64,000 bases of DNA from Lysobacteraceae bacterium (GTDB taxonomy: Bacteria > Pseudomonadota > Gammaproteobacteria > Xanthomonadales > Xanthomonadaceae), in assembly GCA_003241895.1 (NCBI GenBank), contig QBLY01000014.1, positions 1 through 64,000 of the forward strand. The letters run 5' to 3'. The translations under genes and the position numbers were made by a program. The notes below the pieces were generated by a model that saw only the letters and a list, made by a program, of their open reading frames with translations, had not been told where the DNA came from and searched no databases. Positions 1 to 64,000 of this stretch are shown piece after piece; position 1 is the first letter of the stretch; every line of letters starts with the position of its first letter.

Positions 1-65
<65 letters not shown>

Positions 66-211
66 AAGCTTAAAGCTTTGTCTGCAGAAATCCGACCTTG
101 GCCTTACATCACTTGATTACTCAATAAATATAAAGCTTGTTGGCTAGACGTCTGCAAGAAATGGACTCATCCATCCCCCGTCAGGCGCCCGCACAAATTT
201 CCTGCGCACAC

Positions 212-223
212 TGTCAAAGATCT
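212..223 (-). promoter_or_regulatory. boxA-like antitermination element in the rRNA leader
   Basis: On the minus strand this reads GATCTTTGACA, close to the rRNA boxA consensus TGCTCTTTAACA. It lies about 60 bases downstream of the predicted start of the rRNA transcript and about 150 bases before the mature 16S, as expected for Nus-factor antitermination. Position and similarity are seen; the function is inferred. Confidence 0.5.
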
Positions 224-285
224 TCACCTCTTCCGGCGCGTTTCGCTGCCGAAGTGGCCGGGCATTTCGCCCAACCGAGCCGCAC

Positions 286-313
286 ATTATAGGGCAATTT
301 CCAAGGACGTCAA
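286..313 (-). promoter_or_regulatory. rRNA operon promoter (P1-like)
   Basis: On the minus strand there is a TTGACG -35 box (308-313), a 16-base spacer and a perfect TATAAT -10 box (286-291), followed by a GC-rich discriminator. The predicted start point is near 279, which leaves a leader of about 215 bases before 16S. This is the strongest sigma70 promoter I noticed in the window. It sits just downstream of tyrS, which reads in the same direction. Confidence 0.8.
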
Positions 314-439
314 TACCGCGTTTCGCCCTTTTTCACTCTCCCCGCAGGTCGGTCCGGCGTTGGCCGGGACTGGCGGGGGGCGAACTCTAGCCGCGGTGCA
401 ACACGCATTGCAAGAGATTTTCGTTTTCGCCGGGAAAGC

Positions 440-1651
440 TCAGGCCGGCACGAGGCGAACCCGGGCAAAACTGCGCTTTCCGACCTGCAGGACGGCCTCG
501 AATCCGGGCATGAAGGCCCGCTGCGGGTCCTCGAACACCTCGGCATCCACCTTTACAGCGCGCTCCTTGAGCTTGCGCGAGGCCTCGGAGTTGCTGGCGG
601 CCAGCCCGGCGGCCACCAGCAGCGCCGAAATCCGCAGCCCCTCGGCGGGCACCGGGATATCCACCTGCTCGAGCAGGGCGGTGTCGCCCTCGCCCCGCAC
701 CACCGCATGCCAGCCGGCGATGGCGTTATCGGCCGCAGCCGCACCCTGGAAGCGCGCCGCCAGCTCCCGCGCCAGCATCAGCTTGGCGTCGCGCGGGTTG
801 AGCTGGCCCGCCGCCACATCCTGCTTCATGCGCGCCAGGTCGGCCAACGAGACGTCGAAGCTCAACAGCTCGAACCAGCGCCACATCAAGGCGTCGCCGA
901 TCTTCAGGGTCTTGGTGACGATGTCGATCGCCGGCTCGTTGATGCCGATGGTGTTGCCCAGCGACTTGGACATCTTGTTGACGCCGTCCAGGCCTTCGAG
1001 CAGCGGCATGGTCAACACGACCTGGGGCGGCTGGCCGAAGTGCTCCTGCAGGCCGCGCCCCATCAACAGGTTGAATTTCTGGTCGGTGCCGCCCAGTTCC
1101 ACGTCGGCCTTGAGCGCCACCGAGTCGTAGCCCTGCACGAGTGGATACAGGAATTCATGGATGGCGATGGGCTGCTGGCCGGCGTAGCGCTTGGCGAAGT
1201 CGTCGCGCTCGAGCATCCGCGCGACCGTGTGCTGGGCCGCCAGCTTTATCATGTCGGCGGCCGACATCTGGCCGAACCACTCGGCGTTGAACCGCACCTC
1301 GGTGCGCTCCTTGTCCAGCACCTTGAACACCTGGTCGGCGTAGGTCCGGGCATTGGCCAGCACGTCCTCGCGCGTCAACGGCTTGCGGGTGGCGTTCTTG
1401 CCGGTCGGGTCGCCGATCATCCCGGTGAAGTCGCCGATCAGGAAGATCACCTGGTGCCCCAGGTCCTGGAACTGCCGCATCTTGTTGAGCAGCACCGTGT
1501 GGCCGATATGCAGGTCGGGCGCAGTCGGGTCGAAGCCGGCCTTGATGCGCAGCGGACGGCCGAGCTTGAGCTTGGCCGCCAGTTCGTCGGGCTTGAGGAT
1601 CTCTTCGGCGCCGCGGCCGATGATGTCGAGGGCTTGCTGCAGGTCAGACAT
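440..1651 (-). CDS. tyrS: tyrosyl-tRNA synthetase
   Basis: Charges tRNA-Tyr with tyrosine in the cytoplasm. The 403-residue protein has the class I signatures HIGH at 48-51 and KMSKS at 226-230, a TDQKFN tyrosine-site segment near 189-194, and a C-terminal S4-like RNA-binding domain. This length and spacing fit the second bacterial TyrRS subtype (TyrZ-like, about 400 aa). It starts with ATG and lies immediately upstream of the rRNA promoter in the same direction, so read-through could reach the rRNA operon. It is divergent from the M23 peptidase gene. Confidence 0.96.
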
Positions 1652-1764
1652 GAATGAAAGGGGGTCCGGGTTCAGGGCCGAGGCCGGAAAAGGCCGCTGG
1701 CGTTAACTTGAGGTTAATAGAAAGTTAATCCGCAACAAACAAAAAAGCCAGATGCGACAAGGGT

Positions 1765-1793
1765 TTGACGTAGGTATTTCGCGCTGGTTATCG
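1765..1793 (+). promoter_or_regulatory. sigma70-type promoter for the M23 peptidase gene
   Basis: TTGACG (1765-1770), a 17-base spacer, then TTATCG (1788-1793) lie upstream of the M23 peptidase gene in the tyrS/M23 divergent region. The predicted transcript start near 1800 leaves too little leader for the first TTG at 1811, so it supports the TTG at 1829. The -10 is imperfect. Confidence 0.45.
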
Positions 1794-1828
1794 TACCGTG
1801 ACTTGACCACTTGAACGGGGACGCACCC

Positions 1829-3127
1829 TTGCCGCATCACGAAGCCTCCCCCCTCGCCCGCTGGTCCCGTGAACATTGGGTGCTTGCCGGCCTCTGCGCT
1901 TCGCTCGGCGTGCTCGTCATCACCATCGTTCCCGGCTTCGCCAACGCGATGCGCGGCCAGGATGCCCGCGGGGACCGCACCACGCTCAGCCTGCCCCTGC
2001 CGCCGCTCGCCGGCAAGGCCGCGGCGGCCATGGCCGGCAGCGCCTGGCAGGTGGTGCAGGTGCAAAGCGGCCAGACCCTCGGGGCCGTGTTCGAACAGAT
2101 GGGCGTGCCCGCGTCCGTGATGCACCAGGTGCTGGAACTGCCCAGCGCCAAGACCCTGTCGCGCCTGCGCGCCGGTGCCGAGATCGCCTTCGACCTGGGC
2201 CAGGCCGGTGAACTGCGCGGCCTGCGCTTCGAGCGCGACGAGGCCAGCCGGGTTGAACTGCAGTTGGCCGACGGCAAGGTCAAGGAAAAAATCATCGAGC
2301 GCCCGCTCGAGCGGCGCGTCATGGTGGCCAGTGGTGAAATCACCAGCTCGCTTTATGCCGCCGGCGCCAAGGCCGGCCTGAGCAACGCCGCCATCAACCA
2401 GATGGCCAACGCGTTCTCCTACGACATCGACTTCACCCAGGACCTGCGCGACGGCGACCACTTCCAGGTTGTCTACGAAGAACTGTGGCGCGACGGCGAG
2501 CGCCTGCGCAGCGGCGGCGTGGTGGCGGCCAGCTTCGTCAATCGCGGCAAGGAATACACCGCGCTGCGTTACACCCAGAACGGCAAGGACGAGTATTTCG
2601 ACCTGGCCGGCCGGCCGCTGAAGAAGAGCTTCATGCGCATGCCGATCGAGTTCGCGCGCATCAGCTCGCGCTTCAACCCCAAGCGCAAGCATCCGGTGCT
2701 GGGCACCGTGCGCGCCCACAAGGGCGTGGACTACGCCGCCGGCACCGGCACGCCGATCATGGCGGCGGGCGAGGCGCGCGTGAGCTTCGTGGGCTGGCAG
2801 AACGGCTACGGCCGCACCGTCGTGCTCGACCACGGCCGCGGCTACACCACCCTTTATGGCCACATGTCCCGTTTCGGCAGCTACAAGACCGGGCAGCGCG
2901 TGGCCCAGGGCGCGGTGATCGGCTTCGTGGGCATGACCGGCCTGGCCAGCGGCCCGCACCTGCACTACGAATTCCGCGTCAACGGCGTGCATCGCGACCC
3001 GTTGACGGTGACCATGCCCAAGCCCGAGCCGCTGACCGGCACGGCGCTGGCGCTGTTCCGCGCCGCGACCGCGCCCGCCATGGCGCAGCTCAAGCGCGCG
3101 GAAGGCGTGCGCCTCGCCGCGCGCTGA
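1829..3127 (+). CDS. M23 family murein endopeptidase (MepM-like), membrane-anchored
   Basis: Likely cuts peptidoglycan cross-links in the periplasm. One N-terminal membrane segment (about residues 17-36) is followed by an OapA/LysM-like domain (about 75-160) and a C-terminal lysostaphin-type M23 domain. The zinc-binding signatures are present: HxxxD in AHKGVDYA, and HxH in GPHLHYEF. I chose the TTG at 1829 because it has a GGGGA ribosome site about eight bases upstream; an in-frame TTG at 1811 would add six residues. It is followed after four bases by anmK, which suggests a joint role in wall turnover and recycling. Confidence 0.87.
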
Positions 3128-3131
3128 GCCC

Positions 3132-4262
3132 ATGCCGGCAGCCCCCTTCCAGCCCGCCGTTGACGGCGGGCTTTTTCTTGGCCTGATCTCGGGCACCAGC
3201 GTGGACGGTATTGACGCCGCGCTGGTGGCCTTCGATCCGGCGCCGCGACTGGTGTTCGGGCGCACGTACCCGCTGGAGCCCACGCTCGTGCAGGAAGTGC
3301 TGCAGCGCTCGCAGGCCGACGCCAACGCCTCGCTTGATGACATCGCCCGGCTCGACACGCGGCTGGGCCAGGCGTTTGCCCGGGCGGCGCTGGCGGCGCT
3401 GGCCGATGCCGGCGTCGCGGCATCCCAGGTGCTGGCGATCGGCTCCCACGGCCAGACGCTGCGGCACGATCCGCGCGGCCCCGCGCCCTTCAGCCAGCAG
3501 CTGGGCGACCCGAACGTCATCGCCGAAGCCACGGGCATCACCACCGTTGCCGACTTCCGCCGGCGCGACGTCGCCGCGGGTGGCCAGGGCGCGCCGCTGA
3601 TGCCGGCCTTCCATGCCGCCGTGATGCACTCACCGGACGAGGACCGGGCCATCCTCAACCTGGGCGGCATCGCCAACCTCACGCTGCTGCCGCGCCAGGG
3701 CGACGTTGGTGGCTTTGATACCGGGCCCGCCAACGGCCTGATGGACGCGTGGTGCCTGCGCCATCGCGGCCTGCCCTACGACCGCGACGCGGCGTTTGCC
3801 CGCGAGGGTCGCATCAGCGAGGCCCTGCTGGCGCGGCTGTTGGCCGAACCGTGGTTCGCGCTGCCGCCGCCCAAGAGCACCGGCCGCGACCAGTTCCAAT
3901 TGGCCTGGCTGCAGGCACGCCTGGACGGCGAGACCCTGGCACCTGCGGATGTGCAGGCCACGCTGTGCGAATTGAGCGCGGCCACGGTGGCCGATGCCCT
4001 GCGCGCCACGCTGCCCGGCGCACGCCGGCTGCTGGTGTGCGGCGGCGGCGTGCACAACCCGCTGCTGATGGCGCGCCTGGCCCATCGCCTGCCCGGCATG
4101 GCCGTGTCCAGCACCGCGGCCATCGGCCTGGATCCGGATTTCATCGAGGCCGCCGGCTTCGCCTGGCTGGCGCGGGAAACACTGGCGGGGCGGCCGGGAA
4201 ACCTGCCCAGCGTCACCGGCGCTCGCGGACCGCGGGTGCTGGGTGCGATCCACCGCGGCTGA
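3132..4262 (+). CDS. anmK: anhydro-N-acetylmuramic acid kinase
   Basis: Phosphorylates and opens 1,6-anhydro-MurNAc recovered from wall turnover to give MurNAc-6-phosphate. The N-terminal [15 protein letters not shown] segment is the hallmark of the family, and NLGGIANLT and [12 protein letters not shown] are further conserved blocks of the sugar-kinase/ASKHA fold. At 376 residues it is full length. It lies four bases after the M23 peptidase gene and convergent with ampG, so wall hydrolysis, muropeptide import and sugar recycling are encoded together. Confidence 0.95.
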
Positions 4263-4577
4263 TCAGCCGCCCGACTCCGTCTTCCGGCGATCGTTCTTGC
4301 GGCGGTCTTCTTCCACCAGGTAGGACGGCGCGTCGTCGGGCAGGTTGCTCATGGCCGCCATCGCCTCTTCGAAGGCGCGGGCTTCATCGTCGTTCCAGGC
4401 GCCGGTCAGGCGGGCGATGTCGCCCGGGACCGGTGCAGGCTCGGGTTCGATGATGCCCAGCGCCTGCTTGAGCAGCATCAGCATGACGTCGTTGAGCGGC
4501 CAGCCCTTCTGGCGAGCGATCTCCTTGATGCGCTCGGCGACACGCTCGTCAATGTCGCGAAGCAGGAAGTCGGCCAT
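4263..4577 (-). CDS. small ribbon-helix-helix-like protein (FitA-like N terminus)
   Basis: The 104-residue protein starts MADFLLRDIDERVAERIKE, which looks like the beta-strand plus helix of FitA/Arc-type ribbon-helix-helix DNA-binding proteins. It continues with a Pro-rich linker and an acidic middle part and ends in a charged Arg/Lys-rich tail. I chose the ATG at 4577 because the longer frame upstream is rich in Arg/Ser/Pro and has no family-like sequence. No PIN-domain toxin is adjacent, so an antitoxin role is not supported. It lies 67 bases downstream of ampG in the same direction. Function unknown. Confidence 0.7.
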   Translation of the reverse strand: MADFLLRDIDERVAERIKEIARQKGWPLNDVMLMLLKQALGIIEPEPAPVPGDIARLTGAWNDDEARAFEEAMAAMSNLPDDAPSYLVEEDRRKNDRRKTESGG

Positions 4578-4644
4578 GGCCTCGATCCTCGGGGGGCTTC
4601 CAGCATACGGCGACTCGCGCCGACTGCAAGCGGTTAGGGGCGGA

Positions 4645-5961
4645 TTACTTCGGCGGCTCGGCGTAGCCCGCATCGCCCAGAGACTGGTCTATCAGACCGG
4701 CACGCAGCATGAACAGGTAAAGGAAAACACCCGGCAGCGCGACCACGGTGGTCAGCAGATAGAAGTTGACGTAGCCCAGCGACTCGATCAACGCGCCGGC
4801 CGTGGTGCCCGTCAGCAGCCGGCCGACGATACTGGAGGCCGCCGACAGCAGGGCGAACTGGGTGGCCGTGAAGGCCAGGTTGCACAGCGCCGACAGGTAC
4901 GCCACCACCACCACGCCGCCAATGCCGCTGGAGAAGTTCTCGAAGGCGATGGTGAATGCGAGCAGCCCGTTGGAATGGCCGACCGACGCCAGCCAGGCAA
5001 AGCTGAGGTTGGAGGCGGCCATCAGCACCAGCGCCACCAGCACCGAGCGCTTCACGCCCAGCCCGGCATAGAGCATCCCGCCGACAAAAATGCCCACCAG
5101 GTAAGCGATGAAACCCACGCCCACGTCCCAGGTGGCGATTTCCTCGTTGCTGAAGCCCAGGTCGTTGAGCAGCAATCGCAGCGTGAGGTTGGCCAGCGTG
5201 TCGCCGATCTTGTGCAGCATGACGAACAGCAGCACCAGGATGGCGCCGCGCCGCAGGAAGAACTCCCCCAGCGGCCCGATCACCGACTGCCAGACCTGGC
5301 GCCAGCCGCGGTGCACCGCCACCACGACGTGCCGCGCCGGTTCTCCCAGCACCAGGCCGGTCAGCATGGCCGGCAGCGCGAACGCGGCGCAAAGCAGGTA
5401 CGCGGTACCCCAGTCCCCCAGGGTGGCGACGTACAGCGCCAGCGATCCGGCCGCCACCGAGCCGATGCGCCAGCCGTACTGCGACATGCCCGAACCCACG
5501 CCCAACTGTTCGGGGCGCAGCGTTTCGATCCGGTAGGCATCGATGACGATGTCGTAGGTCGCGCCGGCCGCGCCGACCGCCACCGCCGCCATCGCCACCC
5601 GCATCAGGTCATCGCTGGGGTCGAGCATGCCCAGCCAGGCCACCGCCAGCATCACCCCCGTGCCCGCCAGCAGCAGCCACGACACGCGCTGGCCCAGCCG
5701 CCCCAGCAGCGGGATGCGGAAACCGTCCACCAGCGGCGCCCACAGGAACTTGAAGTTGTAGACCAGGAACGCCAGCGAAAACGCGGTGACGCTTTTCTTG
5801 TCGATGCCGTCCTGCGCCAGGCGCGTGGTCAGCGTGGCGCCGATCATCGCGTACGGGAACCCCGACGACAGCCCCAGCATCAGCGCCGCCAGCGGCTCGC
5901 GCTCGAAGTAGGGCCGCAGGCTGGCCGGCAGCTGGTCGCGCCAGGACGCGGCAGCGCTCAC
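4645..5961 (-). CDS. ampG: AmpG-family muropeptide transporter (MFS)
   Basis: Inner-membrane permease predicted to import GlcNAc-anhydroMurNAc peptides for recycling. The 438 residues contain about 12 hydrophobic segments. The N-terminal pattern of a short soluble tail followed by LSSGFPYAMIGATLTTRLA, together with the downstream YNFKFLWAPLVD motif, is characteristic of AmpG. Its neighbour anmK acts on the same recycled sugar, which supports the call. The start overlaps the last four bases of xthA (ATGA), so the two are translationally coupled. Confidence 0.9.
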   Translation of the reverse strand: MSAAASWRDQLPASLRPYFEREPLAALMLGLSSGFPYAMIGATLTTRLAQDGIDKKSVTAFSLAFLVYNFKFLWAPLVDGFRIPLLGRLGQRVSWLLLAGTGVMLAVAWLGMLDPSDDLMRVAMAAVAVGAAGATYDIVIDAYRIETLRPEQLGVGSGMSQYGWRIGSVAAGSLALYVATLGDWGTAYLLCAAFALPAMLTGLVLGEPARHVVVAVHRGWRQVWQSVIGPLGEFFLRRGAILVLLFVMLHKIGDTLANLTLRLLLNDLGFSNEEIATWDVGVGFIAYLVGIFVGGMLYAGLGVKRSVLVALVLMAASNLSFAWLASVGHSNGLLAFTIAFENFSSGIGGVVVVAYLSALCNLAFTATQFALLSAASSIVGRLLTGTTAGALIESLGYVNFYLLTTVVALPGVFLYLFMLRAGLIDQSLGDAGYAEPPK

Positions 5962-6725
5962 GCGTACTCCACCAGGTAGGGCGCGTGGTCGGAGAACTTC
6001 GGCTCGGGGTGGATCGAACAGGCCTTCAGGCGCCCGCGCAGCGACGGCGACACCACCTGGTAGTCAATGCGCCAACCGACGTTCTTGGCGCGCGCCGCCC
6101 CGCGCTGGCTCCACCAGGTGTAGTCCTCGCCGTCGGGCTTGAGGTGGCGGTAGCTGTCCACCCAGCCGCGCTGGCCGAACAGCAGGTCCAGCCAGGCACG
6201 CTCCTCGGGCAGGCAGCCGGAGTTCTTCTGGTTGGAGGTCCAGTTCCTGATGTCCTTGCGCGTGTGCACGATGTTCCAGTCGCCGCAGATCACGTAGTCG
6301 CGTCCGCTGGCCAACCACTGGTCCAGGATCGGCGTGAACCATTCCATGCAGCGGAACTTGAACTGCTGGCGCACGTCGCTCGACGATCCGGACGGGAAAT
6401 ACAGCGACACCACGCTGAGGTTTCCATGCCGCGCCTCGATGTAGCGACCCTCCTCGTCGAACTCGGCCCAGCCCAGCGCCGTGCGCAGCTCGTCGGGCTC
6501 GCGCCGGCTGTAGATGCCCACGCCGCTGTAGCCCTTTTTGGTGGTGGCGTCGCGGAAGTGGGCCGTGTAGCCGGTCGGCAGCATCGACTCCACCCGCAGT
6601 TGGTGCTCCTGGGCCTTGGTTTCCTGGATGCAGACGAAATCCGCGTCCTGCGCGGGCAGCCAGTCGAAGAAACCCTTGGTGGTGGCCGAGCGCAGGCCGT
6701 TGGCGTTGAAGCTGATGATCTTCAC
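5958..6725 (-). CDS. xthA: exodeoxyribonuclease III (AP endonuclease)
   Basis: Repairs abasic sites and trims 3' ends. The protein begins [14 protein letters not shown] and shows the ExoIII/EEP metal and catalytic motifs IQETKAQ, CGDWN(I/V)H and a C-terminal SDHAPY. I chose the GTG at 6725, which gives 255 residues, the usual size; the frame stays open upstream but that part has no family similarity. Its end overlaps ampG by four bases, and it is divergent from pyrE, an arrangement familiar in gammaproteobacteria. Confidence 0.93.
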
Positions 6726-6843
6726 GAGGAGCGCAAGGCCGGGGGCGGGGATGGCAAAGGGTAGCCCAAACCCGATGCCGCAGGCCGCTGCCAACCGGCG
6801 CCTGGCTGTTGCACAATCATGTTTTCCACGGCGGGCACCGACC

Positions 6844-7494
6844 TTGAAACCCCACCAGAGCCGCTTCCTCGACCTGGCCCTGGAGCGCAACGTGCTGCGC
6901 TTCGGCGAGTTCAGCCTCAAGTCGGGTCGCACCAGCCCCTACTTCTTCAACGCCGGGCTGTTCGATTCAGGCGCCGCACTGGCAAGCCTGGGCGAGTGCT
7001 ACGCCGACGCGCTGGAACAGTCGGGCCTGCCCTTCGACATGCTGTTCGGCCCGGCCTACAAAGGCATTCCGCTGGCCACGACGCTGGCGGTGGCCTTGGC
7101 GCGCCGCGGCCGCGACCTGCCGGTCGCGTTCAACCGCAAGGAAGCCAAGGCCCACGGCGAGGGCGGCCTGCTGATCGGCGCCCCGGTGTGCGGGCGGGTG
7201 CTGATCGTGGACGACGTGATCACCGCCGGCACCGCCATCCGCGAGTCCATCCAGACCATCCGCGACGCCGGCGGCGCGCCCTGCGGCGTACTGATCGCCC
7301 TGGACCGCCAGGAGCGGGGCCAGGCCGGCACTCGCTCGGCGGCACAGGAAGTCAGCGCCGAGTTCGGCCTGCCCGTGCATGCCATTGCCGGGCTGGACGA
7401 CCTGTTGGCACACGCCGACGAAAGGCCCGGCATCGCCGCGCACAAGGCCGCCCTGGTGGCGTATCGTTCCCGCTATGGCAGCCAAACTGAATGA
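6844..7494 (+). CDS. pyrE: orotate phosphoribosyltransferase
   Basis: Transfers phosphoribose from PRPP to orotate to make OMP in pyrimidine synthesis. The PRPP-binding loop [13 protein letters not shown] is clear, and [20 protein letters not shown] and [13 protein letters not shown] are conserved PyrE segments. No ATG lies at the right place. The TTG at 6844 gives 216 residues, matching the family's usual 210-220, with a purine-rich GGCGGG stretch upstream. It ends 13 bases before the DUF4124 gene. Confidence 0.93.
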
Positions 7495-7507
7495 CTGGAG
7501 GCGTCCG

Positions 7508-8185
7508 ATGATCCGCAAATACCTCAGCCTGGCCGTGATCGCGGCGGTGTTGGCCGCCTCCGCCTCCGCCCAAGAGCCGGGGGCGCCCAAGAAGCTCTAT
7601 CGCTGGATGGACAAGGACGGCAAGGTGCAGTTCAGCGACACGCTGCCGCCCGAAGCGGTGGACCAGGCCCGTACCGAGATCAATGCCACCAGCGGCATGA
7701 CCACCAGCAGCCTCGAACGTGCCCTGACCACCGAGGAACGCGCCGCCAAGGAGGCCTTGGAACACGCCACCGAAACGGCCAGCAAACACGCCGAGCGCAT
7801 CAAGATGACCGAGGAGGCGATGATCGCCTCGTTCCAGAACGAGGACGAGCTCAAGCGATCGTTCAAGATCCGGACCGAACTGCTGCAGCAGACCCTGGAC
7901 GCGATCGAGGCCGGCATCGGCAGCCAGCGGGCCAGCCTGGCCAGCCAGCTGGCGGACGCCTCGGAAGCCGAACTCGCCGGCAAGCGGGTCAACGCCAGGC
8001 AGGCCAGCAGCATCCTGGCGCTGCACGTGGAAATGGCCAAGCAGCAGCAGATCCTGGTACTCAAGCAGGGCGAGCTGGTGGCACTGGACCAGGACCTGGA
8101 TCGGTTGGTCGAGCGTTTCGGCGACATCAAGGGCTCGGGCAAGGCGCCGTCGCCGGCGCCCGCCGCTACGCCGCCTGCCGGCTGA
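7508..8185 (+). CDS. exported DUF4124-domain protein
   Basis: The 225-residue protein has a signal peptide (KYLSLAVIAAVLAASASAQ, about residues 4-22). A DUF4124-type module follows (YRWMDKDGKVQFSDTLPP, about 36-53), then a long charged helical region likely to form a coiled coil (about 80-205) and a Pro/Ala-rich tail. Envelope proteins of this kind are common in Xanthomonadaceae; the function is not known. I chose the ATG at 7508 because it starts the signal peptide. It is probably co-transcribed with pyrE. Confidence 0.8.
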   Translation: MIRKYLSLAVIAAVLAASASAQEPGAPKKLYRWMDKDGKVQFSDTLPPEAVDQARTEINATSGMTTSSLERALTTEERAAKEALEHATETASKHAERIKMTEEAMIASFQNEDELKRSFKIRTELLQQTLDAIEAGIGSQRASLASQLADASEAELAGKRVNARQASSILALHVEMAKQQQILVLKQGELVALDQDLDRLVERFGDIKGSGKAPSPAPAATPPAG

Positions 8186-10528
8186 CTAGAACGGCAGGTT
8201 GATTCCCGGCTTCACGGCCAGCAGCTGCTCGCGGAAGGCGTTCTTGATGCGCTCCAGCGCATCGGTGTCCTTGGCGTCGAAGCGCAGCACCACCACCGGC
8301 GTGGTGTTGGACGCCCGCACCAGGCCCCAACCGTCCGGCCAGTCGGCGCGCAAGCCATCGATGGTGGCGATGCGCGCGCCTTCGAACTTGGCCTCGGCCA
8401 GGAACTTTTCCACGAAGGCGTACTGTTCGCCCTCCTGGACCTCGATCTTGAGCTCGGGCGTGGACACGCCCTTGGGCAGGGTGTCGAACACTTCCTGCGG
8501 CGTCTCGGGCCGGGAGGCCAGGATCTCGAGCAGTCGCGCGGCGGCGTACAGGCCGTCGTCGAAGCCGTACCAGCGCTCGCGGAAGAAGAAATGGCCGCTC
8601 ATTTCGCCGGCCAGCTCGGCCTCGGTTTCGCGCATCTTCGCCTTGATCAGCGAATGCCCGGTTTTCCACATCAGCGGGCTGCCGCCGTTGCGCAGGATGT
8701 GCATGGCCAGGTGGCCGGTGCACTTCACGTCGTAGATGATGCAGGCGCCGGGGTTTCGCTCCAGCACGTCGGCGGCGAACAGCATCAGCAGGCGGTCGGG
8801 ATAGATCATCTCGCCCGACTTGGTGACCACGCCCAGGCGGTCGCCGTCGCCGTCGAAGGCCAGGCCGATGTCGGCGTCCACGCGCTGCACAACGTTCACC
8901 AGGTCGCGCAGGTTGGCCGGGTCGCTGGGATCGGGGTGGTGGTGCGGGAACGTGCCGTCCACTTCGCAGAACAGCGGCTCGACGTCGGCGCCGATGGCCT
9001 CCATCAGGCGCGGGGCGATCAGGCCGGCGATGCCGCTGCCGCAGTCAACGACCACCTTGAGCTTGCGTTCGATCTGGATGTCGCCGGCGATGCGCTGGAC
9101 GTAGTCCTCGGTGATGTCACGGTGGCTCACCAGGCCCAGCGTTTCGGCCACGTGCAGGCGGTTCTCGGCGATGCGCTCGTAGATGTCCAGGATGGCGTCG
9201 CCCGACAGCGTTTCGCCCTCGATGACGATCTTGAAGCCGTTGTAGTCCGGGGGATTGTGGCTGCCCGTGACCGAAACGCAGGAGCCGGCGCGCAGCTGGT
9301 AGGCGCCGAAGTACACGACCGGCGTCGGCGCCTCGCCGATATTGATCACTTCACAGCCCGCCTGGCGCAGGCCCTGGATCAGGGCGTCGGCCATCTGCGG
9401 CGACGACAGTCGCCCGTCGCGGCCGACCACCACCGTGCGTGCGTCCTTGTTGTGCATCAACGTGCCGATGGCTTGGCCGATCAGGCGCGCAGTCTCGGCG
9501 TCCAGAGTCTTGCCCACCACGCCGCGGATGTCGTAGGCGCGGAAGATGCTGCGCTCCAGGGAAGCGCGCACCGGCACCTGGGCCGCACTGGCCACGGCGT
9601 TTACCGCCACGCCCGGAGTGACGGCCAGCGGCGCCGGCGGCGGCGGCCCGGCCTCTCCACGCGCCTGCAGCTCGGCCATGGTCGGCTCGTCGACCGCCAT
9701 GCCGTCCTGCGCCGGGCGTCGCTCCAAGCGCAGGCCCTTGAGGTGCGGCATCGCGATCAAGCCCAGGCCAACCACCAGGCTCAGCGCGGCGAACAGATAG
9801 TTCGACAGCGTGCCCAGGCCCTCGTCGACGGCGGGTGCCACGGCGACCACGCGAAGGCCGGTTCCGGGAATCTTGACGGCGTCGGCTTCGGCCATCCCTG
9901 CCAGGCCGGTATCGCCGACTTCGCTGATGGTCTGGCGACCCTGCCGAAGCGCCAGATAGCCGCCGGGCAGCGAAGCCGCCTGGACCGGGGCGGTCAATGC
10001 CTCCACCGGCAGCCGCACGTAGACCAGCGTCAACACGCGACCGTCCTCGAGCACGGGTGCCGCCACGGCCAGCCGCGGACCGCCTGCATCCTGCACCACG
10101 GCGGCCTGTGCGCCGTTGTTCTGCAGCGCCATTTCCAGCACGCCCAGCTTGCCGTAGCCGAAGGTGGCGGCATTCTCGTAAGCGGCATTCAGGCCCGGGT
10201 CGTGCCACTCGATGGCTTCGGCACCGGTCAGCGCCTGCGCGATCACGTCGCGCGCGGCTTGGTCATCCTTGCGCTTGAGCGCGGTGGTCAGCGCGATGCG
10301 CGACCGTGCGGTTTCAAGCTGTTCAACCGCCAGCCGCGCCTGTTCGCCGATCTTGCCGGCAGCCTCCGCCCGGGCGACGCCGACCTGCAGCCCCAGGTCC
10401 TGCGTGGCGCCGGATTTCCAGCCCTGCCAGCCAAACCAGAGCGCTCCGCCCAGCGCGATGACGCCCGCCAGCAGGTACGGGCTGGCGGTGCGGAGCTGCT
10501 TCGCTACATTTGCCGCTGAAAGTTTCAT
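8186..10528 (-). CDS. algC: phosphomannomutase/phosphoglucomutase with membrane N-terminal extension
   Basis: Interconverts the 6- and 1-phosphates of mannose and glucose to supply nucleotide sugars for exopolysaccharide and LPS. The catalytic part (about 325-780) has the active-site serine loop TGSHNPPDYNGFK, the metal loop DGDGDR and the sugar-binding GEMSGH. The roughly 320-residue N-terminal extension has two membrane segments (about 18-40 and 240-262) bracketing a likely periplasmic region. The coaBC-dut-algC order matches Pseudomonas, where algC also has a long form. The role of the extension is unknown. Confidence 0.9.
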   Translation of the reverse strand: MKLSAANVAKQLRTASPYLLAGVIALGGALWFGWQGWKSGATQDLGLQVGVARAEAAGKIGEQARLAVEQLETARSRIALTTALKRKDDQAARDVIAQALTGAEAIEWHDPGLNAAYENAATFGYGKLGVLEMALQNNGAQAAVVQDAGGPRLAVAAPVLEDGRVLTLVYVRLPVEALTAPVQAASLPGGYLALRQGRQTISEVGDTGLAGMAEADAVKIPGTGLRVVAVAPAVDEGLGTLSNYLFAALSLVVGLGLIAMPHLKGLRLERRPAQDGMAVDEPTMAELQARGEAGPPPPAPLAVTPGVAVNAVASAAQVPVRASLERSIFRAYDIRGVVGKTLDAETARLIGQAIGTLMHNKDARTVVVGRDGRLSSPQMADALIQGLRQAGCEVINIGEAPTPVVYFGAYQLRAGSCVSVTGSHNPPDYNGFKIVIEGETLSGDAILDIYERIAENRLHVAETLGLVSHRDITEDYVQRIAGDIQIERKLKVVVDCGSGIAGLIAPRLMEAIGADVEPLFCEVDGTFPHHHPDPSDPANLRDLVNVVQRVDADIGLAFDGDGDRLGVVTKSGEMIYPDRLLMLFAADVLERNPGACIIYDVKCTGHLAMHILRNGGSPLMWKTGHSLIKAKMRETEAELAGEMSGHFFFRERWYGFDDGLYAAARLLEILASRPETPQEVFDTLPKGVSTPELKIEVQEGEQYAFVEKFLAEAKFEGARIATIDGLRADWPDGWGLVRASNTTPVVVLRFDAKDTDALERIKNAFREQLLAVKPGINLPF

Positions 10529-10567
10529 TCTTCCCCCTGGTGACGGACCCGGCCGTGGCCGTTCCGT

Positions 10568-11026
10568 TCAACGCACGCCGGTGTGGCCAAAACCACCTTC
10601 CCCGCGCTCGCTGCGTTCGAATTCTTCCACTTGCCGCAACACCGCCCGCGCCACGGGCAGGAATACCAACTGGGCGACACGATCCCCAGGGCTGATGGTG
10701 ATGGGAAACCGCCCGCGATTCCAGAGGCTCACCATCAGCGGCCCCTGGTAGTCGGCGTCGATCAGTCCCACCAGGTTGCCCATCACCAGGCCCTGCTTGT
10801 GCCCCAGGCCCGAGCGCGGGAGGATCACCGCGCACAGGCCGGGATCGCCAATGTGGATCGCCAGGCCCGTGGGAACCAGCTGCGCGTCGCCCGGCGCAAG
10901 CTCGATCACCTGGTCGAGCATCGCGCGCAGGTCCAGCCCGGCCGAGTGCGCGGTGGCGTACTCGGGCATCGGGAACTCCGCGCCCAGGCGCGGATCGAGC
11001 CGCTTGAAGGCGACCTCATGGCTCAT
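10568..11026 (-). CDS. dut: dUTP diphosphatase
   Basis: Hydrolyses dUTP to dUMP, keeping uracil out of DNA and feeding thymidylate synthesis. All five dUTPase motifs are visible in the 152 residues: [37 protein letters not shown] and the flexible C-terminal [10 protein letters not shown]. It forms the usual homotrimer. The start overlaps the end of coaBC by four bases, which indicates translational coupling in a coaBC-dut-algC operon. Confidence 0.96.
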
Positions 11027-12228
11027 CGGCTTGCCTCCAGTCGGTCGGCCACCAGCTGCATCAGGTCACGCGCCACCCGCGACTTCGGCCCGTGGGCGAT
11101 GTCCAGGCGACCCTCGCGCCAGAACACCGACAGCGCGTTGTCGTCACACTCGAAGCCCTGGCCCGCGCGGCCGACGTCGTTGGCGGCGATCAGGTCCAGC
11201 CCCTTGCGGTGCAGCTTGTCGCGGGCGTACGCCTCCATGTCCTGGGTTTCGGCCGCGAACCCGACCACCAGGCCGGGCCGCTGCGGGTGGGCCGCCACGT
11301 CGGCCAGGATGTCGGCGGTGCGCTGGAGCACGATGGTCAGCGTTTCGCCGGATTTCTTTATCTTTTGCGGCAGGGTTTCGGCCGGGGCGTAATCGGCCAC
11401 GGCGGCGGCACCCAGGTAGACGTCATGCGCCGGCAGCTCGGCCAGGACCGCCGCGCGCATCTGCGCGGCGCGGCGCACGTCGATGCGGCGCACGCCCGCC
11501 GGCGTGGGCAGCGTCACCGGGCCGGCGACCAGGGTCACCTGCGCGCCCATCGCGCGGGCGGCCGCGGCCACGGCGAAACCCATCTTCCCCGAGCTGCGGT
11601 TGCCGATGAAGCGCACCGGGTCGATGTCCTCGAAGGTCGGGCCGGCGCTCACGAGCACGCGCTTGCCCGCCAGGCGCGGCGGCAGCGTGGACGCCACCAG
11701 CGCGGCGACGATCCGGTCGGGGTCGAGCAGGCGGCCGGCGCCGACTTCACCGCAGGCCTGGTCGCCCTCGGCCGGGCCGAGCAGCTCGACGCCGCGCGCG
11801 ACCAGCGTGGCGACGTTGGCCTGGGTGGCGGGATGCGCCCACATCACCCGGTTCATGGCCGGCGCGACCAGCAGCGGGGCTTCGCTGGCCAGGCAAAGCG
11901 TGCTGAGCAGGTCGTTGGCGCGGCCTTGGGCGAGGCGCGCGATGGTGTTGGCGGTGGCCGGCGCAATGAGGATCCGGGTGGTCCAGCGCGCCAGCTCGAT
12001 GTGGCCCATGGCCGCCTCGGCGGCTTCGTCCCACAGCGAGCTGCGCACCGGGTGGCCCGACAGCGCCTGGAACGTGGTGGGCCCCACGAAGTGCAGGGCC
12101 GACGCGGTCATGACCACGCGCACCTGCGCGCCGGCGTCGCGCAGGCGCCGCAGCACCTCGGCCGCCTTGTAGGCCGCGATGCCGCCGCTGACGCCCAACA
12201 GGATCCGTTCGCCTTGCAATGGGGCCAC
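11023..12228 (-). CDS. coaBC: bifunctional phosphopantothenoylcysteine decarboxylase/synthetase
   Basis: Carries out two consecutive steps of coenzyme A synthesis. The N-terminal CoaC flavoprotein domain (about 1-190) has [10 protein letters not shown] for FMN and the PAMNRVMW active-site motif. The C-terminal CoaB domain (about 190-401) has [22 protein letters not shown]-like CTP-dependent synthetase sequence, with the KxKK-like lysines near 290. At 401 residues it is full length. It heads a minus-strand operon with dut and algC and is divergent from radC. Confidence 0.95.
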
Positions 12229-12325
12229 CTGAGTTTTCCCTTACCCGTGTGATCGCAGCTAGCTTACCCGATGGAAGCGGCCGCCCCGACGGCGTCGGCC
12301 CGGGGCACGCAGCGATGCTGGCGAC

Positions 12326-13000
12326 ATGCACATACACGACTGGCCCGAGGGTGAACGTCCCCGCGAAAAACTGCTGGCGCACGGTCCGGCGCGGCTGTCG
12401 GACGCCGAACTGCTGGCGGTGTTCCTGGGCTCGGGCACCCGCGGCCTCAGTGCGGTGGACCTGGGCCGCCGGCTGCTGGCGGAGGCGGGAAACCTCCGTG
12501 CGCTGCTGGACCTGCCGCCCGAGCGGCTGGCGCGCATGGCAGGGCTGGGCCCGGCCCGCGCCTGCGCCCTGGCCGGAGCACTGGAGCTGGGCACCCGGCA
12601 CCTGGCCCAGGGCCTGTCGCGGGGCGAGGCGCTGACCGAACCCGGGCGCGCTGGCGACTACCTGTCGCGCCGCCTGCGGGCCCTGCCCTACGAGGTCTTC
12701 GCCTGCCTGTTCCTGGACACGCGGCACCGGGTAATCGCCTTCGAAGAACTGTTCCGCGGCACCCTGGACGGCGCCGAGGTGCATCCGCGCGAAGTCGTGC
12801 AGCGCTGCCTGGCCCATCACGCCGCGGCCGTGATCCTGGGCCACAACCACCCCAGCGGCAGCGCCGAGCCCAGCGCGGCCGACCGTGCGGTCACCGCCCG
12901 GCTCAAGCAGGCCCTGGCCCTGGTGGAGGTGCGCCTGCTGGACCACTTCATCATCGGCGACGGCCCACCCTGCTCCATGGCCCGGCTGGGCGCGGTATGA
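12326..13000 (+). CDS. radC: RadC-family JAMM/MPN protein
   Basis: Conserved DNA-associated protein of uncertain biochemical role. The N-terminal helix-hairpin-helix-like part (about 1-95) contains [12 protein letters not shown]. The C-terminal JAMM domain has the metal-binding HNHPSG followed by the conserved acidic SAAD. At 224 residues the length is typical. Its position opposite coaBC is strongly conserved in gammaproteobacteria. It is not disrupted here, unlike comM. Confidence 0.93.
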
Positions 13001-13084
13001 GCGCAGCCGGGGTGGCTGGCGGACCCCCACCCACCGCTGCGTATACTCGTGCCGGGCGGCCGGCCGCCGCTGCCAGGAGACAGC

Positions 13085-14119
13085 GTGATCCTTGGTTACT
13101 CAACCCTGTTTGCCGCAGACGCGGTGGAGCACGCGCTGGCGGACGCCGACAGCGCACGAAAACTGCTGCTCCAGCGCCGTCCCGACCTGGTGCCGCGAAT
13201 CGAAGCGGTGGTGGCGCGCATCACGCACGGCGCCGGCGACAGCCGCCACGCCAACGCCGCGCTGCTGGGGCTGGCGCGCCTGGGCCTGCGCCACGGCGGC
13301 TTCGGCGACGACCCGCACGACTACCACAACGAAGACCACGTGATGGAGCTGGCCGAGCGCCGCCTCGGCCGCGTGCTCGATGGCCAGGGCGACGACATCC
13401 TGCCGACCAACGACGCACTGGCGCTGCTGCTGTTTGCCGCCTGCCACGATCTTCGCCAGCGTGAAGCCCGCGACGTCCCGGGCCCCGTGGGCGGCAACGA
13501 GGCGGCCAGCATCGCCGAAACCTTCCGCATCCTCGACGTCTGCGGCTTCCAGAGGGGTCCGGATCGCGACCAGTACGTGGCGCTGGAACTGATGATCGCC
13601 GGCAGCACCTTCGACCCGCGGCCGCTGCCGCATCCCGAAGGCGAAGCCATGGCCAGCGTGGCCGGGGGCTCCCTGGCCCGCGGCCTGGGCCTGTGGCTGG
13701 ACGGCGAGCGGCCGCAATGGGCTGCGGACGCGGCCACCCGCCGGGGGGAACGGCTGGGCCGGCTGGCCTCCGACCTGGACACCGCCAATGTCGGCGAGCC
13801 CTTCCCGCTGCTGGCCCAAAGCGCCCTGCGCCTGTGCCGCGAACGCGAACGGCGCGCAGGCCGTTCGCTGGGCGATGCCGCCAGCGGTCCCGCCTGCCTG
13901 GGCTTCCTGAGCCGCGGCCAGCTCAACTACTTCTTTGAATTGCACCGCTTCTGCTCGCGCGAGGGCGATCGGGTGTTCGGCCCGACCAAACTTGCCAACG
14001 GCGAGGCGGTCCGCCGTGTCAGCGCCGCACTGCTTGGCCGCTTCGAGGGCCGGGTGCCGGCCTCGGGCCAGGCGGTGCTGGACGCGTTCGAGGCACTTTG
14101 TGCCGACGACGTCGGCTGA
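13085..14119 (+). CDS. HD-domain phosphohydrolase-like protein
   Basis: The 344-residue protein has the metal-binding signs of an HD domain: HNEDH at 81-85 and CHD at 120-122, followed by a mostly helical C-terminal half. Such enzymes hydrolyse phosphate esters, often of nucleotides; the substrate cannot be told from sequence. I chose the GTG at 13085 because a GGAGA ribosome site lies six bases upstream. It stands alone between radC and argS and ends in a short palindrome (GCCGAC/GTCGGC). Confidence 0.72.
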   Translation: MILGYSTLFAADAVEHALADADSARKLLLQRRPDLVPRIEAVVARITHGAGDSRHANAALLGLARLGLRHGGFGDDPHDYHNEDHVMELAERRLGRVLDGQGDDILPTNDALALLLFAACHDLRQREARDVPGPVGGNEAASIAETFRILDVCGFQRGPDRDQYVALELMIAGSTFDPRPLPHPEGEAMASVAGGSLARGLGLWLDGERPQWAADAATRRGERLGRLASDLDTANVGEPFPLLAQSALRLCRERERRAGRSLGDAASGPACLGFLSRGQLNYFFELHRFCSREGDRVFGPTKLANGEAVRRVSAALLGRFEGRVPASGQAVLDAFEALCADDVG

Positions 14120-14136
14120 ACCCACTGGCATCGGGC

Positions 14137-14164
14137 AAAAAAAAGCCGACCCGGGCGGGTCGGC
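14137..14164 (-). terminator. factor-independent terminator, functional orientation minus
   Basis: Eight A residues (14137-14144) precede a GC-rich inverted repeat GCCGACCCG / CGGGTCGGC (14145-14153 and 14156-14164). Read on the minus strand this is a stem followed by eight U. No minus-strand gene ends here, so it may block antisense transcription between the HD-domain gene and argS. On the plus strand the stem is not followed by a U run. Confidence 0.6.
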
Positions 14165-14329
14165 CGTTGCCCCGGCCCCGAGTCACGCATCGGGCCGAAC
14201 ATTGGAGAGAAACACGATGTCCAGCCGTGTCGGGGGCAAGCTTGCCTGGGCCTGGTGACAGGGCCATGACAAATCGGGGCGCCCGGTCCGGGCTAGAATA
14301 GAAAGTTACCCCAAGCGGAATTCCAACCG

Positions 14330-16092
<1,763 letters not shown>

Positions 16093-16093
<1 letters not shown>

Positions 16094-16686
16094 TGGCAAG
16101 ACGCGCCCCCAAGAAACAGGCCCGCCGCAACGGCGGCAGCGGCACGCCCGGATGGGTCTGGCTGCTGGTCGGGGTACTGGGCGGCCTGGCGATCGCCGTG
16201 GTGCTGTTCGTGCAGGGCTATTGGGGCAAGGACGGCAGCCTGCTGCCCCAGCCCAACCCGCAGGCGCGGGCGCCGACGCCGTCCGAGGAGCCGGTGGCAC
16301 AGCGCGAAGCGCCCGAGCCCAAGAAGCCCAAGTACGATTTCTACGACGTGCTGCGCGACAAGGAAGTCATCATCCCCGACGCCGACCTGCCCGCGCTGGC
16401 ACAGGCCGAGGCACAGGCGCCCGCCGACGCCGTGGTGCCGGCCAACGCCGAGACCGTTCGCTACCTGATCCAGGCCGGCGCGTTCCGCTCGTCGTCAGAC
16501 GCCGAGGCGCTCAAGGCACGCATCGCCCTTACCGGCGAACTGGCGCGCGTGGAGTCGGCCGAGATCACCGGCGGCACGATCTACCGCGTTCGCCTGGGAC
16601 CGTATGCCAACGCCAGCGCGCTGGCGGCCGCCAAGCAGACGCTCGGCGACAACGGCATCGAGGCGGCAGCCATCCGGGCCAGGTAG
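16093..16686 (+). CDS. SPOR-domain, FtsN-like membrane protein
   Basis: The 197-residue protein has a basic cytoplasmic start, one membrane segment (WVWLLVGVLGGLAIAVVLFV, about 20-39), a Pro-rich periplasmic linker and a C-terminal SPOR domain (about 118-197; YLIQAGAF...YRVRLGPY). SPOR domains bind denuded septal glycan. The topology and the place directly after argS match FtsN, the late divisome activator, though the short linker makes identity with FtsN a strong inference only. The start is the ATG overlapping the argS stop. Confidence 0.82.
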
Positions 16687-16697
16687 GCCCGGGCTGA

Positions 16698-17549
16698 TCA
16701 GCCGCGCTTTAACAGGATCAGCGCCGAGGTATCGGCGTCCGCCTCGCCGCGCAGCACCAGCTGGGCGTAGTGGTCACGCGCCATCCCGATGACGCTCGAA
16801 TGCAGGCCCACTTCGTTGGCCATGGCCTGCACGATGGTGAGGTCCTTGAGCAGGTGCCCGCACTTGAAGCCCGGCGTGAACTGCCCCGCCAGCATCGTCG
16901 CGCCGCGCTTGTCGAGGAACCAGTTGGCCGCGGCGCCGGCCATCAGCGTCGGCAGCAGCTTCGCCGGGTCCAGGCCCAGCTTCTCGCCCAGGGCCAGCCC
17001 TTCGCACACCGCTTCGTTGATGCCGGCCACCAGCACCTGGTTGACGGCCTTGGTGGCCTGGCCGCTGCCGGTGTCGCCCATGTGGGAAATGCGCGCGGCG
17101 TAGGCGTCCAGGGCAGGACGGGCGATCTCCAGGTCGGCGGCGTCGCCGCCCACCATCACCGACAGCTTGCCGTTGCGTGCGCCTTCCACGCCGCCCGACA
17201 CCGGTGCGTCCAGGAAGCCGATGCCGCGGGCCGCCAGCAGCGCCTGCGCCCTGCGCGCCGTGCCCACCGACACCGTGGAATGGTCCACCACCACGCTGCC
17301 GGGCCTGAGCACTTGCGCCAGCGCGGTGGCCTGCTGCATCACGTCGGCGTCCATCGAAACGCACAGCGCCACCACGTCGCAATCGGCGAAGTCGGCGTGC
17401 GTGGCGGCGGCGCGAACGGCCAGCTGCGCGGCCAGCGCCTCGGCCTTGCTGCGCGTGCGGTTGTCGATGACCTGCAGCAGGCCCTTGGCGGCCAAGTGGC
17501 CGGCCATCGGCTCGCCCATCGCACCCAGTCCTATGAAGCCGGTCTTCAT
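16698..17549 (-). CDS. NAD(P)-dependent beta-hydroxyacid dehydrogenase (HIBADH family)
   Basis: Rossmann-fold oxidoreductase of the 3-hydroxyisobutyrate / tartronate semialdehyde reductase family. The N-terminal GLGAMGEPMAGHL is the dinucleotide-binding loop. DAPVSGGVEGA and the catalytic-lysine motif GQATKAVNQ (lysine near residue 165) are also present. The 283-residue length is normal. The substrate cannot be assigned. Its start overlaps the end of speA by four bases, so it is translated with arginine decarboxylase, though no metabolic link is obvious. Confidence 0.85.
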   Translation of the reverse strand: MKTGFIGLGAMGEPMAGHLAAKGLLQVIDNRTRSKAEALAAQLAVRAAATHADFADCDVVALCVSMDADVMQQATALAQVLRPGSVVVDHSTVSVGTARRAQALLAARGIGFLDAPVSGGVEGARNGKLSVMVGGDAADLEIARPALDAYAARISHMGDTGSGQATKAVNQVLVAGINEAVCEGLALGEKLGLDPAKLLPTLMAGAAANWFLDKRGATMLAGQFTPGFKCGHLLKDLTIVQAMANEVGLHSSVIGMARDHYAQLVLRGEADADTSALILLKRG

Positions 17550-19450
17550 GCCGGGCCTCCGGAAGCATGTTCCTCGTGCAGGTAGGTGTAGCCGGTGAGG
17601 CCGGCTTCCAGCGCAACCAGCATCTTGGCGGCGTCGATCGGGTCGAGCCCGGCGGTCTCCACCTTGGCCCGGTAAGTGGCGCGCAGCTCGGCCAGGTCAT
17701 AGCCCACGTAGTCCAGCATCACGTCGGTGGTGTCGCCCTTGCGCTGGCGCGTCACGGTGTAGCCACCCGCGCCGTCAAGCTGCACGTTGGCCGTGTCGGT
17801 GTCGCCGAACAGGTTGTGGATGTCTCCCAGCGCCTCCTGGTAGGCGCCCACCATGAAGATGCCCAGCCGGTAGCTTTCGCCTTCGCGGGGGGTGTGCAGG
17901 GGCATCGAACTGTCCAACGCCTCCGACTCAACGTAGGTGTCGATACGGCCGTCGGAATCGCAGGTGAGGTCGGCGATGACGCCGCGGCGGTCGGGCGCCT
18001 CGTCCAGGCGGGCGATCGGCACGATCGGGAACACCTGGTCGATCGCCCAGACGTCGGGGATGGACTCGAATACCGAGAAATTGACGAAGTACTTGTCCAC
18101 CAGGCGCTCGTTGAGTTCGTCGAGCGCGTCGCGGTGGCTGCGCTCCTCGCCGGTGAGGCGGGTGCGCACGGACTGGGCGATGGCGTAGAACAAGTCGTCG
18201 AGCAGCGCGCGCTGCTCCAGCGTCAGCTGGCCCAGGGCGTAAAGCACCTGGCCCTCGGCGAGGTGGTGCTGGGCCTCGTGGTAGAGCTCCAGCGCCGGGC
18301 GCTGGCCGAGCGCGGCGTGGGTTTCGCGCAGGTGGCGCACGGCGGCGGGTTCGCCGGGCTGCTCGGCGGGCACGTTGCCTTCCGGCGCGCGCTCGACTTC
18401 CGACACGTTCACCACCATCACCGCGTGGTGCGCGGTCATGGCGCGGCCGGCCTCGGTTACCATCCTGGGCGGAGTGATGCCGTGCTCGGCGCAGGCTTCG
18501 GCCAGCGGCTGCAGCAGGGTGTGGGCGTACTGGTCCAGGCCGTAGTTCATCGAGCAGAAGCCGCGCGAACGCGTGCCTTCGTAGTCCACGCCCAGGCCGC
18601 CGCCCGAATCCATGTAGCGGATGCCCAGGCCCATCTTGGTCAGCTCGACGAAGAACCGCACGGCTTCCCGCATGCCGTTGGCGATGTCGCGCACGTTGGA
18701 GATCTGCGAGCCCATGTGGAAGTGCAGCAGCTCGAGCGAGTCGAGCATGTCCGCGGCCTTCAGGCGATCCACCAGGTCGAGCACCTGGCGGGGGGAGAGG
18801 CCGAACTTGGCCTTGTCGCCGCCGCTGTTCTGCCACTTGCCGGCGCCCAGCGAGGCCAGGCGCAGGCGCACGCCCAGGCCCGGGCGCACACCCAGGGCCT
18901 TGGATTCCTCGATCACCATCGCCAGCTCGCTGGGCTTCTCGATGACGATGAAGGTCTGCAGGCCCAGCTTGCGGCCGATCAGGGCCAGGCGGATGAACTC
19001 GCGGTCCTTGTAGCCGTTGCAGATCACCAGGCTGCCGGGCTTGGCCAGGCCCAGCACCGCCATCAGCTCGGGCTTGGAGCCGGCCTCCAGGCCGAAGCCG
19101 TCGCCGCCCACCGCCGCCAGCTCGCCGGCGACGCCGCGGTTCTGGTTCACCTTGATCGGGTAAACGGCGGTGTAGCCGCCCTTGTAATCCAGGTCGGCAA
19201 TGGCGCGGCCGAAGGCGGCCTGCAGCTTGCCCAGGCGGTCGCCCAGCACGTCGGAAAAACGCAGCAGCAGCGGCAGCTTGAGGCCGGCGCGTGTGGCCTG
19301 GTGGACCACCTCGGGCAAGGCCAGGCTTGGGCCCCCGGCGCCGCGCGGCAGCACCAGCATCCGCCCCTGGGCATCCACGTCGAAATAGCCCTCGCTCCAG
19401 TAGGGGATGGAGTAGGTGTGGCGGGCGCGGTCGATGGACCAGGCGGGCAT
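17546..19450 (-). CDS. speA: biosynthetic arginine decarboxylase
   Basis: PLP enzyme converting arginine to agmatine, the first step of the arginine route to putrescine. YPIKVNQNRGV holds the PLP lysine; DSGGGLGVDYEGT and the late DLTCDSDGRID (catalytic Cys/Asp region) are SpeA-specific blocks. The ATG at 19450 gives 634 residues and begins shortly before the conserved YSIPYWSEGYFDV. In-frame ATGs at 19483 and 19510 exist, but the former overlaps a TACAAT box that looks like a promoter element. Divergent from speE, so two polyamine genes share an upstream region. Confidence 0.93.
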   Translation of the reverse strand: MPAWSIDRARHTYSIPYWSEGYFDVDAQGRMLVLPRGAGGPSLALPEVVHQATRAGLKLPLLLRFSDVLGDRLGKLQAAFGRAIADLDYKGGYTAVYPIKVNQNRGVAGELAAVGGDGFGLEAGSKPELMAVLGLAKPGSLVICNGYKDREFIRLALIGRKLGLQTFIVIEKPSELAMVIEESKALGVRPGLGVRLRLASLGAGKWQNSGGDKAKFGLSPRQVLDLVDRLKAADMLDSLELLHFHMGSQISNVRDIANGMREAVRFFVELTKMGLGIRYMDSGGGLGVDYEGTRSRGFCSMNYGLDQYAHTLLQPLAEACAEHGITPPRMVTEAGRAMTAHHAVMVVNVSEVERAPEGNVPAEQPGEPAAVRHLRETHAALGQRPALELYHEAQHHLAEGQVLYALGQLTLEQRALLDDLFYAIAQSVRTRLTGEERSHRDALDELNERLVDKYFVNFSVFESIPDVWAIDQVFPIVPIARLDEAPDRRGVIADLTCDSDGRIDTYVESEALDSSMPLHTPREGESYRLGIFMVGAYQEALGDIHNLFGDTDTANVQLDGAGGYTVTRQRKGDTTDVMLDYVGYDLAELRATYRAKVETAGLDPIDAAKMLVALEAGLTGYTYLHEEHASGGPA

Positions 19451-19605
19451 GGGCGTGATTCCGGGGGCGAGGGTGGCGCGCATTGTAACGCCCGGGGGTG
19501 ATGGCTTCATGTTCGCGCGGCCCCTGGCGGCGGGCGGCGGCGGAAACCTGGGTGAAAAGCGTGATCCGCTACAATGCGGCCTCGTCTACGAACCTTCCTG
19601 GAAAA

Positions 19606-20469
19606 ATGATGACTTCCCCTTCATCGACGTGGCTCCACGAGAACTTCGAGCACACCGGCTCGTCCTTCGGGCTGCGCATGGCGCGCAAGCTGGACGAAGT
19701 GCAGTCGCCGTTCCAGAAGATCGAGATGTACGAAAGCACCGACTGGGGCAACGTCATGCTGATCGACGGCGCCATGATGGTGACCACGCGCGACAATTTT
19801 TTCTACCACGAGATGATGGCGCATGCGCCGCTTTTCACCCACGCCGATCCGAAGAACGTGGTGATCATCGGCGGCGGCGACTGCGGCACGCTGCGTGAGG
19901 TCCTGCGCCACCCCGGCGTGGTCACCGCCGTGCAGTGCGACATCGACGAACAGGTGACGCGCATGGCCGAGAAGTATTTCCCGGAGCTGTGCGAGTCCAA
20001 CGGCGACCCGCGCGCCACGGTGATGTTCGACGACGGCATCGCCTACATGAAGAACGCCGCGCCCGAATCCATCGACGTGATCATCGTCGACTCCACCGAC
20101 CCGGTGGGTCCGGCCGAGGGCCTGTTCAACCGCGCCTTCTACGAAACCTGCCTGCGCGCGCTGCGCCCGGGCGGCCTGCTGGTGCAGCAGAGCGAATCGC
20201 CGCTGGCCCTGATGCAGCTGATCCTGGACATGCGCCATGCCATGACGCAAGCCGGCTTCGTGAGCTACCGCACCCTGCCCTTCCCGCAGCCGTGCTACCC
20301 CACGGGCTGGTGGAGCTGCACCATCGCATCGAAGGAAAGCCGCGACCTGACGCAGTTCCGAAAGGCCGACGCGGCCGCCAAGTCTTTCGACACCCACTAC
20401 TACACGGCCGACGTGCACCAGGGTGCGCTGGCGATGCCGCCGATGATGCAGCGCGCCCTGGGCGACTGA
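19606..20469 (+). CDS. speE: spermidine synthase
   Basis: Transfers an aminopropyl group from decarboxylated S-adenosylmethionine to putrescine. The cofactor motif VVIIGGGDCGTLREVLRH, the acidic VQCDIDE, and the catalytic DSTDPVGPAEGLF are all present in 287 residues. I chose the tandem ATGATG at 19606; the frame runs further upstream but that part is unlike the family. It is divergent from speA and convergent with the lipoprotein gene, 13 bases away. Confidence 0.94.
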   Translation: MMTSPSSTWLHENFEHTGSSFGLRMARKLDEVQSPFQKIEMYESTDWGNVMLIDGAMMVTTRDNFFYHEMMAHAPLFTHADPKNVVIIGGGDCGTLREVLRHPGVVTAVQCDIDEQVTRMAEKYFPELCESNGDPRATVMFDDGIAYMKNAAPESIDVIIVDSTDPVGPAEGLFNRAFYETCLRALRPGGLLVQQSESPLALMQLILDMRHAMTQAGFVSYRTLPFPQPCYPTGWWSCTIASKESRDLTQFRKADAAAKSFDTHYYTADVHQGALAMPPMMQRALGD

Positions 20470-20482
20470 CCCCTCCCCGGCC

Positions 20483-20995
20483 TTACTTGACCTCGAAGCC
20501 GCGGCTCATCGCCGGCTGGCCGTCCAGGGAAATCTCGATCGTGTAGCGCCCCACCGGCCAGCCGTCCATCTTGCCGATCTGGAAGGTGGTGACGCCGGTG
20601 CCGGTGACGTCGAAGTCCTTGGACTCCTCGTGGACCACCTTTCCGTCCTGGTCCAGCCAGCGCGTGCCGACCACGCCTTTGGCCGTGGCGGCGGCGTCGT
20701 TGCCGGCTGTGTAGATGGCAACCACCACGTTGTCCATGGGCGCGAACGTGGTCTTGGCTTCGGCCAGCTTGCCGTCGGGATCCAGGGCGTTGCCCAGTTC
20801 GACGTCGGTGATGCTCGCCGTGGCCGTGGCCGCGGCCGTGGCGACGGGTGCCGGTGCTTCGGCGGCGGCAGGCGCGGCGGCAGGTGCCTGCGCGGCGGCG
20901 GCCGGCATGTCCGCCGGCGCCTCGGGCTGGCAGGCCGACAGCGACAGCGTGGCCAGGGCGGCGACGGCGGCGAACTTCAGGGTCTTGCAGGTCAT
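20483..20995 (-). CDS. putative lipoprotein, alanine-rich
   Basis: The 170-residue protein starts with a lipoprotein signal ending in the lipobox LSAC (Cys near residue 21), then an Ala/Pro-rich low-complexity linker (about 25-58) and a globular C-terminal domain of about 110 residues with beta-strand patterns (VVVAIYTAG, GRYTIEISLDG). It is likely anchored in the envelope. I do not recognise a named family. The ATG at 20995 is chosen because it begins the signal peptide; the frame stays open far upstream but is not protein-like. Confidence 0.75.
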   Translation of the reverse strand: MTCKTLKFAAVAALATLSLSACQPEAPADMPAAAAQAPAAAPAAAEAPAPVATAAATATASITDVELGNALDPDGKLAEAKTTFAPMDNVVVAIYTAGNDAAATAKGVVGTRWLDQDGKVVHEESKDFDVTGTGVTTFQIGKMDGWPVGRYTIEISLDGQPAMSRGFEVK

Positions 20996-21084
20996 CGGGG
21001 TATTCCTTGCTGCAGGCGGCTGCCTTGCCACAAGCGTACCGGCCTTGGGCCTGGCCGTCACCGTGGCTGCCTGCCGACGCGAAA

Positions 21085-21106
21085 GCCAGCGCCCGGGGGC
21101 GCTGGC
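21085..21106 (-). terminator. terminator after amtB-glnK
   Basis: A perfect 10-bp inverted repeat (GCCAGCGCCC / GGGCGCTGGC) with a two-base loop lies 22 bases beyond the glnK stop. On the minus strand a short UUU follows; on the plus strand it is followed by TTTGCGTTTTT, so it could work in both directions and also block transcription from the speE side. Confidence 0.65.
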
Positions 21107-21128
21107 TTTGCGTTTTTCCGCCGACGGG

Positions 21129-21485
<357 letters not shown>

Positions 21486-22817
21486 TTAGAGGTTGTAACC
21501 GCGTTCGTTGTGCAGGGCGATGTCGAGGCCCTCGGACTCGGCTTCTTCGCTGACGCGAAGGCCCATCGTCCACTGGATGGCCTTGAGTATGACAAGCGTG
21601 GCCACGGCGGTGTAGATGACGGTGAAGCCGACGCCCTTGGTCTGGATCCAGACCTGCGCGCCGATGTCGGTGACGGTACCGAAGCCGCCCAGCGCCGGCG
21701 CAGCGAACACGCCGGTGAGGATGGCGCCGACGATGCCACCGATGGCGTGCACGCCGAACACGTCCAGCGAGTCGTCATAGCCCAGTTTGCGCTTGATGCT
21801 GGTGGAGAACACGAAGCAGACCAGGCCTGCGGCGGCGCCGATCGCCAGCGCACCCATCGGACCCGCCGTGCCCGAGGCCGGGGTGATCGCCACCAGGCCC
21901 GCCACGGCGCCCGAAACGATGCCCAGCACGCTGGCCTTACGGTGGATCACCCACTCGGCGAACATCCAGGTCAGCGCCGCGGCGGCCGCGGCCACCTGGG
22001 TCACCAGCATGGCCATGCCCGCGGTGCCGTTGGCGGCAACCGCCGAGCCGGCGTTGAAGCCGAACCAGCCCACCCACAGCAGGCTGGCGCCGATGACGGT
22101 GTAGCCCAGGTTGTGCGGTGGCATCGCCACCGTCGGGTATCCCTTGCGCTTGCCCAGCACGATGGCCGCCACCAGGCCGGCGATGCCGGCATTGATGTGC
22201 ACCACGGTGCCGCCGGCGAAGTCGAGCACGCCCCAGTCCCACATCAGGCCGCCGTCGCCACTCCAGACCATGTGCGCGATCGGCGCGTAGACGAAAGTGA
22301 ACCACAGGACCATGAACACCAGCAGCGCCGAGAACTTCATGCGCTCGGCGAACGCGCCCACGATCAGCGCCGGGGTGATCACCGCGAAGGTCAACTGGAA
22401 GGCGATGAACACGCTTTCCGGGATGCCGTACACCAGGCTGTCGGTGCCCAGGCCGGCCAGGAAAGCCTTGCCGAAGCCGCCGACGAAGGAGTTGAAGTTG
22501 ACCACCCCCTTTTCCATGCCGGCGGTGTCGAACACCAGGCTGTAGCCGTAAACCACCCACAGCACGCTGATCAGGGCGGTGATGGCGAAGCACTGGATCA
22601 ACACCGAAAGCACGTTCTTGGACCGGACCATGCCGGCGTAGAACAGGGCCAGTCCGGGCAGGGTCATCATCAGCACCAGCACGGTGGCGACGATCATCCA
22701 GGCGGTGTCGCCGGTGTTGAGCACCGGCGGGGCGGCTTGGGCCAAGCCGGGCAGGAGCAGGACGGGGGCGAGCAGGGCGCGGAGGCCGAGCGGGCGGTGG
22801 GGCTTTGCGGAAACCAT
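21486..22817 (-). CDS. amtB: ammonium transporter
   Basis: Trimeric inner-membrane channel for ammonium. The 443-residue protein has a cleavable signal-like start (LLAPVLLLPGLAQA, about 15-29) and about 11 membrane segments. The Amt signatures are DTAWMIVATVLVLMM near the start, FAVITPALIVGAFAERMKF, and FGVHAIGGIVGAILTG with the pore histidine. The C-terminal tail is long enough to bind GlnK, encoded next. A 15-bp palindrome lies 54 bases upstream of the start. Confidence 0.95.
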   Translation of the reverse strand: MVSAKPHRPLGLRALLAPVLLLPGLAQAAPPVLNTGDTAWMIVATVLVLMMTLPGLALFYAGMVRSKNVLSVLIQCFAITALISVLWVVYGYSLVFDTAGMEKGVVNFNSFVGGFGKAFLAGLGTDSLVYGIPESVFIAFQLTFAVITPALIVGAFAERMKFSALLVFMVLWFTFVYAPIAHMVWSGDGGLMWDWGVLDFAGGTVVHINAGIAGLVAAIVLGKRKGYPTVAMPPHNLGYTVIGASLLWVGWFGFNAGSAVAANGTAGMAMLVTQVAAAAAALTWMFAEWVIHRKASVLGIVSGAVAGLVAITPASGTAGPMGALAIGAAAGLVCFVFSTSIKRKLGYDDSLDVFGVHAIGGIVGAILTGVFAAPALGGFGTVTDIGAQVWIQTKGVGFTVIYTAVATLVILKAIQWTMGLRVSEEAESEGLDIALHNERGYNL

Positions 22818-22870
22818 ACGGAATGCCTCCTGGCGCTGAGGAAAGGGGACTCGGGGGAGAGCACCTGAAC

Positions 22871-22885
22871 CATGACCTAGTCATG
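22871..22885. promoter_or_regulatory. palindrome upstream of amtB, candidate operator
   Basis: CATGAC-CTA-GTCATG is a perfect 6-bp inverted repeat with a three-base spacer, 54 bases upstream of the amtB start codon. Such symmetry suggests a dimeric regulator. It does not match the NtrC consensus as I know it, and the regulator is unknown. Confidence 0.35.
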
Positions 22886-23047
22886 ACGGATTGATTGCTC
22901 GTCCGTGCCGTGTTCTATTATTGGGCCTCGATCGGCAGGGTTTCGGCCCCCGCCCCGCGCCGGTTACCTACACCACGCCGGCCGCATCCCCGACATTCCC
23001 GCCACGCGCGCGGACGCAGACTGCAGGCGTCCAACGGAGTCCACGCC

Positions 23048-23314
23048 ATGATCGACCTCAAGAACCTCGACGACCTTGCCCGCAAGCTCAGCGACCTGGT
23101 GCCGCCCGGCCTCAAGGACGCACGCGCCGACCTGGAGCAGAACTTCAAGTCCACGCTGCAGGCGGGCCTGGGCCGGCTCGACCTGGTCACGCGCGAGGAA
23201 TTCGAAGTGCAGCGCGCCGTGCTGCTGCGCACCCGCGAGAAGCTCGACGCGCTCGAACGGTCGCTCACCGTGCTCGAGGCGCGCTCGGCCACGCCCGGCG
23301 ACAGCAAGAACTAA
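23048..23314 (+). CDS. ubiK: ubiquinone biosynthesis accessory factor UbiK (BMFP family)
   Basis: The 88-residue protein is short and highly helical, with an N-terminal amphipathic region and a C-terminal coiled coil (about 45-80, TREEFEVQRAVLLRTREKLDALE). This is the YqiC/UbiK pattern of a membrane-associated accessory factor for ubiquinone synthesis. The ATG at 23048 gives the family length. It sits 21 bases before comM, a neighbourhood often seen in gammaproteobacteria. Confidence 0.82.
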   Translation: MIDLKNLDDLARKLSDLVPPGLKDARADLEQNFKSTLQAGLGRLDLVTREEFEVQRAVLLRTREKLDALERSLTVLEARSATPGDSKN

Positions 23315-23335
23315 GCCCCGCGTTCCCCGCCTCCC

Positions 23336-24406
23336 ATGAACCTGGCGCTGGCGCACAGCCGCGCCCGGGCCGGCGTGCACGCGCCCGCCGTCCGGGTCGA
23401 GGTGCATCTGGGCGGCGGCCTGCCCAACTTCACCCTGGTGGGCCTGCCCGCGGCCGCGGTGCGTGAAAGCCGCGAGCGCGTGCGCGCCGCGATCCAGAAC
23501 GCGCAGTTCGAATTCCCGCAGCGGCGCATCGTCGTCAACCTGGCACCCGCCGACCTGCCCAAGGAAGGCGGCCGCTACGACCTGGCCATCGCGCTGGGCA
23601 TCCTGGCGGCCAGCGGCCAGATCCCGGTGCCGTCGCTGTCGGACATCGAGCTGCTGGGCGAACTGGCGCTCACCGGCGAGCTCAAGCCGGTGGACGGCGT
23701 GCTGCCGGCAGCACTGGCCGCCGCGCAGGCCGGGCGACTGCTGATCCTGCCGGTGGGCAACGGCGCCGAGGCGGCGCTGGCCTCGGGCGTGCAGGCGCGC
23801 ACCGCGCGCACGCTGCTGGAAGTCTGCGCGCACCTGCAGGGCACCAGGACCCTGCCGCTGGCGCAGGCCGCGCCGGTCAGCCTGGAAGCGCCGCGCTACC
23901 CCGACCTGGCCGACGTGCGCGGCCAGCTGGCCGCACGCCGCGCATTGGAGATCGCCGCGGCCGGATCGCACCACCTGCTGCTGATCGGCCCGCCCGGTTG
24001 CGGCAAGACGCTGCTGGCCTCACGCCTGCCCGGCCTGCTGCCCGAGGCCAGCGAGGCCGAAGCGCTGGAAACCGCCGCCGTGCATTCGGTCAGCGGCCGC
24101 GGCATCGACCTGGCGCACTGGCGCCGGCGGCCGTTCCGCGCGCCGCATCATCTTTCCAGCGCCGTCGCCATCGCCGGCGGCGGTCCGAACCCGCGGCCGG
24201 GTGAAATCTCACTGGCGCACAACGGCGTACTTTTTTTGGACGAGTTGGCGGAATGGGGCCGCCACACCCTGGAAGTGCTGCGCCAGCCCCTGGAGTCGGG
24301 CGTGGTGACGGTGTCGCGCGCCGCGCGGCAGTCAGACTTCCCGGCGCGCTTCCAGCTGGTGGCCGCGATGATCAGGGGGTTACAGATCGTTAGGACAAAA
24401 CTATAG
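23336..24406 (+). pseudogene. comM: comM, 5' part, interrupted by the genomic island
   Basis: Encodes the N-terminal 344-345 residues of the YifB/ComM Mg-chelatase-like AAA+ protein, a helicase that promotes branch migration during natural transformation. The N-terminal ChlI-like domain (about 1-170), Walker A GPPGCGKT (near 220) and Walker [11 protein letters not shown] (near 302) are intact. After Met345 (24368) the frame enters the island and stops at 24404 after eleven foreign residues. The missing sensor-2 part, which starts NPCPCGWAG, lies at 50374-50862. Unlikely to be functional. Confidence 0.95.
24368..24371. other. left junction of the island in comM (attL-like, ATGA)
   Basis: The last comM bases before divergence are GCGATGA. 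The same ATGA recurs at 50374-50377, where comM sequence resumes. Joining 24371 to 50378 gives ATG AAC CCC TGC CCC TGC, restoring the conserved ComM MNPCPCG segment. The crossover must lie within or beside these four bases. Confidence 0.85.
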
Positions 24407-24605
24407 TTCTACCAGTGATTTAGACAGAGGTGCTTCGGCACCGTCGCTTTTGCTCCCCCTATTTCCACAGCAGCTTCTGACCCCGAGCGCAGCAGCGCGA
24501 GGGGTTGGTGCGAGCCCGAGCACGGGCGAGTGCCAATTCCGGGTCCAACTTTGGTCCCGAAAATCTCGTGCTTTAGTGGGGAGGCCCCACTGACTGGAGG
24601 ACGGC

Positions 24606-24848
24606 ATGATCTTGGTTGAGTCAAAGCGGGACCAGCGGGTCTTGGACTGGCTGGTCGAACAGGTTGGGCATGAGGGCGTCGCCGAAGCCTGCTCGAAGCT
24701 CGCAGGAGCTCGCCGGGCGTATCCGTCCAACATCGCCAAGGTCTTGGGGCTGGAGCCGCCCCAGAGGCTCGCTGTGGCGGCCAGGTCCGATGCGGCATTC
24801 CATCTGGCGGAGATCGCTCGGATTCTCGGGGTGCGGTTATGCAACTGA
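24606..24848 (+). CDS. small protein opening the recombinase operon
   Basis: The 80-residue protein has an ATG start with a GGAGG ribosome site at normal spacing and overlaps the first recombinase gene by ten bases. It looks helical; the segment SNIAKVLGLEPPQRLAVAARSDAAFHLAEIARILG could be a helix-turn-helix-like fold. The place and coupling suggest a role in the recombination module, such as an accessory or regulatory factor. I do not recognise the family. Confidence 0.7.
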   Translation: MILVESKRDQRVLDWLVEQVGHEGVAEACSKLAGARRAYPSNIAKVLGLEPPQRLAVAARSDAAFHLAEIARILGVRLCN

Positions 24849-25993
24849 TTTGGGCGACATCGGACTTCATCATCGGTGGACGCCCTTACCCGGGCTTCCC
24901 GATCGTCCTTCACGACTCGATGGAATCGGCCGTTGAGGCCAACCAGTTCCTTCGGAGCTACCTCACGCGGGGTGTGATCGCGTCCGAGCGTTCGTGGCCG
25001 AACACCGGGCGCGCGATCTACGACTACTTTGGATTTCTGGAAGCGCATGGGCTCGACTGGAGGGATGTTGAGCGGGGCGAGGAAAAAGCCCTTGTCGCCG
25101 CCTACCGGGACTACTCCCTCAAGGAAGTGAAGCTCTCCCGCAACACCGTCCGGCAGCGGCTGCACTACGTCTGTGAGTTCTACAAGTACGCCCTCAAGGA
25201 GGGCTGGGTCGATCGACTCCCTTACTCCGAGGAGGATCGGGAAGTTCGCCGCACCGACAAGGGCTATCTGGCCCATGTGAATGCATCGGGCAATCGTCAG
25301 GTCGTCCGCGACGTCATGCCTCGCCACCACAAGAACCTGCCAAAGTTCCTGAGCAAGGACCAGGTGAAGGCGCTCCTTGGCGCCACCACAAACCCGCATC
25401 ACCTGATGATTACGAGGTTTACGCTCCAAACCGGGCTTCGACGCGACGAGATCGCCACTTTTCCCTTGGCTTATGTGTTTCATCCCGATGCGAAGCCCGG
25501 GCAGGCCAATGCCGTGAGGGTGACGCTCAATCCATCGGATGGTTCCGGCATGCGAACGAAGGGGAGTAAGGAGCGAGAGATCGTCATCTCCCGCCGATTC
25601 ATGACCAAGCTTTACCGCTACTCCATTCTCCAGCGCGGTGAACTGGCTTCCAACAATGGAAGGCCGCAGTCGACGCTATTCCTGACAAGGGACGGGCTCC
25701 CCTACCAGAACCACGGGAAGAGCATTGAGACGTTTGTGCGTGCGAATGCCGCGAAGGTCGGCATCAAGTCGCATCCGCACATGCTTCGGCACACGTATGC
25801 GACGCACACCTTGTTCGCCGCGCAGCGAAATCCAGCGGCGTTCGGCCTCAACCCGTTGGTCTTTTTGCAGCGCCAACTTGGCCATGCCTCCATCGCCACA
25901 ACGATGATCTACCTCCACCTCGTTAACGAGCTAGTGGATGACGCGGTGCTGGCGTACGACGATGAACTCAACGATTGGCTGGAGGTCAACTAA
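24839..25993 (+). CDS. tyrosine recombinase A of the island (TnpA-like)
   Basis: Site-specific integrase of 384 residues. The catalytic set is visible: Arg in LQTGLRRDEIATF (about residue 200), HMLRHTYATHTLF with the H-x-x-R pair (about 314-318), and LGHASIATTMIYLHL with His and the nucleophile Tyr (about 344-359). An N-terminal SAM-like domain occupies about 45-130. The size matches TnpA of Tn554 (about 360 aa). The operon order A, B, C, small protein also matches. It presumably acts with the next two gene products on the comM site. Confidence 0.9.
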   Translation: MQLIWATSDFIIGGRPYPGFPIVLHDSMESAVEANQFLRSYLTRGVIASERSWPNTGRAIYDYFGFLEAHGLDWRDVERGEEKALVAAYRDYSLKEVKLSRNTVRQRLHYVCEFYKYALKEGWVDRLPYSEEDREVRRTDKGYLAHVNASGNRQVVRDVMPRHHKNLPKFLSKDQVKALLGATTNPHHLMITRFTLQTGLRRDEIATFPLAYVFHPDAKPGQANAVRVTLNPSDGSGMRTKGSKEREIVISRRFMTKLYRYSILQRGELASNNGRPQSTLFLTRDGLPYQNHGKSIETFVRANAAKVGIKSHPHMLRHTYATHTLFAAQRNPAAFGLNPLVFLQRQLGHASIATTMIYLHLVNELVDDAVLAYDDELNDWLEVN

Positions 25994-27687
25994 TGGCCGG
26001 TAAGCGCAAGGTTCACACCAAGACCGACCTTAGCGTCCCGAAGGTCGAGCACCGCTTTGAAGCAGCCGGAACGTTGATCATCGCTCCCGAGAGCCTGCCG
26101 CCGGCTCTCACGGTGGTGAGCTTCCCGCCCAATACGACAAATTTGCGCTCCTTCGACTTTGCACGCTTCTACGGCCATGGCATCGACGAGATAACCTATG
26201 CACTCCAGCGCCAGATTGAACGCTTCTTGGCCGGACAGGACGGCGAACGGGCGGTGACAACGGTTGGGGCATACGCAACCAAAGGGGCGTCCTTTTTCCT
26301 CAACTACCTGATGCTCCGCTCGGCCGCCTTTCGGCGCCCGATCAGCTTGGGCAACATCAACCGCGAAGTGATCGAGGGATACTTGCGCCATCTGCCGGAA
26401 TCCAGTCTCAGTCGTGCTGGGCGGAAGGCACGCTACAATTGCATCAAGCCGGTACTTTTGGCGCTGGGAAGGCGCGGCCTGATCTCGATTGTGAGGGCAG
26501 GCGACGAGAAGACGTTTCCGAGCAACCCCTTCCCCAATAGTGCGCGGCATGTCAAAGGCGAAAAGCCGCTGAATAGGAAGGAGCGGCAAGCCTTCACGGC
26601 TGCCGTCAAAACAGCGGCAATGCCGATCTTTGATCCGGACGCGGAGGTGACGGGCGAGCTACTGGCCTATGGCCTGCTGATTGTCGCCCTGCACACCGGG
26701 CGCAATACCACGCCGCTGCTGGAAATGACGCATGACTGCTTGCGCCCTCACCCCAAGGAGAACACCCAGTTCCTGGTGCTCTGGAAGCGGCGCGGGCACA
26801 ACACAAGCAAGGTGGCCCTGCGCGCAGATACGGGTGAGCGCGGCATCGAAGCCATGCCAGGCGTGAAGTGGCCGGTCGTGCGCCTGATCGAGCGCGTGAT
26901 CGAGCGAGCAAAACCATTGCGGGCAAGCGCCCCGGAACATCTGGCTGACCGTGTTTGGCTGTATAGCAGTCGCAGCCGAAAGACTCCCAACACCGTTACC
27001 GCGCTCACCGGTTCGACGCTCGGAGATGCGATCAAAAAGCTGGTGGCCAACTACACGCTGCTGGATAGAAACAGCAAGCCGCTGCGCATCAATATCTCGC
27101 GGCTGCGTAAGACCTTTGGCAATCGGGTCTTTGAGCTGCTGGATGGGGACCTTGCCAGCACGGCCCTTGCCTTGGGAAACACGCCGCAAGTGGCGGATCG
27201 CCACTACCTGGTGCCCGGCGAGGACTCCCAGCGCAACTGGAAATTCTTGGGCGAGGTTCTGACACAGGAGCTGCTCACCCGCACTCTGGGCGCGACAGAG
27301 CGCACGCCCGCGGGGGGTTGTTCTGATCCTACCAACGGCCAGTACGCGCCTAAGCGCGACGGCAAGACCTGTTTCGATTTTCTAAACTGCCTGCGTTGCC
27401 GCAACTACGTGGTGACCGGGGACGATCTGTACAAGCTATTCAGCTTCTACTGGCGGGTGCTGCGGGAGCGCGACCGAATGGACACAAGACTATGGGACAA
27501 GCACTACGCCCACATACCCCGCCTCATCGAGCGCGATGTCATCCTCGTGGGCCTGGAGACGAAAGCATTTAGGCAAGCGGCCGTGGACGCTGCGCGTGAA
27601 CGCGCCCGCCACGACCCCCATCCGTACTGGCGTTCTGACGTCATCGCTCCCCTTGATGCTTTTCGTCAGCCGCAGGAGTCCGCATGA
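25993..27687 (+). CDS. tyrosine recombinase B of the island
   Basis: The 564-residue integrase-like protein starts at the ATG overlapping the previous stop (TAATG), with GGAGGT seven bases upstream; an in-frame ATG at 25975 would lack that site. Recognisable are the first Arg in ALHTGRNTTPLLEM, a divergent ISRLRKTFGNRV in which Ser replaces the usual His, and a C-terminal ADRHY with the likely nucleophile Tyr. Near 440-470 is a Cys-rich segment (CFDFLNCLRC) suggestive of zinc binding. The altered box II raises the chance of a specialised role. Confidence 0.82.
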   Translation: MAGKRKVHTKTDLSVPKVEHRFEAAGTLIIAPESLPPALTVVSFPPNTTNLRSFDFARFYGHGIDEITYALQRQIERFLAGQDGERAVTTVGAYATKGASFFLNYLMLRSAAFRRPISLGNINREVIEGYLRHLPESSLSRAGRKARYNCIKPVLLALGRRGLISIVRAGDEKTFPSNPFPNSARHVKGEKPLNRKERQAFTAAVKTAAMPIFDPDAEVTGELLAYGLLIVALHTGRNTTPLLEMTHDCLRPHPKENTQFLVLWKRRGHNTSKVALRADTGERGIEAMPGVKWPVVRLIERVIERAKPLRASAPEHLADRVWLYSSRSRKTPNTVTALTGSTLGDAIKKLVANYTLLDRNSKPLRINISRLRKTFGNRVFELLDGDLASTALALGNTPQVADRHYLVPGEDSQRNWKFLGEVLTQELLTRTLGATERTPAGGCSDPTNGQYAPKRDGKTCFDFLNCLRCRNYVVTGDDLYKLFSFYWRVLRERDRMDTRLWDKHYAHIPRLIERDVILVGLETKAFRQAAVDAARERARHDPHPYWRSDVIAPLDAFRQPQESA

Positions 27688-29567
27688 CCGCCCCAGGCAT
27701 TGCGCTTGTTGAAGCACGCCTAGTTGCCCAACCCGGCGACGTGCGTTTTCTGCCCGAGGTGGAGCGAGATCACCTAATCATCAGCACCATCCAGATAGAC
27801 GGCAATTGGATCATCAGGAGCCAGTATGGCGATGACATTTGGCAACTAACCGGCGGCACGACGAACTTTCGGGCAAACAGAAAGCGGATGGACTTTACGC
27901 AGGTCCCGGCTCCGTATCGCACCGTGGTCAAGGAGGCTATGTATCGCTACCTGATGCGTGGTCGGGACGGTAGTGTCAAACCATCCACCCTCACGGCGGT
28001 GAGCGCGTTCAAACACATTAACGCGTTCCTGCACCACCTTAACAGCCTGAAACTTAAGCATCTGGGCGCAGTGACGCCGCTGGTGTGCTCGACCTATGTG
28101 GCTGCCTGCAGATCAGAGAAGGTGAAGCGCAGGAAGCGAAAGAAGCCGTTATCGGCAGGTGAGCTGGCCAAGCGATTTCAAGCCGTAGAGCTCCTTTATG
28201 AAATGAGCCAGTTCACCGCAACACCAATCCCGACGCATCCGTGGCCGGACAGCTCGGCCAACCATCTGGCCGGTTCCACAGGGGCGGCACAGAATCGCCG
28301 CAGCAGAACACCACTGATCCCAGACGAGGCTTTCACCACGCTGTTTCAGGAGGCTTACGCCCTGATGAAACGCGGTGATGAGCTGTTGAGCATTCGTGAC
28401 CAGTTGGACGCTTTGGAGGAAGAGAACATCGTGTTGCCTGGGCGCGCGATCAAGGATCTCAAGAACCGCCATCTTAAGGACATCGGTTGGCAGCGTGGGT
28501 TGCGGACCTTCAATATGGCGCTGATTGATCTTCGCACCGCCTGCTACATCATCGTGGCAAGCCTTTCCGGTTGCCGCAACCATGAGCTTGTCTATGTGCA
28601 GACGGACGCCTGCTACCGCACCGAGGATGATGATGGCGAAGTCTACTGGTGGATGCGCAGCCAGTCGGACAAGACCGGCGCCGGCAAGGCCGAGTGGATG
28701 GTGCCAGAGGCCGCGGTGGAGGCGCTTCAAATTATGGATCGCTGGGCGGCGCCCTACCAGGCCGTGATTGCAGCCGAGATCGCGCAGCGGCGTGCTGCAG
28801 ACCCGCAAGACCCCGAGATTGCCGAAGCGCAGAAGCATGCGCGCGCAGTTTTTCTGAGTAATGGCCAACAGAACTCCAAACAGGTTCGGACGCTCAGCAA
28901 TTCAGCCTCGGGACTTAAACTCAAGGCTTTCGCCAAGCGTTGTGGTTTGACCTGGGATCTGGCCACCCACCAATTCCGTCGCAAGTTCGCCAACTACGCA
29001 GCCCGCAGCCAGTTTGGAGACTTGCGTTACTTGCGCGAGCACTTCAAGCATTGGTCACAGGACATGACAAACGACGGCTACGCCCTGAACGAGTCGCAGG
29101 AGATGGAGCTGTATGCGGAGATCTGGGATGAGCTGGAAGCCATCAAGTTTGGCCTGGCCGAGCAGTGGCTTAGTCCAAACGAGCCCTTGGCCGGCGGGTA
29201 TGGCAAGAATCTGATGGATTGGCGCAGCCGCCAGGAGAACATCGCGGTATTCAAAGACCACAAGACGATGGTCGCGTCAGTGGCGGCGAGCCATGCAATC
29301 CGGAGCAACGGCCATGCCTGGTGCACAGCTGATGACAACCAGTGCATCGGCAACACGCTGGAGAAGACCCGCTGTAGTGGCTGCGATAATGCGGTAATAG
29401 GGCGAGTCCACGCCCGCATGTATCAGGGGCTCTATAGTGATTTGAAACAATTACGGCATAGCGATGACATAGGACCGGGCGGCCAAGCTCGAGTTCAGCG
29501 TGACCTGGAGCGCTGCCGTGACGTGTTGATGTCGCTTGGCTGTGACCCAGAGGAGAACGCTGCTTGA
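27684..29567 (+). CDS. tyrosine recombinase C of the island (TnpB-like, large)
   Basis: The 627-residue protein overlaps the preceding gene by four bases (ATGA). Catalytic motifs: Arg in SLSGCRNHELVYVQ (about 293-306), HQFRRKFANY (about 430-439), and HWSQDMTNDGY with the likely nucleophile Tyr (about 455-465). The C-terminal region has paired cysteines (CTADDNQC...CSGC), probably a zinc-binding module. The size is close to TnpB of Tn554 (about 630 aa). It presumably forms a complex with recombinases A and B. Confidence 0.85.
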   Translation: MTAPGIALVEARLVAQPGDVRFLPEVERDHLIISTIQIDGNWIIRSQYGDDIWQLTGGTTNFRANRKRMDFTQVPAPYRTVVKEAMYRYLMRGRDGSVKPSTLTAVSAFKHINAFLHHLNSLKLKHLGAVTPLVCSTYVAACRSEKVKRRKRKKPLSAGELAKRFQAVELLYEMSQFTATPIPTHPWPDSSANHLAGSTGAAQNRRSRTPLIPDEAFTTLFQEAYALMKRGDELLSIRDQLDALEEENIVLPGRAIKDLKNRHLKDIGWQRGLRTFNMALIDLRTACYIIVASLSGCRNHELVYVQTDACYRTEDDDGEVYWWMRSQSDKTGAGKAEWMVPEAAVEALQIMDRWAAPYQAVIAAEIAQRRAADPQDPEIAEAQKHARAVFLSNGQQNSKQVRTLSNSASGLKLKAFAKRCGLTWDLATHQFRRKFANYAARSQFGDLRYLREHFKHWSQDMTNDGYALNESQEMELYAEIWDELEAIKFGLAEQWLSPNEPLAGGYGKNLMDWRSRQENIAVFKDHKTMVASVAASHAIRSNGHAWCTADDNQCIGNTLEKTRCSGCDNAVIGRVHARMYQGLYSDLKQLRHSDDIGPGGQARVQRDLERCRDVLMSLGCDPEENAA

Positions 29568-29971
29568 GTACGAAGCGCAAGCCGGCGGACGCCCGCCGCA
29601 AAGACCTGGAACTGGCGATCTCACGTATCCAGCGTGGGCGAGCCCACACCAAGGCAACTGCGGTCAACATCAGTACGGTGGCGGCCGAGGCGGGCGTGAC
29701 GCCTGCGCTTATCCACAACCATTACCCGAGCATTGCCGAGAGAATCCGTGAGCTCCAAGCGCGCTCCAGTCGCGCTCAGCGCGATGCAAAGCATGACGAA
29801 CTAAAAGCGACGAAAGAGAGGAACCGTGCACTGCGGGAGGAACTTGACGCCCTGCGTGACCAGGTTGCCAAGCTTGCTTCAATCAACGAGGTTCTGGTGG
29901 TAGAGAATCGCATTCTCAAGGCCAAACGAGGCGATCCGAAGGTCACCGATATCGGCATCCAGCGGAGCTGA
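29564..29971 (+). CDS. TnpC-like accessory protein with HTH and coiled coil (DUF6262-like)
   Basis: The 135-residue protein starts at a TTG overlapping the previous TGA, with GAGGAG nine bases upstream. Residues about 28-60 (VNISTVAAEAGVTPALIHNHY) resemble the helix-turn-helix of TetR proteins; residues about 65-118 form a charged coiled coil. This architecture and its place as last gene after three recombinases match TnpC of Tn554 (125 aa), an accessory factor affecting orientation and efficiency of insertion. It ends convergent with the GIY-YIG gene. Confidence 0.8.
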   Translation: MSTKRKPADARRKDLELAISRIQRGRAHTKATAVNISTVAAEAGVTPALIHNHYPSIAERIRELQARSSRAQRDAKHDELKATKERNRALREELDALRDQVAKLASINEVLVVENRILKAKRGDPKVTDIGIQRS

Positions 29972-29987
29972 ATGCATCTTTGCAGCC

Positions 29988-31172
29988 CTATGCTTTGACT
30001 AGTTTCGCAGCGGTGGGATCGTAGATGTAGCCAGTGATGCTTCCATCCTTGATCCGAGCGACGGCCTCGTCTATGACAAACAGCGGGACCAGAAACCACT
30101 CCTCGGGCTGGACGGGGTGGCCGAAACGGTCGTTGATCGTAATGCTCAACCTTGCTGGCGCAAACAGCCTGTGGAACAGACTCTCCATCCGGGTGCGGTT
30201 GATGCCCGCGAGCTTGTAGGTCGCAACCACTTCGACCTTCGCCAAGAGATAGGTCGAGTCGTGTTCGGCGTTGGCAATGCGCGACTCCACCCTTCCTCCT
30301 GTCACGCCCATCTTGTGGACGATTTCGCGGTGCTGCGCGACATAGGGATGATCGGAGAGAGAGCGCAGTACGTAGATTGTTCCGCTTTCTACATCATCGG
30401 CCTCAAGTTCGCCGCCGAAGGAGAGTTGCCCGCTGTCTGGCGAAGCTAGTCGTCGCGCGGCGGGATCGTTGTAGAAGGCGCGTTGGAGTGAGCGCAGCAG
30501 CAGATTGCTCTCGGTGCCATTGGAGAAGATCAGGCGCAGGCGGCAATCAACCTCCCTGGCTGTCGTCTTAAGTGGCGCGCCAACCTCAGCAACGTAGAGT
30601 GTGATGCCGTCGAGAACGAAGACATCCCCGGCCTCGATCGCGCGGCTGCCCGCCTCTATAGGCTGGGACTGGCGCAATCCGGTCTTGACCTCTGTTGCCA
30701 CGCGCTCGAACACGGGCTTGAAGGTCTCGAAGTCTTCGCAGGACTTGCGATCCGCGATCTCCTCCGCGGCGCGCTTGTCGGCGCTGGTGCGAACATGGCG
30801 TAGGACCCTGATGTCGTCCGCGTCGGCTACGCCGGCCAGCTCGGCGGCCAAGTCGTCGATGTCGATGGCTTCATCTGCCGAAGCGGCAACGGCAGGCGCC
30901 CCTGCCAGCAAGCCCTGATGGTCCAGCGGCTCCAGTAGGGCGCGGCAGTCCGGGAGCGCGCGCAAACGGTCTAAGCGCACGGCGTAAAGGCGCTCGAATA
31001 CGTCGCGGTCTTCACCGTGCTGCGGCGCACGGCCGTGCTTATCGGTGAAGAGTTGGATATCCTCGAAGCCCGCGATGACGCGCTCCTCACTGGCCGGCCG
31101 GCCGCCCTTCTTCTCAAGCGGAGCGAACTCGGCAAGCTGCGCAGCGAGTTCGTCAAGATCGGAGTTATTCAT
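29988..31172 (-). CDS. GIY-YIG (T5orf172/MUG113-type) nuclease-like protein
   Basis: The 394-residue protein has a C-terminal GIY-YIG-type fold: IYVLRS at 266-271, HKMGVTG at 286-292, RVESRIANAE at 294-303 and a possible catalytic Glu330 in RMESLFHRLF. The N-terminal 260 residues are helical and acidic, with no family I recognise; they may bind partner proteins. The ATG at 31172 overlaps the helicase stop by eight bases, so the two are co-translated. In the operon HTH-methyltransferase-helicase-this gene, it is the candidate DNA-cutting effector. Confidence 0.8.
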   Translation of the reverse strand: MNNSDLDELAAQLAEFAPLEKKGGRPASEERVIAGFEDIQLFTDKHGRAPQHGEDRDVFERLYAVRLDRLRALPDCRALLEPLDHQGLLAGAPAVAASADEAIDIDDLAAELAGVADADDIRVLRHVRTSADKRAAEEIADRKSCEDFETFKPVFERVATEVKTGLRQSQPIEAGSRAIEAGDVFVLDGITLYVAEVGAPLKTTAREVDCRLRLIFSNGTESNLLLRSLQRAFYNDPAARRLASPDSGQLSFGGELEADDVESGTIYVLRSLSDHPYVAQHREIVHKMGVTGGRVESRIANAEHDSTYLLAKVEVVATYKLAGINRTRMESLFHRLFAPARLSITINDRFGHPVQPEEWFLVPLFVIDEAVARIKDGSITGYIYDPTAAKLVKA

Positions 31173-33219
31173 AGCGTCTCTCCGCCTTGAAGCGCATGAA
31201 GGCGGCCGCACCTTCGGCCATGCGTCGCTCCCATGCATCCTGGGAATCGAGCGCCGGAATCCGGCCGCGCTCCTTCTTGAACTGGACTGCGCGAACGGCC
31301 ATCTCCTTCGCCTCGTCCGGGGTCAGGCTGGTGCGCTTGGCCGAGATGGCCGCCGCGACCTGCTTTAGGCTGTCCTCGCTCATGGTCTTGGCAAGGATGG
31401 CGTAGGCTTCCCCGAAAGGATTGATGCGGTCGATCAGGTCGATGTCCAACTCGCGCACGTCCATCGCGAAGCGGCGCACGCCGTCGATCAGGGCGGTGTT
31501 GGGCGACCGATCGCTCTCGCCTTCGGTGATAAGCCGCTTGGCCTGCTGCGTGAGGTTGAGGGCGGCGATGGCGTGCTGGCGCACGGCCTCCTGATCTTCG
31601 GCGTCAAGCGCGGGATACTTGTCTTTGATGATCTTGCCCATGCGAACTTGCGTAAGCTCCTCGGGCACCAGCTCCTCATCGAAAAGGCCGCGCTCGATGG
31701 TGGGCTTGTGCTGCACGAACGCCGCGATGACTTCGTTCAGGTCTTCCTGACAGATTCGCGCCGCCTCCTTGCTCTTGGGCTCGGCGATACCCCTGATCTC
31801 GATTTGGTACGCCCCTGTCTGCTCATTGACACCGACATTGCAGCGGTCCGGGTCGTAGCCACCCTCGCCGTAGTCAAAACCCGGCGCCGGGCCACTGTCG
31901 AGGTTCTTGGGCTTGAACTCGAAGCGTGGAGCAAGAACCTGCTCCATCAGGAGGCTGGCCGCGATGGCCTTCAACGTATCGTTGACGGCCTCGGTGACAG
32001 CTTCCTCGGCCGCATCCGGCTCGGCGATCAGGTTGGTGAACCTTGCGCGGGTCTTGCCGGGCGCGTCGCGGGTAGCCCGGCCGATGATCTGCACGATCTC
32101 GGTCAGGCTGGCGCGGTAGCCCACCGTCAACGCATGTTCGCACCAAATCCAATCGAAGCCTTCCTTCGCCATGCCCAGCGCAATGATGATGTCCACATGG
32201 TCCCGGTTGTTCTTCTGTGCCGGGTCTTTGAGCGCGGCGGACACGCGGTCGCGCTTGGCGGCCCCGTCATCTACGAGATCAGCGATCCGCAGAACCCGGC
32301 CATCGGGACGCTTGACACGCTGGAAGCCGGTCGCAGGGTCGATGCCTTGCCATTCACCCAGGGCCTCGATGATGTGCTCCACTTCCCGCATCTTGTCCTT
32401 CGTGCTCTCGCGCGAATTGACATTCGGAATGTGAATGATGGTCTTCTCGGCGGGATCGAGGACATTGAGGATGTCATCGACGTAAGGCCCGCTGTAAAAG
32501 AAATAGCCGATGTCGAGCTGCTTGAGGTACTCGTAGCCGTTGAGCTGCTCGTAGTAGGTGTAGCTGACGGTATCGAACTTCGACTCGTCCTGCGGGGCCA
32601 GAACGGCCTCGGCGTCGCCCCGGAAATAGGAGCCGGTCATGGCGACGATGTGCGTCTTGCCACGCGCGAAGAACTGCCCGAGGTGCAAGCCAAGCTTGTT
32701 GTCCGGGTTTGCTGAAACGTGGTGGAACTCATCGACCGCGATGAGGCGGTCGTCGAACGCCTCTACGCCGTAGGCATCGACCGCGAAACGGAAGGTCGCG
32801 TGAGTGCAGACCAGCACCTTGTCGTCGCCTTCGAGGAACGCGCCCAGCGACTTGACCTTGCCACCGTTGTCGTTTCCCGGCGCGTCGCACAGGTTCCACT
32901 TGGGTTCGACCTGCCAGTCCGCCCAGAAGCCGTACTTCGACAGCGGTTCGTCGTTGAAGCTGGCCCCGATGGACTTCTCCGGCACAACGATGATGGCCTG
33001 CTTGACGCCCTGGTTCTTGAGCTTGTCGAGTGCAACGAACATCAGCGCACGGCTCTTGCCCGATGCGGGCGGTGATTTTATGAGCAGGTACTGCTCGCCC
33101 CGTTTCTCATAGACCCGCTCCTGCATGGGTCGCATCCCAAGAGCATTGGCTTTGGTCGATGCGCCGTTTTGGGCGTAGGTGACGGAAACGGACGGTACGG
33201 TCTTTATCTTGTCGCTCAT
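31165..33219 (-). CDS. SF2 DEAD/DEAH-type helicase (ResIII-like)
   Basis: Predicted ATP-driven DNA translocase or helicase of 684 residues. Motif I PPASGKS at 50-56, motif II DEFHH at 163-167, motif III AMTGSYF near 193-199 and motif VI QIIGRATRDAPGK at 377-389 are all intact. The C-terminal 250 residues are helical and specific to this group. It overlaps the methyltransferase frame by four bases and the GIY-YIG gene by eight, which is the packing of a multi-subunit restriction system. I see no nuclease motif in it. Confidence 0.88.
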   Translation of the reverse strand: MSDKIKTVPSVSVTYAQNGASTKANALGMRPMQERVYEKRGEQYLLIKSPPASGKSRALMFVALDKLKNQGVKQAIIVVPEKSIGASFNDEPLSKYGFWADWQVEPKWNLCDAPGNDNGGKVKSLGAFLEGDDKVLVCTHATFRFAVDAYGVEAFDDRLIAVDEFHHVSANPDNKLGLHLGQFFARGKTHIVAMTGSYFRGDAEAVLAPQDESKFDTVSYTYYEQLNGYEYLKQLDIGYFFYSGPYVDDILNVLDPAEKTIIHIPNVNSRESTKDKMREVEHIIEALGEWQGIDPATGFQRVKRPDGRVLRIADLVDDGAAKRDRVSAALKDPAQKNNRDHVDIIIALGMAKEGFDWIWCEHALTVGYRASLTEIVQIIGRATRDAPGKTRARFTNLIAEPDAAEEAVTEAVNDTLKAIAASLLMEQVLAPRFEFKPKNLDSGPAPGFDYGEGGYDPDRCNVGVNEQTGAYQIEIRGIAEPKSKEAARICQEDLNEVIAAFVQHKPTIERGLFDEELVPEELTQVRMGKIIKDKYPALDAEDQEAVRQHAIAALNLTQQAKRLITEGESDRSPNTALIDGVRRFAMDVRELDIDLIDRINPFGEAYAILAKTMSEDSLKQVAAAISAKRTSLTPDEAKEMAVRAVQFKKERGRIPALDSQDAWERRMAEGAAAFMRFKAERRYE

Positions 33220-35984
33220 GCGTTGGCTCCCGCCTTGCGCTTCTTGCCTTTGGCTGGCGCAGCCGAAGCGGTCATCTTGGTATAGAGATCAAAAAGCTTT
33301 TCCAGCCGCTCGGTATCGTTCTTGAAGCGCCGACCGATGTAGATGCGCTCCAACACCTCGTCATTTCGATCGTGCGCGGCACGTAGGTCGGCGGGCATAT
33401 GCTCGGGGTGATAGAGGTCCGCTATAGTTGCGGGGAAGTGATGTTCGCGCGCAAGCAGGATGTCCTCTGCGCATCTAGTGAGATCGGCCTTGTTCTTCTC
33501 GGTCAATGGCGGTACCGCGAACGTGTTCCAGCCGAGCTTGTTCCCGTATGAGAAGTCGGTTCTTAGTCGAGAGCAGACCGTCCCAATCCAGACGATGTGC
33601 ATTCTTGAGGCAATTAATGCAAGGTGCCACAGCGGCTCGTCATACAGCGCGTAGCATTTGTCGCCAATGATCGGACCCGACTGCAAGTAGTCAACGGGAA
33701 GATACGGACGATTCTCGGATGAGACGCGGGGAACGATGATGGCGCGCTCACCATTCTTCGCAGATAGCTGAACAAAACGATGAGGCGTGGCTGCATGTGC
33801 CTGCGTGGATGGCGCGGCATCCTTTGATGAGCGAAACTTGCGCACCTTATCCAAGATTGCGGCAACTGCGCCATTGCGTTTGGCTTATTCCAGCTTGTCG
33901 TCCGTTATCCACAGGCAAGAACGGGGCTTTGAGTGAATTAACTCCTCGGAGCCGTAGAACCCTCTAATCAGCGATGGACAGACACCCTCGTCCTCTATTA
34001 GGTGTCTGGCGTGATCTTTCGTGAAAAGCAAATTGCCCCCGTCCTTCGCCATGTTGCCCAGGTACATCTTCCCGAAACTGGAAAGCGGTTCAGTTCTGGC
34101 AGCGACGTATACCAGTGAGTTCGGCACTAGATACGGCCCTATGCAAGCCACCTTGCGTGCCTCGTTGTCGGTGTGGAGAGTGCATGGCTCTCCCTTCTTC
34201 GAAGTCAAGGCGACAACAACAACCGTTACGCCGGCATTCTTTGTGGCCAAGTTGGCCCACTTGAATGATGAATGGGCGAAGTGGATGCGGAGTCCAGCAT
34301 CGAAGACAAGCGGCCAGAGCAGCGCAACTTGCTCGCCTTGGCACACGGAGTTCGTAGCCACGAGCGCGACCGCACCGCTTGTATCCTTCAAGTAGTGAGC
34401 CGCTTTGATGAACCAGTTCGCAACGTAGTCAAGTGACGCAAACGACCCCTTGTAGTTGGAGAAGACAAACGCAGTGTCGGCCTTCTCCAAGTCACTCTGC
34501 TTGTTTCGACCCTTGTAAGGTGGATTTCCGCAGATGTAGGTCTCACCTCCTTCGTTCTCGAAGTCGATCTCGGCCTGGTCTAGCGGCGCCTCGAACAAGT
34601 CATCAGCATGAATCTTCACTCCGGTGCCGGTTGGCGAGCAAATACTCAGCCAGTCGAGCCGCAGCGCGTTGCCACACGTGATCCAGTTCTCATTGCGCAA
34701 AGGCAGAAAGTCGGCAAGGGCCAGCTTCTGCCCCCGGTACAACACATCGCACTGATACTCGGCGATGACCAGAGCAAGACGAGCAATTTCTGCCGGGAAG
34801 TCGCGTAGCTCGATTCCGCGAAAATTGGTTACAGGTATTTCTGATGCGCGATTAAGCTCGCCGCGCCGTCGGTTTATTTCCGCTTCGATTGCCCGCATTT
34901 CCTTATAGGCAATGACCAGGAAGTTGCCCGAACCGCAGGCCGGGTCGAAGACCCTGATCTTAGCGATGCGCTTGCGCAGGTTGAGCAACATGCGGGCGTT
35001 ATCGCCCGCTTCGTCCAGCTTCTCCCGCAGGTCGTCGAGTAATAGCGGATTCAGCACTTTCAAGATGTTGGGGACACTGGTGTAGTGCATCCCCAGCTCG
35101 CCGCGCTCCTCGTCTTCGGCAACGGCCTGGATCATCGAGCCGAAGATGTCAGGGTTGATCTTGGTCCAGTCCAACCCGCCGACGTGCAGAAGGTAGGAAC
35201 GGGCGATCTTGCTGAATCGCGGCACTTCGTCGCCGCCAGAGAACAACTGCCCGTTGACGTAGGGGAAGTCTTCGGCCCATCGGGGAATCTTGGCGGCGGC
35301 TCGGTCCTCGCGCTTGGTATTCATGGCGCGGAACAGCGTGGCGATGACCTCGTGCGTGTTGGACGAGTCCTTGGCGCTCATCTGCGCGACGGTATCGGTG
35401 AAGGGGCCGACGAAGATGTCCGTGTCCTCGGCGAAGAAGCAGAAGATCAACCGCGCCATGAACTTGTTCATGTCATGGCGACGCTCCGCCGTGCCCCATT
35501 CAGGGTTGTCTTTCAGCAGTTCGACGTACAGGCGGTTCAGGCGGCTGGTGGCCCGGATGTCGAAGGCGTTTTCGCTGATCTGACGGACGGTGCTGATGCC
35601 TGCCAGCGGCAGGAAGAAGCCGAAGTGGTCCGGGAAGTCCTTGAAGGCACAGGCGACGGTCTCGCCGCTGGTCAGGTCTTCGGCCTCGAAGTCCGTCCCG
35701 TCCGTGGCGAGGATGAACTTCGCCTTGGCCTTGGCCGTCGCCGGGCTGGCTTTGAGCGCGGCCAATGCCTGCGTCACCCGCCCAGCGTCGCAGGTCAGGA
35801 TGTGGATGTTGCTGGTCTGGAGAACGCCGCCGCGGTCAGACTTATTCGATGCTCCCGCGCGTAGGCGCTTGATGGTCGTCGCCTTGTTCCCGAACGCTTC
35901 AAGGAAAGCGTACGGAAACTCCGCGGATTCAAATGTCCGCTCCGCAAGGTCGGTGATGGCCTGTTCGATTTCGACGGCATTCAT
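33216..35984 (-). pseudogene. N6-adenine DNA methyltransferase (MmeI/class I SAM type) with one in-frame stop
   Basis: The frame codes for about 920 residues. Residues 1-340 form a helical region. The SAM motif FDPACGSGN lies at 346-354 and the catalytic NPPY at 487-490, so the catalytic core is whole. At 33885-33887 a TAA replaces codon 700; the same frame then continues for another 222 codons (AKRNGAVAAILDKV onward) to the overlap with the helicase gene, encoding what should be the target-recognition C terminus. One base change would restore it. The frame is otherwise clean, so the lesion is recent, a sequencing error, or bypassed. Confidence 0.85.
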
Positions 35985-36042
35985 GCGCGCTCGATCCCCC
36001 ATTGTGGCTTAGCGACCATCTTTCTGACGTTCTGTGGGGAGG

Positions 36043-36243
36043 TCATGACTTGTCCTGAGCGTTCTCGGCAATCTGCGCGGCAATCCAGCGATCTAAGTCG
36101 CGACGAGGAAACCGCCAGGTGCCTCCCAGCTTGAAGCCCGGGATCTCCCCCTTTTGGGCGAGCCGATAGACGGTCTTCTTTCCAGCCTTTAGGAAGGCTG
36201 CCACCTCGTCCATCGTGAGAATTTCGCTATCGGGCTGGCTCAT
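36043..36243 (-). CDS. small excisionase/MerR-type helix-turn-helix protein
   Basis: The 66-residue protein is a single HTH_17-type winged helix: ILTMDEVAAFLKAGKKTVYRLAQKGEIPGFKLGGTWRF follows the excisionase-family pattern closely. It is the first gene of the methyltransferase-helicase-GIY-YIG operon, about 58 bases upstream of the methyltransferase start, so it most likely regulates the system. A recombination-directionality role is possible but less likely, because it is far from the recombinase operon and reads the other way. Two direct repeats lie just upstream. Confidence 0.85.
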   Translation of the reverse strand: MSQPDSEILTMDEVAAFLKAGKKTVYRLAQKGEIPGFKLGGTWRFPRRDLDRWIAAQIAENAQDKS

Positions 36244-36609
36244 CTCGGGCGTCTCGCTTGGTTGGGTACGGCCAAGTCTTCCTAGGATTGGCCAAGTTTA
36301 GCCTCACACAGGCCCGGGTTCGCACTTCTGCTCGCCAGCTCAACTCAAACTGTAAGCAGTCTTGTCGGTTGATGACGGCCCGGATCGCATAGGGTCGGGT
36401 GAGCGTCCGGACCGCGGCGCGAGATGGAGCGGTCAAGAGGGCCCGAAGCAGCGGGCTCGGGGGATGACCGGGGAACTGGTCGCTATGAGGGCAGGGCCAG
36501 CCCGCGCAGGCATCGGCCGTTCGTCCGGGACTGTCGGCTGAGAGGTAATTGGGATCCTCACGCCGGGTGACGCTACGACACCCGGTGCGACTCGGAGTCT
36601 CTGGACCTA
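36244..36609. other. intergenic region upstream of the defence operon, no gene seen
   Basis: 366 bases without a convincing gene. The part near 36244-36300 holds two direct repeats and should contain the promoter of the HTH-methyltransferase operon. The remainder is GC-rich with a short inverted repeat (CACCCGGTG near 36578) that may act as the 3' end of the XRE gene transcript. A 69-codon frame at 36227-36436 looks accidental. Confidence 0.5.
36270..36297. repeat. direct repeats, candidate operator of the HTH regulator
   Basis: GGCCAAGT occurs at 36270-36277 and 36290-36297, start to start exactly 20 bases, or about two turns of DNA. The pair lies 27-54 bases upstream of the HTH start codon, where a promoter should be. 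Same-face direct repeats fit a small winged-helix regulator binding next to its own gene. The operator role is inferred. Confidence 0.45.
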
Positions 36610-36870
36610 CTACTGATCGCGACGCCTCGGCAGCAGTGCCAAGATCAGTGCCAGCGCCCTTTCCGGTGGCAGCCCGAGCTTGTCTGCAAGCACGAAGTAC
36701 TCCATGACGTCGAGGCGCCTGGAGCCGCTCTCAACCGCTGATAGGCGCTGCTGCGGCCATCCGAGGGCTTCTGCGAGAGCTACCTGGGTTAGGCCCAGGT
36801 CCTTCCGGATGCGCCGCAAACCGTCGACCAGCTCGCGGTACTCCTTGGCGTAGATGGTCTTCTTGGGCAT
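36610..36870 (-). CDS. XRE-family transcriptional regulator
   Basis: The 86-residue protein is a single Cro/C1-type helix-turn-helix: LRRIRKDLGLTQVALAEALGWPQQRLSAVESGSRRLDVMEYFVLADKLG. It has no obvious effector domain. It is divergent from a 147-residue hypothetical gene, and the shared 116-base region contains a palindrome that may be its operator. The ATG at 36870 follows directly from the HTH spacing. Confidence 0.87.
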   Translation of the reverse strand: MPKKTIYAKEYRELVDGLRRIRKDLGLTQVALAEALGWPQQRLSAVESGSRRLDVMEYFVLADKLGLPPERALALILALLPRRRDQ

Positions 36871-36915
36871 TGCGGTCCGACCCCTGTCTGGGTGGACACG
36901 CTAGGTGATGGCACC

Positions 36916-36938
36916 AAATACATGAAAAACGTGTATTT
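36916..36938. promoter_or_regulatory. palindrome between the XRE gene and its divergent neighbour
   Basis: AAATACA (36916-36922), nine bases, TGTATTT (36932-36938) form a perfect 7-bp inverted repeat in the divergent promoter region. Spacing and position fit a Cro/C1-type dimer site, so autoregulation by the XRE protein is a fair guess. Confidence 0.45.
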
Positions 36939-36986
36939 TCGGTTTACCATCGGGCATCGAAACGAGCCAAACCAGGTCCTTGGCCT

Positions 36987-37430
36987 ATGCCCCTCCTATT
37001 GGTCCATCCAGGCGTGGACCTGACTCTCGAGCTCTATGTGTCTCCGGCGCTGGAGGAGGCTTTGGCCCTCCAATGGGAGCGAGTCCGCAAGCGGACAGTG
37101 CGGGATACGTATGTCAAGGCACTCGAGTATCGACTGCAGAACCTACTCAGCGATTGCCTGGACTGGGACCTCAAGCCGCCCACTGAGGCGCAGATCTCAT
37201 ATGCAACGCTCCTCGGAGCTCGACACGGCGTTTCGGTCCCCTCCGAAGCCCTGAGCTACCGATTCCACATGGCGATGTTCCTGGAGGCGTGGGCGCGGAA
37301 ACCCGCCCCTTCCCCCCAGGTAGGCGGGACGCCGGAAGCCAGCGTCCAAACATCGGCCCCCATGGAGAATTCATTGTTGGACGACAGTGCCCCGCCTGAG
37401 CCCACCAACCCCCTGCGAAAAGGAGCGTAG
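36987..37430 (+). CDS. hypothetical protein, divergent from the XRE gene
   Basis: The 147-residue protein is helical in its first 105 residues (ALQWERVRKRTVRDTYVKALEYRLQNLL), while its tail from about 106 is Pro/Ser-rich and looks disordered. No signal peptide, membrane segment or known motif is visible. Codon use is mixed, with less GC bias than chromosomal neighbours. It may be controlled by the adjacent XRE repressor. I do not recognise it. Confidence 0.6.
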   Translation: MPLLLVHPGVDLTLELYVSPALEEALALQWERVRKRTVRDTYVKALEYRLQNLLSDCLDWDLKPPTEAQISYATLLGARHGVSVPSEALSYRFHMAMFLEAWARKPAPSPQVGGTPEASVQTSAPMENSLLDDSAPPEPTNPLRKGA

Positions 37431-37554
37431 CGAGGCCACGGGCAATTAATTTCCGCGCGACAGCCGCCTCTACCTGACCGAACTTGTGTCGCCGCTGCAT
37501 GCCTGCAGCACAAAATACTTTCCGTGCTAATGCGCTAATGAGGGAATACCCAGA

Positions 37555-38301
37555 ATGGAACTGGATCAACTCATAGAGGAAGCTGTAGCCGATGGCTCCA
37601 AAGAAGCGGCGCTCTTTCACCTGCTGCTTGATGCGACCCTGTACGTTCACGCCCCCAAGAAGCATACGGGGGCGAGACTCTCCTTAGTTCAGTTCAAAAC
37701 ACCTCAAGGCGTAATGGCCATTCCCGTTTTCACGGACCTAAAGAAAGCTGAATTCGCAGGAAGAGGAAACGTACGGATTGTTCCGCTTCACGCCCGGCAA
37801 CTATTCTCGGCGAGCCTAGGCGCAAACATCGTCATCAATCCAAATGACGCTTGGTGCATCCTGTACCCGGAAGAGATTCGAGCATTACTAGAAGGAAAGA
37901 CGCTAGGCAGAAAGCCGGAAGACATCGAAGCAAAGGAAGATCTGCAGCTCAGGCCTGCACAAACTCCGAGCGCGGAGCTCATTAAACTTATCGAGGAATC
38001 GCTAGCTCCCATCGAGACCGCACAGGACGCATGGCTGACAGAGGCAGACGACGACGAGCGACCCTCGAGCACAAGGTATGTGTTGGTGGTGGCCGCCGAA
38101 CGCCCCAGTTACGAACGAATTGCCAGGTCATTGACGCTTGCCATATCAAACTCTGGTAGATCTTTTGAGAAGACCGTGGACATTACCTTCATCGAGCCAG
38201 GCGAGCTCCAACAGGCCTGGCTTGAAGACAACTCCAGCTGTCTTATCTATCGCCGCCTGTGGCTAAAAGCATCCCGCACAGGAGTTTACGGAAATGCGTG
38301 A
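37555..38301 (+). CDS. SseB-family protein
   Basis: The 248-residue protein has an N-terminal SseB-like domain (about 1-115: LFHLLLDATLYVHAP, MAIPVFTDLKKAEFA, VINPNDAWCILYPEEIRALLEG). A linker and a C-terminal SseB_C-like domain (about 150-240: RYVLVVAAERPSYERIARSLTLAI) follow. SseB-type proteins are cytosolic, of unclear function, and often sit in accessory regions. Base composition is clearly more AT-rich than the chromosome, consistent with acquisition. No operon partner is evident. Confidence 0.82.
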   Translation: MELDQLIEEAVADGSKEAALFHLLLDATLYVHAPKKHTGARLSLVQFKTPQGVMAIPVFTDLKKAEFAGRGNVRIVPLHARQLFSASLGANIVINPNDAWCILYPEEIRALLEGKTLGRKPEDIEAKEDLQLRPAQTPSAELIKLIEESLAPIETAQDAWLTEADDDERPSSTRYVLVVAAERPSYERIARSLTLAISNSGRSFEKTVDITFIEPGELQQAWLEDNSSCLIYRRLWLKASRTGVYGNA

Positions 38302-38714
38302 CCAGCGATGCTGGCGCCAACTGAGGCCGCTCATTGTCACTAGTGCCGGCGCCCCCTTGGCTGCGTGTTCCGGCTCACTTGAGCGTCGGTTCCGGTCAAG
38401 GCTGACCCCGCCGCTGGTGTTGACCGCGGCCAAGCCCTGAGAGCCGGCTACTTCCGCTTCCGACCCGAAGCGGACGGTCGAGGTTCGTGTTCGACGGCTA
38501 ATGCGCGGCCTGATCAACCGCCGGTCGAAAGGTAGGCTGGACAGCCCAGACCAGAAGTTCATAGCCTTAGCTCAAGTTCCCTCCGAAACCGGGTAGAACG
38601 CCGGTGGGTGGTGGCTGCTTGCCCAGCCTTCGGAACCCAGTGCGAGTGGCCATGACTTAGACTTAGACTTAGCGTGGGTTCTCCCCGCAGCCCGCCAAGC
38701 ATAGAGAGAGAAGC
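38302..38714. other. intergenic region before the SIR2 gene
   Basis: 413 bases without a convincing gene. It contains the first copy of a hairpin repeat (38453-38474) and three tandem copies of the hexamer GACTTA at 38654-38671, 44 bases upstream of the SIR2 start. The SIR2 promoter must lie here, but I cannot fix its boxes. Confidence 0.45.
38453..38474. repeat. interspersed hairpin repeat, copy A
   Basis: Inverted repeat TCCGCTTC / GAAGCGGA around the loop CGACCC. Its right part, CGACCCGAAGCGG (38461-38473), recurs exactly at 42368-42380 and 43753-43765, each time between gene units of the island. It may be a transcription end signal or the trace of a small repeat element. Confidence 0.6.
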
Positions 38715-41700
38715 ATGCCGCGACTGGGAAACCTCGACTTCGACGATAGTATCCTTGATGCTGTCAAGGACGGCAGACTCGTCGTCTTTGCGGGCGCTGG
38801 CGTTTCGATGGGGCCGCCGTCGAATCTGGACAACTTCTGGAAGCTCGCCGAGAAGATCGCCCGCAACACCGGACTGACACCAGAACTTCCGCTCGACCGG
38901 TTCCTTGGTGTGCTGAAACATCGGGGAGTCAACGTTCACCAGCGCGCAGTGGAACTGCTCTCGCCATCGGGAAGCGCTCCCAATGACCTGCACCGCGATC
39001 TCATCCGCTTGTTCAATTCCGCCGATCGAATCAAGTTGGTCACCACGAACTTCGATCTCCACTTTGAGACGGCGGCGCAGGAAGTCTATGGCGGCCCGCC
39101 AGACGTCTACCGAGCGCCCGCGCTTCCCTTGGGCTACGGATTCCACGGCATCGTGCATGTGCACGGCGCCCTGCCGGACGCGTCCAGCGTCGTACTCACC
39201 GACGCCGATTTTGGCCGGGCGTACCTGACGGAGGGATGGGCCCGCCGCTTCCTGCTGGACGTCTTTCGTACCCATACCGTTCTGTTCGTCGGCTACAGCC
39301 ACGACGACGTCGTCATGAACTACCTAGCCAGGGCGCTGCCGGCCGACGGTTCGGCAGGGCGATACGCACTGACAGAAACTGACGGGAATTGGAATCTGCT
39401 CGGAATCCAACCTATTCGGTTCGTGAAGGGCGAAGGCGCTGAGGCATTTCGAGATCTCTACCAAGGCGTGGCGAAGCTTGCCGAACGGGCTGCGCGTGGA
39501 ACGCTTGACTGGCAGTCACGGATGCTGGAGCTGGTTGGACGGGCTCCCCCAGTAGACCCCGAGTTGGTCGGTGAGATCGAGCAAGCGCTGAGAGACGTTT
39601 CGACTTGCCGCTTGTTCACTGACGTTGCGCGCGATGTCTCATGGCCTAAGTGGATGGACAGCAGGAAGCACTTGGAGGCGTTGTTCGGTTCTGGCGAGCT
39701 TAGCGAGCGGGAAAGTCAATTGGCGTTCTGGCTCGCCAATCATTATGCGATCGAACACTTCGACGAATGTTTCGAGCTCATTGCAGGACACGGCCTCCAG
39801 CTCAATCCCGTGCTGTGGTGTGCCGTGGGTCGAGAGCTTGGGCTGGAGAAGGACAAGCCGATCGAAGCCGCCACGCTGCGACGGTGGATCCTGCTGCTGC
39901 TGGGGAGCGCGCCAGAAAGGGTAGATCGCCACGTGTTCATGTGGCTTGCGGAACGTTGTGAGGCGCTTGGCTTGGTGGGCGACGGGCTGTCACTCTTCTT
40001 GCAGATGTGCGTCCACAGGTTTGAGCTCAAGCGCGGCTACCGTTGGCGGGAAAGCGAAGATGACGAAGAGCATTCTCAGCTTACGGCCGAATGCACACTC
40101 CGAACCGATCACTGGTCATTGAACGAGGTGTACGAGAATCGGATACAGCCCCATCTCGCCGAGCTGGCCCAGCCATTGCTGTCTGGGCTGATCCATCGAT
40201 TCGAGCGCATGCACGCAGACTTGACTGCGTGGTCCGGTGCGCGCGACGAGCGGGACTCGATGAGCTACCGACGATCCGCGATCGAGCCTCACGAGCAGGA
40301 TCGCCACGCCGAGGCGTCGGACGTGCTCATCGATGCCACGCGTGATGCCATTGAGTGGCTTGCGGCAAACCAGCCCGCGCAACTCGACGCGCGGATCGAG
40401 TACCTGTCGAGCTCAAGGCTTCCCTTGCTTCGACGATTGGCAGTGCACGCCGTGGCATCGCACCCTGGCAAGTCGGCGGACGAACGGCTCGCGTGGGTTC
40501 GGGCGCATGTTGGACTGGATTCGCTTGCCGAGTACCATGAGACGCATCGCTTGGCGGCTCTCAATTATCCTGGCGCTACGGACGCCGCGCGTCAGGCATT
40601 TATCGATGCCATCATGGCTGCCCCCGTTGAGGACGCGGATGATCGCTCGGCCGAAGAACGCGCTCAGCGCTTCCAGTTCGATTGGTTGTCGTGGTTGTTG
40701 GCGGCTAAGCCAGACTGTGCGCTCGCAGAGGCCCTACTGACACCTATTCGTGCGCGTTTTCCGCATTGGATCGCCTCTGAGCATCCGGACCTCATGCACT
40801 GGATAGGCTCGGGGGGGTGGGTCGGGTCAAAGAGTCCCTGGTCGACCGAACAATTGGTCGCGCAGCCACCGAGTGAGCAGCTTGCCGCTCTCCTGGAATT
40901 CAGAGGCACCGAATTTGAAGGTCCAAGTCGCGAGGGACTGCTGTCGGCCGTGCGGGATGCAGCCAAGTCGGTCCCCGACTGGGGCTTCCAGCTGGTCGCG
41001 GAGCTGGAGCAGCGGGCGCTTTGGTCATCCGACTTGTGGTCAGCGACGCTGCGGGGATTCCAGGACTCAGAACTGAACAGCACACAATGGCGCCGCCTGC
41101 TCGAAGCGGTCGCCCGCAATGATTTGCATACCGAACATGCACGGGACATCGCCGATATCCTGCTGCGGCTGGTCAAAGATGGCGGCAAGCCGTTCGCGTC
41201 TGAGTTACTGGCGATCGCGAACCCGATCGCAGATCACCTGTGGACCGCGCTGAAACCCGACGACGATTCCGATTTCGACAACGACTGGCTGACGCGGGCC
41301 ATCAACCGGCCAGGTGGTGTGCTGGTCGAGTACTGGCTCGCCGCGCTCTCACTCACGCTGAAGAGCAAGGAGGGCGCGCAATGGGCGATGCCTGTCTATT
41401 ACCGCGGGCGATTTACGGAGGCCATCCACGATCCGACATCGAAAGGAGCGCATGCGCGTTCCCTGTTGGCGAGCCAAGCCGCCTTCCTGTTTCGGCTCGA
41501 CGAAGCGTGGGTGTGGGATCACTTGATACCCCTGTTCCAGCACGCAGATTCGCGGATATTCGCGCAAACTTGGCATGGCTTTCTCGCGTGGGGACGACTT
41601 TATCCGCCACTCGTTGATGCGTTGTTGCCCGCTTTCCTGGCGGCCGTGGCACGAAATCCCTCTGATTTACTGGAACATCGCGATCGACTGATCGAGTTCT

Positions 41701-42224
41701 ATGCGGCCCTGTGTGTCTTCCACGTCGACGATCCGCTGCAACAACTGCTCCCCAACCTCTTCCAGCACGGCCCGGAGGAAGATCGAACCACGTTCGCATC
41801 TAAGATCGAGCACATGCTACGGCAACTGGATCCCCCGGGAATCGTCAAGGTCTGGGAGGGTTGGCTCTCTCGCTACTGGCAGGATCGACTCCAAGGCGTG
41901 CTTGCACCGCTTGCCCCCGGAGAGTGCCGTGAGATGGTCGAGTGGCTTCCCCATCTAGGCGCGCACTTTCCGGTGGGTGTGCAGCTGGCGACTCGCATGC
42001 CGGCACTTACCGCGGAACACAGTCATGTCCTGTTCGAGCTGCGCACCAGCGACCTGGTCACTCGTTTCCAAGAGGCAGCGGCACAGCTTCTGATCTACCT
42101 GGCCGACGGCGTGGCGGGGTACGAACTTGCGTACCTCACTGAAGTGGCGGCGCGACTCGACGCACTGCCGGAGACCAATCGGCGCCGTCTCCAAGAGGCA
42201 TTGGTACATGCGGGCGCTCGTTAA
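38715..42224 (+). CDS. SIR2-domain anti-phage protein (DSR1-like, SIR2 plus long C-terminal region)
   Basis: The 1169-residue protein has an N-terminal SIR2 domain: VVFAGAGVS at 23-31, TTNFD at 110-114 with the expected catalytic Asn112, GIVHVHG at 145-151 with the likely catalytic His150, and FVGYSHDD at 191-198. The remaining 900 residues are helical repeats that could act as sensor; the architecture resembles SIR2-DUF4020 proteins (defence-associated sirtuin 1). Such proteins deplete NAD+ after phage infection and stop growth. It is a single-gene unit with an AGAGAG ribosome site, flanked by hairpin repeats. Confidence 0.85.
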   Translation: MPRLGNLDFDDSILDAVKDGRLVVFAGAGVSMGPPSNLDNFWKLAEKIARNTGLTPELPLDRFLGVLKHRGVNVHQRAVELLSPSGSAPNDLHRDLIRLFNSADRIKLVTTNFDLHFETAAQEVYGGPPDVYRAPALPLGYGFHGIVHVHGALPDASSVVLTDADFGRAYLTEGWARRFLLDVFRTHTVLFVGYSHDDVVMNYLARALPADGSAGRYALTETDGNWNLLGIQPIRFVKGEGAEAFRDLYQGVAKLAERAARGTLDWQSRMLELVGRAPPVDPELVGEIEQALRDVSTCRLFTDVARDVSWPKWMDSRKHLEALFGSGELSERESQLAFWLANHYAIEHFDECFELIAGHGLQLNPVLWCAVGRELGLEKDKPIEAATLRRWILLLLGSAPERVDRHVFMWLAERCEALGLVGDGLSLFLQMCVHRFELKRGYRWRESEDDEEHSQLTAECTLRTDHWSLNEVYENRIQPHLAELAQPLLSGLIHRFERMHADLTAWSGARDERDSMSYRRSAIEPHEQDRHAEASDVLIDATRDAIEWLAANQPAQLDARIEYLSSSRLPLLRRLAVHAVASHPGKSADERLAWVRAHVGLDSLAEYHETHRLAALNYPGATDAARQAFIDAIMAAPVEDADDRSAEERAQRFQFDWLSWLLAAKPDCALAEALLTPIRARFPHWIASEHPDLMHWIGSGGWVGSKSPWSTEQLVAQPPSEQLAALLEFRGTEFEGPSREGLLSAVRDAAKSVPDWGFQLVAELEQRALWSSDLWSATLRGFQDSELNSTQWRRLLEAVARNDLHTEHARDIADILLRLVKDGGKPFASELLAIANPIADHLWTALKPDDDSDFDNDWLTRAINRPGGVLVEYWLAALSLTLKSKEGAQWAMPVYYRGRFTEAIHDPTSKGAHARSLLASQAAFLFRLDEAWVWDHLIPLFQHADSRIFAQTWHGFLAWGRLYPPLVDALLPAFLAAVARNPSDLLEHRDRLIEFYAALCVFHVDDPLQQLLPNLFQHGPEEDRTTFASKIEHMLRQLDPPGIVKVWEGWLSRYWQDRLQGVLAPLAPGECREMVEWLPHLGAHFPVGVQLATRMPALTAEHSHVLFELRTSDLVTRFQEAAAQLLIYLADGVAGYELAYLTEVAARLDALPETNRRRLQEALVHAGAR

Positions 42225-42360
42225 CGCACTCGCGGGTCCGCCCGGCCGGAGACTTCAGGCGTGCGATTGGCTCCGGCCAAGCACTGTCGGGCGATGCCCT
42301 GATTGACCTTAGTCGCCTGCTGTCTTACCGGTCACCGGTTCTGGCCGACAGCCGACCAGG

Positions 42361-42380
42361 CCGCTACCGACCCGAAGCGG
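42361..42380. repeat. interspersed hairpin repeat, copy B
   Basis: CCGCT and AGCGG arms flank the same CGACCC core, with one mismatch in the stem. It lies between the SIR2 gene and the Mrr-like gene. The 13-base CGACCCGAAGCGG at 42368-42380 is identical to copies A and C. Confidence 0.6.
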
Positions 42381-42501
42381 ACGACGGGCTGTCCCCCGTC
42401 AACACACATTTTCCAGGAGGTCGATGCAGCGTCTAGGTGCTTCCTGTCGCTGTGTGCGCTAGCATTTCGTCACACAACGATTTGAAAATAATGGAGTTGC
42501 C

Positions 42502-43677
42502 ATGGCGGTGACGCGAACCATCGGACCTCTGCACTTCGAGGATCTCGAACCAAAACGGTTCGAAGACCTTACGCGGCAGCTTATCTACGACTTTAAAGAC
42601 TGGCAGCGACTCGAGGCTACCGGCAGAGCCGGCAGTGACGACGGTTTCGACGCAAGAGGATACGAAGTCAGACCCCCTGAAGACAGTGCGGAGGATCGAG
42701 ATCCGATCGATCCGAGCGGTACAGGCGAACATCGGCTGTGGCTAGTTCAATGCAAGCGAGAGCGAACAATTGGCCCGACGAAGCTTGCCGGCTACTTCTC
42801 GGACACTAAGCTTGGCATCGGTGAGAAGCTGCACGGAATAATATTCGTCGCTGCGTGCGACTTTTCCAAGAGGGCGCGAGACGCGTTTCGTCGAAGTTGT
42901 GAGGAAGCCGGGATCGAAGAATGGTACTTGTGGGGGAAGGCAGAACTGGAGGACCTGCTTTTTCAACCGCGACACGACGCACTGCTATTTGCGTACTTCG
43001 GCATATCCCTCACTATCAGGCGACGCAGCGCCAAAGCGGTTATTTCCTCTCGATTGGCTATTAAGCGAAGAGCGAACAACGTTCTTAGCCAGAGACAAAA
43101 TGCAGATTTGCTCATCATTGACTCTAGCGAACAAGACTATCCTTACTCGACAAACCGAAGTGCATCGAAGCCGAATTGGTTTCTCGCTCAGTACCATGGA
43201 TTGCACCCTCATGGGCTCCGCTTTGTCGTTCAAAGACACTTCGCCTATCTGTCAGATGACAAAAGCGAATGGGACGCGGCGCTTGCTCAAAACGATGCCG
43301 GTCCTCGCCGAGACCCTTGGTCCGAGGATGAGAATGACCATCAGCTTCGTTCCGAGACCCACGATTACTGGAGCGGACTGCCGAAGCAGAACCAAGCATG
43401 GTTCGAAGTTGTTGGGGTGATCCCTTTCGAAAGAATCTTGGGTATCGACGAAATGGGCGACAACATCGTTCAGGAGCCCCATGTCTACGCGGAGTTTAGC
43501 GGCAAACATGGCCCATTCATGGGGCACATGATCTCAGTCAAGGTCGGAAATCATTCGTCGAGAAGCGAAATTCAACCGAAGAGTCTGACGGATCGTAGAG
43601 TTAGTAAGTTCCCAGCCGAGTTGCGGGCGCCCGTAAAATTGGCGCCATACGGTCCGATCCGATTCTTTCGAAGTTAG
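42502..43677 (+). CDS. Mrr-like restriction endonuclease-fold protein
   Basis: The 391-residue protein has an N-terminal PD-(D/E)XK domain of the Mrr type: Glu21 in FEDLTRQLIY, GSDDGFD with Asp50, and LVQCKRE with Gln83 and Lys85. Mrr-like enzymes cut methylated or otherwise marked foreign DNA. The C-terminal 200 residues are unrecognised and may hold a reader or partner-binding domain. AT-richer composition and position between hairpin repeats suggest a separately acquired unit. A role as type IV restriction or as effector of a nearby system is inferred. Confidence 0.75.
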   Translation: MAVTRTIGPLHFEDLEPKRFEDLTRQLIYDFKDWQRLEATGRAGSDDGFDARGYEVRPPEDSAEDRDPIDPSGTGEHRLWLVQCKRERTIGPTKLAGYFSDTKLGIGEKLHGIIFVAACDFSKRARDAFRRSCEEAGIEEWYLWGKAELEDLLFQPRHDALLFAYFGISLTIRRRSAKAVISSRLAIKRRANNVLSQRQNADLLIIDSSEQDYPYSTNRSASKPNWFLAQYHGLHPHGLRFVVQRHFAYLSDDKSEWDAALAQNDAGPRRDPWSEDENDHQLRSETHDYWSGLPKQNQAWFEVVGVIPFERILGIDEMGDNIVQEPHVYAEFSGKHGPFMGHMISVKVGNHSSRSEIQPKSLTDRRVSKFPAELRAPVKLAPYGPIRFFRS

Positions 43678-43711
43678 TTCGGGAACGATTAGCGGCAAAA
43701 GATTCGGATGT

Positions 43712-43724
43712 CCGCTCCTGGCCG
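43712..43724. repeat. 13-bp repeat left of the integron
   Basis: CCGCTCCTGGCCG here recurs exactly at 46495-46507. In both places the sequence continues into a short hairpin (GCTCC...GGAGC). The two copies lie in direct orientation and bracket the intI gene and the whole cassette array. Confidence 0.55.
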
Positions 43725-43745
43725 CGAGGAGCCAATTGCGACAGG

Positions 43746-43765
43746 CGCTTCTCGACCCGAAGCGG
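43746..43765. repeat. interspersed hairpin repeat, copy C
   Basis: CGCTTC and GAAGCG arms around TCGACCC, downstream of the Mrr-like gene and of intI, whose 3' ends converge here. The 13-base core at 43753-43765 matches copies A and B. It could terminate both transcripts. Confidence 0.6.
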
Positions 43766-43809
43766 CCGGTCGCCCGAGCTCGCCGAATCGGCTGAGCTCG
43801 GGCAATTGA

Positions 43810-44805
43810 TCAAAGCCGATCGAGTGGGCTGACGGTATCGCGCACCGCTTGATGGACGTGGGTATAGATCATGGTGGTCTTTAGACTGCGATGACCCAGC
43901 AGGAGCTGGATCGTACGGATGTCAGTCCCGTCGGCCAGCAAATGTGTAGCAAACGAGTGGCGAAGCGTATGCACGCTGGCATGCTTGAGGATCTTTGCTC
44001 TTTCCAACGCAGCTCGGAATGCCCGTTGCACCGTGCTCTCCGAAGCATGCCAGCGTAGCCAGCGTGCGGTCTCCGGGCAGGCGCGTTGGGTCTTGGATGG
44101 GAACACAAACTGCCAGGCGAGGCTGCGGGACGCATTCGGGTACTTTCGGTGCAGCGCGCCAGGAAGAGGAGCGTGCCCACGGCCGCGGGAAAGGTCCTCT
44201 TTGTGGAGGGCCGCGACGCGGAGCAAGTGTTGTTGCAGGGAGTCACGCAACCGCACCGGCAGGACAGTGGTCCGATCCTTGGCGCCTTTGCCACTTCGAA
44301 CGTGGACGGTTCCGGCCTGCAGGTCCAGGTCCTTCATGCGCAGGGTCATGGCCTCGGTCACGCGCAGCCCGGCGCCATAAAGGAGCTCAGCCATTAGGCG
44401 CGGTGTCCCCGACATGTAGGCGAGCACATCACGGACCTCGCCAACCGTCAGAACCGTGGGCAGTCGGGCTGGGCGTTGGACGCGCCTGAGGCCTTCCAAC
44501 TGGCCGACTTCGAGTTCCAGCACATCCCGGTACAGAAAAAGCACGGCGTTGAGCGCTTGGGACTGTGTAGACGCGGCTACTTTCTGGCCGCTCGCCAAGT
44601 AGTTGATAAAGGGCGTTATCCCGAGGGCGCCGACGCTGACCGGATGTTGTTTGGCGTGAAAGTAGATGTAGCGCCGAATCCAGTAGCAGTAGGCTTCTTC
44701 GGTCCGCCGGCTCAGGTGGCGTCGCCGGCAAACCTGGGAAACGCGATCCATGAGACGCAGGGGCGGGGCGGCATCGGGGGTGTTACCCCATTTTGGTGGC
44801 TCCAA
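43810..44805 (-). CDS. intI: integron integrase
   Basis: Tyrosine recombinase that joins attI and attC sites to capture or shuffle cassettes. Catalytic motifs: LLYGAGLRVTEAM (Arg), HTLRHSFATHLL and LGHRSLKTTMIYTHV (His and Tyr). The integron-specific insertion is present between the two boxes (ALHRKYPNASRSLAWQFVFP), which separates IntI from XerC/D. Homology to IntI1 begins just before an internal ATG at 44751, so I keep the longer TTG start at 44805 (331 aa); the ATG would give 313. It is divergent from the cassette array, as in all classical integrons. Confidence 0.95.
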   Translation of the reverse strand: MEPPKWGNTPDAAPPLRLMDRVSQVCRRRHLSRRTEEAYCYWIRRYIYFHAKQHPVSVGALGITPFINYLASGQKVAASTQSQALNAVLFLYRDVLELEVGQLEGLRRVQRPARLPTVLTVGEVRDVLAYMSGTPRLMAELLYGAGLRVTEAMTLRMKDLDLQAGTVHVRSGKGAKDRTTVLPVRLRDSLQQHLLRVAALHKEDLSRGRGHAPLPGALHRKYPNASRSLAWQFVFPSKTQRACPETARWLRWHASESTVQRAFRAALERAKILKHASVHTLRHSFATHLLADGTDIRTIQLLLGHRSLKTTMIYTHVHQAVRDTVSPLDRL

Positions 44806-44873
44806 TCGGTTGGTGGGAAAAGCCGCACCATAGCTGAATTGGGCGGAAGACTGCTGTCCGGGGTTGCTTCGGA

Positions 44874-44902
44874 TTGTTTAACGGACAAGCACAGCCTAAA
44901 CT
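44874..44902 (+). promoter_or_regulatory. candidate cassette promoter (Pc-like)
   Basis: TTGTTT (44874-44879), 17 bases, TAAACT (44897-44902) point toward the cassettes. The -10 is identical to the strong class 1 Pc variant as I remember it, and the spacing is ideal; the -35 differs at three positions. It lies between intI and attI and could drive cassettes 1-4. Confidence 0.5.
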
Positions 44903-44918
44903 CACGGAGAATCATCGG

Positions 44919-44992
44919 GTTGCGGGCTAATAGCCGCAACGCCGGTCGGATGTATAACCGGACGTCAACGTCCGTATATTCGGTAGTTAGGC
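44919..44992 (+). other. candidate attI site
   Basis: The region ends with the core GTTAGGC (44986-44992), matching GTTRRRY; the G/TT step at 44986/44987 is the expected crossover where cassette 1 begins. Upstream are two inverted-repeat structures (GTTGCGG...CCGCAAC at 44919-44940, and GGACGT/ACGTCC near 44960-44973) that could guide IntI binding. The core is seen; the outer limits are estimated. Confidence 0.7.
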
Positions 44993-45010
44993 CACTTACG
45001 GAGATCACGG

Positions 45011-45382
45011 ATGTCTGACACCGCAACCCGATTCCTCAGCGCTGTCCCGGCGCTTGCTTCACTGGACATCCAGCGGTCCGTCGATTTCTTCTGCTCGGTG
45101 CTCGGCTTCTCACAAGTGCACGCCGCCCAAGGCGAGTACGGCATCGTGTCTAGTGGCCCCGTCGAGATCCACTTCTGGGCTTGCTCGGAGCCGCATATTG
45201 CGGCTAATACATCCTGCCGGGTGCAAGTCGAGGGTATTGAGGCTCTACATGCGGTTTGCCAAGCCGCCGGGGTGGTGCATCCTGCCGCACCGCTCGGCGC
45301 TCGGCCTTGGGGCTCCACAGAGTTCGGCGCGCTGGACCCGGATAAGAACCTGGTCACATTCTTTCAGCGAAACGTGGCCTAA
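45011..45382 (+). CDS. cassette 1: VOC-fold (glyoxalase/bleomycin-resistance-like) protein
   Basis: The 123-residue protein has the paired beta-alpha-beta pattern of the VOC superfamily: VPALASLDIQRSVDFFCSVLGF at the start and WGSTEFGALDPDKNLVTFFQ at the end, as in bleomycin-binding dimers. Such proteins can sequester drugs or act as metal enzymes; no resistance can be claimed. The cassette spans 44987-45430, and the stop codon lies inside the R'' core of its attC, a common cassette layout. ATG start, first in the array. Confidence 0.88.
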   Translation: MSDTATRFLSAVPALASLDIQRSVDFFCSVLGFSQVHAAQGEYGIVSSGPVEIHFWACSEPHIAANTSCRVQVEGIEALHAVCQAAGVVHPAAPLGARPWGSTEFGALDPDKNLVTFFQRNVA

Positions 45383-45436
45383 CAATTCATTCAACCCGAT
45401 GCCGCTTCGCGGCACGGGTTAATTCAGGCGTTAGGC
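45377..45436 (+). repeat. attC site 1 (cassette recombination site)
   Basis: Starts with GCCTAAC (R'') and ends with GCGTTAGGC (R'), enclosing imperfectly paired arms (AATTCATTCAACCC / GGGTTAATTCAG) around a GCCGCTTCGCGGC hairpin. At about 60 bases it has textbook attC structure with the crossover at G45430/T45431. Confidence 0.93.
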
Positions 45437-45437
45437 C

Positions 45438-45674
45438 GTGAAGATCGAAGGCGTCGAGTACAGGATGCAGGCCGCTTCGGATGTCAGCCGAGACGGAATC
45501 GGTATTGAGATCTATCGCGTCACGGAAGCCGGGGAGGAATTCTTGCTTGAGATATTCCGAAGCGACAGAAATCAGACCTATCTCCTTCATTCGGGTCAGA
45601 ACCCTATCCCGCTATCTGTTCTAGAGCGTGTTGTACCTACTGCGCGTAAAGAACTCGGACCATTCGTGGCCTAA
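45438..45674 (+). CDS. cassette 2: hypothetical protein
   Basis: The 78-residue protein starts at GTG seven bases into its cassette (45431-45719) and stops inside the next attC. The sequence alternates beta-like segments (VEYRMQAAS, IGIEIYRV, FLLEIFRSD, TYLLHSG) and ends in a helix. It looks like a small alpha/beta domain. No family is recognised, as is typical of many cassette proteins. Whether GTG is used cannot be settled; an internal ATG at residue 11 would leave a very short protein. Confidence 0.68.
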   Translation: MKIEGVEYRMQAASDVSRDGIGIEIYRVTEAGEEFLLEIFRSDRNQTYLLHSGQNPIPLSVLERVVPTARKELGPFVA

Positions 45675-45725
45675 CCAATCATTCAAGCCGACGCCTTCGG
45701 CGCGGCTTAACTCAAGGTGTTAGGG
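45669..45725 (+). repeat. attC site 2
   Basis: GCCTAAC ... GTGTTAGGG with paired arms CATTCAAGCCG / CGGCTTAACTCA around a CGCCTTCGGCG hairpin, about 57 bases long. The last core base departs from GTTRRRY (G for Y), but the crossover G45719/T45720 is intact and the next R'' (CCCTAAC) complements it, as expected. Confidence 0.9.
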
Positions 45726-45730
45726 GGCAC

Positions 45731-46060
45731 ATGAAAAGTATTTCGGCGGCCGCGGTCCTCCTGCTTCTATCTGGCTGCGCACATTGGTTCGGCCCTGCGG
45801 ATGGTTTCTTCGATGCAGTTGGCTCCACGCCAGCCAATAAACCTTGCCAGCTGTCGGTGATTCCTGTCGGCTCCAACCACAGCCCGAGAGAACGGACTGT
45901 CACAGGTGCCTTTCGGGAGAGCATCATCGTCCAACCCTCCCGCAAGGGGCATCGCATCACCTTGACCTGCGACAGTACGGTTGTTTCAACACGCACGTTC
46001 AAGTACGGTCGCGACGTGAACATTGGCGGGGAGCTTTTGGTCATCGGTAGTGCCCCCTAA
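45731..46060 (+). CDS. cassette 3: putative lipoprotein
   Basis: The 109-residue protein begins with a lipoprotein signal ending in LLSGC (Cys near residue 16), followed by a small beta-rich domain (QLSVIPVGS, RTVTGAFRESIIVQP, HRITLTCDSTVVSTRTFKYG). The mature protein should sit in the outer membrane or periplasm. The ATG has a GGGGG ribosome site that comes from the cassette junction itself. The stop lies in the next attC core. Function unknown; exported proteins are common among cassette products. Confidence 0.8.
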   Translation: MKSISAAAVLLLLSGCAHWFGPADGFFDAVGSTPANKPCQLSVIPVGSNHSPRERTVTGAFRESIIVQPSRKGHRITLTCDSTVVSTRTFKYGRDVNIGGELLVIGSAP

Positions 46061-46166
46061 CAATTCGTTCAAGCCGAACTTGCTTCGTTACAGCAAAAGC
46101 GTGGCAGAAAAAGCTTGCCACGCTTTGGCCTCCACTACGCAAGTCGGCTTAACTCAGGCGTTACCA
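46055..46166 (+). repeat. attC site 3 (long form)
   Basis: CCCTAAC at the left, GCGTTACCA at the right, paired arms TTCAAGCCGAACTTGC / GCAAGTCGGCTTAA, and in the middle an 11-bp perfect stem AAAGCGTGGCA / TGCCACGCTTT. At about 112 bases it is twice as long as the other two. Crossover G46160/T46161. Confidence 0.9.
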
Positions 46167-46203
46167 GCGGTAGCATTGGACTCTTGAGTGTAGGAGATCG
46201 GCC

Positions 46204-46440
46204 ATGGCCCACGACCTAGAGAAGATTGATGATGCGGCGCTTGCTTTGTTGGCTGCACTAACCTTCGAAGCTGGGCGTGCTTGGAAAGGCCATGATTTCG
46301 GCGTGCTTAATCGGCTGTTTCAGAAGGGCTACATCCAGGACCCGATGGGCAAGGCGAAGACAGTTTGGCTAACGCCGGAAGGAATTCGGCACGGGGAAGA
46401 AGTGGCAGACCGGCTGTTCGGTTCTTCGAGGTCAGACTAG
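46204..46440 (+). CDS. cassette 4: DUF6429-like small protein
   Basis: The 78-residue protein matches my memory of the DUF6429 family: DLEKIDDAALALLAALTFEAGRAWKG followed by FGVLNRLFQKGYIQDPMGKAKTVWLTPEG, resembling a small winged helix. The ATG is preceded by AGGAG. It is the last cassette-like gene; its cassette begins at 46161, but no clear attC follows the stop. Function unknown; the family is common in integrons. Confidence 0.75.
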   Translation: MAHDLEKIDDAALALLAALTFEAGRAWKGHDFGVLNRLFQKGYIQDPMGKAKTVWLTPEGIRHGEEVADRLFGSSRSD

Positions 46441-46494
46441 GAAGTTCTATCGAATTTTTGATCTGCCGGGTCCAACCCGACAAGCGTTGAACGA

Positions 46495-46507
46495 CCGCTC
46501 CTGGCCG
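46495..46507. repeat. 13-bp repeat right of the integron
   Basis: Exact second copy of CCGCTCCTGGCCG (first at 43712-43724), again continuing into a GCTCC...GGAGC hairpin. It lies 55 bases after the last cassette gene, just after a degenerate GTTGAAC core (46485-46491). Confidence 0.55.
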
Positions 46508-46657
46508 ACTGGAGCCGGTCAACACCAGCGGGCCGGTCAACCTAAACCGGAATCGGTGGTCAACTCAACCAGAACACGCAGTTGGTCCTGGCTGCGTCCG
46601 GCCGTTCGCGGCCCGGGTTCGCAACCGCTATCAACCGAAGGTGACGCGGGAGTGGCG

Positions 46658-47290
46658 TTAACCGAGATTCCTCTGCGCATCCTCGTACCGCGAGTAGACG
46701 GTTGGGACGCGACCTTCAAAAGTCATTCGTCCAACGGTTTTCCGGTCGGTCCAGTACTCGGCGGTCAGCGAATCCGGTTTGAACTTTTGGCCATGCGTTC
46801 CGATTTGCGCAGCGCCAACGTGGCGCTCGCTGCGAACGCCGCGAAGCTCGACACCGGGCGTATTGGAGTAGACCACCGACACGTTGAAGCGATTTCCGCA
46901 GGCCTTCGGCTCGATGGCGTGGGCGAGCAGGCAGGATTCGGACTCGGGTGTCATCAGTTGAATCTGCAGTTTGCTCAAACTCTGCACGATACCCGCATAG
47001 GCCGTAACGGGCGGGGCATTCTCCCCGGTTTCTGGGTTGACCCAGTCGGATTGAATCGTCACCTTCCAAGTGCCACGAAGGTCGGGGCGGTCGAATAGCC
47101 AACCCTGAAACACGCGCAGCCGCCAGAGAAGATGCTCCATGAACAGCGCGACGACCACGAGGACGCCGACAACTGTGGTGAATGGGGCAAGGTGCTCCCA
47201 GGAGAGCTTCGTTCCTTGCAGCCAAAGCATCGCAGCCCATGCGGAAGTGGCGACGGCGAGCGCGGCGGTAATCTGAAGGCGCGTGAACAT
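46658..47290 (-). CDS. cap15: CBASS effector, Cap15-like two-TM beta-barrel protein
   Basis: The 210-residue protein has two membrane segments (about 5-25 and 33-58) followed by a beta-strand-rich domain (about 70-210, starting LRGTWKVTIQSDW). This is the SMODS-associated 2TM-beta architecture: Cap15 binds the CD-NTase product through the barrel, oligomerises and disrupts the inner membrane, killing infected cells. It begins three bases after the stop of the CD-NTase gene. The symbol rests on architecture and context rather than a search. Confidence 0.82.
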   Translation of the reverse strand: MFTRLQITAALAVATSAWAAMLWLQGTKLSWEHLAPFTTVVGVLVVVALFMEHLLWRLRVFQGWLFDRPDLRGTWKVTIQSDWVNPETGENAPPVTAYAGIVQSLSKLQIQLMTPESESCLLAHAIEPKACGNRFNVSVVYSNTPGVELRGVRSERHVGAAQIGTHGQKFKPDSLTAEYWTDRKTVGRMTFEGRVPTVYSRYEDAQRNLG

Positions 47291-47293
47291 GGC

Positions 47294-48208
47294 TCAAATA
47301 ATCCCTATGTATTTGCGGGCGCGGTCTACGAAAGCTTTGAATTGCGTTCGCTTCGCCTCGTTACCCTTCAACAAATATTTCAATTCGCTAACTTCGCCCC
47401 ATTCCCCGCAGAGCGTCATGCTCGACAGTTGGGTGGATAGGTGATTCAGCACGGCGGATACGTCCTCGTACCATGTGGCGTGCCTGAAACAACTATTGGG
47501 AGCGTTCCATACGAGGCATTCGACGTTAAATCCCTTCAGCGGCTTGGTTTCGGCGATGCCCTCATCGTCCATGATGTTGCGCAGTTTCTTAATGATGCGA
47601 ACAACGCCACGGTAAGCCCGCCCCGTTTCGTTGTTCTTGCCGTTGCCGTTTTCGTAATGCTGGTTCGGCCATTCGCGCGTGTCGTAGAGACGTTCAGGCC
47701 AGTTGATAATCCTCCCACCGCTGTCAGGCTGAAGCGCAGTGCCGCAGATGAAAGTTCCAGCGGTGCTGTACCTTCGATGCACGAGTAGCGGAACTACATC
47801 AGCGTCAACGCGGTAGGTGTTTTCGTGAATGTCGAATGCCTTGTCACCGCGAGTTACGTGTGCGGTTCCGAAGTAGTTAATTAGCGCCTTACCAATATCG
47901 TTCTTGAAATCGGCATAGCTGTAGGTCGCGTTTAAGTTGCCGAAGTCTGAGTACCCCTTCCCTTCTGGGTAATCAGCGAGGAATACGTTGCCGGTGTAGA
48001 GCACGCCGATGTCCACGTCGCTGTCTTGCCGCACGTTCACCCGGTTGCGGTAAGAGCCCTGAACAAACACCTTGCTCAGTGAAGCTACTTTGTCATCAGC
48101 GGCGAGTGCCTTCTTGATTGCGGTAATCGCGTTCTCGATCTTGTCGGTTTCGGTCTTGCTGGGCGACTGCGCCCACGTGCTAAAACGATCATTCCATGTC
48201 GTGCTCAC
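47294..48208 (-). CDS. CBASS CD-NTase (cGAS/DncV-like nucleotidyltransferase)
   Basis: The 304-residue enzyme has the polymerase-beta-type active site: Gly51-Ser52 in FVQGSYRN, Asp64 and Asp66 in DSDVD, and a third acid Asp137 in VDADVVP. It should make a cyclic oligonucleotide second messenger on phage infection, which activates the membrane effector encoded three bases downstream. No Cap2/Cap3 or HORMA/TRIP13 genes are present, so this is a minimal type I CBASS. The clade and nucleotide product cannot be decided by eye. Confidence 0.88.
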   Translation of the reverse strand: MSTTWNDRFSTWAQSPSKTETDKIENAITAIKKALAADDKVASLSKVFVQGSYRNRVNVRQDSDVDIGVLYTGNVFLADYPEGKGYSDFGNLNATYSYADFKNDIGKALINYFGTAHVTRGDKAFDIHENTYRVDADVVPLLVHRRYSTAGTFICGTALQPDSGGRIINWPERLYDTREWPNQHYENGNGKNNETGRAYRGVVRIIKKLRNIMDDEGIAETKPLKGFNVECLVWNAPNSCFRHATWYEDVSAVLNHLSTQLSSMTLCGEWGEVSELKYLLKGNEAKRTQFKAFVDRARKYIGII

Positions 48209-48293
48209 AAATCCCCCTTTCGTTGGAAGCTCCCCCGGACAATATGGGTTGTGACGGCTATCACGCGTTTTAAGGGGCTGCCCCGGCTTACCC

Positions 48294-48506
48294 CTAAGCC
48301 CGTAACGTCAAGCGCTTGCCAGTGACGACGATCTCGAAGGTCTGGTCATCTATGCGGTTTAGCGCGCCGCTGCCCGAAAGGTGAAACGAGGGCAAGCCTT
48401 CAATGCGGCCTGGTCCACTCAAGTCGCCGGTATTGATGTAGCTACGGCGAATTTGGACGGCGTAGCGGTTTCCCTCGTCGTCGAAGGCGTCGAACATGTC
48501 CGTCAT
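48294..48506 (-). CDS. small hypothetical protein upstream of CBASS
   Basis: The 70-residue protein has an ATG start with GGAGA at good spacing. The sequence suggests a small beta-rich domain (GNRYAVQIRRSYI, FHLSGSGALNRID, FEIVVTGKRLTL). It lies 85 bases upstream of the CD-NTase gene in the same direction, so co-transcription is possible, but no CBASS component I know looks like it. Function unknown. Confidence 0.55.
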   Translation of the reverse strand: MTDMFDAFDDEGNRYAVQIRRSYINTGDLSGPGRIEGLPSFHLSGSGALNRIDDQTFEIVVTGKRLTLRA

Positions 48507-48851
48507 GGTGATTTCTCCGATGGGCCAGTGCTTAGCGTCGCAGAACTTTGTCTCGGACGCTGCGACTGCTCAGGGTGCGAGTCGGGCAGGGCCGCCGGGT
48601 CCACAGAACAGGTCGACGATGCGTCCTAGAGGTCGTAGCGCCGTGTAGCGGAGCCTACAGGTCGAATACGGGTGGTGCCGGACTGCGCAAGACAAAAGGA
48701 CTAGACCGCGAAGCCTAACTCCTTGTTTTTACGGATGCCGGAGATGGGGCTCAAACGACGCCCCCCCGGTTGTGAGTAGCGCTCCGTTGGTGCATTGTCG
48801 GCACTGATGGTAAATCTGGAAGGCAGCAAGTAAGGATAGCGAGGACGTCCC
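48507..48851. other. intergenic region, no gene seen
   Basis: 345 bases between two divergent genes (a 70-aa protein to the left, a 161-aa protein to the right). It must contain their promoters. I see no repeat or gene; a GC-rich stem near 48741-48765 vaguely resembles a tRNA T-arm but lacks the conserved TTC loop. Confidence 0.4.
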
Positions 48852-49337
48852 ATGTTTGGATTCTTTGAGCGACGCAAAGCAATCAAGGATGCGAGAGCAA
48901 GGATAGGGGTCGAACTTCATCGTCAGCTCAAAGCAGCAATTTCCCAGGATGAGCGCCTCACTGAAAAGAACTTGAGTTCAGCTTTTACCGTTGGCTATAT
49001 CTATTGGTTTGTTCGAATGGGCTTTAGTCTTCAAGGGATCGACGGCGGGGAAGTTGTTGATGAACAGCTCAAGTTGGTATGCGACGGTGTAATGCCAAGC
49101 GGGAAGCTGCACGAAATTTTTCAGCGTCAATTGGCAGCGCTTGAAACTGCACAGGGGATGAAGGATCAGACATCGCCAATGGGCCTTGGCGAGATTTTGC
49201 CTGCAGACCTAACGAAGCTTTTTGAGGCTGGCGCAGAGGCTGGCTTGTCAGACGCGGCTGCACTTTCCGCGAATCCAAGTAACTTCAAACATTACCTGGT
49301 TGGCGAGAAACTGCACTACATTACCGTAGCCAAGTAG
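48852..49337 (+). CDS. hypothetical protein, 161 aa
   Basis: Mostly helical protein with a basic start (MFGFFERRKAIKDARARIG) and a central hydrophobic stretch (AFTVGYIYWFVRMGF, about 44-58) that could pack in a core or touch the membrane. The C-terminal half is acidic. Base composition is lower in GC than the chromosome, supporting island membership. No known motif, so no function is offered. Confidence 0.62.
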   Translation: MFGFFERRKAIKDARARIGVELHRQLKAAISQDERLTEKNLSSAFTVGYIYWFVRMGFSLQGIDGGEVVDEQLKLVCDGVMPSGKLHEIFQRQLAALETAQGMKDQTSPMGLGEILPADLTKLFEAGAEAGLSDAAALSANPSNFKHYLVGEKLHYITVAK

Positions 49338-49513
49338 CTTGAACAGATTTTCATCTGCTATTAAATGCTTGATCAGCTGAGCCCAGCGCTACCGCTTGTT
49401 CCACAAGGATGATCGTGGCTTCGGGCGTGACGAGTTAGCCTAGAGGTCCGCTGAAGGGTCATTACACTCGCCAGTTGTCCGTCGCCCCTACACCCACGAG
49501 TCTGGAGGCAAAT

Positions 49514-50074
49514 GTGAGCGAACGTTTCCCGGAGTTCCTCGTCAATGCAAATGGCCAAGCGCCCAGAAACCTTAAGGACGCCATTCGCCTCGTCGGGACA
49601 GCGTCAGCAGGATTTCGAGCCAGTTGGGGAGAGGGCCTTAAAGAAGACGCACTCGAGACAAGCCAAGAAGCATTCAAAGATCTTGATTACATTCAGAATG
49701 AAATACTTCGCCAGCGCGACTTTAGGAAGACCGATGTTGGCTGGCTCCAATCGCCCTTTAAACTGGCGCTAATGGCCCACGTGGGACAGATAGTAGATCC
49801 GGTTTCTGACGGCGATGTGCTGGCGTTTAATCTATTGCCGCAAGGCGCTGGCGCCTTACCCTCGAATCCAGCGCCATCGCCATTGTCGCTCGAAGAATCT
49901 TTCAACAAGCTGAAGCACAGGTCGATATTCGCGCTGAACTTTGCGTTGCCTCCGGCCGGCGGGCACCTTCTGTACGCTCTAACCCCAGCAAGCATGGGGC
50001 GTCTGGCAACAGTCTGTGAGGTAGACATAGCTACCCTCCTTGGAGCATGCCGCAAAGTAGTACCGCTCATTTGA
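49514..50074 (+). CDS. hypothetical protein near the right end of the island
   Basis: The 186-residue protein starts at the GTG at 49514, which has GGAGG six bases upstream; an in-frame TTG at 49475 would add 13 residues without a ribosome site. The N-terminal part is helical (QEAFKDLDYIQNEILRQRDF) and the middle is Pro/Ser-rich. It carries no recognised motif. It is the last gene before the right junction, 299 bases away; that gap shows no gene and should include recombinase-binding sites. Confidence 0.6.
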   Translation: MSERFPEFLVNANGQAPRNLKDAIRLVGTASAGFRASWGEGLKEDALETSQEAFKDLDYIQNEILRQRDFRKTDVGWLQSPFKLALMAHVGQIVDPVSDGDVLAFNLLPQGAGALPSNPAPSPLSLEESFNKLKHRSIFALNFALPPAGGHLLYALTPASMGRLATVCEVDIATLLGACRKVVPLI

Positions 50075-50373
50075 TGGCCAACAGCCCCACCAATTCTCGC
50101 GTCGCGGCGCCGCCTAACTCAGCGCTCCCAGCCTTAGGCGGACCTCAGCAACTCGACTCGTTTGGTTAGCTTCGGGAGCAGTTGCCAAAATTGCTCATCC
50201 TCTTGGCGCCAAGGATTGGTCAACGCCTCGATCGGGAATCATCTCGGTCTGACGTGGGGGTCATAGTCGAGCCCCACTCTCACCGCCATAGTCCCCGAAA
50301 ATTGTTACTTCCGCCAAACATTTGATTTGGCTGAAAAAGGCGGTAGTTAACAGTTACGAGGCACCCGGAACGC

Positions 50374-50377
50374 ATGA
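50374..50377. other. right junction of the island in comM (attR-like, ATGA)
   Basis: ATGA at the point where comM coding sequence resumes (NPCPCGWAG). It duplicates the ATGA at the left junction. Upstream, inside the island, GTTAACAGTTACGAGG (50346-50361) loosely recalls GTTACAGATCGTTAGG near the left end (24379-24394), a possible recombinase-binding relic. Confidence 0.8.
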
Positions 50378-50862
50378 ACCCCTGCCCCTGCGGCTGGGCC
50401 GGCGACCCCTCGGGCCGCTGCGGCTGCAGCGCCGAAATGGTGCATCGCTACCGCGCCAAGCTCTCGGGTCCGCTGATGGACCGCATCGACCTGCAGCTGG
50501 CCGTGCCGCGCCTGCCCCCGCAGGACATGCGCCCCGACGCCCCGCGCGGCGAAGCCAGTGCCCCCGTGCGCGAGCGCGTGCTGGCCGCCCGCGAACGCCA
50601 GTTCGCGCGCGGCGGCACCCTCAACGCCCACTTCAACCAGGCCCAGACCGAAGCGCACTGCCTGCTGGCGCCGCGCGACCAGGCCCTGCTGGAAAGCGCG
50701 ATGGAATCCCTGCAGCTCTCGGCCCGCGCCATGCACCGCATCCTGCGCGTGGCCCGCACCATCGCCGACCTGGCCGCCAGCGACGCCATCGCCACCGCCC
50801 ATCTGGCCGAGGCGCTGGGCTATCGGCTGCTCGATCGCGGCGCCGCCGGCCAGACGGCGTGA
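50374..50862 (+). pseudogene. comM: comM, 3' part, separated by the genomic island
   Basis: Encodes the C-terminal 162 residues of ComM, beginning at the highly conserved NPCPCGWAGD and containing the arginine-rich LSGPLMDRIDLQL and the helical SARAMHRILRVARTIADLA. The part lacks the ATPase motifs. By chance it opens with ATG (the duplicated core), but no good ribosome site precedes it, so separate expression is doubtful. The stop is one base from the end of the convergent dehydrogenase gene. Confidence 0.95.
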
Positions 50863-50863
50863 A

Positions 50864-52057
50864 CTAGACCGACGGCGCCAGGTGCGCCGGCTGCACCGGC
50901 ACCAGCTGGTCGAGCTCCATCGTCCGCATCTCGCCCGAGCGCAGGCCAAAGCCGACGATCGCGATCGGCCCTTCGCGCAGCGCAGGCAGGTCCAGGGCCT
51001 CCTCCACCGCACGGTCGCTGATGGCTGCGGTGACGAAGCAGCCCAGGCCCAGATCGGTGGCCGACAGGTACATGGTCTGCGACAGGTGGCCCACGTCCAG
51101 GTGCACCACGCGCCAGGCCTTGGTGTGCCGGCGGTACTTCCAGAACAGGCGGTCGAAGCGCGCCGTCATCACCACCATCACCGGCGCATTGTTGAACCAG
51201 TCCTGGCCGGCCACGAACCGGTGCGCCAAGCCGGCAGCCTCGTCGGCCGACAGCCTCCGCATCGGTTCCAGCGCATGGTCCATCGACAGGTAGTGGTAGA
51301 TGCCTGGGGCGAGCCCTTCCACGCGCTGAACCAGCACGTAGGCTTCCACCGCATGCAGCCCGCCGCCGGCCGGGCTGTTCTTCTTCACGGCCACGGCGCC
51401 GGGCGCCAGTTCGCGCGTGCCCACGGCGCCCCACACCCGCCGCATCATCGTCGCGAACTCCGCCTGGCCCAGCACGGCCTCGCCGTCGAAGTTGCGGCAG
51501 GTCCGGCGCGCCGCCAGCAGCGCATCGAAGTCGCTGGCCAGGGGCGCGGCCAGCGGCAGCGGCGCGGCCGCAGGCGCACGACGGTAGGCCGGCTCGGGTG
51601 CGGCGCCGAAGGCTTCGACCATCTGTTCGCTGCTCATCATCAGCCCGCGCTCATTGCGGGCCTGGATGTCCACCTCGCCCCAGCCGCCGTGTGCGTGGGC
51701 CACCAGCGCCAGCGGCCACCAGGCGATGTCGCGCGCGGTCTCGTCGCGCGCGCGCCAGGCGGCCTGTTTGTCGCCATGCTCAGCCAGCAGCAGGCCGACG
51801 GCCAGCAGCGAGTCCACGATGGCGGCGTCGTGCCGCTCGCGCAGCTCGGCCAGCTCCACCCAATCGTCTCGGGAGGCGGCCTGCAGCACGGCAAGCTGTT
51901 CCAACGTCACCGGCTCGGCCGCGGCAAGCTGAGGCGCGTACGCCAGCCAGCGCACGCTGCTGTCCATGCCGTCGCCGCCTTCGAGCAGGCTGGCGAAGGA
52001 AAAGCGGGGCGCCTGGTCCAACTCCACCACGAGCTGGTGGCAACGACGAACACGCAT
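50864..52057 (-). CDS. SagB-type dehydrogenase, putative peptide maturation enzyme
   Basis: Flavin-dependent nitroreductase-fold protein of 397 residues. The C-terminal half (about 185-397) has the SagB-like SARRTCRNF-type FMN segment (LLAARRTCRNFDGEAVL), SPAGGGLHAVEAYVLV and HLDVGHLSQTMYLSATDLGLGCF. SagB enzymes oxidise azolines to azoles in peptide natural products. The N-terminal half is specific to this group. The ATG at 52057 is chosen because upstream codons are compositionally odd. It is divergent from a RiPP-precursor-like gene, 163 bases away. Confidence 0.83.
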   Translation of the reverse strand: MRVRRCHQLVVELDQAPRFSFASLLEGGDGMDSSVRWLAYAPQLAAAEPVTLEQLAVLQAASRDDWVELAELRERHDAAIVDSLLAVGLLLAEHGDKQAAWRARDETARDIAWWPLALVAHAHGGWGEVDIQARNERGLMMSSEQMVEAFGAAPEPAYRRAPAAAPLPLAAPLASDFDALLAARRTCRNFDGEAVLGQAEFATMMRRVWGAVGTRELAPGAVAVKKNSPAGGGLHAVEAYVLVQRVEGLAPGIYHYLSMDHALEPMRRLSADEAAGLAHRFVAGQDWFNNAPVMVVMTARFDRLFWKYRRHTKAWRVVHLDVGHLSQTMYLSATDLGLGCFVTAAISDRAVEEALDLPALREGPIAIVGFGLRSGEMRTMELDQLVPVQPAHLAPSV

Positions 52058-52220
52058 GGCTTGCAGATCCGGAAAGGCGGGCGGGTGACAGTGACATCCG
52101 GGCGGTTTATCTTGCAACTGCGATCCGCACGGCGCCCGCCTCACCGGGGCAACCGCTGCAGACGACCCAGCCGACCCGGACCGGGCCACGGCTTATTGCA
52201 CCACCACCAGGGGACACACC

Positions 52221-52508
52221 ATGCCGTTCAAGCTTTCCGAGGACATCGTCGACACGCTGCTGGACAAACTCTCCACCGACGACGCGTTCCGCGACCAGTT
52301 CCAGAAGGACCCGCGCCAGGCGCTGGCCTCCGTCGGCCACGTCGACGCCAAGGACACCACCGTCGACGAAGGCGCCTGGGCCTGCATGGGCGTGAACCAG
52401 CTGGCCAGCAAGGAAGCCATCAAAGCCAGCCGGGATGCGCTGCGTACCCAGCTGCTGGCGGAGAAAGGCGCGCAAAACCCGATCTCGCTCGAGGTTGCGA
52501 AGCGTTGA
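52221..52508 (+). CDS. NHLP-type RiPP precursor-like peptide
   Basis: The 95-residue peptide has a helical leader typical of NHLP/Nif11-related precursors: VDTLLDKLSTDDAFRDQFQKDPRQALASVG (residues 10-39, written here in family terms as a D-x-FR...DP..AL...G pattern). Then comes an acidic spacer and a possible core from about 50 with a single Cys55 in AWACMG. The tail is unusually long and Lys-rich. AGGGGA precedes the ATG. Flanked by a SagB-like dehydrogenase and a cyclase, it is the probable substrate of both. No protease or transporter gene is adjacent. Confidence 0.8.
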   Translation: MPFKLSEDIVDTLLDKLSTDDAFRDQFQKDPRQALASVGHVDAKDTTVDEGAWACMGVNQLASKEAIKASRDALRTQLLAEKGAQNPISLEVAKR

Positions 52509-52511
52509 GCC

Positions 52512-55151
52512 TCAGCGCTTGCTGAAACGATGCTGGACCGGCGCGAGCCGGTCCGCATCCGGCCAGGCGGCCTTGAAGGCCACGAGTGCCTGGTCGGCTT
52601 CGGCGACTTGGCCGCGCTGCCGACGGTGGTCGGCACCGGCCCGCAGCGCCAAAGAACTCTCGGCCACGTTCATGGCCTGCCAGTGGCCCAAGCTGCTGCT
52701 TTCGGCAAAGGCGCGCCCGCGGTTTCGTGCCAGCCAGTCCGCCGTGGCGGCCGCTTCCGCCCATTGCCCTGCGGCCGCCTGTGCACGCATCAGCACGGCG
52801 CGTTCGAAGTAGCTTCCATCGGGCCCGTCCACTTTCATCGGCAGCGCCGCCATCGCCCCTTGGGCGTCGCCGGAAGCCAGCGCAATTTCCGCTTCGACCG
52901 ACCGGCGCATGGCGGCATTGGCCGGGTAAGCCGCTACCAGCGGGTCATCGCGCACCAGCGCCAGCATGCGCCGTGCCAAATCGGCATTCCCGGAATTGGC
53001 AGCCATCCAGCCAGCGGCCAAGGCCTGGAACACCACGTGGCGGCGCAGCAGGCTGTCGGCGTCCTTGAGCCTGACGGCCTGGGCATCGGCGTGAGCCCTC
53101 AGGTCGGCGGCAAAGGTGGCATCCGGGGCCAGGCTGCGCAGCGTCAGGGTGATCCCCGCCTGGTTCCAGCGATGGAGATCGGTGACCTCGGGAGCTTGGG
53201 TGGCCTGCTCCAGCGCGCGGCTCGCCGCGAGCGCTTTACCGTACTGGCCGCGGTCGAGGGGCAGCGACACTTCGATCAGCCGGGCCTCGATGTCGCTGGC
53301 CACCGAACCGCTGGCGCGCTGGGTGGCCATCTCGCGTTCGGCCTCGCCATAGCGGCGCTGCGCCACGAAGGTTTCGATGTGGTCGCGCTTGAAGCCGCTG
53401 ACGCCCAGCGACTGCGCCAGCTCGAAATGCTCCTGGGCCTGCGCGTAGCGGTTCAAGGCCAGGTTGAGCAGGCCCGCCAGGTATTGCGCCGTGCCGCGGC
53501 GTGGATTCTGCGTCGCCAGCGCCGGGCCGATCATCGCCAAAGCCTCGGCGCTGCGCAGCATGTCGTGGTGGGCGAAGTACGCGAAGTTGGAATGCGCGCG
53601 GAACTCATCGGGATAAATGTTGGCCAGCAGGGTGAAGCGCTCAAGTGCAGTGGCCGGCGAGTCAAGCGTGGCCGCCGCCCCGTCCAGGAACAGCGCTTCG
53701 CGTTGGCTGAGGTGGGTGCGGTTGGCTTCGGCCAATTCCAGGTACCGACGCGTAGCGGCGGCGTCGTTGTCGATATAGCGCATGAAAGCCAACTGCAGGT
53801 AGGCCATCGAGAACTGGTCGTCCAGCTTCACCGCCTGCTTGAACAACAGCTGCGCTTCGCCCAGCCGCGACTCGTAGCGCGCGCGCAAGCCCAGCGAGTA
53901 GGCGCGCAGCGCATCGAGGTTGCCCGTGGTCACCAGCTCCAGCGGCATGCTGGTTTTTTCGATACTGCCCACCGCCTCGCCCAGCCGGCCGCGAACCTTG
54001 GCCAGGGCGATGTCCAGAGCGGGCAGCACGTTGTCGGTGCCGGAGCCGTCGGCGCTTTCGCTGTAAACCGTGACACCGCTGTTGGGATCCACCACTTCCA
54101 GGCTGATGCGCACCGCACCGCCCACTTCGGCGATGGTCGGCAGGATGACGGCCTTGGCGCCTTCGCGCAGGGCGAGCTCAGCGGCCAGCTGGCGATCCAC
54201 GGGCTGGCCCTGGCGCTGCATGCGCTCAAGCGCGCGATCGATCTGCAGCTCTGAAATCAGGTTCACGTGACGGGACTGCTCCAGGCCCACGCGCAGCGCG
54301 GTGTCCAGGGATTGGTCGAATATCTTCTCGCCGGTGCGGTTCTGCAGGTCGGCCACCACCACCCAGTCGCGCTCGGCGAAGGCGATGGCGGGCGGACTGC
54401 GCAGGGCGCTCCAGAACAGGGCCAGGCCCACCACGCCCACCATCAGCACCTCCAGCGCCACCATCGGCGGCCGGCGCCAGACGGGCAGTTCGCGCCAGGC
54501 CTTGGCGCCCGACTCGGGCGCCCGCAGCGGCGACAGCCCGGGCTCGCCCACCTCGTGCACCAGCATCGGCGCGGGCACGCCCTTGAAGTTGTAGCGGCCG
54601 TGCATCAGCCAGCGCAGCTTGTTGCCCGCCTCGCCCAGCTCGCCCACGGCGCGGTGGCACAGGTTCTGGGCCATGCCCGACATCAGGATCTGGCCAGGCA
54701 GCGCCAGGTTCATCAGGCGCGCGGCCACCGGCTTGGCCAAGCCCTCGACCTCGAAGGCCTTGGCACCCGCCAGCACGTCCTTGGGCTCGTTGGCCCAGGT
54801 CATCACGTCGCCCACGTGCAGGCCAATGCGGGCCTTGAGGTCGAGCGCTTCCAGCGCACCCAGCTCGCGCAGGCCGCGCTGGTAGCGCAGGGCGAAGTCC
54901 AGGGCCTGGATCGGCCGCTCGAACAGCGCCAGCACACCGTCGGCCTTGTCGACCAGCTGGCCGTGGCACAGGTCCATCAGCTGCCGCAGCAGCTGGTCGT
55001 GGCGCTTGAGCAGGGCCACCGCCCGCATGTCGCCCAGCCGCTCCACCAGCGCCGTGGACTCGACGATGTCGCACAGCAGCACCGTCCGCAGCATCGGGGT
55101 CACCGGCGCGGTGTTCAGTGCATGGGTGGTGGGGACTTCTGGAACATTCAT
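52512..55151 (-). CDS. class III cyclase-domain/TPR protein, putative peptide modification system cyclase
   Basis: The 879-residue protein has an N-terminal class III nucleotidyl cyclase-like domain (about 20-210: LLCDIVESTALVERLGD with the first metal Asp, VDKADGVLALF with the second). One membrane segment follows (MVALEVLMVGVVGLALFWS, about 230-250), then a TolB/FlgO-like segment (about 265-385) and a long TPR-type helical region to the end. I recall this architecture annotated as a peptide modification system cyclase in Xanthomonadaceae. It is convergent with the precursor gene. Whether it makes cAMP or acts on the peptide is unknown. Confidence 0.8.
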   Translation of the reverse strand: MNVPEVPTTHALNTAPVTPMLRTVLLCDIVESTALVERLGDMRAVALLKRHDQLLRQLMDLCHGQLVDKADGVLALFERPIQALDFALRYQRGLRELGALEALDLKARIGLHVGDVMTWANEPKDVLAGAKAFEVEGLAKPVAARLMNLALPGQILMSGMAQNLCHRAVGELGEAGNKLRWLMHGRYNFKGVPAPMLVHEVGEPGLSPLRAPESGAKAWRELPVWRRPPMVALEVLMVGVVGLALFWSALRSPPAIAFAERDWVVVADLQNRTGEKIFDQSLDTALRVGLEQSRHVNLISELQIDRALERMQRQGQPVDRQLAAELALREGAKAVILPTIAEVGGAVRISLEVVDPNSGVTVYSESADGSGTDNVLPALDIALAKVRGRLGEAVGSIEKTSMPLELVTTGNLDALRAYSLGLRARYESRLGEAQLLFKQAVKLDDQFSMAYLQLAFMRYIDNDAAATRRYLELAEANRTHLSQREALFLDGAAATLDSPATALERFTLLANIYPDEFRAHSNFAYFAHHDMLRSAEALAMIGPALATQNPRRGTAQYLAGLLNLALNRYAQAQEHFELAQSLGVSGFKRDHIETFVAQRRYGEAEREMATQRASGSVASDIEARLIEVSLPLDRGQYGKALAASRALEQATQAPEVTDLHRWNQAGITLTLRSLAPDATFAADLRAHADAQAVRLKDADSLLRRHVVFQALAAGWMAANSGNADLARRMLALVRDDPLVAAYPANAAMRRSVEAEIALASGDAQGAMAALPMKVDGPDGSYFERAVLMRAQAAAGQWAEAAATADWLARNRGRAFAESSSLGHWQAMNVAESSLALRAGADHRRQRGQVAEADQALVAFKAAWPDADRLAPVQHRFSKR

Positions 55152-55215
55152 TCAGCGCAAGCCTGGACCGTCTTTCAGGGGTGAACGCGACCCCCGCGCG
55201 GCGCCGGCCACCGGC

Positions 55216-56235
55216 TCAGCGGGCCAGGCGCCAGTGGTCGCCGCCCTGGCGCTTGGCTTCGTACAGGGCGCGGTCGGCCTGGCTGTACCAGCTCGACCAG
55301 CCGCCCGGGTCCTGGCAGAAGGCGCCGCCGACGCTGATGGACAGGCGGTGCTCGCGCAGGCTGGGCAGGCGCAGGCTGCGGATGGCGCTCATCAGGCCCA
55401 GCGCGCGGTTGGCCAGTTCGCCGTCGTCGCTGACCCGCAGCACCAGGGCGAACTCGTCGCCGCCCAGGCGGCAGGGCAGCTCCAGCGGGCCCGCCATGCG
55501 CCGCACTTCCTCGGCGCAGGCGCGCAGGGCGGTGTCGCCGGCCAGATGGCCGCTGCGGTCGTTGATCTGCTTGAAATGGTCGATGTCCACCAGCAGCAGG
55601 GCCAGCTTGAGGTCGTTGAGGTCCTGGCGACCCAGTTCATCCAGGAAACGGTACAGGCCGCGGCGATTGGCCAGGCCGGTGAGGTCGTCGGTGCGCACCA
55701 GCTGCTGGGCCACCGTGAGCTCGGTGCGCGTCTGGCGCAGCGTGTCCAGCGTCTGCATCAGGTCTTCGTTGCGGCGCTTGAGGTGCTGCACCAGCTGGTG
55801 CTCGCCCGCCACCAGGTAGGAGAAGCTGCGCTGCATGAAGCGGGCCACGTGGGCCGGCTCGCGGTCCACCAGCCCCTGGAACGCGGACTGGGTGATTTCG
55901 TACAGCACGCCCGGGGTTTCGGCCACGGCGCGCGCGAAGCGCTGGTGCCGGCCGATGAATACCGCCAGTTCGCCAAAGTACTGGCCGGGGCCCAGCAGCT
56001 TGTCGGCCAGGCCATCGTCGAAGCCCAGGCGGATCTCGCCGGTATCGATCAGGAACATGCTTTGGGCCGCTTGGCCGCGGCGGAACAATTCCTCGCCGGG
56101 CAGCACCGCGCGGCTGACGCCGGCGGCGGCCAGGACGCGGAATTCGTCGGCCGAGAGCTGCGAGGGCAGCCGGCCTTCCGGCTCGCCGCTCTGCGGGGAC
56201 GCGGCCGGGATGCCGGGAAGATCAGTAGAAATCAC
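55216..56235 (-). CDS. diguanylate cyclase with cNMP-binding domain
   Basis: The 339-residue protein has an N-terminal cyclic-nucleotide-binding fold (about 40-130: VLPGEELFRRGQ, MFLIDTGEIRLGF, GQYFGELAVFIG), a helical coiled linker and a C-terminal GGDEF domain (about 180-339) with intact RLGGDEF. It should make c-di-GMP, perhaps under control of bound cAMP or cGMP. It lies just upstream of the cyclase-TPR gene in the same direction (64 bases), so a cyclic-nucleotide-to-c-di-GMP relay is conceivable. Confidence 0.9.
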   Translation of the reverse strand: MISTDLPGIPAASPQSGEPEGRLPSQLSADEFRVLAAAGVSRAVLPGEELFRRGQAAQSMFLIDTGEIRLGFDDGLADKLLGPGQYFGELAVFIGRHQRFARAVAETPGVLYEITQSAFQGLVDREPAHVARFMQRSFSYLVAGEHQLVQHLKRRNEDLMQTLDTLRQTRTELTVAQQLVRTDDLTGLANRRGLYRFLDELGRQDLNDLKLALLLVDIDHFKQINDRSGHLAGDTALRACAEEVRRMAGPLELPCRLGGDEFALVLRVSDDGELANRALGLMSAIRSLRLPSLREHRLSISVGGAFCQDPGGWSSWYSQADRALYEAKRQGGDHWRLAR

Positions 56236-56374
56236 GGACTACTCAAACCAGGGACTGAACCGAGTGTATCCAAGGCGAGGGAAAGGAAACAGCGACCTGC
56301 GTCCGGATGCGCGGCGCAGGCCCCGGCCGCCGCCAGGGGCGACGGCCGGGGTGCGCCCCCGATTCAAGCCCGGG

Positions 56375-57679
56375 TCAGGCGGCTGCGGCCTTGGCGCCGC
56401 CCTGGAACTGCTCTTCCTCGGTCGAGCCCGTCAGCGCCGTCGTCGAGCTCTTGCCGCCCTGGATGGCCTGGGTGACCGAGTCGAAGTAGCCGGTGCCCAC
56501 CTCGCGCTGGTGCTTGACCGCCGTGAAGCCCTTGTCGGCCGCGGCGAACTCGTTCTCCTGCAGCTCCACGAACGCGCTCATCTGGCTGCGGGCGTAGCCG
56601 TAGGCCAGGTTGAACATGGAGTAGTTGAGCGAATGGAAGCCGGCCAGGGTGATGAACTGGAACTTGTAGCCCATCTTGCCCAGCTCGATCTGGAACTTGG
56701 CGATGGTGGCGTCGTCGAGGTTCTTCTTCCAGTTGAACGACGGCGAGCAGTTGTAGGCCAGCATCTTGCCCGGGAACTTGGCGTGGATGGCGTCGGCGAA
56801 CCTCTTGGCGAAGGCCAGGTCCGGCTTGCCGGTCTCGCACCACACCAGGTCGGCGTAGGGCGCGTAGGCCAGGCCGCGGCTGATGGCCTGGTCGATGCCT
56901 GGTCGGGTCTTGTAGAAGCCTTCCACGGTGCGCTCGCCGGTGCAGAACGGCGCGTCGTTCGGGTCCACGTCGCTGGTGAGAAGGTCGGCGGCTTCGGCGT
57001 CGGTACGGGCGATCACCAGGGTGGGCACGTTGGAGACGTCGGCGGCCAGGCGCGCGGCGATCAGCTTCTGCACCGCTTCCTGGGTCGGCACCAGCACCTT
57101 GCCGCCCATGTGGCCGCACTTCTTCACCGAAGCCAGCTGGTCCTCGAAGTGCACGCCGGCGGCGCCCGCTTCGATCATCGCCTTCATCAGCTCGAACGCA
57201 TTGAGCACGCCGCCGAAGCCGGCTTCGGCATCGGCGACGATCGGCTGCAGGAAGTCGATGCTGTCGTTGCCTTCCGCATGGTGCAGCTGGTCGGCGCGCA
57301 GCAGCGTGTTGTTGATGCGCTTGACCACCAGCGGCACCGAGTTGGCCGGGTACAGCGACTGGTCGGGGTACATTTCGCCGGCGACGTTGGCGTCGGCCGC
57401 GACCTGCCAGCCCGAGAGGTAGATGGCGTTGAGGCCGGCCTTGACCTGCTGCATGGCCTGGTTGCCGGTGAGCGCGCCGAGCGCGTTCACGAAGGGCTTC
57501 TCGCCCAGGGACTTCCACAGCTTGTTGGCGCCCAGGCGGGCGAGCGAGTGCTCGACGGCGACGGTGCCGCGCAGGCGCACGACTTCCTCGGCGCTGTAGC
57601 CGCGTTCGATGCCGGCCCAGCGCGGGTCGGTCGCCCACTCTTTCTTGAGCTGCTCGGCGGTGGGGAGGGTCGTGGTCAT
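56375..57679 (-). CDS. aceA: isocitrate lyase
   Basis: Splits isocitrate into glyoxylate and succinate, the first step of the glyoxylate shunt used for growth on acetate or fatty acids. The 434-residue protein has the catalytic [14 protein letters not shown] loop, the [14 protein letters not shown] segment and [10 protein letters not shown]. It is full length. It lies 46 bases downstream of aceB on the same strand, so the two form an operon opposite a LysR regulator. Confidence 0.96.
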
Positions 57680-57725
57680 GGCGTTGTCCTTTGGATTGCG
57701 AAATGGGGAAGGGAAAGCAAGGGGT

Positions 57726-59330
<1,605 letters not shown>

Positions 59331-59384
59331 GGTCTTGCTCCTGATGTTCCGGAGTTCGAAGCTAGGCCTGCGGCGTACCTTTGA

Positions 59385-59400
59385 CAAAACAAATGTTTTG
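59385..59400. promoter_or_regulatory. inverted repeat in the aceB/lysR divergent promoter region
   Basis: CAAAAC-AAAT-GTTTTG, a perfect 6-bp inverted repeat, lies between the divergent aceB and lysR genes. It overlaps a TTGACA (59381-59386) that could be the -35 of lysR. Position and symmetry fit a LysR-type or global-regulator binding site, with autoregulation plausible. Confidence 0.5.
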
Positions 59401-59446
59401 ATACTTACTATTAACCTAGCTTATAACCGCACAGGAACAAAGGCTT

Positions 59447-60406
59447 ATGGCCGGCCCGAAGGCACGCTTCTATTACAAAGGCGACCGACTCAAGCCGCTG
59501 CGGGCCTTTTGCCAGGTGGCGCGCCTGGGTTCGGTGTCGCGCGCGGCCGAGGCCCTGTTCCTGAGCCAGCCGGCCGTAACCCTGCAGCTGCAGGCCCTGG
59601 AGCGTGACCTGGGCACGGGCCTGTTCGAGCGCATCGGCCGGCGCTTCAGCCTCACCCGCGAAGGCCAGGTGCTCTACGACCTCGCCCGCCCGCTGGTGGA
59701 GGGCCTGGACGGCCTGGACGCGGAGTTCCGCGGCAAGCTCAAAGGGCTGCAGGCCGGCGAGCTGCACGTGGCGGCCGGCAGCTCCACCATCCTCTACCTG
59801 CTGCCCACCCTGGTGCAGGCCTTCCGCAAGCAGCACCCGCAAGTGCAGCTGGTGCTGCACAACGTCACCGGCCAGGACGGCCTGGGCCTGCTGCGCTCGG
59901 ACGCGGTGGACCTGGCGGTGGGCTCGATGCTGGACGTTCCCACCGACCTGGCCTACGCGCCGGTGTACTCCTTCGACCCGATGCTGATCTGCCCGCCGGG
60001 CCACCCGCTGGCCACCAAGGCCGACCTGCGCCTGGAGGACCTGTCGCCCTATGGCCTGATCCTGCCGCCGCGCCGCCTCACCACTTACCGCCTGGTGGAC
60101 CTGGTGTTCCAGCAGCGCCGCGTCCCGTACACCGTGGCGCTGGAAGTGGGCGGCTGGGAGGTGATCAAGCAGTACGTGGCCATGGGGCTGGGCATTTCCA
60201 TCGTCACCAGCATCTGCCTGACCGAAGCCGACGAGAAGCGGCTGGTGGCGCGCAACCTGGGCGAGTATTTCCCGCCGCGCAGCTACGGCGTGGTGATGCG
60301 CAAAGGCAAATACCTCAGCCCGCAGGCGCGCGACTTCATCGACCTGATCAAACCCGGGCTGTTCGAGCGCCGCGACTACTTCGACACGGGTGCGTCGGAG
60401 CGCTGA
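59447..60406 (+). CDS. LysR-family transcriptional regulator, probable regulator of aceBA
   Basis: The 319-residue protein has an N-terminal winged HTH (about 15-75: LRAFCQVARLGSVSRAAEALFLSQPAVTLQLQALE) and a CysB-like effector domain (about 100-300). It is divergent from aceB with 116 bases between, the usual setting for a LysR protein controlling its neighbour. The effector is unknown. Its last 31 bases overlap the end of the convergent mechanosensitive-channel gene. Confidence 0.9.
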   Translation: MAGPKARFYYKGDRLKPLRAFCQVARLGSVSRAAEALFLSQPAVTLQLQALERDLGTGLFERIGRRFSLTREGQVLYDLARPLVEGLDGLDAEFRGKLKGLQAGELHVAAGSSTILYLLPTLVQAFRKQHPQVQLVLHNVTGQDGLGLLRSDAVDLAVGSMLDVPTDLAYAPVYSFDPMLICPPGHPLATKADLRLEDLSPYGLILPPRRLTTYRLVDLVFQQRRVPYTVALEVGGWEVIKQYVAMGLGISIVTSICLTEADEKRLVARNLGEYFPPRSYGVVMRKGKYLSPQARDFIDLIKPGLFERRDYFDTGASER

Positions 60407-61644
60407 TCGGACAGGGCCTGACCGGCGGCGGCGACATCACCGCCCGACGGCGCCTGGAATGCGCGCAGGCCGAACTCCGGCAGGACCGCCAGCAGGTGGT
60501 CGAAGAGGTCGGACTGGATGTCCTCGTACTCGCCCCAGGCGGTGGTGCCGGTGAAGCAGTAGATCTCGATCGGCAGCCCCTGCGGCCCCGGATCGAGCTG
60601 GCGCACCAGCAGCGTCATGTCTGCGCGGATGCCCGGGTGTGACTGCAGATACGCGCGGGCGTAGGCGCGGAACGTGCCCAGGTTGGTCAGCCGCCGCAGG
60701 TTGACCGGCGCTTCGCCCTGCCGCTGCGCGTTCCACTGCGCCAGCTCGGTGGCCTTGGCCTCGAGGTAGGGCTGCAGCAGCACGAAGCGCGCGACGCCCT
60801 CGCGCTCTTCGTCGGAAAGGTAACGCACCGTGCCCTGGTCGATCGCCAGCGCCCGCTTGATGCGGCGGCCGCCCGCCTCGCTCATGCCGCGCCAGTTCTT
60901 GAAGCTGCCCGCGATCAGCGCGTGCGTGGGCAGGGTGGTAATGGTCTTGTCCCAGTTCTGCACCTTCACGGTGTGCAGGGCCACGTCGACCACGTCGCCA
61001 TCGGCCCCGAACTGCGGCATTTCGATCCAGTCGCCCACCCGGACCATGTCGTTGGAATTGAGCTGCACGCTGGCCACCAGCGAAAGGATGGTGTCCTTGA
61101 ACACCAGCATCAGCACCGCCGTCATGGCGCCGAACCCCGACAGCAGCAGCAGCGGCGACTTGTCCACCAGCACGGCCACCACCAGCACCGCGGCCAGCAC
61201 GAACAGCACGATCTTGGCCACCTGCAGGTAGCCCTTGATCGGCCGGCTGCGCGCACGCTCTGGATCGCCGGCCTGGTAGATGTCCTGCAGGCTTGACAGC
61301 AGCGCGCTCAGCGACTGCGCCGCGGTGAGCACCACCCAGGCGGCGGCGACGTTGCGCACGACGGTCACCAGCCCCTCGGGCAATCCGGGTAGCAGCGGCA
61401 CGCCGAGGTAGATCACGACGGCAGGCACCGCATGCGCCAGCCGCTTGATGACGCCGCGCGCCAGGATGGCGTCGTCCCACTTCACCGGCGAGGCTTTCAC
61501 CAGGCGCACCAGCAGGCGCAGCAGCAGGCGCTGGGTCAACTGGTCGGCCAGCCAGGCCAGCAACAGCAGCGCCACGCACGAGGTCAACGTGAACAGCCAC
61601 GGCCGCGCCGCCAGCTGCTCGTGCAATGCAGTCACTGAATCCAT
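60376..61644 (-). CDS. MscS-family mechanosensitive channel (YbdG-like)
   Basis: The 422-residue inner-membrane protein has about five membrane segments in the first 210 residues, then the MscS pore helix and beta domain (LLLLSGFGAMTAVLMLVFKDTILSLVASVQL; VRVGDWIEMP). A cytoplasmic C-terminal domain follows. Size and topology match YbdG, an osmotic-stress channel of low activity. I chose the ATG at 61644; ATGs at 61653 and 61680 are also in frame. The 3' end overlaps the convergent lysR gene. Confidence 0.85.
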   Translation of the reverse strand: MDSVTALHEQLAARPWLFTLTSCVALLLLAWLADQLTQRLLLRLLVRLVKASPVKWDDAILARGVIKRLAHAVPAVVIYLGVPLLPGLPEGLVTVVRNVAAAWVVLTAAQSLSALLSSLQDIYQAGDPERARSRPIKGYLQVAKIVLFVLAAVLVVAVLVDKSPLLLLSGFGAMTAVLMLVFKDTILSLVASVQLNSNDMVRVGDWIEMPQFGADGDVVDVALHTVKVQNWDKTITTLPTHALIAGSFKNWRGMSEAGGRRIKRALAIDQGTVRYLSDEEREGVARFVLLQPYLEAKATELAQWNAQRQGEAPVNLRRLTNLGTFRAYARAYLQSHPGIRADMTLLVRQLDPGPQGLPIEIYCFTGTTAWGEYEDIQSDLFDHLLAVLPEFGLRAFQAPSGGDVAAAGQALSDQRSDAPVSK

Positions 61645-61692
61645 GCCGGCCATTGTATCGGCCGCGTCCCGGCGACCCAACCCTCACCCGCA

Positions 61693-62280
61693 TCAGAGCG
61701 TGTCGCGGTTCCTGCCCACGTGCGGGCGGTAGAGGGCGCGGATGTGGGCCATATCGGCCTCGTAGTCATCGCCGGGCTCGAACAGCTGGTCGAGCACGAT
61801 CCGCCGCCCCGGGTAGTCAAAGGCGGCGCAGAACACCGGCACGCCGGCCTGTCGGGCGATCCTCCAGAAGCCGGGCTTCCAGCGCTCCACGCGACGGCGG
61901 GTGCCTTCGGGCGCCAGCACGAACCACATGCGCTCGGCGTCCCGGATTTCGGCGGCGGTCTGGTCGACGATGCCACCGGGCGCGCTGCGGTCCACCGGAT
62001 GCCCACCCAACTTGCGCAGCAGCCAGCCCAGCGGGCCGCGGAAAAGCTCGGCCTTGCCGATGAAGGTGATGTCCACGCCCATCGCCAGCTTGGCCGCCAG
62101 ACCCCAGTACGCGTCCCAGGCCGAGGAATGCGGCGCGACGATCACCACGATCCGCGGCAGGTCGGGCCAGTCGCCCTCGATGGTCCAACCGCCCAGCCGC
62201 AGCAGGTTGCGGCCCAGCCAGCGGCCGGCCGGTCCGCCATTGCGCGGGGCGTTCGGCGGCATCACCGGGATGCGCGTCAT
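61693..62280 (-). CDS. 1-acylglycerol-3-phosphate acyltransferase-like protein
   Basis: The 195-residue protein of the PlsC superfamily has the catalytic HxxxxD motif (APHSSAWDAYW, about 49-59), FIGKAELFRGPLG, and the substrate-binding APEGTRRR (about 123-130). It probably acylates a lysophospholipid or similar acceptor at the membrane; the exact substrate is unknown. Its start overlaps the end of arfB by four bases, so the genes are coupled. Confidence 0.86.
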   Translation of the reverse strand: MTRIPVMPPNAPRNGGPAGRWLGRNLLRLGGWTIEGDWPDLPRIVVIVAPHSSAWDAYWGLAAKLAMGVDITFIGKAELFRGPLGWLLRKLGGHPVDRSAPGGIVDQTAAEIRDAERMWFVLAPEGTRRRVERWKPGFWRIARQAGVPVFCAAFDYPGRRIVLDQLFEPGDDYEADMAHIRALYRPHVGRNRDTL

Positions 62281-62702
62281 TCGCGGTCCCAGCCGGGGGC
62301 GCTGCGGTGGCGCTTGACCGTGGAGCGCTCCCGCTTGGCGCCCAGCCGCCGCTCCTTGGAGCCCTTGGTGGGCTTGGTGGCCACGCGCTTCTTGGGCGCG
62401 GTGAGCGCGGCGACGATCACCGCGGCCAGGCGTTCACGCGCGTCCTCGCGATTGCGGTCCTGGGTGCGGAAGCGCTGTGCGCTCAGCACCAGCACGCCGT
62501 CGTCGGTGAGGCGGCGGTCGCGGCGCGCCAGCAGCCGCTCGCGCACGGCCTCGGGCAGCGACGGCGAACGGGCCACGTCGAAGCGCAGCTCCACGGCGGT
62601 CGACACCTTGTTCACGTTTTGGCCGCCCGGCCCGCTCGAGCGCACGAAGCGCTCGACCAGTTCGTCGTCGGGGATGGCCAAAGTGGGCGAGATCTGCAGC
62701 AT
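62277..62702 (-). CDS. arfB: alternative ribosome-rescue factor ArfB (YaeJ)
   Basis: Rescues stalled ribosomes by hydrolysing peptidyl-tRNA. The 141-residue protein has the catalytic GGQ at 26-28 (SGPGGQNVNK) of the RF1-like domain. Its Lys/Arg-rich C-terminal tail (KKRVATKPTKGSKERRLGAK) enters the empty mRNA channel. Length and tail match ArfB rather than a full release factor. Divergent from rep, 61 bases away. Confidence 0.94.
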   Translation of the reverse strand: MLQISPTLAIPDDELVERFVRSSGPGGQNVNKVSTAVELRFDVARSPSLPEAVRERLLARRDRRLTDDGVLVLSAQRFRTQDRNREDARERLAAVIVAALTAPKKRVATKPTKGSKERRLGAKRERSTVKRHRSAPGWDRE

Positions 62703-62763
62703 GGCGGCATTCTAGCGAGGAGCCCGGCGCTCGTGGGCGGCGGGCCGGTACAATCCACCCCCC

Positions 62764-64000
62764 ATGTCCGGCCTCAATACTCCCCAGCAAGAAGCGGTCG
62801 CCTACGTCGGCGGCCCCCTGCTTGTGCTTGCCGGCGCGGGCAGCGGCAAGACCAAGGTGATCACCGAGAAGATCGCCCACCTGATCGCCACCGGCCGGCA
62901 CGAGGCGCGGCACATCGCCGCCATCACCTTCACCAACAAGGCCGCCCGGGAGATGCGCGAGCGCGTCGCCAAGCGCGTGAAGGGTGACGCCGCCGAAGGC
63001 CTCACCATCTCCACCTTCCATTCCCTGGGCCTGCGCTTCCTGCAGATTGAACACGAGCGCGCGCAGCTGCGCCGAGGCTTCTCGATCTTCGACGGCGACG
63101 ACCAGATGGCCATCATCAAGGACCTGGCCACGCCGGGCCTGAAGAAGGACGCGCTGTATTCGCTCCAGAACCTGATCAGCGCGGCCAAGAACAACGCGCT
63201 GTCGCCCGAGCAGGCCGCCGAGGCCGCGCGCTCGGGCCGCGAAAGGGAGGCCGCCGGAATTTACGCCCGCTACCAGGCGCGGCTCACGGCCTACAACGCC
63301 GTGGACTTCGACGACCTGATCCGGCTGCCGCTGACCCTGCTGGAGGCCGAGCCCGACCTGGCCGCCGGCTGGCGCGAGCGCCTGCGCTACCTGCTGGTGG
63401 ACGAGTGCCAGGACACCAATGGCGCCCAGTACCGCCTGCTCAAGCAGCTGGCCGGCCCCAAGGGCAACATGACCTGCGTGGGCGACGACGACCAGAGCAT
63501 CTATGCCTGGCGCGGCGCCCAGCCCGAGAACCTCGACCAGCTGGCCACCGACTACCCCAACCTCAAGGTGGTCAAGCTCGAGCAGAACTACCGCTGCACC
63601 GCCCGCATCCTGCGCTGCGCCAACACCCTGATCGAAAAGAACCCGCACGCCCATCCCAAGAAGCTGTGGAGCCAGCACGGCGACGGCGAACCGGTGCGCG
63701 TGTGGGAGTGCCGCAACAACGAACACGAGGCCGAGCGCGTCGCCGCCGAGATCCACTACCTCAACCAGGGCAAGGAAATCCCCTGGGGCGAATTCGCCAT
63801 CCTGTTCCGCGGCAACCACCAGTCGCGGCCGCTGGAAAAGGCGCTGCAGCTGCTGCGCATCCCCTACCACCTCACCGGCGGCACCAAGTTCCTGGACCGC
63901 GCCGAAGTGAAGGACGCGCTGTGCTGGCTGCAGGTGCTGGCCAATCCCGACAACGACGCCGCCTTCCTGCGCGCCATCGCCGCGCCCAAGCGCGAAGTCG
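62764..64000 (+). CDS. rep: Rep-type SF1A DNA helicase, 5' part (runs off the right edge)
   Basis: 3'-5' helicase that helps replication forks pass obstacles. The 412 visible residues include the Q-motif LNTPQQEAV, Walker A AGAGSGKT near 23-30, ITFTNKAAREM (motif Ia), LLVDECQDTN (motif II), VGDDDQSIYAWRGA (motif III) and LEQNYRC (motif IV). The short N terminus (MSGLNTPQQEAV) favours Rep over UvrD. The rest lies beyond base 64000. Confidence 0.92.
   Translation, partial: MSGLNTPQQEAVAYVGGPLLVLAGAGSGKTKVITEKIAHLIATGRHEARHIAAITFTNKAAREMRERVAKRVKGDAAEGLTISTFHSLGLRFLQIEHERAQLRRGFSIFDGDDQMAIIKDLATPGLKKDALYSLQNLISAAKNNALSPEQAAEAARSGREREAAGIYARYQARLTAYNAVDFDDLIRLPLTLLEAEPDLAAGWRERLRYLLVDECQDTNGAQYRLLKQLAGPKGNMTCVGDDDQSIYAWRGAQPENLDQLATDYPNLKVVKLEQNYRCTARILRCANTLIEKNPHAHPKKLWSQHGDGEPVRVWECRNNEHEAERVAAEIHYLNQGKEIPWGEFAILFRGNHQSRPLEKALQLLRIPYHLTGGTKFLDRAEVKDALCWLQVLANPDNDAAFLRAIAAPKREV

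Follow-up and report, generated by a model that had tools for sequence, protein, structure and literature searches.

The mobile integrons described so far belong mainly to a few clinical classes, which are carried on transposons and plasmids. The locus described here, in a 64-kb stretch of DNA that was analyzed as a whole (the window), raises the question of whether an integron can travel as the cargo of a recombinase-driven genomic island or is the resident chromosomal integron of its family, beside which an island has landed. The original prediction had framed the locus by Xanthomonas and its fixed integron, and this frame had to be abandoned, since the host is an environmental Arenimonas (Lysobacteraceae) and keeps an integron of the resident type elsewhere in its genome, at C31 beside bioC/H/F/B.

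The surroundings of the integron are those of an insertion into a protein-coding gene:

23336-24373, + strand: 5' part of comM (YifB family), cut after ...GCGATGA; TIGR00368 positions 2-345, colinear with the unbroken comM of genome G019
24374-50373, no strand: 26.0-kb island within comM (BLAST against the G019 comM; junction read in relatives)
50374-50862, + strand: 3' part of comM; TIGR00368 positions 345-499

At both ends the island meets comM at ATGA. The gene is continuous at the junction in all eight relatives read, and its frame is unbroken in 21 of the 26 other genomes of the genus, so that there is no integron within it in these, i.e., relatives free of the island do not show an integron at this same locus. 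The GC content of the island is 0.589 and that of the last 200 nt of its 3' end 0.535, a weak AT enrichment. When end repeats of 10-17 nt were sought at the island ends only the common ATGA was found, and the resemblance between the two ends did not exceed that at 25 random places. An Rfam search of positions 28000-54000 (E <=1) gave no match.

One end of the island is occupied by four abutting genes:

24839-25993, + strand: ginA-like tyrosine recombinase, 384 aa; 60-61% identity to the first gene of two Pseudomonas aeruginosa plasmid modules, PF00589
25975-27687, + strand: ginB-like protein, 570 aa; 56-59% identity to two P. aeruginosa plasmid modules
27684-29567, + strand: ginC-like integrase, 627 aa; 53-55% identity to the plasmid modules, weak PF00589
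29564-29971, + strand: ginD/tetR-like small protein, 135 aa; 63-65% identity to the plasmid modules

Their order is that of two P. aeruginosa plasmid modules, both adjoining umuC-type genes, with which they share 53-65% identity. The order is also the same, and the sizes similar, in the printed descriptions of rulB elements and GInts, the sequence comparison itself being with the plasmid modules. GInts are genomic islands with three integrases and the genes ginABCD; they carry 2.5-70 kb of cargo, have imperfect direct repeats of 10-17 nt at their flanks and an AT-rich 3' end, and need all four genes for excision as a circle (PMC5385486). The four gin-like products would act on the whole 26 kb as one unit, inserting it into comM and releasing it again in circular form. 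The third of these genes, ginC-like, was found in none of 148 other relatives, as expected of a recent arrival. Two other kinds of element were considered and rejected. A Tn554-like transposon was dropped when the GInt papers fitted the gene order and sizes, and a Gamma-mobile-trio (GMT) was discarded because the four recombination proteins had no GMT match (NCBIfam, E <=0.001); the one GMT hit was to IntI, far under its cut-off. The prediction that the integron sits on a recombinase island in comM has held, the insertion splitting comM and carrying its recombinase genes at one end.

The cargo amounts to ca. 20 kb and, apart from the integron, includes several genes of defence type:

33216-36002, - strand: MmeI-like type IIG restriction enzyme-methyltransferase in two ORFs (PADLOC REase_MTase_IIG; Pfam MmeI domains)
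38715-42224, + strand: Dsr1-like SIR2 defence protein (PADLOC Dsr1 4e-65; SIR2_2; NCBIfam Dsr1 match below cut-off)
42502-43677, + strand: Mrr-like nuclease (PF04471, 21.6 bits, cut-off 21)
46658-48208, - strand: CBASS pair, Cap15/2TM effector (46658-47290) and cyclase (47294-48208)

The integron lies between the last two:

43810-44805, - strand: intI, integron integrase of a non-resident lineage (TIGR02249, catalytic residues, trees), start codon TTG
44948-44992, + strand: attI region, 3' end GTTAGGC (alignment of 20 intI upstream regions)
45011-45382, + strand: cassette 1 ORF, glyoxalase/bleomycin-resistance superfamily (PF00903; NCBIfam bleomycin-binding models match below cut-off)
45377-45436, + strand: attC1 (covariance model, 85.5 bits, E 9.7e-21)
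45438-45674, + strand: cassette 2 ORF, 78 aa, no family
45669-45725, + strand: attC2 (covariance model, 66.7 bits, E 1.6e-15)
45731-46060, + strand: cassette 3 ORF, 109 aa, no family, lipoprotein-like start by eye
46055-46166, + strand: attC3, long form (covariance model, 52.9 bits, E 1e-11; outside the model's alignment)
46204-46440, + strand: fourth ORF, DUF6429 (PF20008)

The integron is real, with an intact IntI, an attI, three attC sites and four ORFs, and most of what had been read from the letters was confirmed. The family-specific insertion claimed for IntI is present: the protein scores 379.8 bits with TIGR02249 (cut-off 265), and in an alignment with IntI1, IntI3 and the other IntI of the genome the IntI-specific stretch (~200-235) is free of gaps and the catalytic R148, K173, H279, R282, H305 and Y314 are invariant. 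The GTTAGGC attI core beside intI was found as described, at 44986-44992. Among the 20 aligned intI upstream regions a TAGTTAG-type core occurs in 12, TATAACC in 11 and an inverted repeat in 11; in seven the core comes after the inverted repeat. Simple patterns detected no sigma-70-like site in 44700-45100, where the host may use another consensus, and no LexA-like site near attI.

The three attC sites called well-formed stood up to a covariance model built from 32 sites, which include attC1 and attC2 of the window and exclude attC3. At E <=10 this model found these three places in the 64-kb window and no others, with a weak echo of attC1 on the opposite strand. Over the 32 sites 94.4% of the pair cells do pair, versus 84.6% after shuffling and 29-42% after sliding, a statistic that is favored by the sites having been partly chosen by motif search and the structure taken from one of them. 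Genome-wide, at least 15 attC sites were counted (150 of 3996 candidates scored). A site at C5:116479-116535, in another array, is 96% identical to attC2, as a recent exchange would give. The start of cassette 3 is complementary to its own R'' at 13 of 13 nt, which fits the insertion of a circular unit. The claim of four cassette genes was right only in part: there are four ORFs, but the covariance model recognizes no attC for the fourth, beyond which lies a core-like remnant (GTCCAAC...GTTGAAC, 46470-46492). The cassette proteins had no match at the other IntI loci and arrays examined, nor did four ORFs picked beside the resident IntI of A. terrae (G003) match any family.

The original prediction had proposed a phylogeny of IntI as a check; compared with resident Arenimonas and class 1 and 3 integrases, it gave a separate lineage. 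The window IntI is 46% identical to the other IntI of the genome, and the AU test rejected a group formed by it and eight resident Arenimonas IntIs (p 1.1e-7), this group being the one proposed beforehand although tested after a quick tree had been seen. Its closest relatives (69-87% identity) belong to scattered integrons of Arenimonas, Thermomonas, Pseudoxanthomonas, Dyella and Rhodanobacter. Judging from these sequence comparisons, it is outside the resident Lysobacteraceae lineage. The class comparison covered classes 1 and 3; IntI is 45% identical to IntI1 and 47% to IntI3 and apart from both in two trees. A class 1 or class 3 integron is ruled out by these values and by what follows the array, where the class 1 3' conserved segment is absent, as predicted, and the CBASS genes adjoin instead. 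Among the best 5000 plasmid records all were below 60% identity to the window IntI, and no relative was confirmed in viral contigs.

We consider it probable that a complete integron of non-resident lineage is cargo of a GInt-like, ginABCD-bearing island that splits the Arenimonas comM. Being carried inside the island, the gene collector may itself be able to move. IntI would act at the attI and attC sites of the integron to capture, excise and reorder cassettes, and since these attC sites share their type with the other arrays of the genome, cassettes could pass between the resident and the island integron and depart with the island. Weighing against the proposal are the end repeats of GInt length that were looked for and not found, the weak AT enrichment of the 3' end, the failure of simple patterns to find promoter-like or LexA-like sites near attI, and the A. 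terrae integron that lies outside such an island.

A different history, rather doubtful in our opinion, is that the integron arrived independently of the gin island, by homologous recombination, transformation or palindromic repeats, the two not forming one travelling unit. Related repeats do lie on both sides of it:

43699-43733, + strand: palindromic repeat on the intI side
46482-46516, + strand: related palindromic repeat on the array side

The strict motif has five matches in the genome, two of them these, and a 116-nt relative of the repeat is found beside the A. terrae intI and at 38360-38475 of the window. In A. terrae the orthologous integron stands without the island, no further island gene being present in the 40 kb examined; its right flank had no match in five genomes, in a search that had no positive control. 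However, the flanking repeats, short and patchy, also match other places in part, and among the genes named there is no transposase beside them. Even had the integron come separately, it would still depart with an excising island.

That island and integron are by now immobile remains we regard as unlikely. The absence of clear end repeats and of an attC for the last ORF would agree with decay, as would the type IIG gene lying in two ORFs and the inner stop in the IntI of another clade member (G324). Yet the reading frames of intI and the four gin-like genes are all open, the IntI motifs are conserved and so is the R..H.R..H..Y of the GinA-like recombinase, and the near identity of attC2 to a site in another array also speaks against it. 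Finally, it is highly improbable that this is the family's resident integron with an island merely landed beside it, because, common as resident-type integrons are (IntI match at E <=1e-60 in 233 of 395 family genomes), that of this host is at C31, the AU test rejects the grouping and comM of the relatives is unbroken.

Returning to the integron as island cargo, a wider role for its IntI clade may be entertained tentatively, as possible more than probable. Nine family genomes carry the clade and eight of these have a further IntI match. It could be a travelling platform of Xanthomonadales and their neighbors, a second integron beside the resident one, sharing its attC type and loadable onto gin-type defence islands. 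In comM there would then be two nested capture systems, one taking up genes (IntI) and the other whole islands (GinABCD); loss of comM may reduce the entry of DNA able to delete the island. The pairing of integron and gin island is a single case, since ginB, ginC and ginD had no match in the flanks fetched for 80 named IntI loci.

Among known elements, GInts and rulB elements share with the window island four ordered recombination genes at one end followed by variable cargo, a protein gene as target and an empty site in relatives. The differences are the target comM, the end repeats, not found here, and a true integron (intI, attI, attC) in the cargo; for the rulB "integron-like elements" of Pseudomonas the authors themselves describe integron structure as absent (PMC4542609). 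The nesting of an integron in an island is already known from clinical bacteria. The AbaR islands of Acinetobacter baumannii likewise split comM, and AbaR0/3 types carry an integron, but of class 1, with resistance genes and a transposon backbone with inverted repeats (PMC7142300), whereas the window island has another IntI lineage, gin-type recombinases and defence cargo. PAGI-97B of P. aeruginosa (22.6 kb) similarly has a XerC/D recombinase at the 5' border and carries both an integron and a type I restriction system, although its integron is class 1, Tn402-type, with its own tni genes, and the locus is PrrF (PMC8373256). It may be an earlier case of an integron on a GInt; among the open-licence PMC papers listed we found no report of such an integron, which is weak evidence of absence. 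If the reading proposed here is true, integron platforms have one more way out of a fixed position in the chromosome, in the company of anti-phage genes, and cassette exchange between a resident and a travelling integron could be tested in a non-clinical system. The mobile integrons of Shewanella are comparable in that chromosomal-type integrases common to several genera are found on mobile elements, these being plasmids flanked by other mobile elements and not gin-type islands (PMC9229058). Within the family, the ilvD-linked integron of Xanthomonas is the resident platform and the counterpart of the C31 integron (PMC12444791); the window IntI belongs to a different lineage, and the host has its resident-type IntI beside bio genes.

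The integrase gene of the integron inside the comM island belongs to a lineage different from that of the resident integrons of these bacteria, and the layout over the interval is the usual one:

43810-44805, minus strand, intI (TIGR02249, 379.8 bits against a curated cut-off of 265)
44986-44992, GTTAGGC end of the attI region, to the right of intI

Aligned with IntI1, IntI3 and the other IntI of the genome, the protein retains its tyrosine-recombinase residues as well as the stretch specific to integron integrases. The family-specific insertion and the attI core of the original prediction are both borne out. The N-terminus read from a TTG start (44757-44805) includes a W-G pair upstream of the first ATG, and this pair is conserved in all eight aligned clade members. 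When 20 regions upstream of related intI genes were aligned, this one among them, we found a TAGTTAG-type core in 12, TATAACC in 11, a CGGAC/GTCCG inverted repeat in 11 and the inverted repeat followed by the core in seven; two regions (loci L129 and L134) had none of the three. Simple patterns revealed neither a promoter-like site nor a LexA-like box near attI.

IntI matches at E <= 1e-60 were found in 233 of 395 family genomes (the host's included), and sequences at least 69% identical to the island IntI in only nine of them (10 places), eight of which had a further IntI match. The Arenimonas terrae genome carries a relative with 87% identity, and the best 80 of 338 relatives in named genomes came from A. 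terrae, Dyella, Rhodanobacter, Thermomonas and Pseudoxanthomonas, then Thiobacillus, Solimonas and others. Both a quick tree (138 rows) and a careful one (33 chosen rows) group the island IntI with these relatives and separate it from the IntIs resident in Arenimonas and in other Lysobacteraceae, with IntI1 and IntI3 falling on the resident side. The split was supported 100/100 in the careful tree, and forcing the island IntI together with eight resident Arenimonas rows cost 231 log-likelihood units (AU p 1.1e-7, in a constraint run after the quick tree had been inspected). Three members of the clade (L077, L078 and L079) have long arrays with uniform attC sites, resembling chromosomal integrons. 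One genome of the family, G211, has two integrons of this lineage at distant places (L079 and L080) plus one resident-type IntI. A mobilizable plasmid of Candidatus Tenderia electrophaga (CP013100.1) carries an IntI 54% identical to that of the island, and both trees put the two together on one side.

The host is an Arenimonas, and its genome is a draft of 3.10 Mb in 53 contigs with two integron integrases above the cut-off, the one in the island and another at C31:743-1684 that adjoins bioC, bioH, bioF and bioB. A genome-wide attC search gave at least 15 matches, several of which cluster where the island's own contig ends on the right (C5:112-118 kb). Judging by orientation, this cluster could represent the distal portion of the resident array. 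The island attC2 is 96% identical to one site of the cluster.

The 26.0 kb insert cuts comM, with profile positions 2-345 before it and 345-499 after, and the junction could be read straight through in all eight relatives inspected there. In the genus, 26 genomes besides the host's were checked: 21 had an open frame of at least 510 aa over the comM match, four were fragmentary or interrupted (G008, G009, G018 and G023) and G010 had no match. In G009 (L121, L123) and G018 (L122, L125) comM lies in two pieces on two contigs each, perhaps through other insertions or assembly breaks. The integron is placed among defence cargo: a type IIG system of two ORFs, a Dsr1-like SIR2 protein, an Mrr-like nuclease and a CBASS pair. 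The MmeI-like type IIG ORFs (33216-36002) match the stretches 10-702 and 717-910 of a single PADLOC model. By the right end, a 199-aa hypothetical protein (49475-50074) matches phrog_29562 (8e-53).

At the left end there are four abutting genes (384, 570, 627 and 135 aa), in the same order as, and 53-65% identical to, modules on two Pseudomonas aeruginosa plasmids, both adjoining a Y-family polymerase or umuC gene. The DNA between the target gene and the first recombinase has, by eye, stretches in common with these two modules. The third gene had matches in 178 plasmid records (112 across most of its length), in none of 148 other relatives and in one other of 369 class genomes (37% identity). 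Gene order is the same, and sizes similar, in the rulB integron-like elements (385, 525, 535 and 138 aa; PMC4542609, excerpt) and in GInts (PMC5385486, excerpt), where excision and integration required all four gin genes. The ends of the island count against this reading. GInts are described there as bounded by imperfect repeats of 10-17 nt; in the island only ATGA was found, its two ends were no more similar to each other than were 25 places taken at random, and its AT-rich 3' end is weak. Matches to ginB, ginC and ginD were absent from 80 named IntI loci (flanks of up to 10 kb, often shorter). The split comM, the recombinase genes and the empty site in relatives uphold the proposal that the integron rides on an island with recombinase genes. 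That the island moves we infer from its structure and from what experiments showed for other GInts.

Insertion into comM and excision from it would probably be the work of GinA-D, with the island bringing in defence genes and the integron; IntI would independently trade cassettes via attI and attC. The arrays of this genome share one type of attC, so cassettes could move onto the island and then depart with it. Loss of comM may also reduce uptake of homologous DNA; in Acinetobacter, AbaR removal raised transformability, according to a paper title (PMC7508600). An integron within a comM island has a precedent in AbaR0/3 of A. baumannii, which bear class 1 integrons (PMC7142300, excerpt), and one on an island with an XerC/D-type recombinase and restriction genes in PAGI-97B (PMC8373256, excerpt). 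Chromosomal-type integrases are reported on mobile elements in Shewanella (PMC9229058, excerpt), and the Xanthomonas integron is mostly fixed beside ilvD (PMC12444791, excerpt). What is new is the combination: an IntI of another lineage carried with defence cargo on a gin-type island, in a genome that has a separate resident-type integron as well.

A covariance model drew on 32 attC sites in related arrays, the island contributing two. In it 94.4% of cells were paired (84.6% in shuffles) and 43 cells had changes on both sides (11.6 in shuffles), the choice of sites and structure favouring this result. Searching the 64 kb recovered all three well-formed attC sites predicted, the third though absent from the model, plus one weak echo on the opposite strand. 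The start of cassette 3 forms a perfect 13-nt inverted repeat with that cassette's own R''. Four ORFs are present as predicted, but the fourth (DUF6429) had no attC in this search, only a bare core-like remnant after it. The A. terrae draft gave 109 attC matches, many close to contig ends, and its assembly seems to break within cassette arrays.

Among 15 intI-side flanks compared, long matches were found solely within one family or genus (L132-L149, L135-L136 and G211y-L137), and the island flank had only a 116-nt repeat in common with that of A. terrae. Rhodanobacter sp. L36 (L135) and Dyella sp. S184 (L136) have flanks 78% identical over 1.8 kb, and despite this common flank their IntIs fall in different branches of the quick tree, as though an exchange of the platform had occurred at a single site. 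Intergenic repeats that are short, palindromic and patchy were located at:

43699-43733
46482-46516
38360-38475
C44:145725 (locus L089)

Members of this family flank the integron left and right; a further copy lies in the island, a few more are scattered elsewhere in the genome, and one relative adjoins intI of A. terrae.
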